Shown here in pieces: positions 1 through 64,000 of a DNA stretch of 64,000 bases. The notes below the pieces were generated by a model that did not search any database, had not been told where the DNA came from, and saw only the letters and a program-made list of their open reading frames with translations. The first letter of the stretch is position 1; every line of letters starts with the position of its first letter. The DNA is from Bryoerythrophyllum caledonicum (lineage: Eukaryota; Streptophyta; Bryopsida; Pottiales; Pottiaceae), in contig OZ020515.1 in the NCBI GenBank assembly GCA_963971425.1, positions 35,661,856 through 35,725,855 of the forward strand, given 5' to 3'. The position numbers were made by a program, and so were the translations under genes.

Positions 1-415
1 TATTCAAATTCTTACACTCATTGGGTGTAATTGAAGCCCAACAATCCTCAACATGCTCCCACAATTCTAACATTCTTTTGGGATGTCTCTCATACTGATT
101 CAGTTGACATTTTAAACTTGCCCACAAGTGGTCGATGGGATTCAAGTATGGAGATTGTGCCGGCCACTTCAAAAGGAGTGAGTTCTTGCAAATTCAGCCA
201 ACGGCGCACACTCTTGGATGTATGTTTTGGGTCATTATCCTGTTTAAAAATCAAATTGACAGGATCTAAACTGTATGCATGAAGTGTATGAATCAATTCC
301 CGCTCTAAAACTTCTCTACACATGTACTGATCCATTCTTCCCTCAATCCTACACATCATGCTAGGGCCACTCGGAGTCATGCAACCCAACATCGTTACTC
401 CCCCACCTATTTACT
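1..415 (-). pseudogene. Tc1/mariner-type transposase fragment, frameshifted
   Basis: Read on the minus strand this gives a GGGVTMLGCM-like stretch, then QDNDPKHTSK and RRWL, then in another frame KWPAQSPYLNPIDHLW followed by a helical tail that runs off the window at position 1. These are hallmarks of the C-terminal catalytic half of Tc1/mariner DDE transposases: the second catalytic Asp lies in QDNDPKH and the third acidic residue in NPIDHLW. The two halves are in different frames; the shift lies near 175-190, so the copy is dead. The third acidic residue is Asp rather than the Glu usual in Tc1. The N-terminal DNA-binding region and first Asp are not visible between 415 and 1065. Confidence 0.85.
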
Positions 416-1064
416 TGCATGTATACTTGAGCCGTCAACTGATTTGGCATTAAATGCAGTAAATTATAAAATATGAATGGCTAAAGGTAGACTAAGCTAT
501 TTTGTGTATTGACATACAAGGTGTAAGAATTGATGTACAATATACAATAATTACAAAAAATTGTATTTGTGTTGAACTTGATACAATGACACATGACAAT
601 TCTAATTTAGATCATTTTTACACCTCCATGCTAGAGAAGTTGCAAAATGGTGATGTATTCTACATATATGGTATTGTATTTTGCATGATGAGGTTTAGGT
701 TCTGAAATGACATCCAAATGAAAGATGTTAGTTGAAGAATCTTGAATCCAAAGGTGTATGCCTTGCTAGATTTTAACGCATTTTGTGTATGTCAACAGTG
801 ACCGTATATATGGTCCCCCATTGACCTTTCAGGGTTGATTATGGCAACTCTCAATTACAATTGTTATATGCCATTCGTCCTTCCTACACTCATCAACAAC
901 TTTGCCTTTTAAAGGTTGAAGTGTAGTTTTCTTATGTAATTGATGTTGCTTAGAGATTTAATTGTAAATCAGGTTCATTTTGTTTGTAGTTTAAGGTCTT
1001 TTTCATTGCCTCATTCAGAAACGCTAAAATGGAGTAAGTGTAATTTTGTGGATAGAAAAATTGT
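416..1064. other. Intergenic, no gene seen
   Basis: AT-rich sequence between the transposase remnant and LINE copy A. It may hold the decayed remainder of the transposon, but no protein motif or repeat could be recognised. Confidence 0.4.
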
Positions 1065-1277
1065 GTTCCTTGCGTGGGGGCAGAGTAAATAGAGTGTATG
1101 TTCATTCCACCATTGAATCCATGTCCACCAGACATAAGTTTAGTGATATGAAACTACTCCCCCTCCTCAGGAGAGACACTATGAAACTAGTAATGACGAA
1201 TCAAGGACCGACTAGACCCAAAAGGCTCAATTTCAAGAGATGATCTATAAAGGTTAAATGTATATTTTTGAAAGGCT

Positions 1278-1535
1278 TTAAGGGATATCATATAATTCTA
1301 GAAGAGGTTGGTTGTTTTTAAGATTTTGTTGGTGTAGAAGAATGGACATTGCATGTTGGATAGCAATGGTGTTAATTTTTGTGAATGTCTTTTTAATTGG
1401 ATTAATGGAAATACTGAATGTTTTTTCAAGACAATTCATATAGGGGATAAAGGTAGTAGTTGTTGCTCCAACGGTGATGACAATAAGGGGGTCAATTTTC
1501 CATCCAAGAGTTGTTATGTCATTAATAAGTGGTTG
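1278..1535 (-). pseudogene. LINE copy A, ORF2 C-terminal end
   Basis: The minus-strand translation has KYQPLINDITTLGW, DPLIVIT, TTTFIP and NTIAIQHAMSILLH. This is collinear with the last ~90 residues of the intact ORF2 of copy D (59085-59355), the segment following the restriction-like endonuclease KPD motif. The frame runs from the solo LTR boundary to a stop at 1278. The 3'UTR remnant follows at about 1065-1277. It is a fragment only and cannot make a functional protein. Confidence 0.85.
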
Positions 1536-1540
1536 ATATT

Positions 1541-4523
1541 TGTGGGAGTCTGAAACTCCCACTTGGTTGCCCCTACCAAAAAAAAATAGTTAAATTGTGA
1601 TTTTTAGTCCTAGATAACCAAAAAAGTAGTTAGTATTACGTTGAAGTAGGTTGTATAATAATTAGTGAAAGCCGGTGAATGCTCAACTAGTTAATTAGTG
1701 TTAAAGTGGTGATAAAACCGGACCTTAAAACTACCAAAGTTGTGATCGGAAAGACCTAGAAAGAATGACCGGGAAGGATCTCCGGAAAAAAAGTCCAAAT
1801 CACAACTTATAGACTAAACTAACTATCTATTTAAAGATTAAATTAAAGACTAATTAGTGGCTGGATACCAGGGCTACCCGGGTATTATCCGGGCAGCAGC
1901 CACAAATTCCCCCTCCCTCTCCACCGACCTCCCCTCTCTTGAATTTGATCCCCCTCCAAAACTTCTTCATCTCTCCAAATCACTCCTCTCTTCCTCTCCC
2001 TCTCTAATTTCTCCCTCTCCCCGTCAAATTTTTCCATCTCTCTTCCTCTCTAGTTCTCTCTTCCTCATAGTCTCTTCTTCTCTGTCTTTTTGGGTTATTT
2101 TAGTTGAAGAAGTTGGAATTTAGTGCAAAAAAAATAAATTAAAGAAGAAGATTTTTAAAGGAGATTTGGAGGTGATTGGAGAGGCTTTTCAAGGAGATTT
2201 CAAGTGTCTTGAAAATGGTGGAGGAGGTGCGTGGAAGCTAGGATTTTGAAGGAGTTATTGGCACCTTGGGTTTGAAGCGTCAAACCCAGGGTTTGGTGGT
2301 ACATGAGGTTTTTTGACAACGTAGGTGGAGATTCCTAGGCGTGGAGGTGGTGCAAGGAGGTTCGTGGCCGCAGCGAGAAGATTCAAGAGACAAGACCACA
2401 ATTTGAAGGAGGTTGCGGGTGCAACAAGGAGGTCGCAATAAGTTGGGGAAAAGGTGATTCTTGCCACATGTTGGGTTTCTCTTGTTTGTACAAATTTCCT
2501 TGTTTATTATGTCTTTTTCTCTCTTTTTCTACCCGGGAGACCTCCGGTTACATCCTCTCCGCTCTAGAAAAAAGTCCACCGGTAGACTCTATCTAGACCT
2601 TGTATGTCCTAGGTCTTGGTTTCTTGCACTTTTGAGTCTATCTTAGTGTTCTACTGTTTATTTACTATTGTCCCGGCCTTGTGGCAAAAGCATTCCTTTA
2701 TGTTTTCACCACTCTCGCCTCATCTCTAGGCCTTGTCTAATTTTTCTACATTTTTCCTAGTCTTCCTAGTCAACCGGGAAATCTTCTTCCAACTTTTTGT
2801 TTCCCGAGTGGCCTCTTCAAAGTGGTCATTTGTGATGTTGTTTTATTTGTCGTGTTACTAGATAGGTGAGATATTTACATCCACGTAAGTCTAGTAAAGT
2901 TTTCCGGAGAAAGTACACCATTGTCCGGTATACTTATGTTTTCCGGGCTGGACCAGAGGTTGTGATAATTTGTAATAGGTGATTGGTTTAAATATAATGT
3001 ACATCCGGGAGTAAATCCATCCCGGACAACATGACTTCACCGATAACACAGACTCTTTCCAAGATTGACCCGAACAAGTGGAAGGGGATTGCGAAAAGAG
3101 AATAGTTTGAGGAAGGTGGTTTAGTTTTTAAACTCAATCTTCCGGTTAGTCCTTCCATGGATCTACCGGGAGATAACTCCACTCTTCTAGATGGGTTTTC
3201 CGGTTGAGCCTTTGTTATATGTTATGTGTTATTGTTGATTTATGCAACTGGTTGATGGGATGTTGTTAAAGTTATTAGATTTAAACACTAAGGTGAGAGT
3301 AGTGATGTTGATAGGGCCCCATTGTGCACCCGGTCGCTACCACTTGAGTGATTTCTCCGGCTACTTACTTTTGTTAGGGAATGGTTTACCAGTCTCAGAC
3401 CGGGAGTCTTCTGATTTACCGGTCTACCGGTAATCCGCCGGTGAGTAGGCTACCTTTGATTTTAGGATCTAGATGCCATTTCCTCTTTTTGGGGATTTAG
3501 TTTTGGAGGATAGCTATTAGCCTTTGTGTATTTAATGAGCCTTAGGCTCCTGTGTTAAGTACTCTTCTCTTTGTTCCTTTGATCGTGTTTTACCTTCATT
3601 GCTTGTGTCTAGAGCCCTTTGTTAAGCTTGTGTGAGTAGAGGTCGAGAGGGTTGAGTCCTCCTAGTGAGTCTTTACTATGATGTGCAGGGTTGTGGCTTG
3701 TTGAATGTTATGTGATTGAATGTGAGTAGAGGCTTCCGGAGGGTGTAGGATATCCAAGTTAGATAGGTGGAGTAAGATCCGGGGTCTGCTTCAAATCCTT
3801 CTCCGGTGGGACTGGTAATAGTTGCCTACCGAATGGGATCTGAGAAGCCTACGACTATTTATGATTGCCTCCCTTAAGTGGGAAGTGTTTGGATTGGTGG
3901 GGAGGAGAGGTGATATCCCCCTTTTGGTATATCGGGAGAGATCTCGGCTAAGCCTAAGTCTGGAATATTCCAAGGTTTCTACCCTTACAGTAGATGAGGT
4001 CCGACGATTCCTGTGGATGGTTGTCTTGCTTATTTGATTTGCTTAGCATTCGATTGTTGTGATTCTTGTATCTTCTTTGTTTGATTCATTGGGTGTGGTT
4101 GTACTTGGAACCCGTGCTTGCCTGATCGGTTTACCGGAACAAGTTTCCGGTAGATTGTGAAGATTGGTATAAAGCTGCAACCTTCTTAACTCTTTCAAGG
4201 TGCAGAGTTTGATTGTGGATACTGTGGCCTCTCGACTGCAAGAACGAAGGGCAGTGACTTTCCGGGCAGTGTAAAAACTTATCGGAAAACTACTTTGACG
4301 TTTAACAGAGTTTGAACTAAACACTTGTGGTTATTTATTACCGGTTACTAAGGTACTGGAGAAGCCATCCTCCGGGATTTGCTCAAGTATTAAGTGTGAA
4401 GTATTCTTAAGATTTAGAGAGTTTGACACACGATAAAAATCCTTGGAAACGATCTGGTTAGGTGGGCTCTCTTAAGGTTAATATCGGTTAACATTGAGAA
4501 TTACAAACCACTAGACTACGACA
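1541..4523. mobile_element. Solo LTR (2,983 bp) inside LINE copy A
   Basis: The element starts TGTGGGAGTC and ends CTAGACTACGACA, so it has the TG...CA termini of an LTR. It is bounded by a 5-bp direct repeat ATATT (1536-1540 and 4524-4528). Removing it and one repeat restores LINE collinearity: gttgatatttatcaattttg matches ggttggtatttatttgttttg at 27746. The first ~20 nt form an inverted repeat (gggagt...actccc). No gag, pol or second LTR was found, and the start sequence does not recur internally, so a recombination-derived solo LTR is the simplest reading. It is rich in CCGG-containing motifs and has a TATA-like ctatttaaaga near 1826-1837. Short open frames inside look non-coding. Confidence 0.85.
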
Positions 4524-6207
4524 ATATTTATCAATTTTGTTTTCAATTGCTTCTAGGAAAATTTGTCATTACAATATTTGAATTTGATAAATAGGATGGC
4601 AAGGTTTGTATTTATGTGGTCCGGTGGGAGTCTTTATAGCGTAGTCGATTGATGCATAGAATGTGTAGTTTATATTTCTCATTGCAATGGCATCTTTGGA
4701 TTCCACATGTGCATGAAAGTAGCCATAGAAGGGCCGTGTTTTCTTGTGGTTTGTTGTTGAAGGTTCTGGCGTTCATAAGTATAAAGCACCGAGATTTGTT
4801 TGGGTATACATTTAGTTTTTGGATTTTTCATATTGCTATATTGTGCCTTTTGACGATTAGGGAGTGTATGTGATTGTTTTGGCATTTGAGGAGTACGTGT
4901 AGCCATGTGTCCGGGTCCGCGGAGGTGCATATTGGGCATGTTATGGATGGAAATTGTTTTATTCCAAAGAAGAGTTGTTTGTGGGCATTTCCCATGTATT
5001 GTCAAGTATGAAATTTGATAAGGCATGTTTTTTTTTAACATGTAATTGTGGTATTTTTCCCAAAAATTTGTAGAAGATTCATTATCAGTGTTATTGCTAG
5101 TGGTCCATTTGTCTATGTTAGAACAATTGCTTAATATTAAATTGAGGTTGTAAATAGATCTTGTTTTTTGAGATAATTATCTAGAAAATCTGATATAACC
5201 TTTGTCTGGGGTGTCTTCCATAGATGACCAACTATCTCTTTGGAAGTAGTATGGGGTAGCGTGAGCATGTTCATGTGGGTGCTTGGCATTTCTATGAGAT
5301 TTACCTAGCCCTTCCTTAGCTAATTTATGTGCTTGTTTGTTTCCTTTTGTATTGGCATGTGTTCTAACTTTATGGAGGGTTGTACTTTATGTGCGATTTT
5401 GTAATAAATGTTAGTATTGCTTGGTTGGGGCGATTATTCTGGAGGGTAGGTGTATTATTTGTGTGTTTAAGAGATACAAGACGTTTATACAATCTGTAAA
5501 GATGTGTGTGGGTTCATTAGCGTATTGTACAGTGATAATTTAGAGGGTTTTATGGAGGGCCATCATTTATGCTCGGAGGATGTTTTGAAACCCATGTAGT
5601 CTTTTGGATATTTTTATTTCTTTGGTGGAGTTATATATTCCATTTCCGACTTTTTCTCTATGCGAATGTCTAGGTTTGTTTATTAATTTGGGTGGAATGG
5701 TGGATTCTTCATACGGTACCAAGTTTGCCTCATATAATGCAATGATGTGAGAATCTCGGAATTGGCCTGAATATGGGTTAAAATTTTGGTACCAGTTATT
5801 ATCTGATGTCATAATAAGAGTACAAGTATATTTTGGATAGTTTTTAGCAGCAAGTCTTGCCCAATGTATTGTTTGTAGTATTTTTTTTCTGTGTTGTGGG
5901 AGTGCGCAATACCGTTTCTAATCCATTTGTGGTCAAAGGCATTTCCTAGTGAGCCAAAACATTTGTCACTTTCAATATGTGAATAGAACTTAGTGAGTTG
6001 GATGGAGTATGTGACGGGGGATGAGGAGTATGGGTGTTGGATGTTGAAGGATGTGTGAATTTAGAATGGGCTTGGGTAATGTCTAATGTGTGAGTTTGAG
6101 GGGGTCATTTTTTGGGATGCGGTATTTATATCTTTGATATAGCTAGAAATATTTCGGTTTCAAATCAGTGGTTGAGTTATTGGCCCTATGGTTGTGGTAG
6201 TTTATAA
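4524..6207 (-). pseudogene. LINE copy A, degraded RNase H to zinc-knuckle region of ORF2
   Basis: Minus-strand pieces match the intact ORF2. 5567-5812 gives NNWYQN, DSHIIALYEA, then after a deletion HREKVGNGIYNSTKEIK and RLHGFQNILRA of the RNase H region. 4640-5040 corresponds to the CPIC...H...C knuckle and the RCFILMNA region, now split over several frames. Many stops and small indels are present. Confidence 0.8.
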
Positions 6208-6242
6208 TCTACATATATAATAGGCGACAGTCTGTCTGTCCG

Positions 6243-6421
6243 CCGCTCCCTAACCCTAAAACCTAAACCCTAACCCTAATCCTAACCTTAACCCTAAATC
6301 CTAAATTATAAACCCTAAATCATAAACCCTAAATCATAAATCCAAAATCCTAAATCCTAAACCCTAATCCAAAACCCTGACCGTTGGCTCTACCTCTAAC
6401 CCTAAACCCTAACCCTAAACC
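6243..6421 (+). repeat. Degenerate CCCTAAA telomere-like tract
   Basis: Roughly 180 bp of imperfect CCCTAAA/CCCTAA/CATAAA units in the C-strand orientation, flanked by LINE-derived DNA on both sides. It is interstitial, not a chromosome end. The unit type is the Arabidopsis-type plant telomere repeat and supports a plant source. Confidence 0.85.
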
Positions 6422-6438
6422 TAAGACTTCGCCGGAAC

Positions 6439-6711
6439 ATGCGCGTTGTTGTTGGTGAACGTTATGTGGATTTGGGCAACCGCATATTTCCAGAGTGGCT
6501 TTTGGCGCTGGGAAAGGACAGGCTCGAGAAGATGAAGGATGACATGATCAGGTGTCGACGGGCGATGATTATCGGCAATGACACCTTGAACGGCTTGATC
6601 AATGTCGTCTATGGAGGAATTGCTGACGTCAAAGCAAATGCGCTCGAGTACTTCAGCGGTCGTGCCATCCTTGCCGCACGGAATGACAACGTTTCGCAAA
6701 TCAATGCATGA
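6439..6711 (+). pseudogene. Helitron helicase C-terminal fragment
   Basis: The 90-codon frame has FPEWLLALG, LINVVYGGI and YFSGRAILAARNDNVSQIN. These follow the order seen in PIF1-like helicase domains of Helitron Rep/Hel proteins (FAEWLLxxGdG ... LI..vYp ... Yl.eRAIL.prNd.vdeiN). Walker A/B motifs and the Rep domain are absent, and the frame stops right after the QIN motif. It is a captured or deleted remnant, not a working helicase. Confidence 0.75.
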
Positions 6712-6822
6712 CGTTTCGAGGGATGCAAATTGCAATCTAAAATATAATACGTCAAACAAATTTTATTCTGAGGAGCACTAATTAAAAAACCTTCCCCGGT
6801 CAGAACGATAGGTACCAAGGCT

Positions 6823-7085
6823 TGTTTTTAATAATATTGGTTCTATAGCCATTGGAGTCTAGTGACGGGAATAGTGATTAGATGCCTCCCATTGTCTTTG
6901 TATATATGTATGGTCTTCATTAATTTTAATTGTGTTGTTTGATGTGAGAATATCTTTTATGGGGTTGCAATTGGGTGTGTGGATGTTGAAGAGGGGAATG
7001 ATTGTGGGTGGGGTAACGAATCTTGAGTCACCAAATTGCTCTTGAGAGTGGTGTGCTAGAATGATTTCTATGTAGAATTTAGTTT
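6823..7085 (-). pseudogene. LINE copy A, distal fragment upstream of RNase H
   Basis: Nucleotide alignment to 29785-30040 (minus-strand ORF2 of copy B) is clear: ggttctatagccattggagtctagtgacggg, tgcctcccattgtctttgtatatatg, and gggtggggtaacgaatcttgagtcac. In copy D this corresponds to the region around LQWLWNQY. The similarity fades at about 7085, taken as the 5' truncation point. Confidence 0.75.
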
Positions 7086-8870
7086 AGGTGTCTTGATAAC
7101 ATGATGGATAGGCATAAAAATTTCACTGGTGATTTTGAATTCATCATCTATTCTTAATTACACATTTATAAGCTTCTAAGATATTGTAACCCACTTCAAC
7201 TTGCAATAGATGGAAAGAGTTGGTAGCGTATTACATGTTCAGCACGTGAATTCATCACATGGTTGATTGATAATGGTAGAAGGAGACTATTTAATATGTA
7301 TGAATTTTTATAATTCTATTGTTAAAAAGAACAAATAACCAGATGGGGTTATCTGTGGAGCTGATAAAATGTAGAATACATAGGATACTAACTAACATCA
7401 CCTCAAGATTCAGACCATTACCTAACTTCAACCCTAGTATTTTCTTACTGTACATTTATAGGGTGTAGCCCAAGTAGTAGTGTTACCCTAACAAACTCTT
7501 TATTTACATTAGTCACAAAGTCATAACGCCCGATCGATTTTTTTTACAGAATTTTGAAAACCCTCTAATTCTTCATCAAATATAAACAGAAATCAGTAGA
7601 ATTTCTTCATCAATTCTTCATCAATTCGATTTTTTTTTATACTGATTTTTTTTTCTACTGATTTTTTCTACTGATTTTTCTACTGAATTTTGAAAACCCT
7701 CTTAGCATGGAATCGCGCCAAGTGTGGGCCTCCCGCATTAACTTAAAAAAAATTACCTCATTACGAAATAACCTCACGGGAAAAAACTCTAGCGACTCCA
7801 AGATTTTTGGCGGCGGGTGACCGGGTTACGAGCAGTTAGTTGAAATACTTTTGGGCAAACATTAACCGACCGGGCGTTATGCCGGAAGAAGCCCTCTCGA
7901 GCTGGCCTCTTCCTATACATTATTACTCTTCTTCTTCTTGTTCAACTCTCTTTAACCCCTAAAGGACGGAGCTATGACGGTGGCATTAATCCCAATTTTC
8001 ATTCTAATATGTGCTCTAATTCTTCATCAAATATAAGCAGAAATATTTTTATTTCATTTTTTAGAGATGACACCACATATTTAGTTCATGTCACAAAAAA
8101 CACAAGATTTTTTGTGAAAATTAGTGATTTTTAAAAAAATTTTGAAGAATATTCATATTATATACAAGTTTTGCGTAAAAAATATGATAATTTCACTAAA
8201 GTTGTACATTATTGTGCTGAAACTTGTGGTGTAGATGAAACTTCCGTGTTCAACTAAAATTGGTCATCCATGGTAACATGCACAAAGTTCAAATTGCAAT
8301 AACTTACTCAATTTTATGTATTTTTCAAATTTTCAAATTGGATTGGAAACTAGATTTGATAAACTTCATTTCATTAGTTGGACTCAATTTCAAAAATTAT
8401 CATTTTAATGACTCAAATTCAGATTTAGAGCTAAAGCTAAAGTTTCTTAAATACACTACGTTGAGTTCCATGTCACAAACATTTTCTTGTTTAGAGAAAA
8501 AGTTACACACTCTATGTCTATAGTGCATGTGGTACATGCACTCATTGACTACACCTTCCCAAAAACTTGGATGAAAGTAATGTTTTATCATCACGTGGGA
8601 GCATTTTACATTCTTCCATCAACCAAATTTTGATCGCCCCAATGTTTAAGGGTTAATAAACAAACACACATGCGATGGCTTTCGACCCCCATTTGGTCCT
8701 TGGAATCCTAGATTGGGACCTGGATGACCATATGGGTTCAGCCCGACGGACTGAAGGGGTCCTGGTCCCGGTCCATGTGCGGCTGCTTAATATCACAACC
8801 ATGAGGTCCAGGATTCAACAAAGGTGACATAAAAGAGGTTAGATCGTACTATGACAGGGTGAAAAATCTA
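7086..8870. other. Intergenic, AT-rich, no gene seen
   Basis: No coding exon was recognised. A short phrase (ctctaattcttcatcaaatataa) occurs near 7564 and again near 8016, and ttttctactgatttt units repeat around 7620-7690, so old duplicated repeats are likely. A GC-richer patch at 7780-7910 could be part of an unrecognised transposon. Confidence 0.4.
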
Positions 8871-9066
8871 ATGGCATGAGCGGTCGGCCAAGTTTGTCTG
8901 TTTGGGAACCCAACGATGATGCGTGGACGACGTCCCTTTTCCCGGTGACGAGCGTGGACACCAGGCAAGCAATCCTCCGGACACACACACACACAGGATC
9001 GATCGAGAGAGAGAGCGCACACGAATCGAGCACTGGGAGTTGCAGCAATTGTTGTACTACTACATA
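8871..9066 (+). promoter_or_regulatory. Presumed promoter/5' leader of the sucrose-phosphatase gene
   Basis: This segment lies directly upstream of the SPP start codon and is markedly more GC-rich than the sequence before it. It holds a (CA)n run at about 8980-8995 and a GA-rich stretch at 9005-9016, common in plant 5' leaders. No convincing TATA box was found and the transcription start cannot be placed. Confidence 0.35.
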
Positions 9067-12045
9067 ATGGCGTCGCTGCAAGCCTGCCTCGCCATAGCGC
9101 GCACGCCCCCACTCTCGCTCTCGCTCTCGCCCTCGCCCGCCACCACGCGCGCGCCCGCGCTCCTGGCTTGCTTCTCGCGCCCCTCGCTGCGATTCTTCTC
9201 CGCCATGGCTGCCATGCCCACCTGGGTCGCCGACTCGTCCGCCCGGGGCCGCATGCGCTTCCGCGCTTCCGTCACGGGGGACGCAGCTCAGGAGCATGCC
9301 AGGGCCAGCCCCAAGCTCATGCTGGTGTCGGATCTCGACAGCACCATGGTTCGTCTTCCAAATTCGTGTCTTTGTGGTTTGCTGGGTTGGATTGATGGCT
9401 TTTGAGAGATTTGAGTATGGCGTTGTTTCTAAGGAGGAGTTGACATTGTTTCGAGGCTTTTGTTTGCTGGAGGAAGTAGCATCCGTGTTTGTCCCACGCT
9501 TGGGCGTGTTAAGAGAGATGCATTTGGTTATGGCGATTTTGACTGGAGGTGAGCGATGGCACATGTAGACCTAAGTTCACTTCTCAGGTCTTGGCAGGTG
9601 GACCACAGGGACAAGGCCCACGCATCGCTTCTCCGGTTCAACAGCTTGTGGGCCGCCGAGTACGCCCATGACTCGCTCCTGGTGTTCTCGACGGGGCGCT
9701 CGCTGGAGAAGTACACGGAGCTGCGCAGACAGGCGCCGCTGCTCACGCCCGCGGTGTGCATATTCTCGGTGGGCACGGAGATCCGGTTTGGCGCCACCAT
9801 GGAGCCGGACCAAGATTGGGAGAACTACCTCAACCAGGGCTGGGACCAGGCCGTGGTGCTGGAGGAGGTCAAGAGCCTCAATCTCCGCTTGCAGGTCAGA
9901 ATCCATACCGCTCAAAAAACTTCCCCATAATCACATTTTGGCTGAAAAGACTTCACCATAATCACATCTTTGCTCACTTCTGGTGTTATTAGTGGATAGG
10001 GGCTAAAATGAGAAATGAGATCAACAGTTTTCTGGTTCATTGTGCTTCTCCCTAAGGCCCTCTTTACTTGTCGACAGGACTGTAATTGAAAGACCACAAA
10101 GCTCTTGTATTGATTTAATAACTATTTGGAGTGAGGAAAGGGTAGTCTAAAGGGGATTGTCTTATTGAAACTTTGGGTTTCTGTAGAAAGAACTTTACTG
10201 TCAGCCAGCAATCTCATTGAACTTCTGAAAATGGGTGTCGTCGTGAGCTTGCTCTGATTGGGACTGATTACAGGATGCGTCGGAGATCCGGCCGCACAAA
10301 GTGAGCTGTCAGATCGACAAGAAGGACGCAACTGAGATTATCGACACTTTGTCGACGCGACTGAAAGACCGTGGGGTAAAGTTTCATTCCGTATCAACTC
10401 TTTGTGCCATTTTTTAAGTGATGAAGCTCCTTATGCACGTGTTTTGGCTGCAGTTGGACGTGAAGCTCATTTTCAGTCACGGCATAGACCTGGACGTGCT
10501 GCCGAAGGGTGCAGGCAAAGGGGAAGCTCTAGCCTTTCTCCTGCATAAGATGAAGTCCGAGGGGTGGGCGCCGCAAGCGACCCTGGTTTGTGGAGACTCT
10601 GGGAACGACATCGAGCTTTTCGAAGTGGAAGGCGTGAATGGAGTCATTGTAAGTTCGCAAACCAAGGATAACATTGCAGAATAGCCAAACACCCTCCTCA
10701 TTTGGAGAATAGATTGAGTCTCATTTTGTATTAATAAACTGAGTCTCACTCGTTCTGATTTGATCTTCTAGGTCGGAGGGGCCATGGAGGAGTTGACGCA
10801 CTGGTACGAAGAGAATGGGAAACGCAACAAGGGATTATACCAGGCGAAGGAGCGCTGCGCAGGTGGGATAGTGGAGGCTTTAGGCGCACTGTCACTGGGT
10901 CCCCACTTACCACCTCGAGACAGAATGGGCCCGAATGGTGTACAAAATGGGCAGCCGAGAGGTGGTTCAGGTCTTGCACAAAGGGAGGTTGTGGAGTTCA
11001 ACACCCTCTTCGAGAAATGGATCAACGGCGAAGTGCCCAACGATTCCGAAACCTTTCGACGGTTGACGAGCGTGATCGTAAGTTTCTGCTCCAGAATCTG
11101 TCTCTTGAGAAAATAGGGGTTTGGCTGTGAGTTTGACAAGGCATTACTGATGCTAAATGTTCCCCTACATGGTGAGGTTGCACTTTTGTCAACATCTGTA
11201 GTGGCTTTGACGGTCCCTCCTAACCTAACTCTCCGAACATTTAAGGCTACTTCGATTCTTGCTGACTTCTGATAAACATGTCTCAGGCTCCAGGGTCTAC
11301 AATGGTTTATCCGTGGGGAGTGGAGCTGAACCTCCTGGACTCTGTGACCGATGCACAACCTAAGCATGGCCTCACCAAGGACAAGAAGTTCCGCACATGG
11401 ATAGATTGCATCCAGGAGCAGAAGCTTGCGGAAGGAGTGTTCATGGTCACAGGAGTGTTCTGGCAAATGTCAGAGGGTACACTTCTCAACCATCTCTTCT
11501 GCTTCCTTACCTCACGTAGCATCTTTCTACCTGTGCTAAGGCAGCCTTCCATTTGGAAAACCCTTGAGAAAGATGATTCATGAAGCCAGTGGTCATCAAA
11601 GAGAAGAAACAGGTGTCTGTCAGTAAAGGAATGAGCATGGTAAAAGGAATCAGTCACCATTGACTCACCTAAAATTCAAGAGGCCGTCCTAACATTGGTT
11701 CTAGAATGTTGTGCATATTGAGAAACATATTCCTCCTCTTATCAAGTGTCATTATCTAAAACTTAATCTTTTCGGAATCATTTTTACTGTGACAGGCATT
11801 GAGCGCTCCGGCTACTTTGCAACAGCTATTTTTCGAGAGAAGGTAATTTAATCCGTTATTGGTTTATCTATTCTGAGTTGTTATTATTATTAGAATTGGT
11901 ACTAATATCATATTTTTGTTTTGTTTTTCCGGTTGCGGACATGATGCAGCTGACTGGATAACATTGTGACTTTGTTTTCTTGCAGGAAGGGACACCAAAT
12001 GGGGTAGAATGGCTTCGAGTGCATGAAACTCCAAGGAAGCCTTAG
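9067..12045 (+). CDS. SPP: Sucrose-6-phosphate phosphatase, 8 exons
   Basis: Hydrolyses sucrose-6F-phosphate to sucrose, the last step of sucrose synthesis; a HAD-superfamily, Mg-dependent enzyme. Exons inferred from GT-AG sites and frame: 9067-9348, 9598-9894, 10274-10375, 10454-10648, 10772-11077, 11287-11476, 11796-11842, 11986-12045; the total is 492 codons plus TAG with all phases consistent. HAD motif I is DLDSTMV across the exon 1/2 join. LLRFNSLW and VFSTGRS (motif II) follow, then GAGKGEAL (motif III Lys) and [11 protein letters not shown] (motif IV). The plant-type C-terminal SPP domain is present ([27 protein letters not shown]). Plant SPPs are about 420 aa; here about 80 extra N-terminal residues, rich in Ser/Ala/Arg and poor in acidic residues, resemble a plastid transit peptide. 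An alternative ATG at about 9205 would remove part of it. Confidence 0.9.
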
Positions 12046-12962
12046 TGGTGAACACACTCTCAAGTACCATTGAAAGCATCATCTGGAATGTGACGCACAA
12101 ATAGAGGTCCAATGAGGCTTCATTTTCTTGAGCTGTATAGAGCGCATGAATTCATCCTGAGCTGCAGAGTCTTGAAGTTCTCGATACTGAATTTACGTGA
12201 TTTTAACCAGTCTAATAACAACATTATGGAGCGCTTGTGATCAATCTCCCTTTTTCTACACAGAAGATGTTGTATTGCATGTTTAGCAATAACTATGTTT
12301 CAACTTACCACTTGTCTTTTCGGTTACTCATGTGAACTAAATCTAGCCAGCTTCCAGAAAGAAGGAGAGTTCATGCTGTATCAATGGATATTAGCTCCCA
12401 TTTTCCACTTTGAGCTCATTATAGGAATGATTTTGGAGCTGTTTAGAGCTGGTTATAAGAATCAAATTTAATGGAAAAAGGGGTCAGAAATCATGGTATC
12501 TTTGCTCACTTTAGCTCTTTCTACTAGATTGACTATCACCTCAAAGAACCAAAAACATGGTAAGCACGTCATATTTCTGGCGACGAATACCTTTTTTAAT
12601 CTCAACGGCTCCAACTACTAAATGCATCATGGGACAACAATTACTTTGGAAATTCAGAATTTAGTTAATCAAGTGCATCCCTATAATTGCAGCTGCAGAA
12701 ATTAAAATTAAGCTTAATTTTCTTGATCCTATACAAGCTAGTCCGCACTGTGAAAAACCTAAAGTAAAACCTGAATCTCACAGTGAGCACATTGTGTATC
12801 AGATTATTTATTGTAATATATTTATATAATATCGATCCAAAGAGAATGAGACCTGACACAAAAAGCATCAACTCAACATACAATTAGCACACTAAAATGA
12901 ACAAACGAAGACATGACTCTCCACCATTTGCAAATTAACGATGTCTCCGGAGTATCGGAGCA
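12046..12962. other. SPP 3' flank, no further gene seen
   Basis: Contains the presumed 3'UTR of SPP (several AATAAA-like variants but no certain polyadenylation site) and AT-rich DNA. The sequence up to the small LINE insertion at 12963 shows no protein motif. Confidence 0.4.
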
Positions 12963-13059
12963 GAAGAAGAAGAAGTCTGATTTCCAGAGGAGGCTGGCGT
13001 GAATAAAGTGTCTGTTAGTTCCACTGCTAAAGCAATGCCCACTGGACAAAGGATTAGTC
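12963..13059 (-). mobile_element. 97-bp 3'-end fragment of the same LINE family with TSD
   Basis: The sequence from gaagaagaagaag through ggctggcgtgaataaagtgtctgttagttcca to aatgcccactggac matches the 3'UTR terminus of the LINEs at 27255-27350. It keeps the (GAA)n tail, i.e. (TTC)n on the element strand. It is bounded by an 8-bp direct repeat TCGGAGCA (12955-12962 and 13060-13067). This is a severely 5'-truncated insertion, or a SINE that borrows the LINE tail; there is no room for an internal RNA polymerase III promoter, so truncation is favoured. Confidence 0.8.
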
Positions 13060-13067
13060 TCGGAGCA

Positions 13068-14427
13068 CTATATTATTCATTCCGAATATCATTTCCCGAA
13101 ATGCTATACAACAAACTTCTGTGGGCACATGAATTAGTTGTCTAAGGTAAGCCTCCCATTAACCAACAAAAACCCATAGCCAACGCCTATAAAATTGGGG
13201 TATATCCAACCCTCTTCCATCCCATTACCATCTCAGCTCCAAATGGAGGTTTGCTATTAGTCAAGACCCTTACTTTTGGTCGTTGGTTATGGGGGGTACC
13301 TACTGCTGGCCACCCACTAAACATGGCTGCACAGTTTGAAAATTCATAACTAATTCAGTTGTCATTGAAAAAATATGAAATCAGATGGGTTGGAATTGTA
13401 ATTCTATCGGGTATCACTGAAAAATAATAGAATAATTATCTCCTCTCTCCATATATGCACATTCCTTAACTTGTCGGTTTTAGGGGGGCTTACATTAGTA
13501 GGTTTAGGAATTGTTATCTAGTCTCAAGCAAAAGGCGTAAATGTGACGTAGAAGTATTCATATAGAATATGATATTGAGGAATCGTATATAGTATCAACA
13601 TTAGCTTGGAGGGCTATAGGATGCAAACACCATGATATAATGTACACAATTTTGGATGATATTAAGGTGGGATAACCTTTTCTCTATGGGTTATTTTTCT
13701 ATGGGTTAGAATGAAGATTATATTTCCATATAGCTCCTACCTTCTTGCATCTTTGTACAAATTTCAAACATTGAAAATATAACATGCAACCATGGGAACA
13801 TGCCCTTGATTTATAGAGTTTAGGGTTTTGGTCTTTAGAAATTGATAATTTCATTTTACATTTAAATACAATTTCTTTTATATTCAACAAACTTTAATTT
13901 ATTTCTTGATTTCTTTTTAATCTCCTTTGTTATTATTATTATGAATATTAATGTTTTTATAATTGATGTTATCCTCTGTTGCTTATTAGTTTTACTAGAA
14001 GAAAAAAGTGTTTTTTGAGGTCATGAATCAAGCAAGTGAATCTAAACTTGAATAGAATTACAAAATCTAAGTTTAAATGAGGAGATCAATTTGAAGTCAT
14101 TGTAAACAGTAATGAAAACGGGTCCAAATCCAAATAGAAATTGGTCTAAGATGCAAAATACTTCCGGATGCAAATATTTAAAAAAAGGTCATGAATTTGT
14201 ATTTCAAACTAAATCATTGTTTGAATATAAAACCACATATGATGATGAATTCAAAAAATAAAGATAGTGAGCTTAGGTGGTTGGCAAATGCTACTAACAA
14301 GAAGAGAAACTATCCTGGCCAAATATGCGATTTGCATTTGTAGAAATCCGGATATTTACTCCGTCAATTTCAACATTTCTGACTAATAATTTCCCCAATA
14401 TTCAGCATGCCATGATTGAATTATTCA
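13068..14427. other. Intergenic, no gene seen
   Basis: AT-rich. A segment at about 14367-14425 resembles one at about 20883-20945 (caattt..aacattt..actaataattt), so it belongs to a dispersed repeat. No coding sequence recognised. Confidence 0.4.
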
Positions 14428-14485
14428 AAGCCGAAATTGTCAAGCTTAGACTAAAGCCAGAACAACAAATTGACAATTTCGGCTT
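14428..14485 (-). repeat. Inverted repeat (hairpin) in the PP2C 3'UTR
   Basis: AAGCCGAAATTGTC (14428-14441) and its perfect complement GACAATTTCGGCTT (14472-14485) are separated by 30 nt. Both arms are flanked by the phrase cttagactaa. It lies 20-80 nt past the PP2C stop codon on that gene's strand, so a transcript would form a 14-bp stem. It may equally be the core of a tiny foldback transposon. Confidence 0.6.
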
Positions 14486-14505
14486 AGACTAAGCTTTGTA
14501 TCAAT

Positions 14506-17500
14506 TTAGAGCTTGATGATTACACCAGCTAAGTCATCTGTAACTCCTTTCTCAACAGCAACTTTGAATAAAGTCTTCAAAATTTCCTCCGGTGAGGCAC
14601 TGTCTCTGGCAAATATGAACAAAAGGTCATCAGAAACTTTCCAAATCACTGTGGAACACTCAGACCTCTATAACATTCATTAGTTGGATAAACCCCTCCT
14701 TTGTGATGGTGGCAAATCTAAGGCACAATTGGGTTGTTCCCATCATTCTATTTCTATCGTAGGCCAACTAAATTAACCCCTAAAGGACCAAGGCATAATA
14801 TAGTAATCTACACTCCATTGATTTAAAACTGCCAAGATGAACTTCTTGAGGATGTAACCATGGGATCATATATGAGTTGATATGGAATTTTTTTTTATGA
14901 ATTTTGACCGTACAAAGTGAAAGAATTGTCCCCCAAACGAACTCTTGCTCCTTAAATTAAAGTTGAACACAAGAAGAAGGGGATGATTTCATGGGTTCCA
15001 CGGTTTACTTTTTGGTAGGGCCCTTGTCCTTCTTCACATTATTCTAATTTTCTCCCCACTTCTTACATTTTGGACCCAAGGTAAATGTGGCAACTGATGT
15101 TAGGTCCCATTTTATTCTAATTTTCATGTGTAAAACGATTATAAATGCATGGCACTGCATGGCGGCTGCCAACACAGGTCAAAGCTATTATATTACAATG
15201 AGCCCTACTGAAATGACATATGGAGAAAGCTTACCCTGCAGCCAGGCACATGTCCACCACCTCTTGGTTACCCAATTCCCAAAGTCCATCAGTTCCCAAA
15301 ATTATCATCTCATCACCTGCGCCCCCCAAAAAAGGAAACAAAACAGGTTTTATTCCTAAATGCCCATAAATGGAAAGGAAATATCCACTTCAAGACTCAT
15401 TACGCTACCTAATTACAGATTCATGATGTTAGGTCCTCATGTAAGCTGTAGTAAGATCAATAATCTATTTAAAAAATGGATGGATGAAAATAACCTCCTC
15501 TGAGAAGAAATTAGAGGCATACAAGATTTCTTTCATATATAGTCCAATATGTGCATTTAGGGGTTAAGCAACGTAACAATTTTAAATCTACAAATTCCCT
15601 AACTACGTACTATATTACAACTCCTATTAATTATAGTAATAATAATAAAATATAACAAACTGAGGTGATTATAAAATTGAGTTCAGGTAAATTACCTAGG
15701 GTTAATGTTTCCACAGACACATGCGGTTCGGCTGTAAGTCCAAATCCTCCTCTGGCGCCATCTTGTATGTTGTCTGACCAACTATCAGAAGAAAACAAAC
15801 ACTAGTTAGTTACCGAAGATAACATATTCCTACAAAACTCGAAAGAGGCCTATTTAGTGTAATTTACATGAAAGAGGTGCTTACTCTTTAAGATAGACAT
15901 CTCCAAACGCACGAGACAGTGCTAACAGACCGCCAACTCGCCACGTCCCTCCCACATTCTGAACCTGCCATAAACAAAGCAACCAGAAAAATCAATCCAA
16001 ATTGAAGTCCAAAATTTGAGTGAATGGTGTTTAAATAAATTTATAAAATAAATAAAAGGTGGCTGCTGCCAAATCACGCTCCAAAACTGCATGTTACACT
16101 CTCTGTGAGTTTGGCTTCTGTTGAGTTCCACGTGAGCCTTGACTATGGTGATAAAGGGCCTGCATCTTGTATCCAAAAACGACTACATGTTACAAAAGGA
16201 TGGCTTACAAGAGGTTTCCTTGGAGTTGGATTCTTCGCCTCAATGCGGTCCCTCTCCTCCTTCACATCTGGCTGCAGCAGATATAGTGTCACTAAGGACA
16301 AAAAATTCGACTGAGGAGTTTCATTTCTGAATTTGTTCCAAAAGCTGAATTTAGAGATTTGCATAGTGTGGTGAAGAGCACCGAATTGGGTTACAGTAGT
16401 AGCTTTACCTTGTGATCCACAGTCAACTGGATGGCCTGACCTCCACGGACTAGAACCACTCTGGCATCCCCCACGTTGGCGGTCACCAGCACCTTGCTGC
16501 CATCTAATCCACCCCAAAGCCTTGTGAGCAGAGATTGAATTCATGTTTCCATATGAATAGAGTTATTTGTAACAAGGGGCAAAGATACCATGAGTTTGAC
16601 CTCTACTCCTATCTTGAGTTTAAAGACTACCAATGTCTTCCATATTTAATTGAAAGATTCTAGGTGAGAGACTACCATTGAGTTATTCAGAGTGAGGGAA
16701 AGAGTAGTGTTATAAACCAAAAGAAAGAGTACCTTTGAGTGACTTTACAAAACAACTCAGACATGTCGTCAATATATAACCTGTCTGATAAGCTGACCTG
16801 GTTTGGGAATAAGCACAGAGGTTGCAGCTGTGGCGCCACACTTGGAGCCTCCGAGACCTCGCTCACGCAGCGCTCCAAACAGACCCTTGGGCTGCACCTG
16901 TTCATGTACACACATCATCAAACTTGGGTGATCAGTTGAAAGTGTATGTTCCTCAGTTCAAAATTAGGCGAATAATCCTAACAGTGTCCAAAAATAATAC
17001 TTAATTTAATACTAGCAAGGAGATGGTTATTGTACCAAAGTAAGCTGGTCAATCTCCAAGTAAGTTGCTCGCGTTGCGCGCACCAAGTCAGGGTCTGTCA
17101 AGGTAAAAACCCCAGAATGAGGAGAATATTATCATGAAAAGAGAACCGTAACTTTGGACTCAGGAAACAGAAGAGCACTGACCTGATAGCTTCTTCTTGT
17201 AGATTGGCCACACGCTTGTTTTCAACATCCTGTAACCAAACAGCAAGAATCAGTGCAGGGCCTCGGGTTCTATCTCACAAACTTGACCTACACCAAAAAC
17301 ATATTGGCCTTACTCTGCGACGGCGCTGCCGCCATGGCCATCATAGACTCCGAAAAACGCAGGCTCTTTTCCTGTGGGATCCAGTTCGATGGTGTAAGTG
17401 TCCTCCATGTTCACCCGGGCAGTCCCCTGGGTTGCAGCTCCCGCACATCTTTACCCCACACCAGCACACTTTTTAGTATAATATAACAGGCATGAATTCA

Positions 17501-18449
17501 ACAACTGTATGAGGTTGATAATGCGAGGAGGACAATGTAGGGCTTACCGTTCCTTGAGGACGAGTGCACAGGAGGGCGAGTGGAAAGTGGCCTTCCGCAC
17601 ATGCATAAAGCCTGCACCTGAGGTCTCTGCACAAGCCCAGGCCCTGCATTCCCGTTCCTTAGTCCATTTTCCATGAGCACGAACTTCACAGGTACTACAG
17701 AGACGAGATTTGGTGGCCAAGTGAGATAGCACAAGATTAGGATTCAAGGAAGCCACTCTCGAGCGATATTTGCATTCATACTTCTTGGGTGAACGTCGAG
17801 ATAAAAAAAACATTGTATAGATTTGTAGCTCCACAAACTTCAACACATTGAGGGGACCATTCTTGACTTAGGTCACTGATTACATTGAGCGGTGAGTAAC
17901 ATGGCTGACCAAATACAAGGTGCTCAGCTTAGGTCACAAATTAGGGTCACCTTCTGATCGAGTGGTGAAAAACAAGCCTAGTGCCCTCATGATTCGACAT
18001 ACGTCACTTTCTCTCAGAGGTTGTATTCGTGCGCAGTGCCAATTGTGCAACCTCAATTTCACGAGTTCAAATCGATTCCTCCACCAATGTGATAACATCC
18101 AACGGAAAACAAAAAAAGAGAATCAAAAACCGAAAAACGCCAGAAAGGAGCCAACTAACTCAGCGAACGCTCCGTTGCTTCTCCATGCACACATCTGCAG
18201 CCAGCGGATCAAGGTACTTGCCTGACCATCGCAGAGGGCGGTGAGAGCCAAGCGATGAACCCCCGAGAAACGAGGTGGAATGCACGATCCTCCGCACCGA
18301 ATCTGCACCCTGCCAAACACGCAATCCTCAGGCTCTGAGGCTACAACCTGAATCGTTTGCAAGCAAAATGGTGAAGACGACTGTGAACTCACCACGACTG
18401 GTGCCATTGCATGGCAGCAGGACACAGCAGCTTGGAGCGAGGTCGCCAT
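14506..18449 (-). CDS. PP2C-family Ser/Thr protein phosphatase, multi-exon
   Basis: Metal-dependent (PPM/PP2C) phosphatase. Exons inferred on the minus strand: 18449-18218, 17694-17548, 17437-17314, 17229-17183, 17094-17036, 16897-16798, 16503-16409, 16271-16209, 15964-15885, 15781-15696, 15316-15235 and a last exon ending with TAA at 14506. PP2C motifs appear in order: ARVNMEDTYTIEL, FFGVYDGHGGSAVAE (metal-binding Asp and Gly), SKCGATAATSVLI, VTANVGDARVVLVRGG, LLALSRAFGDVYLKE, EMIILGTDGLWELGNQEVVD (metal Asp), and GVTDDLAGVII at the end. Splice phases agree from exon 1 to exon 11; the junction to the last exon does not fit a simple GT-AG model, so an exon may be missing there. The first ~75 residues (MATSLQAAVSCCHAMAPVVV...) look like an organelle-targeting peptide. 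The substrate and subfamily are not identifiable by eye. Confidence 0.87.
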
Positions 18450-18689
18450 GAGCTTAGAGATTTGCAACAACTTGACTAGAGATTGAAGGCAGGTGCGACA
18501 CCGACGTCTCGCGTGAGGGAATTCAAGGCAGTGATGCGTGAATTTGAGCTTGGCTTCGCAGAAGTCGGAAGTCGACCGAGAGCGAGAGAGAGAGTGACAG
18601 TGAGAGTGACAGTTTTGGGGGTTCGGATAGACATTTGGATGTTGGGTGCCTCGTGGCGGAAACCCAACAACCGCCTGCAAATGGCGGCA

Positions 18690-19080
18690 CTTTTTCATAC
18701 ACTTTTCCTTTCTTCCTTTCTTTCTTTCTATTATATACTTTTTCTGCCTCCCTTTTTCCCTGACTCTCTTTCTTTCTGTCTCTCTTTCTCTCATTTCTTT
18801 TCTTCTGTCTTCCTTTTCCTTTTCTTCTGTCTTCCTTTCCCTTTTCTTTGTCTTTTTCTTTTTCTTTTTCTTTTTCTTTTTCTTTTTCTTTTTGCTTCTT
18901 CCTTTTCCTTTTCCTTTTCCTTTTCTTTTCGTTTCGTTCCGTTTTTGCCTTTTCTTTCCTTTTCTCTTCTTTCTTTCTTGTATTTCTTTCTTTCTTTCTT
19001 TTATTCTTTCCTTTTTATTTTTTTCTCCTTCTGCTTCGTGTTTGTCTTCTTCTTTTCTTTTTTCATTTTTGTTTTTTGGC
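18690..19080 (+). repeat. Long pyrimidine-rich microsatellite (CTTT/TTTTTC)n
   Basis: Nearly 400 bp of C/T only or almost only, including pure TTTTTC runs (about 18848-18893) and TTCCTT/CTTT runs. It lies about 240 bp upstream of the PP2C start; on the PP2C coding strand it is purine-rich. It produces long open frames of Phe/Ser/Leu or Lys/Arg/Glu that are artefacts of composition. Confidence 0.9.
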
Positions 19081-20603
19081 ATATAGGAGTTGCTATGTTG
19101 GCAGCTTGCGGGAGTTCTGTCACGTAGAGAAAATATTTTACGGCTAGGAATTGAACTTGCAACCACTCCACTCCCTTTGGGTATTTGCCACAGGGACCCG
19201 GTAGTTTAGGGTCTCTCCGGACGTGATGGCGGCACTTTCATGACCATGGCTCCCGAAAGATACACCCTCTTGTTATTTTAACCGCTAAAGACCAGAATTC
19301 CCAAATTGGGCTTTTGGACAGGTTCTAATGTATATTTTTTATTTTTGAAATTTGATATGGAGATGCAAGAAGATAAGAGCTACATGGGAACATAATTTTC
19401 ATTCCTAATGGATCTATAGATATAAAGTTATGCCATCTTTTAAAACATTGTCGAGGGCTGGCACATCAGGCACCTTTGAAAAAGTATGCTACATGCTTCT
19501 ATTATATATGAGATTTTTAATTAAAATAAGTCACATTATAATATTTTTAGTAGTAAAACAAAACAACCTTGCACAATGTAATGCTTTTAATCTGAGACGA
19601 GTCAAAATTTTCTCACCTTTTTGGAGTAACGTATAAAAAATATATATTTCTTCATAAAAATAAGAGATGATGGTATTTTCTCAATTTTATTTTTTGACTT
19701 CAAGAAGAAGCTTAAACCTTAGTTTTGGCCGTCCAGATTTTCAAATGACATAAAATTTTGATTTATCAAAAAGAAAAATGTATTTTGGCAACCTTTGAAC
19801 CTTTCTCCATAATTTGCTGAAAATTTATTGAAAATTCTTTATTTTTCCTCTAACTCAAAATAATGGTATATATAATGGTAAGAAACTAACATCATGTTCC
19901 TCATAATGGAATAAAACTTGAATTTTTAAAATGCAAAAATTCAACATCAATGAAGTCTAATATTAGCATCTAAGTACGTGAAGAAGAAAAACTTTTTCCT
20001 TCAATTCAAACAATAAAAAAGATTATCCACACAGTTAAGTTTTTTTGAGCATGGTGGTTTAGTAGTATACATTGATATCTTACAATCAGAGATAGAAATA
20101 CAGATTTTTCTTCTTCTGCACTTGTTGTACTAGAATGAGCAATTTTGAAGTGTTTTAAGTAAGAAATAGTCAAGGATTTTTTTGGATTATTTTGAATATC
20201 CATATAGTCATTTTTATGAAGAAAGATTCTTAAGATTTATGATGAATTAGAAAAGCCTTGTGAAATATTTTGCATCTAGATCTCATGCTCTCTTTTTCTG
20301 CAATGATTGATTGTTAGGAAGACAATGGAACTTATATGTGGCTCCTCTAAGTTCTTCCAAAGTACCCCAAGTTTTTTGGGGTTTGACTTTGAGCTCTTCC
20401 ATATTTTCTTCACAACACACTTTTTCTTGAAAGTCCTTCCAAAAGAGGAAAGAAAAGAAAAACAAAGGATGGAATTTTCAATACGGAAAGAAATACAACA
20501 TTTTAGGTTTTGTGCTCTCTTGCTTTGCATCAATGAAATGCATGAGTGGTAATGCCTATCAATGTCCTTGGACCTTGCCCAATGCAAGCTAAAGCTCCTT
20601 CAT
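19081..20603. other. Intergenic, AT-rich, dispersed repeat
   Basis: No gene recognised. A block at about 20276-20420 (tctcatgctctcttttt ... tcttccatattttc) resembles 48745-48870, on the other side of the LINE E/C insertion. The two lie under 1 kb apart once the insertions are removed and indicate an old local duplication or dispersed repeat. Confidence 0.45.
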
Positions 20604-20631
20604 AGTACCGTAGGTCAAGGGCACCTTTGGC
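20604..20631 (+). repeat. Left arm of a 28-bp inverted repeat split by LINE E/C
   Basis: agtaccgtaggtcaagggca through cctttggc is the reverse complement of 48464-48491 with one mismatch. Without the LINE the arms would be about 320 bp apart. They could be terminal inverted repeats of a small DNA transposon, but no clear TSD was found outside them. Confidence 0.65.
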
Positions 20632-21405
20632 ACTTCGACGCCGAATAATTAATTAAAGTCAAAAAAGTGGGTTCGGCTTTCTAAAAGAAATTTTAGCAAA
20701 TTTCGGCAGGAGTTCACATAGTACTATAATTAGCCTATTTTGACGGCCAAGGGGATTGAACCTTAAACCTTGAGCTCCCTACTTGGAGCTCTTTTGCACA
20801 CACTTTCAAGAATCAAGGCTTTCCAAGCCATAACTCCCCATTGATGTCCTTGGTGTCCAAAGATTTTGTGTATTAATATTTTCTTCAATTTCGGCATTTT
20901 CACTCAATAATTTCCCAAATAATTCGGCATGCCTTTCTTGAATTAATTATAGCCAAAGGTGATATTCTTCTTGCCCGCAGTTGGTAAGAGGAGAATGAGC
21001 AGTTAGGCGCTCCGTAAAACCTGGTGAGAGGAGAACAATGACTTAGTCGCAGAGAACTGTGTTGCAGTCGGAGAGAGGTAGCTGGACTCGCCGAAGAAGC
21101 CCCTGTACACACAAATCTGCGACAGAAGCGAGGGATGCATGGAAGGGAGAGTGTTGGCGAGGGCTCCGCTTGGTCAGTGGAATGGTGTAGTTCGGCAGAG
21201 TTTCAGTACCAGATCTGCTCGTGGTAGCTCTGAAGCGTGGGACACAGGTGTTGGGGGTCAGATCTGCGATCGCATGGAACTACTGCGTTAGACTACCGCC
21301 CAGATCCAAGCGGTACGGAACGGATCCATCCCCTCGCTAGCAGTCACTGTTTCTCCTCGAGCCAGGTCGACGCTACCAACAATTACAAGAGTTCAGGCAC
21401 AAGCT

Positions 21406-22755
21406 TTGCTGCTCTGCAGCACCTGCACATCGATCCAGGCTATCTCTAACCCTCCATCAGTTTTTGCATGCACGTCTCTCACAGGCTCCACACCCACAAT
21501 AGTATACACACACACATGGCCATCGATCCAGCACAACACACACTTTAGTTACCAGCTAAGTAGGAATAGATTCAAAGTTTTTGGTAGAGCACTTTGCACG
21601 CGGAAGCGCTGGCGAATTTTCAGCAGGGCTAACACATATAGATACAAGGCTCAAAAGTTGTGCACGCTGTTTCAGGCAAGAAATATCGACACCAGCACCA
21701 TTCCAAAGAAACAACGAGCACCCCTCTCTGGCAGCAACCCAATTGAGTTCCAGCATCGAAGGCAACCTAGAAATAAACGAAAGAAAAAGTGCCGAAACAA
21801 GTACAGAGAAGCGCAGCCCCTCCTTGGGACCGAAGGAGAACAACACCGACACTGTTGTCGAGATCACCCCGCCTACAGGTACCGACGACCACCCACACTC
21901 GAGCAGAAAGCCAACAACCGCCGAAACTGCAACCCGGTGCCGCTCCATCACCAAAAGCGAATTGCTCCCCGTCGCCAATTCTCAGCTATTCCGAAACCAT
22001 ACCCTTGGAGCTCCAATCATCAACACCGAAGAATCATCAGTAGAGAACGACTCACAGCTGCCGCACCGCTTACTCCACGAACCCAGAGCCGGCCAACTCC
22101 AAGCACAGAAGCTCACCACAGCTTCGAAAACAAAAGCTGCCATCACAGTGGAGCAAACGGAGCAAGCACAGTCGAAGAGAGGCAGAAGGGCCCAAGACGA
22201 GGGAGCGGAAGCAGAAAGTGTGGAGGAAATCCAAGTCATCACTCGAAGTTAAATTGGAGCAGCTACAGTTCTCTCAACCTCCGCCCTTGCCAAAAAAGTG
22301 ACGTGAAGGCAAAAACCCAGCGGTCCCGAAAAAGAAGAGCCGAGCTGCGAACAACAGGTGATCCCTCACAAGGTCATCTCCAAACTGCAGGTGACTCCTC
22401 ACAAGGTCTATTCCAACCTCGACAGCTATCACTACTGACATTCAAGGTAAGTTTTCTACCTCTTGAAAATGGTATGGATTGGGTGAAGTTGGGGAAGAAC
22501 AAAGTGTGGGGTGATACAGGAAAAATCAGCTCAAAACGCAACAAAAAACAACAGTCAACAACCTCAACAAGAAGAAGTCAACACAAGAGAGGAGTAGTAA
22601 GAAAGAGCGCCAGAATCGCCAGACTCGCCACAACAACCAGGAGAGAAGATCTACGCAACTCTCCTTCATCACCAAACCACAACCTCGACTCACCAGCCCC
22701 ATCAAATACTCAGGTAAGTTTCTCTAACCAGCCATATTGCTGCAGCTCCATCATC
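21406..22755 (+). other. Open 5' leader of LINE E/C, in frame with ORF1
   Basis: About 450 codons upstream of the first plausible ORF1 ATG (22756) stay free of stop codons in the ORF1 frame. The inferred peptide is low in hydrophobic residues and rich in Arg, Gln, Ser and Thr, with no recognisable domain. Copy D shares a short phrase here (gcacgcggaagcgctgg at about 21597 and 50650). It may be a translated leader or just a long 5'UTR; the absence of stops also occurs in copies B and D. Confidence 0.5.
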
Positions 22756-24405
22756 ATGACAGGGAACGCTAGACGAAACCTGGAACTTGGAGATAATATG
22801 GACATAGAAACCCCAACGGAGAAGGAGGTGGCACACAAGGAGAGCATGGCCATAACATCGGGGGAAGACATCAACAGTAACAAGAAGATGAGATGCTCTC
22901 CAAATGGTGAAGGTATGCCTTCTATCTCAACTCCAGTTCTCTCTAACTTCAAATTCTGGTTAGGGTTCCAAGCCATGGACACCCTCGCTATGGAGGAGGG
23001 CAGTAAGGAGCGCTATAGTGGGGAATCGGTGGAAGGATTGATTACAAGAGGCTTCAAGGCGGATGAAGCAGAAGAGGCTAGCAAGGCAAAAATGTCATTT
23101 CCTTATATACCACAGGAGCTTTATCCGATGTCAAGGAGAGGAACGGTGGGTCAACACTATAATATCACTCAACTCCCATTTGACGTCAACATCAACAAAG
23201 ATACAGGTATGTCACATGACTTCCACATTGCTATTTATTTTGAACTTCCCTCCTCCCCCCTCATGCATGATGACGTGAAGGATTTGGTATCAAGAAGGTT
23301 AGAAATAATGAACATACCACTTGGAACGGACTTGATAGACCCTATAGCAATACACTGCCTTAGTCTCAAACAAGGGGGCAAGAAAGGTGTATGGGCTGGC
23401 ATTATTAAACTTCATTTACTCAAACCCGAAATGGACGGAATCATGCTACTTAAGGGCTTGAGATACTTTATTCTCAATATTGATGGGAAAGACACTATTG
23501 GCAAAGTATGCAAGACGTACCACAACATCTCACGCAACACCAATCTATCGGTGAAAATCAAGAGTGATACATTGATAGGGACATCGGCGCACGCCCTTTT
23601 CAAAGACATAGTATTGAACAGCTTCAAGCGAGGACAAGAATTTGAGGTCACTGCGGTGCACAAGTACAAAGAGGATTCTCATGCATTTATTATGGCTACC
23701 ACACCACAACAGGCGGCTAAAATTCAACTACACCAGGTCACTACGCAATAGGAAATCATACAAGCAAAACACACCAAACCGAATGGGGGCAACACACTGG
23801 AGTCTAAGGCCAAAAAAGATGCATTGACACTCACTCTCTCCCCACTTCCCCTCCGAATGAGTACCTTGGAAGTTAGCGGTGGGATTCACAAGACTATGGG
23901 TGCTACTAATGTGAACTCCATTTGGTTTCACAAGGAAGTTAACAATCGCCACAATGGGAGTGTAAATGTACACTGCACAAACCCAATTGTTTATAAACAA
24001 TTTGTGGGAAAGACTATTATGATGGGAGAAAACTATGTGGAATATGCCCCTCATCGCAGAAGCTTGAATGGAGTTGAACCCCCATCTGAGGAATTGATAA
24101 AGTCTTTTGGCTTTGGAGATATCAATACCGCAATTGTCAATACGGTGGAAACTTTCAAAATGCAAGAGGGACCATCCAACAACATTTCCAAGGAGGATAT
24201 CGTAGACATAGTGGAGAAAGCAGTGGAAGAAAGCAACAAGAAGCTACATCAAGAAACTAGGGACTATGTTGACCAGAGACATGAAGAATTGGCAGAGAAA
24301 TTGTTAAACCTTGAAGAGAATTTGTCCCTTGTCCTCACATCGTTGAAGGACGTCAATAGTCGCATGAAGAAGCCTAGACTAGAAAACCCACAGCCAAATC
24401 CGTAG
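22756..24405 (+). pseudogene. LINE E/C ORF1 protein, one in-frame stop
   Basis: Starts at ATG 22756 (MTGNARRNLE) and reads 549 codons to TAG 24403-24405, with one internal TAG at 23749-23751 that disables it. It is collinear with ORF1 of copy B over its length: FWLGFQAMDTLA versus YWLGYHAMNMMA, HYNITQLPFDV versus HFNLTQLPSEV, DPIAIHC versus EPIAIFC, LLKGLRYFIL versus LLKGLRPFIL, GQEFEVT versus GQDFEIT, and FGFGDINTAIVN versus LGFSDINSAVVN. The last ~70 residues form a predicted coiled coil (VEKAVEESNKKLHQE...). The fold is not one I recognise; ORF1 proteins of LINEs usually bind RNA and multimerise. Confidence 0.75.
24378..24405 (+). promoter_or_regulatory. ORF1/ORF2 overlap, -1 frame, LINE E/C
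   Basis: The ORF2 leader frame opens immediately after TAG 24375-24377, which lies within ORF1 coding sequence. It passes ORF1's own stop at 24403-24405 in the -1 frame, giving a 28-nt overlap. Within it A_AAC_CCA (24384-24390) has the XXXYYYZ shape in ORF1 frame, though with CCC in place of the usual AAA or TTT. No in-frame ATG occurs near the start of the ORF2 frame. Confidence 0.5.
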
Positions 24406-24654
24406 AGTTCAAAGACCTCAAGATACTAATAGATAGACCTCATTCGTATGAGAGCCTTTGTGGGCAAAGTCTAGTAACCAAGACTCGAGCCAACAATGTG
24501 ACCTTCAAAGACCACATAGTAATACATACATACCCCATAGTATATTATACTATTCAATACAGTCTAGAATCTTCATACAATACTAGTATAGACTACATAG
24601 CTGAATTTCCCTACACATACTGTATTTCCTTCACGACTAAATACCAAAAAAAAT

Positions 24655-24890
24655 ACGTATATACACATTGGAACATATGTACGTATACGAACAGGTATAC
24701 AGATACAGTGACATGTACACATACGAATACAGAAAAATATGCGGATACGGAGACATATACAAATACAGATAAGAATACAGAGTCGAATACATCTACAAGT
24801 ACAGATACGAATACAAGCATAAACACATGTACGGGAAAAAATGATAATACAAATACAAGTAAGGATATGGACACGAAAACAGATATAAGT
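24655..24890 (+). repeat. ACGNAT/ACAAAT hexamer-type repeat in ORF2 leader
   Basis: Degenerate 6/12-bp repeats (tacgaatacagatac-like) encode alternating Thr/Asn/Tyr/Asp residues in the ORF2 leader frame. A similar tract is at 26880-27180 and in copy D at 51470-51800. Confidence 0.75.
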
Positions 24891-25394
24891 ATAAACAATC
24901 AAACAACAACTTATCAACCACCGCAAAAATCAGTACACAAAATAGAAAAAATGATAATAATAATATACTACTTCTCACACAAACTAAGTAAAAATTCCAA
25001 AAAGAAAAGTATCAAAAAGAAAATAAAAAATAAAAGGAATGAGAGAAAAGATGGAATTAAAATAAATAATAGAAGGAAGAAGAAAATAAGTATCATAACT
25101 ACATATAACAAAATAGGAAACAATATAAATGAAAACAATCATAAAGTGTTTATAATAAAGATACGTAAGGGAAGAAGGGATTCTAAACCCAAAAACCATC
25201 ATAAGACAAGGAATATTAAAATGGCTAAAAATAGGAAAATCAAGGAGAGTAAAAAGAGATATAATAAATTAAATAAGAAGAAGATAGATATTTATAAAAT
25301 TTCAAAGGTTTTAATTAGAGCAAGTAATATTAAAAATAAAATAACAAAAATGGAGAGGATATGTAAGAAGAAAATAAAGGGTAAAGTAGAAAAC

Positions 25395-26490
25395 CATTAT
25401 CATAAGAAAAGAAATAATAAGAACTTAATAATAAACAGTAGTACTAAAAAGAGAATATGCTCCCTAAGAAATTCAAAATTAAGGGATGGAAAATTAACCA
25501 AAATAGGAACGAGAAATATTTATCATAAAAATTCAAATAATAAGAACATAGCAACAAAGAACCGAACTAAAAATAGAATAGGCTTCCTAAGGAAATCAAA
25601 AATCAGGGATGGAAAATTAACAAAATTAGTAATGAGAATTAATTTTCATAAGAATACAAATATTAAGAACATAGATTAAAACAGCAGTTCTAAAAATAGT
25701 ATGTACTTTTTAAAGAATTCAAAAAGAAAGGATGGTAGATTAACCAAATTAGTAATGGAAATCAAATATAAGAAGAATACAAATATGAAGACTATAGCTA
25801 TAAACAGCAGTACTAAAAATAGAATATGCTTCTTAAGAAATTAAAAAATAAGGGATGAAAAATGCACCAAATTAGTAATGGGAATTAAGTATAATACAAA
25901 GATGAAGAACATAGCTATACACAGCAGCACTAAAAATAGAATATGCTTTCTTAGAAATTTAAAAATAAGGGATGAAAAATGCACTAAATTAGTAATGGGA
26001 ATTAAGTATAATACAAAGATGAAGAACATAGCTAAACACAGCAGGACTAAAAATAGAATATGCTTTCTTAGAAATTTAAAAATAAGGGATGAAAAATGCA
26101 CCAAATTAGTTATGGGAATTAATTATAATAAGAATACAAAGATGAAGAACATAGCTATAAACAGCCGTACTAAAAACGAAATATGCTTCCTAAGAAATTC
26201 AAAAATAAGGGATGAAAAATACACCAAAATAGTAATGGGAATTAATAATAATAAGAATACAAAGATGAAGAACATAGCTATAAACAGCCGTACTAAAAAT
26301 AGAATATGCTTCTTAAGAAATTCAAAAATAAGGGATGAAAAATGCACCAAAACAATAATGAGAATCAAATATAAAAAAAATACAAATAGGAAGACTATAG
26401 CTTTAAACAACAGTACTAAAAATAGAATAGGCTCCCTGGAAAATTCAAAATTATTGGATGGAATATTAACCAAACTTGTAATGAGAAACA
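25395..26490 (+). repeat. Minisatellite, about 9 units of 114-126 bp, within ORF2 leader
   Basis: The phrase agtactaaaaatagaatatgc recurs at intervals of about 114-126 bp (near 25450, 25575, 25697, 25821, 25937, 26057, 26178, 26304, 26424). It is followed each time by ttcttaagaaattcaaaaat, agggatgaaaaatgcacc, and aaattagtaatggg. Most units keep the ORF2 leader frame and encode a basic ~40-residue repeat (TKNRICFLRNSKIRDEKCTK), with stops only in two units (25677 and about 25842). It is absent from copies B and D. Confidence 0.85.
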
Positions 26491-26703
26491 AAAATTTTAG
26501 AGTGAAAATAATTAAAGAAGATAGTAATAGTAAAAAAGTTCAGACTAAAAATAGAAATTGGAATATAAAATACAGGGATAAATGGAAAGTCAATAGTAAT
26601 ATTAAAATTGTTATATCTAAAGATGAGGAGAGTTTGCGATTAAATACTAGAAATTTGTTGAGAGTATGCAAAATTTTTAAAATTAGAGGTGTGATTCATG
26701 TCT

Positions 26704-26732
26704 CGCCGGCCGGCGTGGCGCCAAAGGCGCCA
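26704..26732 (+). repeat. GC-only palindromic patch in AT-rich leader
   Basis: CGCCGGCCGGCG is a self-complementary 12-mer and is followed by TGGCGCC-AAA-GGCGCCA, a 7-bp stem with a 3-nt loop. The surrounding 1.5 kb is about 75% AT, so the patch stands out. It remains in frame. Confidence 0.7.
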
Positions 26733-26879
26733 AAAATAGACTTACTAAAAATAGAAATTCTAATAAAAGTAAGAATATATACGAATCTGATTGAAATAAA
26801 TAACAATCTGTTTTTAGAAATCATAATTTTAGACAAAATATGTTTAGAAAGAAATCTTTTTGAAAACTCATTAGTTCAA

Positions 26880-27180
26880 TATACGGGTACATATACTGAT
26901 ACGTATACTGATACTTGTACTGATACATACACCGATGAGTATACTTATAAATATACTGATACAAATACTAGTACGTATATTGATACATATACTGGTATGT
27001 ATATGAATACAAACACTTATACTTATACAAATGCAAATACCAATACAAATATTGGTACGTGTACTCATACAAATACTAACACAAATACTAACAAAGATAT
27101 TGATACAAATACCAAGACAAAAACCGTGACATACACTAATACAAACATACAAAAGAATACTAATATAATACCACATAAAA
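26880..27180 (+). repeat. Second hexamer-type repeat of ORF2 leader (Thr/Asn/Tyr-rich)
   Basis: Units such as tacgtatactgatac and aatactaatacaaat encode TYTDTYTD and NTNTNT. It aligns with copy D 51470-51850 and ends in the shared TKTTTHHQRNTYIYI segment, just before the copy B insertion point. Confidence 0.75.
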
Positions 27181-27243
27181 CTACATACACACACACAAAG
27201 ACAACCACACACCATCAACGAAACACATACATATACATACACA

Positions 27244-27488
27244 AAGAAAAAAAAAAAGAAGAAGAACGCCGGTCCCCGGAGGAGGCCGGCGTGAGTAAAG
27301 TGTCCGTTCGTTCCACCACTAAGTCCATGCCCACCGGGCATGGGTTAGTAGTATGGAACTACTTCCCCCTTTCGAGGGTGGACACTATGTACCAGTAGCA
27401 AGTAACCAATATCAAAGGACCCGAGGTCCCAAAAAGTTTTTAAAAGAGGGAGGGCAAGTACAAAGAGTGCAAAAATGCAAGTGTAGAT
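27244..27488 (-). other. LINE copy B 3'UTR with terminal hairpin and (TTC)n tail
   Basis: On the element strand the ORF2 stop is followed by the family 3'UTR and a GC-rich hairpin (27267-27291; six outer pairs CGCCGG/CCGGCG plus four inner ones), then cttcttcttttt. Copies C and D have the same order, so the hairpin plus tail is likely the reverse transcriptase recognition end. Confidence 0.75.
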
Positions 27489-30400
27489 CTATGGAGGGGG
27501 GTTTAAAGTGTCCGGAAGGGGTTGATTGTTTTCAAGTTTACGTTTATGTAGGAGTATTGACATAGCATGTTGAATTGCATTAGTGTTAATATTTGAAAAG
27601 GTGGTTTGGATTGAAGTGATGGGGATTTTAAAGGTTTCTTCAATAATTGTCATTGAGGGGATGAAGGTGGTGGCTCTAGCACCCGCGGTGATAACAATGA
27701 GGGGGTCTACTTTCCATCCTAGTGCTTGAATATCATCAAGTAGTGGTTGGTATTTATTTGTTTTGTTTGAGATGGTGTCCGGGGAGAATCTATCATTACA
27801 GTATGTGAATTCAATAAATTGGATGGTGAGATTAGGGTCTATATGGTTTGGTGGGGGGTCTTTGTAAGAAAGTCCTCTAACACATAGTAGGTCCGGTTTG
27901 AATCTTGCATTACAATGACATCTTTGGGTATTACAGATGCATGGTAATAGCCACGGAGGGACCGTATTTTCTTGTGGATTGTCATTAAAGGTTCCGGCAT
28001 TCATGAGAATGAAACACCGAGATTTGGTTGATGATATGAGTAGTTTACGAATAGCCCATACGGCTTTATTGTGTCTCTTGACAATTAGTGAGTGTATATG
28101 GGGGTTTTGGCACTTGAGTAAGACATGTAGCCATGTGTCTGGGTCCGTGGTGTTACAAATTGGACATGTAATTGTAGGGAATCTTTCTATTCCAAAGAAG
28201 AGTTGTTTACGGGCATTCCCCATGTATTGTCCGGTGCGAAATTTGATTAGGCATGTGATTTGTGAATCCGTTATAATGGGGTTTTTCCAAAAATTGTTGG
28301 ATAGAACGTTATGAATGTTTGGGTTGCCAGTCCATTTATCAATATTGGGGAAGTTTTCTGTAAGTTGTTTTAGGTTATTTACAAGATCATGTTTTTTGAG
28401 GTATTTGTCCAAGAATCGTATGGGGCCTTTGTCAGGAGTTTCACCCATAGAGGGCCATTCATATCTATGGAAGTAGTATGGGGTGGCATGGGCGTGTTCG
28501 TATGGGTGTTCGGCATTCTTGTGGGTTTTTTCTCTTCCTTCCTTTGCTAGTTTGTCGGCTTGTTCATTACCGTCGATATTAGCATGGGCACGGACTTTAT
28601 GGAGTGTAGTAATTTGTGTACGGTTTTGGAGCATTTCAACCATAGATGTAAGGATAGTTTTATCCGGGTGACTATTGTGTAAAGTAGGGTGTTTAATATG
28701 TGTATTAAGGAGGTATAGTACATTTATGCAATCTGTAAAAATGTGAGCCGGTTCGTGTGGGTATTGGGTGGTGATTATTTTAAGGGTTTTGTGTATAGCC
28801 ATCATTTCGGCTCTTAGAATATTTTGGAGTCCATGTAGTCTTTTACCTAATTTAATTTGTTTGGTTGAATTGTATATCCCATAACCGGCTTTTTCACGAT
28901 GCCAATGTCCCGGGCTTACTTCGGTTGGTTCTTTGAAGGAGCCGTCAGTGTAGTAGCTAAAGTTGGGGTCAAATTTAGGGTCTGTATTAATTTGGTAGTA
29001 GGAGAGGGGGAGGCTTAATTCGGCAATTTGTGATGTGGAGATGTTTGTGTGGGGGGCTTTAGACCATTTTTTGTTGCGATTTACACGGGTTGAAATGGGT
29101 GTGGGAGAAGCAATTGCGGTATAGACCTTGTTAATGTTTAGATTTTTTGCTATCAAAGTTAGATGAGTAAGGTTGTCTAGAGTACCTATTTCACAAGTTT
29201 GTTGGTGTATACATAAGATACGTAGAGTTGCCGGTTCAAGGCGGGGTGTTTGTATTTGCGGTGGTATAGTGGGTTCTTTGTATGTCATAGAGTCCGCTTC
29301 GAATAGTACTATGATGTGGGAGTCCGGGAATGGGCCTAAGTGTGGGTTAGGGTTATGGTACCAATGATTGTCGGGAGTGATAATAATGGTGATGTTGTGG
29401 TTGGGGTCATTATTTGCCGCTAGGCGTGCCCAATGTATTGCTTGTTGAGTTTCTTCTCCGTTGTGAGGGTGTGCAAGGCCTATTCCACTCCACTTGTAAT
29501 CAAAAGCTTTACCAAGAGAACCAAAAATCATATCGCGTTCGAATGGAGAGTAAAATTTTGAGATTTTTGTGGGGCATGTAACGGGGGATGAGAAGTATGA
29601 ATGTGTGATATTCAGGGATGTAATAAGGTAGTCTAGGATAGGATCGGGTAATGTGTAGTGTGCATTTTTAAGGGGGTCATTTTTGGGTATTCGGTAGTTA
29701 TATCTTTGGTATAGCCAAACAATTTCGGTTTCAAAAGTTTGGGGTATTGGTTCAATGCTAATGGAGGTTTGTAGTGCATTGTGATATTGGTTCCATAGCC
29801 AATGTAGTCTAGTGAGTGGTATGGTAATTAGGTGTCTCCCATTACCTTCGTATATGTGGGCATTATCTTGTTGTATTTTAATAGTATTTGTTTGTGCGAG
29901 GATGTCTGTTTCGGGGTTGCATTCCGTTGTAAGGATGTTAAGGAGGGGGATAATAAGAGGTGGCGTGACAAATCTATTATCTCGAGGTTGTGCTTGAGGG
30001 TGATGTAATTGTATGATATTTAGGTAGTGATTGTTTTGAGTTCTAAGGTAGTATTGTGTGAGGATGACGATGTTATGTAATGAAGTATTTGGGTTGTGCC
30101 AAGGAAAAAGATTTCGTTGTGGGAGCCATTTGGCGTAGGAGGTGTTATTGTGGGACCAATGGCATAGGTATGACGTATATTGTTTGCTTATATTGTGAGA
30201 GTCAATATATTTTCTATGTTTGTGCGCGGTTATGTTGTTTATTGGATGTATGGAGGGATTTTTTAATATGTGTGGTGGAGGGGTATGTGGTCGTGAATGT
30301 GGTGAGTTTGGAGGGGTTAATGGGAGATTGGTGTTATGGTGGGTGTCATTGTGATCGATGATGTATGAGTCTTTGAGTGTGTACGGTGTGGCGTGAGTGT

Positions 30401-33400
30401 TGCAAGGGTTGGGGCATATAGGGAGGCATGGAGGATGACAAAATAATTGCTTAGCAATATTTAGTGCACTTTTTATTAATTTGTGAGGGGTACCGTAAAA
30501 TGTTTTGTAGCTCTTATCGTCCATGAGGTGTGTTCCATTTGGTAGTGTAATTTGTTTTAGATCGGTAATGTTTGCAGAGATAAGTTTTTGTAGGAGTTTG
30601 TCAGATAATTGTCGGTCGAGTATAGGGAGGCTATGTATTTCATTTGCCCAATTTAGTTCGAGCGGCGCGGGGCCTAGTAGGAAATCTTCTAGTGTGCTTT
30701 TTAGAAATGTTTGGCCTTCTGTTTTGAGTAGAAATAGTGTGCGGGTAATGGGGGACCGAAGACAATCAGTTTTTTTAAGTCTATGGAGGTATTGTGCTCC
30801 TCCATAAATGGCTAGGATGTCCGAAGGAGTCCACTATAGATTAATCCTAGTCGTCCCTTGTCGTTAAGTGCATTTTGGAGTTGTTCTCCAATGCAACGTA
30901 GATAAGCATTTTTGAGGGAGAAAGCTTCTAATCCGAATAGTTCGTGGGGGAGTTGTGTTATGACATTTGGCGTGCAATTAGGGAGTCCGCATACTTTCTT
31001 TTGTATAGCTATGATTTTTTTATCAAGTTTGTTTATGGCGGGCATGGAGTACGGGACCGCATAGAAACTATATGAGATACCTGGACGTATGACGGTATCA
31101 ATCATTTTTATTTTTTGTTGCAATGTGGCCGGACACAATGTAAGTTCCTTGCATTGTTTAATAAGTTTTGTGGTAGTAGCGTGAGTTTGGATTTTCCATT
31201 TTAACGATGGGACTAGGTTTATTCCAAGGTATATGTAGGATTGGTTTTGGTTGAGAACCGGGATTGGTTGGTTACGATATTGGATATTGGTAGCTTGAAT
31301 GAGGGCTTTGAAGGCAGTTGGGTTTATTTTTGATTTGTTTGGGCACCCAGTTACGGCACATTTCTGGACACCAAGTTCCATCCCGGTCCATAGACAAAAT
31401 TTGTCTATTTTGTCTAGTTGGGTTTGGAGTGATTTAAGGCGACCAGAGATGGCCGCTAGATCGTCGGCGTATGCGGCCGAGTTTACGGTGATTTTTGAGG
31501 TGCCAAATGTGTAGCCATTATTGCCTCTTTGTAGCCATCTCAATAGAGGTTCTAGAAAAATAATGAAGAGGTATGGGCTCAATGTATCGCCTTGGATGGT
31601 ACCACGTTGGATGGGGATAGGGTGTGTTTTACCAAAAAATTCTCCGGTGTATGTAGTGGTGGATTGGGAGTATATATTACCAACCAGTTTGACTGCGTCT
31701 TCCGGATATCCAAGATCACTCATTATGGCTAGCAATCGAGGGTGGTCAATGGAGCCGAATGCGTTTTTAAAGTCGATGTAGAGTATGTAAATGTCTTTAT
31801 TAGTGAATTTTGCGTCTTCAAGTGCGGCAATGAGGGTTTGAAGTTGCCGTGTGGTACTTCTCTCGGCTCTAAACCCTTCTTGGCTTTCGTGTAATATTTG
31901 GTGTATTTCCCCGTACGCCGATAATATTGATGTTAGTGTACTAGTGTATAATTTGTAGATGGTGTTAGCTAGGGCAATAGGTCGGTGGTTAGGTAACACA
32001 GATGGGTTTCCTTTTTTGTATAATAAGATTGTTAGGCTTGTTTTCCAAGATGCGGGAATGGATTTTTGCTTGTAACAGTGAAGGAAGAATAGTGATAGGA
32101 GATCGTGGAATCTTAGTGGCATGTTTTTTAGAATTGAGTTAGGTATATGGTCCGGACCGGGGGCTTTGTTAGTTCCCAAATTTTTTAGGCACATGTTATA
32201 TGTTTCTCTACTATAATATGTGTGGAGAGGTGTTGTTGGCTCGCCTCTTTTGTCAATGGTAAATCCGTCTAAGTCATGCCACGGGTATTGCCTAACTCCG
32301 CATGTGCATTTTGATGTGTGTTGTGGTTGGAAGTGACATGGGGGGGTGGTTGGTCTGTTGTTTATTGATTGTTGATAATGAATTTCGTTTGCGATGTCAT
32401 CAGGGCTGGTTAGAATGTTATTGTTTTGGTCTAATATGCAATCTAGTGGCAGGTTTGTGTTATTTTTAAAGACTTTTCTATTAATCTTTTTTGGACTAGA
32501 TTCGTATAGTTGGCGATACTTGGATATGGCTTTTTTGACACATTCTCGTGCGTATTTTGTAGTAATTTTTCGAGCTTCTTTATTGGCAATTTTTGCAATG
32601 ATTGCAATGTCTTTTAGCCATTCTTCTTGGGATGTGTTGGGTAATGGTAATTGTGGGATATGAGGGTGACGGAGGTTTTGTAGTTCGGAGATTATGGGGT
32701 GGGTTTGCCAATTTTGATTAGTTTTAGCGGTGTAAATTGTTTTACGTATGGTGTGGTATGTGGTGAGATGTTGTTTCCACTTTTTAGCTAGTTTTCTCGG
32801 GAGATATCCCCCTTGTTTTGAGGTTCTAGGTGTAAGTTGTGGAATTGGGGGCGCTTTACAAGTTTTTTCTAGTGTGGTAGAAATTTCATTAATAAGTTTG
32901 TCAAGAGTTGTGCAAGCTTCTTCCCATTGGGTTGGTGTGAGGTGTTGGTGGTTAGAAAGAATATCTGTAAGGGAGTCTATTTGTAGTGAGTTTTTTTCAA
33001 AGAATATTGTATTAAAGTTATGAAGGTTTTCTTTTGGAATGGGATTTAGTATTTTAGTATCATTTAAGTTGATGTTTGTGGGAGGTCTACTTATAAGGGT
33101 GTTGTGAGGAATATTGAGTTGGATTGGGAAGTGGTCCGAGTTTAAGTTGGTTATGGTATTTGTGGTAGATGTATAACGGGTATGGTTAGGTGTTTTAATG
33201 TAAAATCCATCAATTAGGCTAGTGTGTGTGTAATTATGTCCACCTTGACGAGAGTATTGTGTATTGGTTGGGATTAGATATAACCCTAGGTTATCCGTAT
33301 AATTTCGCCATTGGTAGTCTAAGTCCATTGGGGGTGTAGTTACCTCTCCGTTTTGTCGTCCAATAAGGGCGATATCTCGGTTAAAGTCTCCGCAGAGTAT

Positions 33401-34528
33401 TATAGTATGGTTAGTGTGTGTATTAATTTGTGAAGTGATGGAATTTTGGATTTCCGGGATAAGCCTCGAGTCTTCTGTGTGTGAGGGCATGTATAGATGA
33501 AGAATGAGCCATGGTTGAAGGGGTCGGTTAGTAATTTCAATAATTTGAAGATATGGCGATATATTAGCCGGGGTGGGGATTTTAGTAATATTTCCGGGGA
33601 AGGCATATGATTGGTATATGAGCATGAGTAGACCTCCTCTTGCCGGTGTGTATGGCCTTCGTTGTTGGATGCATCGTGTGAGAGAATGAGTGTTATTGAA
33701 TATAAGTTTATAATCGGGGAATATTTTTTGGATGTATTTTGTGGATTTAGTAGCGGTTAATTTAGTTTCTTGTATGGCAATTATGGCGGGTGGTGTGTTG
33801 GTGTGGGCGGTTAGATTGTGGATGCATGGTAAAGCAGTGTTTAACGTTGCGGCGTTCCATGTGGTTATATATGTACTTCTATTGTCTATGTTGTCGTGGT
33901 TAGAGAGTGGAGGGGAAATGTAAGCGGGTGTCGGGGTGGGGTGCGTGTAAGCGTGAATTGGTTCAAAGCATCTAAGAGCTTCTAAGATAAGATTATGCGG
34001 GAAGTAGGGAAATTTTAGTTGTACTTCATCGGGAGAAGGGGGTGGGGTTTGGCTATGAATAAAGTTATATAGGTCAATGTGTAGAGAGGTTTTGTGTTCG
34101 AGGAGGTGTTGGTTTTCCTCTAGGAATTTGGTATATGGGTGGAGTGTGTCTATATGTCTTTCGGGGGGATTATGTAGAGAGGATAGGGTGTTTAGTAATA
34201 TATTTGTCCAATGTGTTGGATTTACGTTGGTAGGATGCTGGTTGGTGATAATATTGCATTCGTCTATAGAAGGGTGGAGGGTGGTAATTATGGCGAATAA
34301 GATATGTGTGGATGGGTGGTTGTATTTTTTTTGGTGTATGTAGCGGGAGATGTTGGGGTAGAGGGTGGAATAGTTTTGGTGAAGAGTGTGATTGTTTTTT
34401 AGAAGTGGTGCAAAGGAGGATGCTAGTTGTTGATATTCAGGGTGGAGTTTTATAGTATTTGGAATGAAATATATTTTTGATAATCTTTTGTGTGTTTTAG
34501 GATGGTTGTGGAAGACATTTGTCATTGG
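27489..34528 (-). pseudogene. LINE copy B ORF2: EEP, RT, RNase H, restriction-like endonuclease; one frameshift
   Basis: Begins with the Pro codon at the 2A cut site (34528-34526), followed at once by ATG. Domains in order: EEP endonuclease (AIQETKL, CGDFNRD, SLIDGFYI, LNSDHFPI); RT (NKAPGPDHIP, SQEGFRAERS, YIDFKNAFGS, QGDTLSPYLFI, AAYADDLAAI); RNase H (YTDGSFK, RAEMMAI, IFTDCIN, HANIDGNEQADKLAKEG); and a C-terminal module with CPIC-x9-H-x4-C, KRHN, FKPDLLC and QFIEFTYCNDR. A single-nt deletion near 30829 shifts the frame after the RT (stop at 30812); the other frame then continues without a break to TGA/TAG at 27489. Otherwise every catalytic motif is intact, so inactivation is recent. Confidence 0.88.
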
Positions 34529-34552
34529 GCCGGGATTAGTTTCTATGTCTCC
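34526..34552 (-). other. 2A-like ribosome-skipping motif, LINE copy B
   Basis: Encodes GDIETNPGP, matching the consensus D-x-E-x-N-P-G-P. In established 2A peptides the ribosome skips the Gly-Pro bond, separating the upstream product from the downstream one. Residues upstream (CRLSIILC) are hydrophobic, as in active 2As. The Pro codon is followed directly by ATG, so internal initiation is an alternative way to make ORF2. Confidence 0.85.
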
Positions 34553-34616
34553 GCAAAGTATAATTGATAGTCTGCAATGAGTAATGTTTATGGCTGCTAG
34601 TGGGAGGGGTGTGGAG

Positions 34617-35039
<423 letters not shown>

Positions 35040-35373
35040 ATTTTGTTCTTGTTGTCGTTTTTGGTTTGTTTAGTAGTGTGTAGAGGTATCATGTTTTGTG
35101 TCCTATGTGTATTATTATAACTTTTCTGTAACTTTATAATAGTTGTTTTAGTATATAAATATACTGAATTAAATCCTTGTTTGTTTTTAATTAAGTTGTT
35201 ATTTATATTTTGGTTGTATTTGTTGTGTTTAATAGTGTATAAATACACTAGAGTTATTATTATTTTTATTATTTTAATTTTATATGTATTTTGGAGATTG
35301 TTTATTATATTATATATTATAGTATATATATATACTGTTGTGTATTCTTTGTTTATAGCGTTGTTTGACAATG

Positions 35374-35398
35374 CTAGTTTGACAAGTCCATCTTGCCT
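35374..35398 (-). promoter_or_regulatory. ORF1/ORF2 overlap, -1 frame, LINE copy B
   Basis: On the element strand the ORF2 leader frame opens right after a TGA inside ORF1 (35401-35399) and crosses ORF1's stop TAG (35376-35374) in the -1 frame; the overlap is 25 nt. The sequence around the stop is ttgtcaaactagcattgtca, where TTGTCAAAC occurs again 14 nt later. The last sense codon is AAC preceded by A, as in the E/C overlap. No ATG starts the ORF2 leader near here. Confidence 0.5.
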
Positions 35399-36960
35399 TC
35401 AATGGCCCGTTGCTCTCTTTCCGATGCTTGAGATTCGGCCGCCATGATTGTTTGAATCAGTTGGGATCGGAGAGTTGACATTTCTCCTCTAAGAGATTTC
35501 ACCGTGTTGGCTTGTACCATATCCGCGTATTGTTTGGCCTCTTGTACGATCTCCCCCTTCATAGTCTTCATTTCCTTTCGAAGTTGGTCGAGGGTGACCC
35601 CATTGCCCTTGTTTGGTCCATTCTCCATGGCTATCACGGCGTTTACTACTGCTGAGTTTATATCGGAAAATCCTAGTCTTGTAAGTTCATCCGCACTCGG
35701 TTTGTTACTTCCATCTAAACTTTTAGGATGAGGGGTAAACATGACATACTTTCCGTGAAGTTTTTTACTTTGTTTGACATGTTTTTTGTATACCGCAGCG
35801 TTTAGACATTCAATGTTACATGTCCCTACATGCCGCCCGTGTTCAAGCTTGAAGAATATATCAACCACATTCTCTTCGCCGAATATAGACTTGATTCCAA
35901 TTGCAAGTTCTTTTTCATTTTTTGTCTTGTTAAGGTTTTTGGCAATAAGGATAAGACAATTCTTTTTTGCAATTTCATCTTCATCTAACTTCCTAGTTGC
36001 AAAAACCGGCAAAAAGATCTCATTGGAGAATGAGACTTTATAGTCTTTTACTTTCGCCGCTTGTTCCGGGGAGGGGGTTTTGACCCATGCAAAATCGGAT
36101 GGGCCCCTTTTTTCCACCCCGGTTATTTCAAAGTCTTGACCTCTAGCAAAACTCTCTCTAACAATTTCTGAATGCAATTCAAAAGACTCCTTGTTTGCAA
36201 GGTTTGGGCCGGATATTTTGACGGATAGGAGGTGTGAAAAGGCAAGGGAATCGTATGACTTGCATACTTTTCCTTTGTGTGGGATCCCTTCATTCAAGAT
36301 GAGAATGAAAGGTCTTAAACCTTTCAATAGTCCTCTACCATCCGAGCCTGGGTTTTTTAGGTGTATCTTAATAAGCCCATTCCAATTGTCTGTTTGGTGG
36401 TGGCAAAAGATGGCAATGGGCTCACCAATACCTGTCCCGGTAGGGATTTTCATTTCATTCAATCTAGCTTTGACCATACCTAATACAACATTTTTCAACC
36501 AAATTTGATCGCCAAGTTCGAATTGAATTGCCACATGGTAATCCAATGCATAACCATTACTGTCCACCTCAACTTCACTTGGAAGTTGAGTGAGGTTGAA
36601 GTGGTTACCCTCTTTCCCGTCTATCCTTGTGGCTGCCCATTCTTTTTGGGCAACGAATGGAAATGAGGGTAGTGCTTCGAAGCTTTCCCTTGCCTCTTTT
36701 ATGTCTAGGCCGGACTTGACCAATTCCTCAATACTAACTAATGGTATTTTCTCACTTCCATTGGTCCTTGCCATCATATTCATTGCATGATATCCTAACC
36801 AGTATTCAGTGTAAGGCAAACTTGTTGCCTTCACTTTTTTCTGGGTAGTGTTTGTGATAAATAGAAGGTTATGATTGACGTTTACTGGACCAGGGTTTTC
36901 CTCAACCACATCAATAAACAAGCGCTTGGAGGAGGTTGCACCATCTTGATATTGAGACAT
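35374..36960 (-). CDS. LINE copy B ORF1 protein
   Basis: From ATG 36960 (MSQYQDGATSSKRLF) to TAG: 528 aa, uninterrupted. An N-terminal 2A-like stretch (residues about 17-25) is followed by a ~400-aa region collinear with ORF1 of E/C, with no domain I recognise. The last ~80 residues (LRKEMKTMKGEIVQEAKQYA...) are a coiled coil. By analogy with other LINEs it should bind element RNA and multimerise. The start was chosen because it is the first ATG upstream of the conserved region with a purine-rich context; however the frame stays open for another ~1,065 codons upstream, so a longer product is possible. Confidence 0.7.
   Translation of the reverse strand: MSQYQDGATSSKRLFIDVVEENPGPVNVNHNLLFITNTTQKKVKATSLPYTEYWLGYHAMNMMARTNGSEKIPLVSIEELVKSGLDIKEARESFEALPSFPFVAQKEWAATRIDGKEGNHFNLTQLPSEVEVDSNGYALDYHVAIQFELGDQIWLKNVVLGMVKARLNEMKIPTGTGIGEPIAIFCHHQTDNWNGLIKIHLKNPGSDGRGLLKGLRPFILILNEGIPHKGKVCKSYDSLAFSHLLSVKISGPNLANKESFELHSEIVRESFARGQDFEITGVEKRGPSDFAWVKTPSPEQAAKVKDYKVSFSNEIFLPVFATRKLDEDEIAKKNCLILIAKNLNKTKNEKELAIGIKSIFGEENVVDIFFKLEHGRHVGTCNIECLNAAVYKKHVKQSKKLHGKYVMFTPHPKSLDGSNKPSADELTRLGFSDINSAVVNAVIAMENGPNKGNGVTLDQLRKEMKTMKGEIVQEAKQYADMVQANTVKSLRGEMSTLRSQLIQTIMAAESQASEREQRAIEGKMDLSN
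36886..36912 (-). other. Near-2A motif at the N-terminus of copy B ORF1
   Basis: Encodes DVVEENPGP: ENPGP is intact, but the conserved Asp is one residue too far upstream (an extra Val), so D-x-E-x-NPGP is not met. LINE ORF1 proteins of some animals carry N-terminal 2As. Activity here is uncertain; E/C has no equivalent at the same place. Confidence 0.55.
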
Positions 36961-39900
36961 GCTGTAGCAATAACAAAAAATGTCAATTCTAAAGGTACAT
37001 CGTATTATCTCGTTACCCCTTATCCTCTTGATCTCAGCTTCTCCCCCCAACATATGTTGAGGGCTTTTCGAAGGAGAGTTTATCAAGAAGGGGTGGAAAT
37101 TCGTTCTAATGGTGTACCAACAAGATACTAAAACAATTTCTAAAGGTTGGAAGTACAGCGCATTGACCTTTACACATACACACGCATGGGAGGCGCCAAA
37201 ATATTGGGCACCTCCCCAAGTAACTGGCTTGATTAATACATTTTGTTTACATGTCCTTTGGATTGCATAATAATCCCAAAGTTGGCAAAGATCAATAAAT
37301 TGTAATGGGGGTGTGAAAGAAGTAAAACCTGAGTGTGTAATTCCACCTTGCAGCCTAGGGGGTAGAGTCTTGATTTGATGGTCCCCCCGTGTGGTGGTGT
37401 ACCTCTCGCTTGCCTGTAGCTGAAGTCTCTGTCTGGTTGGTGTGAGCACCACTACGGTTCTTGTAGTACGCGAAAGACAAGGTTTGTTGGCGTAGCTTGG
37501 TGGTCCCCTTCCAGATGTCGCGCACTTCTCTTCTCCAGGTTGATGTAGCGTGGAAAGTACCTCTCTTATCGCGGCTCGCTTCTTCTTGCCGAGCTGATGG
37601 TCCTTGAATGATCCCCGAACGGATCTCTTCCAATCTTGGGCAGGCAGTTGGCGCTCTCTTCGCTCTTGTAGAACTTCTGGAGCCGTTACCGAGGTTAGGG
37701 TTTCTTGGGACGTCGGCGGAGTTGCCGCAACCCGTTTGCAGGACCAGCGCTTGGGCGTCTGTCGGCGGACCAGCTGCGGGGTTTGCCGAGGTTCCGGGAG
37801 GATGTGGTGGAGTCGCGGCCGTTGGGAGTGGTCGTCTTCGCTCGTATGCAGTCTTTGGACTTCACTTGCGCCGGCACAGCAGTCTCGCCTGACGTGTTGT
37901 TGGTCGGGCTTCGTCGGCCCTTCTTCGTAAGTGTGTGGTCTCCCTCTGCGCCTGTTGGCAATCTTCTTCCACCTACATCGGTCTTCTACAGCGGTTGTCT
38001 GTGGCGACTTGTTTGGATCTTGCGCAGACCTTCTTCGTGGTGCAGTCTCCTTGCTCTTTGTTCTGTTGATGTGCTCGGCATTCGGGTCTTGGGACAGGGC
38101 TTCTTGGTCCTTCTTGCGTCGGTGTGTGCCTTGGGGTCCACCTGCGGGGCAGTTTCTCGACTTCGACTTCGGCTGATGGATCCTCGAGTTGGTCTGCTGC
38201 GGGCTTCGGCGGTGAGTCTGGATAGCTTTACTCGTTCTGTACTTCACCTGTATGTGTACTGCGTGAGATGCGACATTTAACAGAAGTTCCTCTACTATTG
38301 TCTGCAGGTGCAGGTGCCGTTCTCTCTGTGAGGCACATGTTAGCGTCCTGTTAACGACTGTCAGTTTACAAACAATCCCCATAAAAGACAACAAGATTAC
38401 AAGGAAGGGAGTAAACCGTTCTTCACTGTCGTAGGTAGTCAAGGCGAGGAGTGTCCAGGCCGATCTTGGGGGTGACGTCTCTCTCCTCCGTTGGTCCTTC
38501 GTGGCTTCAAGCAGGTACTTGCCCTCAACTTGGGCTGAGCAGATGTCGCAGTGTCTCCACAGCGATGGGAGTGGGTGTCTACGTGGTATAGCAATGTAAG
38601 AGGGTTTGAGAGTAAAGTGATGGTGAGATATATACCTTGTGTTGAGCTCGTGTTTGATGGATGTAGTTGTGGTTGATGAACATCTTCGTTTTTGGGTTGT
38701 TGATCTTCTAGGGTTAGCTTCTTCTGGGAGCCGTTGAGTTGCGGCTGGTTGATTGTCTTGGCTTGGATGGAAGTTTGAGTCCTGCTCTTTCGAAAGTTCG
38801 TTGTTTTTGTATTGCCGGCTAGGGTTTCGTCTGTGTACTAGTGGTTGTCCAGACTTCCTTGTGAGTTGCATGTCCTTGGGCATCCTACTAGTATTTAGTG
38901 GTGTTTCCTTACCAGAGAAGACAGGAAACGAGGAAATGTTGAGGTTGCTTACCTGTACGTACCTGTTGTTTATTTGGTGTCTTGAGGTCTTGCTTGCTTG
39001 TAGTTGATGTGTTTGGTGGTGTTGTCGCTGCGGTGGTCTTGATGTGGGGCTGTCCAAGGTGTGGAGTCCATGGTCTTGCACTTCCTTCCTTGTTGATTTT
39101 GGTGGACTCTTGTATGTCGTTGATTTTTCTTTTAGCTCCTGCTCTCTAAATCGACGTTGTCTTCGGCAAATGATGTTGCAGTGTTCCCTGGTGAAAGTAA
39201 ATTGGAAGCATATGATGTATAAACTAGGGGTAGGAATACTTACCTTGGCCAGTGGTGGTGATGAGTCGTTGTGCTTGTCTCCTTTCGTTGAAGTTGATGT
39301 CATTCTGTTTACGACGTGGGTCTTGGGGGCGAAGTCGTCCGCCGCGGCCTCTGGAACCGCCGCAGCCTCGTGGCTTTTCTTGGGCACCTTCTGGAGCTGC
39401 GTCTTCATCGTTGCGAATTGCTCCACCCATGTGCTATTTCCGATTTCGGTACTCGGTCCTCTTGCACCACCCGTGTGTGATAACACGTTCCTCATGTGCG
39501 CGGCGACCTCGTGCATGAGCTTGTTTTTCGGGAGTCTGATGTGCTGCTCGATCTTGGTCATTGGAGGTGCTGTGTCATCGTGCTTGATTCTTTGAGTTGA
39601 GGCTGATGTCATGTTGTTTACGCCCTGGTCCTGTTGTTGTTGACTGCAGGTGTGTTGATCTTGATATGTTGGTGCGGCTGCTTTGGATCTTCGGTGTGGT
39701 GCTGCTGCTGCTTCAGTGTAGGAGTGTAGATTCTGTAGGTCTTCACAGATTAGACGTAGGCGCCTCTCCTTCGTAGTGCTGAACTGCTGCTGATTATGGG
39801 TGGGCTCTATGTGTGAATGGTCTGCAGTTGTGCCAAGTAGGCATCTGTTCTTCTCTATTTCTGCGGGGTTATGAAATACACTTGCTTCCACTACTTTCCT

Positions 39901-40528
39901 AGTTGTATGTGACCCTAACTTACATTTCCTAACATGAGGTTTTGCAAGATGCCTTTTGCAATTAGACTTAGATTCTATACTGTGAAACGATGTAGGCAGC
40001 GTATTGTAATGAAAAAACTTAGCTGATTTTGTTGAATGTTGTCCTTGATAGAGTGATCTTGTGTCTCGGTGGCTGTTTCGTGTCTTCTGTAGGCAGTGGT
40101 TCTTCTTCATAGTAGTGCTGATGCTCTGGTTGAGGAGAGGTAAGGTGTATGGCATGTCTATGGTGTCATGGTAACCTAAATCTGGATCTAATTGATTGAG
40201 AGATGATATGGGGCTGCAACCTCTAGATCTAGATCTGGGCCAACACAGAGCCCCGCCACAGATCTACTCTCCCAAACTAGCTCTAGATTGTTGCAACCTC
40301 CTACATACTTTGCATCAATAGATCTAAGATACGCAATCCCTCAACACTTTGCACACCATAAGCATACCGTTCAGCAACAAAGGACGTGTACACAGGGATT
40401 TACAATGAGCCCAGCAACCCTCATTGATGTGTGCATTGCAATTGCGCCTAACACCTAGAAACCTCTCCTCACCAGGTTTTGCGGAGCTACTCTTCTCTCA
40501 TCTCTGAGTTGACCATCACCGAAATTAT
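36961..40528 (-). other. LINE copy B 5' leader, open in ORF1 frame to 40155
   Basis: The ORF1 frame is free of stops from an ATG at 40155 down to ORF1, adding ~1,065 codons of Ser/Arg/Gln/Thr-rich, domain-free sequence. The 5' end carries a phrase shared with E/C (gctccgcaaaacctggtgag at about 40475, gctccgtaaaacctggtgag at about 21009) and more loosely with D (about 49746). The leader is much more GC-rich (37350-38300) than ORF2. No promoter motif could be fixed. Confidence 0.5.
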
Positions 40529-40612
40529 ACATATATATACATACACACATCCAAAGACAAACACATACAATCAAAAAAATACAAATACCAAAGCCACACT
40601 CAAAAACAAAAA

Positions 40613-40636
40613 ATGGAGACTAACCCAAGACCGATG
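40613..40636 (+). other. Decayed upstream 2A module, LINE E/C
   Basis: Encodes METNPRPM, followed by SNILKRHPASHKKNAKTYFI. This duplicates the true 2A junction at 41114 (IETNPGPM then PNILKRHPTSHKKNAKIYFI) about 500 bp upstream. Gly of NPGP is Arg here, which should abolish skipping. Copy D has a related decayed module. Confidence 0.75.
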
Positions 40637-41113
40637 TCGAACATATTAAAAAGACACCCCGCTTCACACAAAAAAAATGCCAAAACATATTTCATACCAA
40701 ATACTAATACAAACACCATAACAAACAATTGTACAAACCACAAAGTATATAATAACACCGCATATGAAAAAAAAGACTTAAAAGCCACTTTAAAAACCAA
40801 CATAAACCCACATATAAATAGTCTTAAACATAATAGTTACATATGCACACGGACAAAAACAACCAAGATAAAATACAAGAAATCATACATACATCCATAC
40901 ACTACTAAAACAAAAACAACCACAAAAAACACATGGACAAAAAATAAACTAAAGACGAAAACAACTACACCTACTATAAAAATAAATAAACCCACAACTC
41001 ACACACAAAATACAAACATCCACCTACCCCCAAACCAACAAGTCATTAATAACACAACAAAGCCTTTAAAATACACCACTAAACATATATACCACAAACT
41101 TCTACTACTTCTA

Positions 41114-41143
41114 GGAGGAGACATTGAAACCAACCCGGGACCC
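41114..41143 (+). other. 2A-like motif, LINE E/C
   Basis: Encodes GGDIETNPGP preceded by YHKLLLLL and followed by ATG. Same position relative to ORF2 as in copies B and D. Confidence 0.85.
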
Positions 41144-44100
41144 ATGCCCAATATACTAAAAAGACATCCTACATCACATAAGAAAAATGCCAAAATCTAC
41201 TTTATACCTCATACCATAAAACTCCAACCAGAATATGAACACATTGCAAAACCCTTCGCACCATTTCTAAAAAACACACACACATTACACCACATACACA
41301 ACACTTCCCACCCAAACATTGCCCAATTCATACAACAAAAAAATACGCATCCACCACCCCACATCTTATATGCACTAATAATCACTACTCATCCAAGCAT
41401 AGATGAATGTAACCAACTTCTAAATCCACAAAATTGGAACACAATTACATGGACTAATACACTCCTACAAACCTTACTAACATTACAAAACCCACCTGAA
41501 CGACACATTTACACTTCACACCCCTATACTGAATTCCTAGTAGACAACCAAAATATTAAAACCATGAGAACTCAATACATAAAAGACTATACGACTTCTT
41601 ACATAGTCAAGACATACCACCCTCAAATGATATAATAAAACTAAAATTCCCTTACCTCCCTAACAACCTCATAAGTGAATCACTAAAATGTCTAGACCCT
41701 ATACCAGAATACACCCACCCACCCCCACCTCTTCCCTACATCCCTCCTCAAAACCAAAATCAAAACATTAGACCAAACCAAGAAAATACATACATAATCA
41801 CATGGAATGCCTCCTCACTAAACACTGCCCTTCCTAGCTTACAAACTCTAGTCGCAAACACAGACACACCACCGGCTCTTATAGTTATACAAGAAACAAA
41901 ACTAACCGCCACAAAATCTACAAAATATATACAAAATATATTTCAAGACTATAAACTCATCTTTAACAATACACATGCACTTACAAGATGCATGCAACAA
42001 AGGAGACCATACACACCGGGCCGCGGTGGCCTCCTTACATTAATACACAAAAAATATACATTCCCCGGCAACATCAACAAAATCCCTACCCCAATGCACA
42101 TATCACCATACATTCAAACAATTAAAATCACTAATCACCCACTACAACCGTGGTTAATCTTTCACATGTATATGCCATCCCATCCCGAAGATACTAGATT
42201 TCTCTTAGAGATACAAAACACTATTACAAACCATATTAATAATCATCCCAATCATACATACCTATTATGTGGAGACTTCAATAGAGACATAGCGCTAATT
42301 GGCCGCCAAAATGGAAACCACCACAACCCCCCTCAAAACATTGATTACCAATGGCGCCGCTTCACAGAAAACTTAAACTTCACTTACATCAATACCGATA
42401 CACAATTCTCTAGACAAGGTGGCTACAATTATAGTGATTGGAGTCTAATAGATGGTTTCTATATAAATACAAATAACAACACACAATACACCGCCACAAC
42501 AAACAAAGATACTATTCTCAATTCGGACCACTCACCCGTACAACTGCACATCCCAAATAACACACTTATTAGTAGAACTACAATCCCAAACAAAGACACT
42601 ATACGCATACTCAACCCCATCCCAAAAACCAACATAGAAAAATTCAACACAAAATTCTTCGAAGAAAACACCGTACAAATAGACTCCCTCATAAACACTC
42701 TTGAAATCAATAGTCAATTAACACAAACACAATGGCAAGAAGCATGCCACTCTCTAGACAAACTCATCAATAAAATCTGTGATACACTAGAACAAACTTG
42801 TAGAGCACACCCAATACCCCAAATGACAAACAGAACCTCTCAACAAGGCGGATATCTACCCCGCAAACTTTCTAAAACTTGGAAACAATACTTAACCACA
42901 TACCATACCATACGTAAAACCATTAGAATTGTAAAAAACAACCCTCAATGGCGTAACCACCCCATACACAACGAACTACTAACTATACAACACATCCAAA
43001 TCCCTACCCCGCCGCCTCCGGACCTTCCCCACGATACATGGATAAAAGATATCGCGATAATTGCAAAAAATGCCAACATACAAGCCCGGAAAATAATCAC
43101 AAAATACACAAAAGAAAACATTAAAAAAGCCATCTCAAAATACAGACATCTATACGAAATCAGCCCCAAAAAAATTAACAAAAAAGTCTTTAAAAACCTT
43201 GAATCCCCACCAATGGATTGTATCAAAGATCAATATAATAATATTCTAACTAGCCCCGAAGACATTGCGAATGAAATATTCAACCAACAAACAAAAACCA
43301 ATAGACCAACAGTACCAACATGTAATTACCAGCCACAACATACAATAGAATGCACATGTGCAATACGCCAATACCCTTGGCACGACCTGGACGGATATAC
43401 CCTTGACAAACGGGGCGAACCAGAAATTCCACTTCATAAATACCTCAACAGAGCCACATACGACACATGCCTCCAAAATCTTGGAAATAATAAAGCCCCA
43501 GGCCCAGACCGCATACCAAACTCAATACTAAAAAACATGCCTCCAAGATTTCATAAGCTATTATTTCTGTTCTTCTCCCACTGCTATAAACAAAAACAGA
43601 TACCAAACTCATGGAAATTAAGTACAACAATTCTACTATACAAAAAAGGCGACCCGTCCATACTACCCAACCATAGACCAATTGCACTAGCTAACACAAT
43701 ATATAAACTCTTTACTAGTACACTCACCTCTATACTATCCTCATACGGCGAAAAATTCAAAATCCTACATAATAGTCAAGAAGGATTTAGAGCAGAGAGA
43801 AGTACCGCACGACAAATACAAACTATAATTGCCGCACTAGAAGACGCAAAGTTTACTAACCAAGATATATACATACTATACGTGGACTTCAAAAATGCCT
43901 TTGGCTCAATTGACCATGCCCGACTTCTAGCAATAATGATGGACCTTGGTTACCCAAAAGATGCAACTACACTTGTTGGAAACATCTACTCTAAATCATC
44001 TACATATTATACCGGTGAACACTTTGGGAAAACAAAACCTATACCCATTCAAAGAGGAACTATACAAGGGGATACCCTCAGCCCATACCTATTCATTATA

Positions 44101-47100
44101 TTTCTAGAACCACTACTCAGATGGCTAGAAAGAGGAAATTACGGATACACTTTTGGCACATCACAGGTCATAATAAACTCTGCCGCATACGCGGATGACC
44201 TAGCCACCATAACTAACAAAATCAAATCAATCCAAATACAACTCCATAAAATTGATAGATATTGTAAATGGGCCGGTATGGACGTAGGTGTTCCAAAATG
44301 TGCCGCTACCGGTTGCCCAAACAAATCCAAATTGAATCCTACCACTTTCAAAGCCCTAATGCAAGCCTCGAACATCAATTACCGCAATCAACCGATCCCC
44401 ATACTACACCAAAATGAACCATACATATACTTAGGCACAAACCTTGTTCCCTCACTAAAATGGAAAATCCAAATCCACACCACAACGACAAAACTCATCA
44501 AACAATGCAAAGAACTAACAACATGCCCAGCCACCATGAAACAAAAAATAAAAATGGTTGATACCGTACTACGCCCAGGTGTGGCATACAGTTTCTACGG
44601 TGTACCATACTCTATGCCAGCTATCAAAAAACTTGATAAAAAAATAATAGCCATACAAAAAACCATATGTGGATTACCAAAATGTATGTCAAACGCAATA
44701 ACCCAACTACCACATAACCTATTTGGACTTGAAGCTTTCTCCCTCAAAAACGCATACCTCCGATGTATAGGCGAACAACTGCAAAATGCTCTAAACGATA
44801 AAGGAAGACTTGGAAAAATTTATAATGGATTAACTCATTACATCCTCGCCCAATACGGAGGCGCCGAAAACATACCCAGAATTTAAAAAAGCGACTGTAT
44901 AAGATCACCAATAACACGGACATTCTTCTTATTAAAGCATATAGCCAAAGTCCACCTTAAAAGCACACTCCCAAACTTCCTCATTAATCCTACAACACTT
45001 GAAACACTATGGCAACAAGAAACACTAAACCACAACACACTCAATGCCCAACTCTCCCAAAAGCTTCTACAAAAACTCCTCTCAAAAAATATTTTTGAAC
45101 TAAACCAAATTACCTTACCTAACGGTACACACATCATGAACAATGAGGACTTCAAAACCTACCACTTCACCCCATCTAAACTAATAAAGAGTGCCCTAAG
45201 TGTTGCTAAACAACTATTTTGCCACATAACATGCCCCACTATATGTCAAACTCCTTGCAACATACACCCATACTCTCATACACTTAAAGATCCATTCATC
45301 ACCCTCAACAATAACATCATCCCAAGAAATATTCCCACACCAACCAATCCCCCTAACCCTCCACATACATACCACCCCCGCCCCCCAACATACATCCCCA
45401 AAAACCCTACCACATACCCCATTAATAATATCATAAACCATAAACATATCCAACACACAGACACAAATAACATACAAAATAACTACACAAAATATCTATG
45501 CCAATGGCAACACAATGATAATACATACAATAAATGGCTCCCCCAAAGAGACCTTTTTCCACGGCATGACACCAATACCTCCACACATAACACTGAAAAA
45601 TTAAAACAATACTACCAAAAGATCCAAAACAAAATATACTCAGATATCATCCTTGCCCACTATCCACAAGAACAATCCTCAGATTCAAGGTCCGTAACGC
45701 CACCCATAATTATCCCACTCTTAAACATCTACACAATAGAATGCAACCCCGAAAATGATATCCTTACATCCTCAAACACAATTCAAATAGATAACAATCA
45801 AGCACATCTATACGAAGAAAATGGCCGACATTTACACACCATACCCATTACCCGGCTCCAATGGTTATGGAACCAATATCATACAAAATTACAAACCCCT
45901 ACAAACATTGAACCAACAACCCAACCCTTTGAAACCGAACTAATATGGCTTTACCAAAGATATAAATATCGAATACCAAAAACTGACCCCCTCAAAAATG
46001 CGCAATACACAATACCCACCCCCATTTTAGACTCACTAATATCATCCTTTAACATCGAACACTCATACTTTTCCTCCCCGATCACATGTCCTACCAAACT
46101 AAATAAATTCTACTCACCGTACGAAAGAGACAAAATATTTGGATCCCTAGGCAAGGCCTTTGAACACAAATGGATCGGAAATGGAATAGCTCACCCCCAC
46201 AACGAGAAAGACATAGAACAAGCCATACATTGGGCTAGACTTGCCGCCAAACACGATCCAAATAACACAAAAACAATCATCGTCACACCGAACAACAATT
46301 GGTACCAAAACAACAGCCAACATTCAAACCCATTCCCAGATTCCCACATCATTGCATTATTCGAAGCAGACACAATACCATACGAAGAACCTAATATCCC
46401 ACCCGAGCTAAAAAAACCCCGAATAGAGCCATCTACATTACAAATACTATGCGTCCATCATCAAAATCAAAACCTGGGCTCCCTAGAACAACTTGTGGAA
46501 CTTACCTCCATAACAGACAATCTAGCCATACAACGACCATACACAAAACCGGCCCCACCAACACCCATACAAACCCCCGTAAACAAAAGTAAAAAATGGT
46601 CAAAATTAAACTATGACAACAACACATTAAACTACTCTGTCATACCTCCCCCTCTCCCAGACTACCCAACTCATACCACACCAAAATTTAACCCCGCATA
46701 CAGTTATTACACCGACGGCTCCTTTAAACCACCGGAACAAATTAGCCCGGGCTCTTGGCGAAGAGAAAGAGCTGGCTATGGCATATATAATTCTACCAAA
46801 GAAATTAAACTAGCCAAAAGACTCCATGGACTACAAAATATCCTCAGAGCAGAACTCATGGCCATTCACAAAACACTACAAATCATCACAACAAAATACA
46901 AAAATGAACCTGCACATATATTCACCGATTGTATAAATGCGCTCTACCTACTAAACACTCAAATAACACACCCAACCCTTCACAACAATCACCCCGACCA
47001 AACCATACTAACATCAATGGTACAAATGTTACAAGAACGTACACAGATCACAACCCTTCACAAAGTCAGAGCCCATGCCAACATTAATGGCAACGAACAA

Positions 47101-48168
47101 GCAGACAAACTTGCAAAAGAAGGCCGAGAAAAAACACACAAAAACGCCAAAGACCCTCACGAACATGCTCATGCCACCCCATACTACTTTCAAAAAGAAG
47201 ATTGGCCTTCCAAAGAAGATACCCCCGACAAAGGCCCAATTAGATTTCTGGGCAAATATCTCAAAAAACAAGACCTCTACAACAACCTGGATACAATCTC
47301 AGAAAATATTCCTAACATAGAAAAATGGACTAACAATAACGACATAGACAATGAACTCTCTACAAACTTTTGGAAAAACCCCATCATCTCAGACTCACAA
47401 ATAACGTGCCTCATCAAATTCCGTACGGGTCAGTACATGGGAAACGCTCGCAAACAACTCTTCTTTGGAACAGAAAGATTCCCATCCATAACATGCCCCA
47501 TATGCCCCTCAACGGACCCCGACACATGGCTTCATGTGCTACTCAAATGCCAAAACCACCACATACACTCCCTAATTGTTAAAAGACATAACAAAGCGGT
47601 ATGGGAAGTCCGAAAACTAATCACCTCCTATAATAAATCGAGATGTTTCATACTTATGAACGCCGGCACTTTTAATAGCAATCCACAAGAAAACACGGTC
47701 CCCCCATGGCTACTTCCATGCTCATGTATGACCCAAAGATGTCATTGCAATGCTAGGCTCAAACCGGACATCCTTTGTGTCAAAGGTTTACCATACAACG
47801 ACCCACCACCCGAGAACATCAACCAAGACTACACCATTCAATTCATCGAATTTACATATTGCAACGATAGATTCTCCCCGGAAACAATACAAAACAAAAT
47901 AGATAAATACCAACCCCTCATAAACGACATCATTGCCCTCGGCTGGAATGTGGACCCCCTTATTGTTATCACATCCGGCGCTCGTGCCACCACCTTTATC
48001 CCATCTATGAAAACTCTCGAAGATACCTTCAAGATACCCATTGATACAATTAAAACTACCTTTAAAAATATCAACACCATCGCTATTCAACATGCCATGT
48101 CTATTTTACTGCATAAACGCAAAATCGAAAACAACCAAGTCCTCCCTGATAGGCAAGACCCCCCGTAG
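41141..48168 (+). pseudogene. LINE E/C ORF2, decayed
   Basis: Homologous throughout to the intact ORF2 of copy D. A 1-nt deletion near 41550 (aatattaaaacc versus aatattataaacc in D) shifts the frame before the EEP domain; the coding frame from 41992 carries CGDFNRD, NSDHSPV and AAYADDLATI. TAA at 44884-44886 replaces AAA (Lys of D). Downstream the same frame stays open to 48168 with YTDGSFK, RAELMAI, FTDCIN, HANINGNEQADK, CPIC...H...C, KRHN, LKPDILC and FIEFTYCNDR. Two lesions make it inactive, but catalytic residues are all retained, so decay is fairly recent. Confidence 0.88.
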
Positions 48169-48461
48169 GAACTTCGCCACTCTGTCTCTTTATGATTGGC
48201 TGCCTGTTTGGTTTTGGTTTTGGTTTTTTTTTTTTTTTTTTTTTTTTTGTGTTGTTTAGTTAGTTTGGTCGTGGTTGGTCGTTGTTGGTTGGTTTTCTGG
48301 CTACTCGTTACATAGTGTCTACCCTCGAAAGGGGGAAGTAGTTCCAGTTCGCTGATTCCTTGTCCGGTGGGCATGGTCTTAGCAATGGAACGAACAGACA
48401 CTTTATTCACGCCGGTTCCCTTCGGGAACCGGCGTTCTTCTTCTTCTTCTTCTTCTTCTTC
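48169..48461 (+). other. LINE E/C 3'UTR, terminal hairpin and (TTC)n tail
   Basis: Includes a run of ~25 T near 48225. A block conserved in all copies follows (acatagtgtctaccctcgaa ... ccggtgggcatggtctta). Then comes a perfect 10-bp stem CGCCGGTTCC/GGAACCGGCG with loop CTTCG (48410-48434) and about nine TTC units. Confidence 0.85.
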
Positions 48462-48463
48462 TA

Positions 48464-48491
48464 GCCAAAGGTGCCCTTCACCTACGGTACT
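48464..48491 (-). repeat. Right arm of the 28-bp inverted repeat split by LINE E/C
   Basis: Reverse complement of 20604-20631 with one mismatch. The LINE target site lies within the inner 10 nt of this arm; the left TSD copy (20950-20961) repeats those 10 nt. Confidence 0.65.
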
Positions 48492-49696
48492 TCAAGTTTT
48501 TGAATGATTGACTGATTATTCTCTTACACCTTTTCCAAACCAAGTCACCCTCTTTATATAAGATTATGAAGTAGGAAGAGACATATGGTGTTTGTTACTC
48601 TTATCTTCAGAGAAACTACATAGAAAATTTGGAAAGATATTTTCTCTCTTCATTTTAATAGAAATATCTAAAAAGCCACAGTTTTACTAAGGAAAGACTT
48701 GTTAGAATTTTGTGAAATACAAAGGAATGTTCTGGATTTGGATCTCATGCTCTCTTTTTGTGCATCAACCAAATGTATCTTCAATAATGAAAATGGACCC
48801 TATCCGTGGCTTTTCCAAGCTTCTCCAAATTACCTCAAATTCTTTGGACTCTTCCATATCTCCCTTATATATGTTTTCCCAAGACTATCCATGTGTACGT
48901 TTTTAAAGGAACCACATGGGTTGAAATTACTGTTTTAAAAATCAAAGATGAAGGATGAGAGATGTTGGTCACTCCTTTAGTTTTTGGATTTCTCTAATAT
49001 TACAAGAGAGCTTGGTGGACTTCAAACTCAACTTAGAAGTAATTTTAGCTACCTATGAAAAGTGAACAAGGAATTTGCACATTGTACCAAAATTATTGTC
49101 TTTGCAATATTTATAGAAAGTCTTAATTATTTAGGAATGGAATCAATCATAAGAAATGAGGAAGTAGGCCAAAACTCTTGATTTCTTTGCATGACTTTAC
49201 AAACAACTTTTCTCTCACTAATAAGTCTCCCCCACAGATTGTCCACATGGACGCACTATTAGAAATTGGGATATAAATTATTGTGATAATTATTCAAATG
49301 TTCAATAAATTATTCCACTTTCCAATCCAATACTATTCATTTCTTACACTTTATAGCTTCTAAATCAATGGAAGAGCTTGATGGTCTTTCAACTAGAATC
49401 TTTCAATTGGATTGATAAAAGAGTGTGGTGGTTTCTCAACTTAAATTAGACCTATTTTTTAGTTATAATTTGATTAAGTTACTTAATTTAGTATTTTCAG
49501 TTGCTTAGGGCTAGGTCGTATTTTGCCATGAATTTTCTTATTGATTTTTTCCTTTTTATATTTATGACTTTCCTCCAAACTGATTAGCATTACTTACTTT
49601 TAAATGTGGACAATTAGTTTAAATGGAAGGAAAGCTTGTACTACATCTTAATTGGTCATACATCAATGAACACAGTTAGTTGGTATGCTTTTAAGT
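48492..49696. other. Intergenic, no gene seen
   Basis: AT-rich host DNA between LINEs E/C and D. It includes a block (about 48745-48870) similar to 20276-20420. No coding exon or structural RNA recognised. Confidence 0.4.
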
Positions 49697-50091
49697 TGTA
49701 TAAGCAAGTCAAGTTTTGAGGAGAGATGTCTGAGAGTAGCTGAGAGCTCCGTATTTTCTGGTTAGGTGCAACAAAGAAGTTAGTCTCTGGGAAGAGGTGT
49801 GAGTGCAACGAAGGTGGCTGGATCTGTTGCATACCCCGCTCATAGCTAAGATCAGAGGCAATAGTGGGCTTTGAGAGTGGCGTTGTGTTGGGCAGGGGTA
49901 GTAAAGGTCAGATCTAACCCTGGCATTCGAAATTTGAGCGATCTGAAGGTAGATTGGAGTGAGGGATGACCTGAAAGCACTGGGACCCTGTGTTGGCACT
50001 CGATCTAACTTCTTAGAACTCAAACACGATATACAGGTGTAGATCTAACTTGTGTTGGTTGTGACGCCCTAAGCCCACTTAGACTTCTTGA

Positions 50092-51519
50092 TTGTTGCCC
50101 CGACCCAGAAACCACCACACATACGATCTGAAGTCCACACACAGATTCGGGATAGTAGCGGCTCACACTGAAGGAGCCAACCAGCAGCGAGAACGAGATC
50201 TCAAGTCCACACAAGTGCAAGAGAGTGCAACCAAGTTACAGAACAGACGAGAGGAAACCGACGATCAAGGAAGTTCACATGACCTGAAGTGCATCCAAGT
50301 TCTGCAGCAAACATCAGCCACAAAGAAGCACACCAACAGCACGAAACCAAGCAGACAGCACTCCATCCCTGGAGTGCCCAGGTTCGATCTGACCTTACTT
50401 CATTTCAATTTATTTTTTGTTTGTTTATTAGTGTTTGATTTGTTTGCACATTACAGTATACGAGTGATACAAAGAGATCTACAGAGCACTCACACACTAG
50501 TAGCTACCTCCGACATCTTACATATCACCACACTCACATACACTAGATGTAGATCACCACAAGCTCACTGTAACAACACGCACATAAAGCTCCACACTAG
50601 ATCTCTGATAGAAAACCCTATTAAGCTCGTATGTGTAGATCGCACGCGGAAGCGCTGGAAATTTTTCCCAGATCTAGATCTACCTGCACATCAGCAACAA
50701 AGACACACAACATCAACACTGAAGAAAACGACACGTCGACAGCAGTGCACAAGAACACGACGCAACGGCCAACAAATCCGTAACTCTATCCACATCACAA
50801 CAAGACCTCACAGCAAGATCGCAACATACAATAACACCTCAACAGGGAGCAACCTACAGCAACTTCACACCAAGATTCGATCAAACGTAACGGAGGACCA
50901 AGATCCAGCCCGCGGCAACATAACAGGGAGCACACTCTACCCCTCCTCTCACAGTTCTTCCCCTTCTTGCATTCCTCACTCACCGCTCTCACCTTGCTTA
51001 AACCCTCCACCTCTCCTCCATGTTCCCTCCTTCATTCTCACCACAGATTCCAAGCTCCCCCACCCAAGCCCCCGGCGCATTACTACAGACAGTCACCTGA
51101 ATCGAATCCAAAGACCACGACCCAACCCTCCACAAACCCTCGCACTCACACAACTTCTCCCTGCGAACCTCTCCCTGCAAACCTCTCCCCATAGCGACCC
51201 CTGGAACTCCCCTTGCGACCTACAAAACCTTGGTAGCGACCTTGTGAATCTTCATAGCGACCCCTGGAAATCCCCCTGCGACCTATCAATTGGTAGCAAC
51301 AACCCCTGGAAATCCCCCTGCGACCTACCAATTGGTAATAGCGACCTCCCTAATCCCCCCTGCGACCTACCTAATTCCCCTAGCGACCTACCTAATTCCC
51401 CTTGCGACCTACCTAATCCCCCTTGCGACCTACCTAATCGCCCTTGCGACCTACCTAACCCCACTACCAGTACATATACTGGTACGTATTCTGGTGCGTA
51501 TTCTGGTACGTATTCTGGT
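50092..51519 (+). other. Stop-free, ATG-free leader in frame with copy D ORF2
   Basis: 476 codons upstream of the first in-frame ATG (51520) contain neither a stop nor an ATG in the ORF2 frame. Ser/Thr/Pro/Arg-rich with no recognised domain. It could be a translated leader initiated at a non-AUG codon or joined by splicing, or a 5'UTR that is open by chance. Confidence 0.55.
51225..51466 (+). repeat. Tandem repeats, 21-bp unit (CDLPN-x-P) in copy D leader
   Basis: Units like gcgacctacctaattcccct repeat about six times at 51345-51466, preceded by longer units containing gcgacccctggaaatccccc. They encode CDLPNSP/CDLPNPP heptads in the ORF2 frame. Not seen in copies B or E/C. Confidence 0.85.
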
Positions 51520-51800
51520 ATGTATAATCATACGAATACCGATATGAATACTGATACATATATTGATACGTATATTGGAGTACATATTGGTACGTATATT
51601 GGTACGTATATTGGTACATATACTGATTCATATACTGATATGAATACTGATATGAATACCAATACAAATACTTGTACGAATACTAACACGAATACTTACA
51701 CAAATATTGATACGAATACCAAGACGAATACTTACACGAATACTCATACAAATACCAAGACGAATATTAAGGCACATACTAATACGAACATACGAATGAA
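51470..51800 (+). repeat. Hexamer/dodecamer repeats in copy D leader
   Basis: tacgtattctggtac and aatacgaatact-type units encode TYSGTYSG and NTNTNT. The tract aligns with E/C 26880-27180 and contains the first in-frame ATG (51520). Confidence 0.8.
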
Positions 51801-54800
51801 TACAAATATAAAACCAAATACAACTACATATACACACACAAAGACAACCACACACCATCAAAGAAACACATACATATACACACACACACACAAAGACGAA
51901 TACATACAATCAAAAAAGCACCAAAAAAAATACCAAAGCCACATACAAAAACACAAAATTCCAAAACAAAACAATAAACCCACCTACTACAAACTACTAA
52001 TATTAATTGGAGGGGACATAAACACAAGGCCAAACACAACCAAAAAAAAATATAAACAAACACACACACACCTATACACCATTAATAAAACAAAAACAAG
52101 TACGCAAACAAACACATGGACACAAAAAAAATTAAAGATAAATACAATTACATTCAAAAAAAATATTGAATTTATAAACATCCACCTCTCTCCAAACAAA
52201 CAAGACCTCCATAACATAACAAAGCCCCAAAGAATTACAAAAAAAGAAAAAACATTAAAAAACAACACTAAACACACATATCACAAACTCCTACTACTTC
52301 TAGGAGGGGACATAGAAACTAACCCAGGACCCATGCCTAATATACTAAAAAGACACCCTACTTCACATAAGAAAAATGCAAAAATTTACTTCATACCTAA
52401 TACCATAAAACTACAACCGGAATATAGACACATTGCAAAATCTTTTGCACCTTTCTTAAAAAACACACATACATTACACCACACACATAACAACACATAT
52501 CCAAACATTGCCCGATACGTTCAACAAAAAAATGCGCATCCACCACCTCACATACTATATGCTCTAGTAGTCACTACCCATCCACACATAGATGAATGTA
52601 ACCATCTCTTAAACCCACAAAACCTGAACACAATTACATGGGTCAATACACTTCTACAAAACTTACTAAACTTACAAAATCCACCGGAACGACACATCTA
52701 CACTTCACACCCGTATACAAAGTTCCTTGAAGACAACCAAAATATTATAAACCATGAGAACTCAATACATAAGGAACTATATGACTTTTTACACAGCGAA
52801 ACAATATCTCCCTCAAATGAAACAATAAAAATAAAATTCCCCTACCTACCTAACAATCTCATCAATGAATCACTAAAATGTTTGGACCCTATACCAGAAT
52901 ACACCCACCCACCCCCACCACTTCCCTACATCTCTCCGCAAAACCAAAATATTATATCAAATCAAGAAAATACATACATAATCACATGGAATGCCTCCTC
53001 TCTAAACACTGCCCTTCCTAGCCTACAAACTTTGGTCACGCACACAAATACACCACCAGCCCTCATAGTTATACAAGAAACAAAATTATCTGCCACAAAA
53101 TCCACAAAATATATACAAAATATATTTCAAGACTATAAACTCATCTATAACAATATACATGCACTTACAAGATGCATTCAACAACGAAGACCATACACAC
53201 CAGGCCGAGGAGGTCTCCTTACACTAATACACAAAAAATATGCCTTCCCGGGCAACATCAACAAAATCCCTACCCCAATGCACATATCACCTTACATTCA
53301 AATAATCAAAATTACTAATCACCCTCTACAACCATGGTTAATCTTTCACATGTATATGCCATCTCATCCCGAAGACACTAGATTTATCATAGACATACAA
53401 AACACTATTACTTCCCAAATTCATAATAACCCTAATCACACATACCTATTGTGTGGGGACTTCAACAGAGACATAGCATTAATTGGTCGCCAAAATGGAA
53501 ATCATAACACCCCCCCTCAAACCATTGATTACCAATGGCGCCGCTTCACAGAAAACTTAAACTTCGTCTACATCGATACCGATACACAATTCTCTAGACA
53601 AGGTGGCTATAATTACAGCGACTGGAGTCTAATAGATGGATTCTACATAAATACAAACAACAATACACAATACACCTCTACAACAAACAAGGATGTTATT
53701 CTCAACTCGGACCACTCACCTATACAATTACACATTCCAAATAACACATTAATTAATAGAACTCCTACAATCCTAAAAAATGATACTATACGCATACTCA
53801 ACCCCATTCCAAAAGACAATATAGAAAAATTCAACACCAAATTCTTTGAAAAAAACTCCATACAAATAGACTCCCTCATAAACACTCTCGAAAATAACAA
53901 TCAATTATCACAAATACAATGGCAAGAAGCATGCCACACCCTAGACAAACTTATCAATGCAATCTCTGACACACTAGAACAAACTTGTAAAGCCCAACCA
54001 ATACCTCAAATGACAAACAGAACTTCTCAACAAGGAGGTTACTTACCCCGTAAACTTTCTAAAACTTGGAAACAACACCTAACCACATACCATACTATAC
54101 GGAAAACCATTAGAATTGTAAAAAATAACCCTCAATGGCGTAATCACCCCATATGCAACGAACTACTAACTATACAATACACCCAAATCCCTACCCCGCC
54201 ACCTTCGGACCTACCTCACGATACATGGATAAAAAATATAGCACTAATTGCAAAAAATGCCAACATACAAGCCCGCAAAATTACCTCAAAATATACCAAA
54301 GATAACATTAAAAAAGCCATTTCAAAATATAGACAACTATACGAAATTAGCCCCAAAAAAATTAACAGGAAAGTTTTTAAAAACCTTGAATATCCACCAA
54401 TGGATTGTATCACAGACCAATACAACAATATTCTAACTAGCCCAGAAGACATTGCAAATGAAATATTCAACCAACAAACCAAAAGTAATAGACCAACAGT
54501 ACCAACATGTAATTATCAACCACAACATCCATCTGAATGTACATGTGCAGTACGCCAGTACCCATGGCACGACCTCGATGGATTTACCCTTGACAAACGA
54601 GGCGAACCAGAAATCTCACTACATAAATACTTTAATATAGCCACATATGACACATGTCTTCACAATCTTGGTAACAACAAAGCCCCAGGCCCAGACCGCA
54701 TCCCAAACTCAATACTAAAAAACATGCCCCCAAGATTCCATAAACTATTATTACTATTCTTTTCTCATTGTTACAAACAAAAACAAATACCTATGTCATG

Positions 54801-57800
54801 GAAATCAAGTACAACAATTCTACTATACAAAAAAGGCGATCCATCTATACTACCCAACCATAGGCCAATTGCACTAGCTAACACAATATACAAACTCTTC
54901 ACTAGTACACTCACCTCTATACTATCCTCATACGGTGAAAAATTCAAAATCTTACATGATAGTCAAGAAGGATTTAGAGCAGAAAGAAGTACCGCTAGAC
55001 AAATACAAACTATAATAGCCGCACTAGAAGACGCAAGATTTACAAACCAAGATATATACATACTATACGTCGACTTCAAAAACGCCTTTGGCTCAATGGA
55101 CCATGCCCGACTATTAGCAATAATGATGGACCTTGGTTACCCAAAAGATGCAACTACACTTATTGGTAACATCTATTCTCAATCATCTACTTGTTATACT
55201 GGTGAACATTTTGGGAAAACAAAACCTATACCCATTCAAAGAGGAACTATACAAGGGGATACCCTTAGCCCATACCTATTCATTATATTCTTAGAACCAC
55301 TACTCAGATGGCTAGAACGAGGCAACAATGGATACACTTTTGGCACATCACAAGTCACAATAAATTCTGCCGCATACGCAGATGACCTCGCCGCCATAAC
55401 TAACAAAATCAAATCTATCCAAATACAACTCAACAAAATTGATAGATATTGTAAATGGACCGGAATGGACGTAGGTGTCCCAAAATGTGCCGCTACCGGA
55501 TGCCCAAACAAATCCAAAATAAACCCTACCACTTTTAAAGCCCTTATGCAAGCTTCCAGCATCAATTACCGCAATCAACCAATCCCCATATTACACCAAA
55601 ATGAACCATACATATACTTAGGTACAAATCTTGTTCCATCACTAAAATGGAAAATCCAAATCCACACCACAACGACGAAACTCATCAAACAATGCAATGA
55701 ACTAACAACATGCCCGGCCACCATGAAACAAAAAATAAAAATGATTGATACCGTACTACGTCCAGGTGTGGCATACAGTTTCTACGGTGTACCATACTCT
55801 ATGCCTGCTATCAAAAAACTTGATAAAAAAATAATAGCCATACAAAAAACCATATGTGGACTACCAAAATGCATGTCAAATGCAATAACCCAACTCCCGC
55901 ATAACCTATTCGGGCTTGAAGCTTTCTCCCTCAAAAACGCATACCTCCGTTGTATAGGTGAACAACTACAAAATGCCTTAAATGATAAAGGTAGACTTGG
56001 AAAAATATATAATGGACTAACTCATTATGTCCTTGCCCAATACGGTGGCGCAGAAAACATACCTAGAATTAAAACAAGTGACTGCATAAGATCACCGATA
56101 ACACGAACATTCTTCTTATTAAAACATATAGCTAAAGCCCACCTTAAAAGTACGCTCCCAAACTTCCTCATTAATCCTACAACACTAGAAATACTATGGC
56201 GCCAAGAAACACTAAATCATAACACACTCAATGCCCAACTCTCCCAAAAGCTTCTACAAAAACTCATCTCAAAAAATATTTTTGAACTAAACCAAATTAC
56301 TATACCAAACGGCACACACATCATGAACAATGAGGATTTCAAAACCTACCACTTCACCCCATCCAAACTAATAAAAAGTGCCCTAAATGTTGCTAAACAA
56401 CTATTTTGCCACCCAACATGCCCCACTACATGTCATACTCCTTGCAACATACACCCATACTCTCATATACTTAAAGATCCATTCACCACCCTCAACAATA
56501 ACATCATCCCAAGAAATATTCCCACACCAACCAACCCCCCTAACCCTCCACATACATACCACCCCCGCCCCCCAACATACATCCCCAAAAACCCTACCAC
56601 ATATCCCATTAATAATATCATAAACCATAAACATATCCAACACACAGACACAAATAACATAAAAAATACATACACAAAATATTTATGTCAATGGCAACAC
56701 AATGATAACACATACAATAAATGGCTTCCCCAAAGAGACCTATTTCCACGACATGACACCAACACCTCCACACATAACACAGAAAAATTAAAACAATACT
56801 ACCAAAAAATTCAAAACAAAACATACTCGGATATCATCCTAGCACACCACCCCCAAGAACAATTCTCAGACTCAAGATCCGTAACACCACCCATAATTAT
56901 CCCTCTCTTAAACATCCACACAACAGAATGCAACCCCGAAAATGATATCCTTACATCCTCAAACACAATCCAAATAAATAACAATCAAGCACATCTATAC
57001 GAAGAAAATGGCCGACATTTACATACCATCCCCATTACTAGACTCCAATGGCTATGGAATCAATACAATATAAATTTACAAACTCCTACAAACATCGAAC
57101 CAACGACCCAATCCTTTGAAACCGAAATAATCTGGCTATACCAAAGGTATAAATACCGAATACCAAAAACTGACCCCCTAAAAAATGCACAATACACAAT
57201 ACCCACTCCCATCTTAGACTCATTAATCACATCCTTTAACATCGAACAAGCATACTTTTCTTCCCCGGTCACATGTTCTACCAAACTAAAAAAATTCTAC
57301 TCATCTTATGAAAGGGATAAAATATTCGGATCCCTAGGAAAGGCCTTTGACTATAAATGGATTGGTAAAGGTATAGCTCACCCCCACAACGAGAAAGATA
57401 TGGAACAAGCAATACATTGGGCTCGACTTGCCGCCAAACACGATCCAAATAACACAAATACGATCATCATCACACCGAACAACAATTGGTACCAAAACAA
57501 TAACCAACATTTAAATCCATTTTTAGATTCCCATATCATTGCAGTATTTGAGGCAGACACAATACCATACGAAGAACCTACTATCCCACCCGAACTAAAA
57601 AAACCCCGAATCGAGCCATCAACATTACAAATACTATGCGTCCATCATCAAAATCAAACCCTAGGTTCCCTAGAACAACTTGCTGAACTTACCACCATAA
57701 CAAACAATTTAAACATACACCGAATATACACAAAATTGGCCCCACCAACACCCATACAAACCCCAGTAAACAAAAGTAAAAACTGGTCCAAACTAAACTA

Positions 57801-59355
57801 TGTCAACAACACATTAAACTACTCCGTCACACCTCCCCCTCTCCCTGACTACCCAACTCATACTACACCAAAATTTAACCCCGCACACAGTTACTACACT
57901 GACGGCTCCTTTAAACCACCAGAACAAATTAGCCCGGGTTCTTGGCGCAGAGAAAAAGCTGGCTATGGCATATTTAATTCTATCAAAGAAATTAAACTAG
58001 CCAAAAGACTCCATGGCCTACAAAACGTCCTCAGAGCAGAACTCATGGCCATTCACAAAACACTACAAATCATCACAACAAAATACAAAAATGAACCTGC
58101 ACATATATTCACCGATTGTATAAATGTACTCTACCTACTAAACACTCAAATAACACACCCTACCCTTCACAATAGCCACCCCGACCAAACCATATTATCA
58201 TCAATGGTCCAAATGTTACAAAACCGTACACAAATCACAACTCTTCACAAAGTGAAAGCCCATGCCAACATTGACGGCAACGAACAAGCAGACAAACTTG
58301 CAAAAGAAGGCCGAGAAAAAACACACAAAAATGCCAAAGATCCACACGAACATGCCCATGCCACCCCATACTACTTTCAAAAAGAAGATTGGCCTTCCAA
58401 AGAAGATACCCCCGACAAAGGCCCAATTAGATTTTTGGGCAAATATCTCAAAAAACAAGACCTCTACAACAACCTTGACACAATCTCAGAAAATATTCCT
58501 TACATAGAAAAATGGACTAATAATAACGACATAGACAATGAACTCTCTACAAACTTTTGGAAAAACCCCATCATCTCAGACTCACAAATAACATGCCTCA
58601 TCAAATTCCGTACTGGTCAATATATGGGAAACGCTCGCAAACAACTCTTCTTTGGAATAGAAAGGTTCCCATCCATAACATGCCCCATATGCCCCTCAAC
58701 GGACCCCGACACATGGCTTCATGTTCTACTCAAATGCCAAAACCACCACATACACTCTCTAATTGTTAAAAGGCATAATAAAGCGGTAGGGGAAGTCCGG
58801 AAATTAATCACCTCCTACAATAAAGCGAGATGTTTTATACTAATGAACGCCGGCACTTTTAATAACAATCCACAAGAAAATACAGTCCCCCCTTGGCTAC
58901 TCCCATGCTCATGTGTGATCCAAAGATGTCATTGCAACGCTAGGCTCAAACCGGACATCCTATGTGTTAGAGGTTTAGCATACAATGATCCGCCACCCGA
59001 CCACATTAATCAAGACTACACCATTCAATTCATTGAATTCACATATTGCAACGATAGATTTTCTCCGGAAACAATCCAAAACAAAATAGACAAATATCAA
59101 CCCCTCATTGACGACATCATTGCCTTTGGATGGAAGGTAGACCCCCTTATTGTTATCACATCTGGCGCTCGTGCCACCACCTTTATCCCATCTATGAAAA
59201 CTCTAGAAGATACCTTCAAAATACCCATTGAAACAATCAAAACCACCTTTAAAAAAATTAACACCATCGCTATTCAATATGCCATGTCCATTTTGCTACA
59301 TAAACGTAAAATTGAAAACAACCAAGCCCTCCCCGATACTCAAGATCCCCCTTAA
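51520..59355 (+). CDS. LINE copy D ORF2 polyprotein: leader-2A-EEP-RT-RNase H-REL
   Basis: 2,611 codons from the first ATG. 2A skipping at residue 270/271 would release a 2,341-aa enzyme. EEP endonuclease: E520 in IQETKL, D647 in CGDFNRD, D731-H732 in NSDHSP. RT: NKAPGPDRIP, QEGFRAERS, YVDFKNAFGS, QGDTLSPYLF, and YADD with D1288-D1289. RNase H: D2128 (YTDGSF), E2174, D2199 (FTDC), H2248 and D2258 (KAHANIDGNEQAD). C-terminal module: CPIC-x9-H-x4-C (2388-2406), R2418-H-N, K2477-P-D, E2506 (QFIEFTYCNDR) and a following KY. CCHC, RHN, KPD and a downstream acidic residue are the signature of restriction-like endonucleases of R2-type elements. Having EEP, RNase H and REL in one protein recalls the Dualen/RandI clade. 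No lesion found. Confidence 0.9.
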   Translation: MYNHTNTDMNTDTYIDTYIGVHIGTYIGTYIGTYTDSYTDMNTDMNTNTNTCTNTNTNTYTNIDTNTKTNTYTNTHTNTKTNIKAHTNTNIRMNTNIKPNTTTYTHTKTTTHHQRNTYIYTHTHKDEYIQSKKHQKKYQSHIQKHKIPKQNNKPTYYKLLILIGGDINTRPNTTKKKYKQTHTHLYTINKTKTSTQTNTWTQKKLKINTITFKKNIEFINIHLSPNKQDLHNITKPQRITKKEKTLKNNTKHTYHKLLLLLGGDIETNPGPMPNILKRHPTSHKKNAKIYFIPNTIKLQPEYRHIAKSFAPFLKNTHTLHHTHNNTYPNIARYVQQKNAHPPPHILYALVVTTHPHIDECNHLLNPQNLNTITWVNTLLQNLLNLQNPPERHIYTSHPYTKFLEDNQNIINHENSIHKELYDFLHSETISPSNETIKIKFPYLPNNLINESLKCLDPIPEYTHPPPPLPYISPQNQNIISNQENTYIITWNASSLNTALPSLQTLVTHTNTPPALIVIQETKLSATKSTKYIQNIFQDYKLIYNNIHALTRCIQQRRPYTPGRGGLLTLIHKKYAFPGNINKIPTPMHISPYIQIIKITNHPLQPWLIFHMYMPSHPEDTRFIIDIQNTITSQIHNNPNHTYLLCGDFNRDIALIGRQNGNHNTPPQTIDYQWRRFTENLNFVYIDTDTQFSRQGGYNYSDWSLIDGFYINTNNNTQYTSTTNKDVILNSDHSPIQLHIPNNTLINRTPTILKNDTIRILNPIPKDNIEKFNTKFFEKNSIQIDSLINTLENNNQLSQIQWQEACHTLDKLINAISDTLEQTCKAQPIPQMTNRTSQQGGYLPRKLSKTWKQHLTTYHTIRKTIRIVKNNPQWRNHPICNELLTIQYTQIPTPPPSDLPHDTWIKNIALIAKNANIQARKITSKYTKDNIKKAISKYRQLYEISPKKINRKVFKNLEYPPMDCITDQYNNILTSPEDIANEIFNQQTKSNRPTVPTCNYQPQHPSECTCAVRQYPWHDLDGFTLDKRGEPEISLHKYFNIATYDTCLHNLGNNKAPGPDRIPNSILKNMPPRFHKLLLLFFSHCYKQKQIPMSWKSSTTILLYKKGDPSILPNHRPIALANTIYKLFTSTLTSILSSYGEKFKILHDSQEGFRAERSTARQIQTIIAALEDARFTNQDIYILYVDFKNAFGSMDHARLLAIMMDLGYPKDATTLIGNIYSQSSTCYTGEHFGKTKPIPIQRGTIQGDTLSPYLFIIFLEPLLRWLERGNNGYTFGTSQVTINSAAYADDLAAITNKIKSIQIQLNKIDRYCKWTGMDVGVPKCAATGCPNKSKINPTTFKALMQASSINYRNQPIPILHQNEPYIYLGTNLVPSLKWKIQIHTTTTKLIKQCNELTTCPATMKQKIKMIDTVLRPGVAYSFYGVPYSMPAIKKLDKKIIAIQKTICGLPKCMSNAITQLPHNLFGLEAFSLKNAYLRCIGEQLQNALNDKGRLGKIYNGLTHYVLAQYGGAENIPRIKTSDCIRSPITRTFFLLKHIAKAHLKSTLPNFLINPTTLEILWRQETLNHNTLNAQLSQKLLQKLISKNIFELNQITIPNGTHIMNNEDFKTYHFTPSKLIKSALNVAKQLFCHPTCPTTCHTPCNIHPYSHILKDPFTTLNNNIIPRNIPTPTNPPNPPHTYHPRPPTYIPKNPTTYPINNIINHKHIQHTDTNNIKNTYTKYLCQWQHNDNTYNKWLPQRDLFPRHDTNTSTHNTEKLKQYYQKIQNKTYSDIILAHHPQEQFSDSRSVTPPIIIPLLNIHTTECNPENDILTSSNTIQINNNQAHLYEENGRHLHTIPITRLQWLWNQYNINLQTPTNIEPTTQSFETEIIWLYQRYKYRIPKTDPLKNAQYTIPTPILDSLITSFNIEQAYFSSPVTCSTKLKKFYSSYERDKIFGSLGKAFDYKWIGKGIAHPHNEKDMEQAIHWARLAAKHDPNNTNTIIITPNNNWYQNNNQHLNPFLDSHIIAVFEADTIPYEEPTIPPELKKPRIEPSTLQILCVHHQNQTLGSLEQLAELTTITNNLNIHRIYTKLAPPTPIQTPVNKSKNWSKLNYVNNTLNYSVTPPPLPDYPTHTTPKFNPAHSYYTDGSFKPPEQISPGSWRREKAGYGIFNSIKEIKLAKRLHGLQNVLRAELMAIHKTLQIITTKYKNEPAHIFTDCINVLYLLNTQITHPTLHNSHPDQTILSSMVQMLQNRTQITTLHKVKAHANIDGNEQADKLAKEGREKTHKNAKDPHEHAHATPYYFQKEDWPSKEDTPDKGPIRFLGKYLKKQDLYNNLDTISENIPYIEKWTNNNDIDNELSTNFWKNPIISDSQITCLIKFRTGQYMGNARKQLFFGIERFPSITCPICPSTDPDTWLHVLLKCQNHHIHSLIVKRHNKAVGEVRKLITSYNKARCFILMNAGTFNNNPQENTVPPWLLPCSCVIQRCHCNARLKPDILCVRGLAYNDPPPDHINQDYTIQFIEFTYCNDRFSPETIQNKIDKYQPLIDDIIAFGWKVDPLIVITSGARATTFIPSMKTLEDTFKIPIETIKTTFKKINTIAIQYAMSILLHKRKIENNQALPDTQDPP
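52009..52035 (+). other. Decayed upstream 2A module, LINE copy D
   Basis: Encodes GGDINTRPN after YYKLLILI, clearly a worn copy of YHKLLLLLGGDIETNPGP about 290 bp downstream. NPGP is lost; Arg occupies the Gly position, as in the decayed module of E/C (NPRP). Confidence 0.75.
52303..52332 (+). other. 2A-like motif, LINE copy D
   Basis: Encodes GGDIETNPGP preceded by THTYHKLLLLL, a near-ideal 2A context; the next codon is ATG. The predicted break is between Gly (52327-52329) and Pro (52330-52332). Confidence 0.88.
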
Positions 59356-59604
59356 ATGCTTCTCCGCCGAGACTTATCTTGACTGGTTGGTTTTGTGGTT
59401 TTGGCGACTTGCTTTGTTAGTTGTTACATTGGTTGTTTGTGTGCTTGGTTGGTATCAGGTCACCTGTTACATAGTGTCTACCCTCGAGAGGGGGAAGTAG
59501 TTCCAGTTTACTAATTCCTTGTCCGGTGGGCATGGTCTTAGTAGTGGAACGAACAGACACTTTATTCACGCCGGCTCCTTCGGAGACCGACGTTCTTCTT
59601 CTTC
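59356..59604 (+). other. LINE copy D 3'UTR with terminal hairpin and short (TTC)n tail
   Basis: Shares with copy C the block from acatagtgtctaccctcga to acagacactttattcacg. The hairpin at 59569-59592 (loop ttcg) has three mismatched pairs in a 10-bp stem, versus none in copy C. The tail has three to four TTC units before the TSD. Confidence 0.85.
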
Positions 59605-59737
59605 TGTATAAGCAAGGGATGACAAAAATTCTATAAGTTTGCCTTGCTTTTGCCCTCAAAGCTCTAGTACCAACTCTAATCGACTAGAAGTCATTTCCAT
59701 TCAAAAGTCTATTTTCATTCATACTACTAAAATCATA

Positions 59738-59852
59738 ATCCGCGCAGTGAATCACGCAGCGATCAATCGCGCATTCAATCGTGCAATGAACTACGGGAAT
59801 GGTGCAGTCAACCGTGCAGTTAATTGCGCAGCCAACCGCGCAATGAATCGTG
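59738..59852 (+). repeat. 12-bp minisatellite (aaycgcgcaryn)
   Basis: Degenerate 12-bp units such as aatcgcgcattc, aaccgtgcagtt and aaccgcgcaatg repeat about nine times. The frame 59639-59863 therefore reads NRA-x over and over. No other coding signal. Confidence 0.75.
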
Positions 59853-59882
59853 TTACTTTTTAAAAATATAGTTTGTAATATT

Positions 59883-59924
59883 AAAAACTACATTAAAATG
59901 GTTGGACTAATGCGTTGCAAAGCA
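59883..59924 (+). repeat. 42-bp direct repeat, first copy
   Basis: aaaaactacattaaaatggt ... ctaatgcgttgcaaagca. The second copy is at 60505-60546 with one mismatch, 622 bp downstream. Confidence 0.85.
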
Positions 59925-60504
59925 TTAGCTTGAGTTTTTGGGTGTGACAAATTTGCATGTATGTGTAGCAATTTCTATTTTTGATTACAGATTTGACGTT
60001 CAAAATATTTTTTGAGTTAAGCACTAAAAGATTGGATTCTAAATTATGAGTTGTAAACTTGGAGTGAAAAAGTTGTGAAGTTGAAGTTGTGATCTTGGAG
60101 GTTGGCATACAAAATTGGAGTTGCAAAATTGCATATTCGAGTTGTGGAGATTGAAATTACAAGTTTTGAGGTGAGATTGCAAGTTTTGAGATTGTAATTG
60201 CAAATTGAGTTTGTGGATGTGTGAATTTGAGATTGTAATTGCAAGTTGAGTTTGTGGGTGTGTAAAATCTACATTTGTGTGTTGCAATTTGTGCTTATCC
60301 AAAATAAAATTGAAACTCTTGATTACAAATTTGACATTCATAACATTTCTAAAATTCCATGTTAAAATGCAAAAAATCTAAAACCTAATTTATTTTTTTC
60401 TATTCTATTCTATTACATTATTAAAATTCATGCATAGGTTTCAAAGATATATTTATATTTTATGTAGATTGTTGTTACCTTTCTTTTTTAATATTTTGTG
60501 ATAT

Positions 60505-60546
60505 AAAAACTACATTAAAATGGTTGAACTAATGCGTTGCAAAGCA
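60505..60546 (+). repeat. 42-bp direct repeat, second copy
   Basis: Matches 59883-59924 with one mismatch (gttgaacta versus gttggacta). Between the copies lie degenerate gattgcaagttttgag-type repeats (60060-60260). A duplication or deletion product of a transposon is possible. Confidence 0.85.
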
Positions 60547-62338
60547 AGCGCCAACTGCTAGTTCCATATAAAATTTGAAAGATATGCATCACTTTACTCC
60601 TCGACAAATACCTCTTGCACATACATGATGTATAAAATATATTGAATAGTGATCTTTATGTTGAATTAGTATGTATTTTCACTTATTGAGCTTCAAGTAC
60701 AATTTGAAAATTCACTCTTAAACTTGCAACCTTGTGAAAGAGTACTTCCAATTCTTTCATTAGTATTAAATAGTAAGATTTGGAAAATGCAGTTTCTAAT
60801 TTTTTAAATGAAATTTCTAGTTTCTGATTTTCACATGCACAATTGCAAGCTTTTGAAAGTTAGAATGATGTTAAAATATCAAAGTAAAGAATTTATGTCA
60901 AACAAAAAAGAAGACTTGATAAACAACAAAGTTTTCAAAGCAAGTCTAAAGAGACATAAAAAGCCCTTGTTGCTAGGGTGCCTTTGCAAATGATGTTCAT
61001 AGTTGAGGATTGAAGTAAGAACTTTAGTTTGTAGATATTTATTACAAAATTACAAAATTCTTTATTGAGGTGTTTTTTTTATATTATTTCATTTGGAAAT
61101 TTTGGAATGAAAATAGACTTTTTCAATGTACTTTACTATTTGTGATGAAGAGCGTTTTGAACCTACACTACTTGGTTTTAATTCCTACTACCAATACAAT
61201 GTTTGAATTGTTTTAACCAATATTGTATATTTCTAGCCGATGTTGTAAATTCTAACCTTGTTGATTTTAGACTTTATTTATATAAAAATATTTTTTAGTG
61301 CCATTGGACTTTTAGGTTCAAGATCCCTTTACAATATGACTAGTGTAATACATGTATTTTGACTATCATTGCTACATGATAGTAATGTTGCATATGAAAA
61401 CTTATTTTTGTTGTATTAAAGGAGAAATGTGAGTATACTTGAATCCAATTCTATTGAAAAAAATCAAGACGTTAGTATCATTCATATGTAGCTACAAATC
61501 TTATTTAAACTTGTAGAGAAATTAGCAAAAAAAATCTTTAAATAATTTTAAAAATATGGTGCCACAATATTACAACATTTTTATGTTTTAAAAATACATC
61601 AAATTAGAGAAGGAAGACACTGATTACAACATGGAATGGATAATTAGACAAAAAGACCTTACATGGACCAATATTGCACATTATTTTATAAATAAGAAAT
61701 TTGGAAATTTCCTTACATATTTTAATTGACAATTTCATACAAAAGTGTAAAGATAAAATCATGTATAGTCAATATATGAAAAAAAATTAATCCAATTTAC
61801 AGAATTACAATGAGCTTGGATAAAAGTAAACAGCTCCAACAACATGGACGGGTTAATTCTTTGTACACGGAGCCAATTATACTCCATAAGGTTTGCAGAT
61901 TTTGAATACTTCAATCTTGAGTTGAATTTTTTTAATGTTTATAAAAATATGTTATACATAAATTTATCCATATTGAAAAAACTTCACAATCTACTATAAC
62001 TATTTGGATTAGGTTAAAAAGAAACAACGAACAATTTATGCGCATGTAACTTTATCAGCCAGGGCATTATCTATTGGAGCACATAAGTAAGGATATATTT
62101 GGTAAATTGAATTTTACTAAATTGATATTATGATATTATGTTGTTTATATTGTATTTGACTATCATAAATATATGAATTATATTGAATTTTTATACTATA
62201 TATATACATTAGAATATGTAGAAACATAAAAATTGATTTTTAAAACCATATGAAATGTGCTATTCAAAATTGAATTTGTAGATTTTGTACAAACGAGATA
62301 CTAACAAGAAAATACAATTTTTATAATTTCATTCCAAG
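60547..62338. other. AT-rich, no exon recognised; probably intron or 5' flank of the P4-ATPase gene
   Basis: No coding exon could be matched. Earlier exons of the P4-ATPase (N-terminal cytosolic tail and first membrane helix) would be expected upstream on the plus strand but were not found with confidence. Confidence 0.4.
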
Positions 62339-63876
62339 AAATTTGTGGCGACAATTATGTCGTCCAACAAATTTTTATTTTTTAACAATATCAGCACTTC
62401 AGTGTAGAGTTGAATTATCTGCAACAAGTTGTAAGACTATGTTAATACCGCTTCTATTTGTATTGATTTTGAATGGATTTAAAGAAGGATATGATGAAAT
62501 AAGACGCATAGCATCTGATGAGAAGGTAAGCTCTACATTTAAATCAATAGTTTTGTCTTTGTAAAGTATACATTAATTACCGTATCCGAGGGTGGAGTTT
62601 AGCAAAAATATTTCTAAGGAAAGTTGCCAAAAATGAAGCATAATATTTGGCCAAAAATATATTTTTAAATAATAATAAATATCCAACCCTTGGGTATGTA
62701 ATGTGTTTTGTTATGGATATTTTCTTATGAATAAATAAATTCCCAATCCTTGGGTTACGGTGATGTACGGATTTCCATTAAATTGAAATTGTGATTTTAT
62801 TTTAGATGAACAAAAGACAAGTTGAAATTTTAAAAGACAATCAATTTATTAGTGATGATTGGAGCAATGTTGTAGTTGGTGACATATTAAAAGTAAATAC
62901 TGATGAAATATTTCCAGCTGATTTGGTTTTTTTATCTTCATCAGATCCTCAAGGTGAAAATGATATCAAACCAAATTCATACAAAAGATCTAGCCAAATT
63001 TTAAAAACATGTTTGGTCAAATTTATATTTACTCTTTTGTTTGTTCAATTTATTTTAACATATAAGGATTTCCATTGTAACGAAATAAAAAGTCATATGA
63101 CATCTTCTATATTGTTCATAATCCATCTTGATTGACTGTGTTTTTCACATAGATCATTAAATGGAAATACTTATTATATCACTAAAGCATTAAAGCTAAT
63201 GCATAATTTATCCATTAGTTATAGTTACATTTACTATGAATTTTATATTTAATTTTTATTTTAGTTTTCTTCAAAAAAATCAATATATCTTTAATATTTA
63301 ATGACAATTTTATCTCAAACTTCTATATCAATTTGAATTTTAAAATATTTGTGATTGAAACTTTAATGAATAATGATCATTTAATCATTGATTTAATTTC
63401 TTTGTACTATTTTTTATAAAAAAATCTTCTAATTCATTGACTATTGATAAGTGTGTAGTATAATTTTGATGGAAATATATTATATAACCATGATTTTATA
63501 TCACCATTAACAAGAATAATTTGGAAAAAATATGCATTCAGGATTAGCTTATGTTGAAACTACTAATTTAGATGGTGAATCAAGTTTAAAAATAAGACAC
63601 TCATTTTTCAAATTACCTAAATTACCATTTCAAGGAGGAAACCTATCATTATCTGTTTTTTCGAGAATGGTGATAAATTGTGAAAAACCCAATAACCGAA
63701 TGTTTCAATTTGAAGGTTCTTTAAATTTGCAAGGTGAAGAAAAACTAGATATAGATGAGACACACATATTATTGAGAGGAGCAACTTTGCGTCATACAGA
63801 ATGGATTTTAGGAGTTGTTGTATTTACAGGCATGGATACCAAACTTATGAAGAACTCCATCTGTGGTTCTCGCAAG
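62339..63876 (+). CDS. P4-type ATPase (aminophospholipid flippase), partial, three exons
   Basis: P4-ATPases flip phospholipids across membranes. Exons: 62339-62526 (NLWRQLCRPTNFYFLTISALQ, then a hydrophobic helix LIPLLFVLILNGFKEGYDE and RRIASDEK); 62806-62953 (EILKDNQFISDDWSNVVVGDILKVN, DEIFPADLVFLSSSDPQ); 63542-63876 (GLAYVETTNLDGESSLKIR, INCEKPNNRMFQFEGSLNL, LLRGATLRHTEWILGVVVFTGMDTKLMKN). GT-AG borders and phases fit. DGES is the P4 form of the actuator TGES loop (DGET/DGES). This corresponds to helices 1-2 and the A-domain; the DKTGT phosphorylation site and the rest lie beyond the window. Upstream exons are not identified, so the gene may be partial or a pseudogene. The plant homologues are the ALA proteins. 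Confidence 0.83.
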
Positions 63877-64000
63877 GTAAACCAATGTATATCCTTCCAA
63901 AGTCACCCTTGTAAAAAAAAATTATAGTTTAGATTTATTTGTCAAATCTTTTGGATCTTTCCTACTTTTGTTTCAATCTTAGAAATAATTGAGAAATTAT

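What the first reader, a model, noticed from the sequence alone, without database searches (positions are those of the whole stretch)
49709..59604. A plant LINE that uses a 2A-like motif to free its enzyme from a variable leader
GDIETNPGP lies at the same place, just before ORF2, in all three LINEs here (52303, 41114, 34526-34552), with a hydrophobic run before it and ATG right after it. 2A motifs are established in LINEs of trypanosomes and several animals; I know of no described plant LINE with one. Conservation in two diverged subfamilies (B versus C/D), while the adjacent leader changes completely, argues for selection on the motif.
Basis: partly seen in the sequence, partly recalled or inferred. 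Interest (0 to 1): 0.9.

Follow-up and report, generated by a model that had tools for sequence, protein, structure and literature searches.

The report
2A "StopGo" peptide in moss LINEs
A family of jumping genes in a genome that looks like a moss appears to use a short peptide, known mainly from animal viruses, that makes the ribosome skip one bond and so release the copying enzyme from a fast-changing front piece; the signal looks real and under selection but has not been tested in the laboratory.

Summary
The motif is real. GDIETNPGP precedes ORF2 in the three LINEs; the host genome has 1628 pattern hits, the reversed control 0. In 40 copies chosen by ORF2 similarity, synonymous:non-synonymous differences are 72:24 in the motif, 32:126 in the adjacent leader, 49:25 in the next ORF2 residues. 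Of 23 environmental relatives covering the junction, 22 keep NPGP. The leader changes but tends to stay open in frame with ORF2: 7 of 23 distinct elements have no stop in 270 codons. Extra motif copies upstream are decayed in B, C and P0140. Best explanation: a 2A/StopGo peptide freeing ORF2 from a leader; skipping itself is untested. Corrections: B and C are close (89%), D is diverged; B lacks ORF1; VVEENPGP before D's ORF1 is private. The host is a land plant, probably a moss. ORF2 has APE, RT, RNase H, a possible restriction-like endonuclease (Dualen/RandI-like) and a PCIF1-family domain without NPPF. A 2025 survey of eukaryotic 2A sequences could not be read, so priority is undecided.

The parts
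49710..59604 (+). LINE B: element without detectable ORF1, with a 3087-aa stop-free frame, 12-bp target-site duplication and (CTT)n-type tail
51520..52329 (+). B leader peptide (270 aa) from the first AUG of the ORF2 frame that opens into ORF2, to the predicted release site after Gly
   Evidence: release site inferred
51985..52038 (+). Decayed duplicate of the motif region in the B leader (YYKLLILIGGDINTRPNT)
52306..52332 (+). GDIETNPGP 2A-like motif of B; hydrophobic run LLLLLG just upstream
52330..59352 (+). B ORF2 product predicted to start at Pro of NPG/P (2341 aa)
   Evidence: start inferred
52972..53739 (+). APE-like endonuclease region of B ORF2 (limits by my reading)
54673..55407 (+). 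Reverse transcriptase core of B ORF2 (limits by my reading)
57079..57495 (+). PCIF1_WW-family (methyltransferase-like) domain of B ORF2; AHPH where PCIF1 has NPPF (by my reading)
57886..58320 (+). RNase H region of B ORF2 (Pfam match made on the C copy; limits by my reading)
58681..59184 (+). CCHC-type finger and possible restriction-like endonuclease of B ORF2 (weak R2 match of the profile)
21292..27252 (+). Element A (approximate limits): ORF1 in two broken pieces and a leader; 5' half of the A/C element
40514..48447 (+). LINE C (approximate start): 3' half of the A/C element, split from A by insertion of D; frame broken in places
40613..40660 (+). Decayed duplicate of the motif and ORF2 start in the C leader (METNPRPMSNILKRHP)
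41117..41143 (+). GDIETNPGP motif of C
27256..40513 (-). LINE D (approximate limits), with ORF1, poly-Gln leader, motif and ORF2, inserted in A/C
34526..34552 (-). GDIETNPGP motif of D
35377..36990 (-). Stretch searched as ORF1 of D; contains a private VVEENPGP near 36897

Best explanation
The motif is a functional 2A (StopGo) peptide. Ribosomes translate a poorly conserved leader in frame with ORF2; at NPG/P the leader peptide is released without a stop codon and translation goes on to make a separate ORF2 enzyme beginning with Pro. Shown by sequence: the motif, its purifying selection, the tendency of the leader to stay open in the ORF2 frame, the L-rich 2A-type context, and decay of some motif copies that are not next to ORF2. 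Inferred: that the leader is translated in vivo and that skipping occurs.
For: 40 genome copies chosen by ORF2 similarity (40 of the 150 listed): syn:nonsyn 72:24 in the motif against 32:126 in the leader (Fisher p 4e-18); 10 of the 24 changes are at the residue that 2A leaves free. 22 of 23 environmental relatives have NPGP next to ORF2; mean entropy 0.34 bits in the motif, 2.29 in the leader, 1.05 in ORF2 after it. Leader stop-free over 270 codons in 7 of 23 distinct elements, reached by none of 200 shuffles of each of the seven; totals 133 stops in the ORF2 frame against 405 and 328. No Met follows the motif in 5 of 23 relatives. Some upstream runs end in SG or CG before Asp, as in the published L-rich class, of which one motif was assayed active. 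Decayed duplicates in B, C and P0140. The B type is recent: L018 is 100% identical over 9762 bp at another site with another flanking duplication.
Against: No biochemical test. Of the 40 genome copies 10 lack NPGP and 13 fail the core pattern; these may be dead copies. Glu is Gln in 3 and His in 2 of 23 relatives; His there is published as active, on Gln I found nothing. P0136 reads NLGP. Motif and following ORF2 residues do not differ significantly in syn:nonsyn (p 0.23). In 5 of 23 elements the ORF2 frame of the leader is not clearly poorer in stops than shuffles (more than 10 of 200 as low). In L019 part of the 270 codons is ORF1 lying in the same frame. B and C have GG, not (A/S/C)G, before Asp. 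P0131 and P0132 keep two intact motifs, so upstream copies do not always decay. How ribosomes reach the leader AUG is unexplained (six earlier AUGs in B; ORF1 upstream in D).
Confidence: 0.85

Rival explanations
1. The conserved block is simply the N-terminus of ORF2, kept for protein structure, and the leader stays fused or is removed by a protease.
For: Motif and adjacent ORF2 residues show similar constraint (p 0.23).
Against: The freest position in the block is the one free in 2A, the run before it is L-rich as in a published class, and the motif is the most conserved nine-column block of the 80 examined.
Confidence: 0.1
2. ORF2 is started independently at the ATG directly after the motif, by internal initiation or reinitiation, and the motif has no recoding role.
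For: ATG follows the motif in the three window elements and Met in 18 of 23 relatives.
Against: 5 of 23 relatives lack that Met; the upstream frame tends to be kept open; this would not explain constraint on NPGP upstream of the start.
Confidence: 0.04
3. Shared ancestry of recent copies only; no selection on the motif.
For: Many copies are very young, and the copies counted share ancestry, so its p-values overstate independence.
Against: Excess of synonymous differences in the motif but not in the leader, and conservation in relatives; 14 of the 23 were aligned and are 36-63% identical to B there.
Confidence: 0.01

Closest known systems
2A/StopGo peptides of RNA viruses (core (D/G/C/N)(V/I)ExNPGP, L-rich upstream classes; PMC12846837, passages read)
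   Same: Core octapeptide DIETNPGP, Gly before Asp, L-rich run, variable fifth residue
   Different: In LINEs of a probable moss; that paper found no evidence for natural use by plant viruses; five of 23 relatives have His or Gln at the Glu place
2A in non-LTR retrotransposons: trypanosome L1Tc (Heras et al. 2006) and APE-type elements of multicellular organisms (Odon et al. 2013); titles seen in reference lists, contents recalled, texts not read
   Same: 2A in frame with the enzymatic part of a LINE
   Different: Here LINEs with a long, fast-changing leader before a multi-domain ORF2 in a land-plant genome; what hosts those papers cover was not checked
Dualen/RandI group (APE + RLE, RNase H; PMC4640811, passages read)
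   Same: APE-like, RT, RNase H and a possible RLE with CCHC finger in one ORF2; distant hits in green algae
   Different: A PCIF1-family domain between RT and RNase H, and a 2A motif; RT phylogeny against Dualen references not tested

Membership tests
2A/StopGo peptide | Core D(V/I)ExNPGP | tested here: met
   Three window elements; 27 of 40 genome copies chosen by ORF2; 22 of 23 relatives keep NPGP and 18 of 23 Glu
2A/StopGo peptide | Suitable upstream context (here the L-rich class ending in (A/S/C)G before Asp) | tested here: inconclusive
   L-rich in B, C, D; L010 has LLLLSG exactly and D ends in CG, but B and C end in GG; class description from passages
2A/StopGo peptide | Lies inside one open frame with coding sequence on both sides | tested here: met
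   B and D; not in each genome copy
2A/StopGo peptide | Peptide-bond skipping in translation | not testable with these tools
   needs a translation assay
Dualen/RandI LINE group | APE endonuclease | tested here: met
   profile A2 matches ExoIII and L1 endonuclease; relatives carry PF03372/PF14529
Dualen/RandI LINE group | Restriction-like endonuclease | tested here: inconclusive
   collinear but weak match (stretch E 0.04-2.7) to the R2 C-terminus; structure prediction failed, then was off
Dualen/RandI LINE group | RNase H | tested here: met
   11 of 17 members of A1
Dualen/RandI LINE group | RT phylogeny within the Dualen group | not tested
   no reference sequences at hand

The most novel reading that the evidence does not exclude
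StopGo is an old, standing part of a two-endonuclease LINE lineage of green plants (moss, relatives in environmental DNA, one Haematococcus protein), where it lets a rapidly changing, sometimes membrane-directed leader evolve freely while a methyltransferase-like, multi-domain ORF2 is released intact; the young moss subfamily has even dropped ORF1 and kept the 2A.
Probability: 0.4. Interest if true: 0.75.

Novelty: new variant of a known kind. Interest (0 to 1): 0.62.

Why it matters
It would show natural use of 2A recoding by an abundant land-plant retrotransposon, where use by plant viruses has not been found (PMC12846837, passages), and would supply many natural 2A sequences from a plant. 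It makes directly testable why these LINEs keep an open but nearly unconstrained leader, and how a subfamily without ORF1 amplified recently.

Tried and rejected
A second 2A upstream of ORF1 in D (VVEENPGP) was rejected: 0 of 120 listed ORF1 relatives have NPGP (129 found, and only 18 of the 120 cover 97% or more of the query), and six genome copies read differently at that place. Fusion of ORF1 to ORF2 through the 2A as the general plan was rejected: leaders of relatives give no ORF1 match better than E 0.9; one exception is L019, where the ORF1 match (798-2120) lies in the ORF2 frame inside a 681-codon open stretch, but its ORF2 is broken after 378 codons. Papers sought and not held: Odon 2013, Rao 2025. 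The blastp half used a query cut out of frame and gave nothing (redone); the query A_orf1a was also out of frame and is not used.

Full report
Observation. The motif GDIETNPGP stands directly before ORF2 in the three LINEs of the window, at 52306-52332 (+), 41117-41143 (+) and 34552-34526 (-); a degenerate pattern finds these three, with a mean of 0 in 100 shuffles. Each has a hydrophobic run before it and ATG after it. The whole genome (437 Mb, 894 contigs) holds 830 + 798 pattern hits and 0 for the reversed pattern.

Elements. B lies at 49710-59604 between copies of TGTATAAGCAAG, with a (CTT)n-type tail and one 3087-aa stop-free frame. B and C are 89% alike over 7.6 kb, B and D 71%. A (ORF1 and leader) and C are collinear with B and look like one element split by D. 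A and D have ORF1; B has no match at E 1e-4. A genomic relative (L012/L022, one place) is 97-98% alike in its 3' part and has ORF1 matches, so B looks like an ORF1-deleted form (inference). B is recent: L018 on another contig is 100% identical over 9762 bp with another flanking duplication (my reading). In one search, 150 of 4079 candidates were scored; 43 rows show 100% identity over the first 200 residues, 41 at the top score, and 33 of these 41 (the window copy included) have an open frame of exactly 3087 aa.

Host. Sucrose-phosphatase exons (PF05116, PF08472) lie at 9553-11580. Contig C894 (115,000 bp) carries rps7- and ndhB-like frames (names by my reading), contig C893 (106,392 bp) cox1-, cob- and nad1-like frames (names by my reading). 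Three moss genome notes give mitochondria of 104.6-104.9 kb (abstracts seen: PMC11503002, PMC11992514, PMC11803377), which fits; their plastids are 123.5-125 kb, larger than the 115 kb here, perhaps one repeat copy collapsed (inference). The host is a land plant, probably a moss; the species is not identified.

Selection on the motif. Forty of the 150 places were fetched: 87-93% identical to B over the query, picked to leave out the near-identical B copies and some neighbouring duplicates. The query began with the last Pro of the motif and was otherwise ORF2. The core motif is intact in 27 of 40, NPGP in 30 of 40. Differences from the majority codon, synonymous:non-synonymous: leader (11 codons) 32:126, hydrophobic run (6) 34:26, motif (9) 72:24, next 14 codons 49:25. 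Motif against leader p 4e-18, against the hydrophobic run 0.02, against ORF2 0.23. Copies share ancestry, so these p-values overstate independence. Of the 12 hits on C1 that fall in the stretch listed, 10 have the motif at the expected place.

Relatives. Two protein searches returned mostly unnamed environmental sequences: 156 hits with 120 listed and 31 hits, together P0001-P0142. Of these 142, 23 cover the junction by the script; it counts 21 with NPGP, and P0140, scored there at a decayed first copy, has an intact one next to ORF2, giving 22; P0136 reads NLGP. In an ungapped 80-column frame set on the motif/ORF2 boundary the motif is the most conserved nine-column block; the fixed register counts indels against the leader, and the query contained the motif, so neither is free of bias. 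Of seven Haematococcus-labelled proteins among the 120 listed, one (P0063) has ACGDVEANPGP before its APE domain; I did not establish how many of the other six cover that region.

Leader. One search gave 28 rows; 5 repeat an element already counted (L015, L018, L022, L025, L027) and were dropped, leaving 23: the three of the window and 20 genome elements picked by the intact motif pattern, from contig C1. In the 270 codons before the motif they hold 133 stops in the ORF2 frame against 405 and 328 in the other frames (summed by hand). Seven (B, D, L016, L019, L020, L021, L028) have none in the ORF2 frame, which none of 200 shuffles of each reached; in L019 part of this stretch is ORF1 in the same frame, and in D much of it is poly-Gln. 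In 18 of 23 at most 10 of 200 shuffles are as low; in 5 (L014, L017, L023, L031, L033) more are. Leaders differ between types (poly-Gln in D, Thr/Asn-rich repeats in B). Leaders of several environmental relatives start with hydrophobic Met segments and hold repeated SAYRPRH-like words (my reading). Motif duplicates further upstream are decayed in B (GDINTRPNT), C (METNPRPM) and P0140 (GDMEPNPSP), whereas P0131 and P0132 keep two intact ones.

Mechanism. The passages read in PMC12846837 give the core motif, an LLLLSG-like upstream class with L-rich motifs ending in (A/S/C)G before Asp (one of them, motif 6, assayed active), about 90% or higher activity of rare variants including His at the Glu place and Val at the Asp place, and no evidence for natural use by plant viruses. 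In PMC4981915 (passages) a 2A-like sequence of an echinoderm protein works in Nicotiana. So plant ribosomes can do it. I take the motif as functional 2A at 0.85; translation of the leader and skipping are inferred. In B the leader AUG at 51520 comes after six AUGs whose frames are at most 50 codons.

Domains. ORF2 has an APE-like region, RT and RNase H, a CCHC finger and a possible restriction-like endonuclease (weak R2 match), and a PCIF1_WW-family domain, found in 14 of 17 aligned proteins. In a search with the C copy alone PCIF1 is third, at E 0.3, behind two designed TPR proteins. The catalytic NPPF of PCIF1 (recalled) reads AHPH, HPPF, HPAA or HPGP here, by my reading, so the domain may be inactive or changed.

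Literature. The listings of searches showed no title or abstract describing a 2A in a plant LINE; the library is partial, only the top rows of each listing were seen, and Rao et al. 2025 and Odon et al. 2013 are not held. Novelty is therefore rated as a variant of a known kind.

Noticed in passing
57079-57495 (+) in B; 45892-46296 (+) in C: A PCIF1_WW-family (cap-adenosine methyltransferase-like) domain between RT and RNase H of the LINE ORF2, without NPPF by my reading; present in 14 of 17 aligned proteins.
   Followed up: partly
49710-59604 (+): A subfamily without detectable ORF1 that amplified very recently: 33 of 41 top-scoring copies share an open frame of exactly 3087 aa.
   Followed up: partly
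34617-35070 (-): Long poly-Gln tract in the leader of D, in frame with ORF2.
   Followed up: no
25389-26556 (+): Tandem repeats in the leader region of element A.
   Followed up: no
35374-35398 (-): ORF1 of D ends MDLSN* just where the ORF2 frame opens; the relative P0158 also ends MDLSN, perhaps a coupling or frameshift site.
   Followed up: partly
L019:444-2486 (+): ORF1 match lies in the same frame as the motif and ORF2 start in one genome copy.
   Followed up: no
1281-7083 (-): Old broken copy of the same LINE ORF2.
   Followed up: no
93-410 (-): DDE_3 match below its curated cutoff, Tc1/mariner-like by my reading.
   Followed up: no
9553-11580 (+) and 62806-63924 (+): Host sucrose-phosphatase exons, and an E1-E2 ATPase match below its curated cutoff, phospholipid-ATPase-like by my reading.
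   Followed up: no
L036 and 27209-27256: Both the second B copy and D sit in leader-type repeat sequence, hinting at preferred insertion there (my reading).
   Followed up: no
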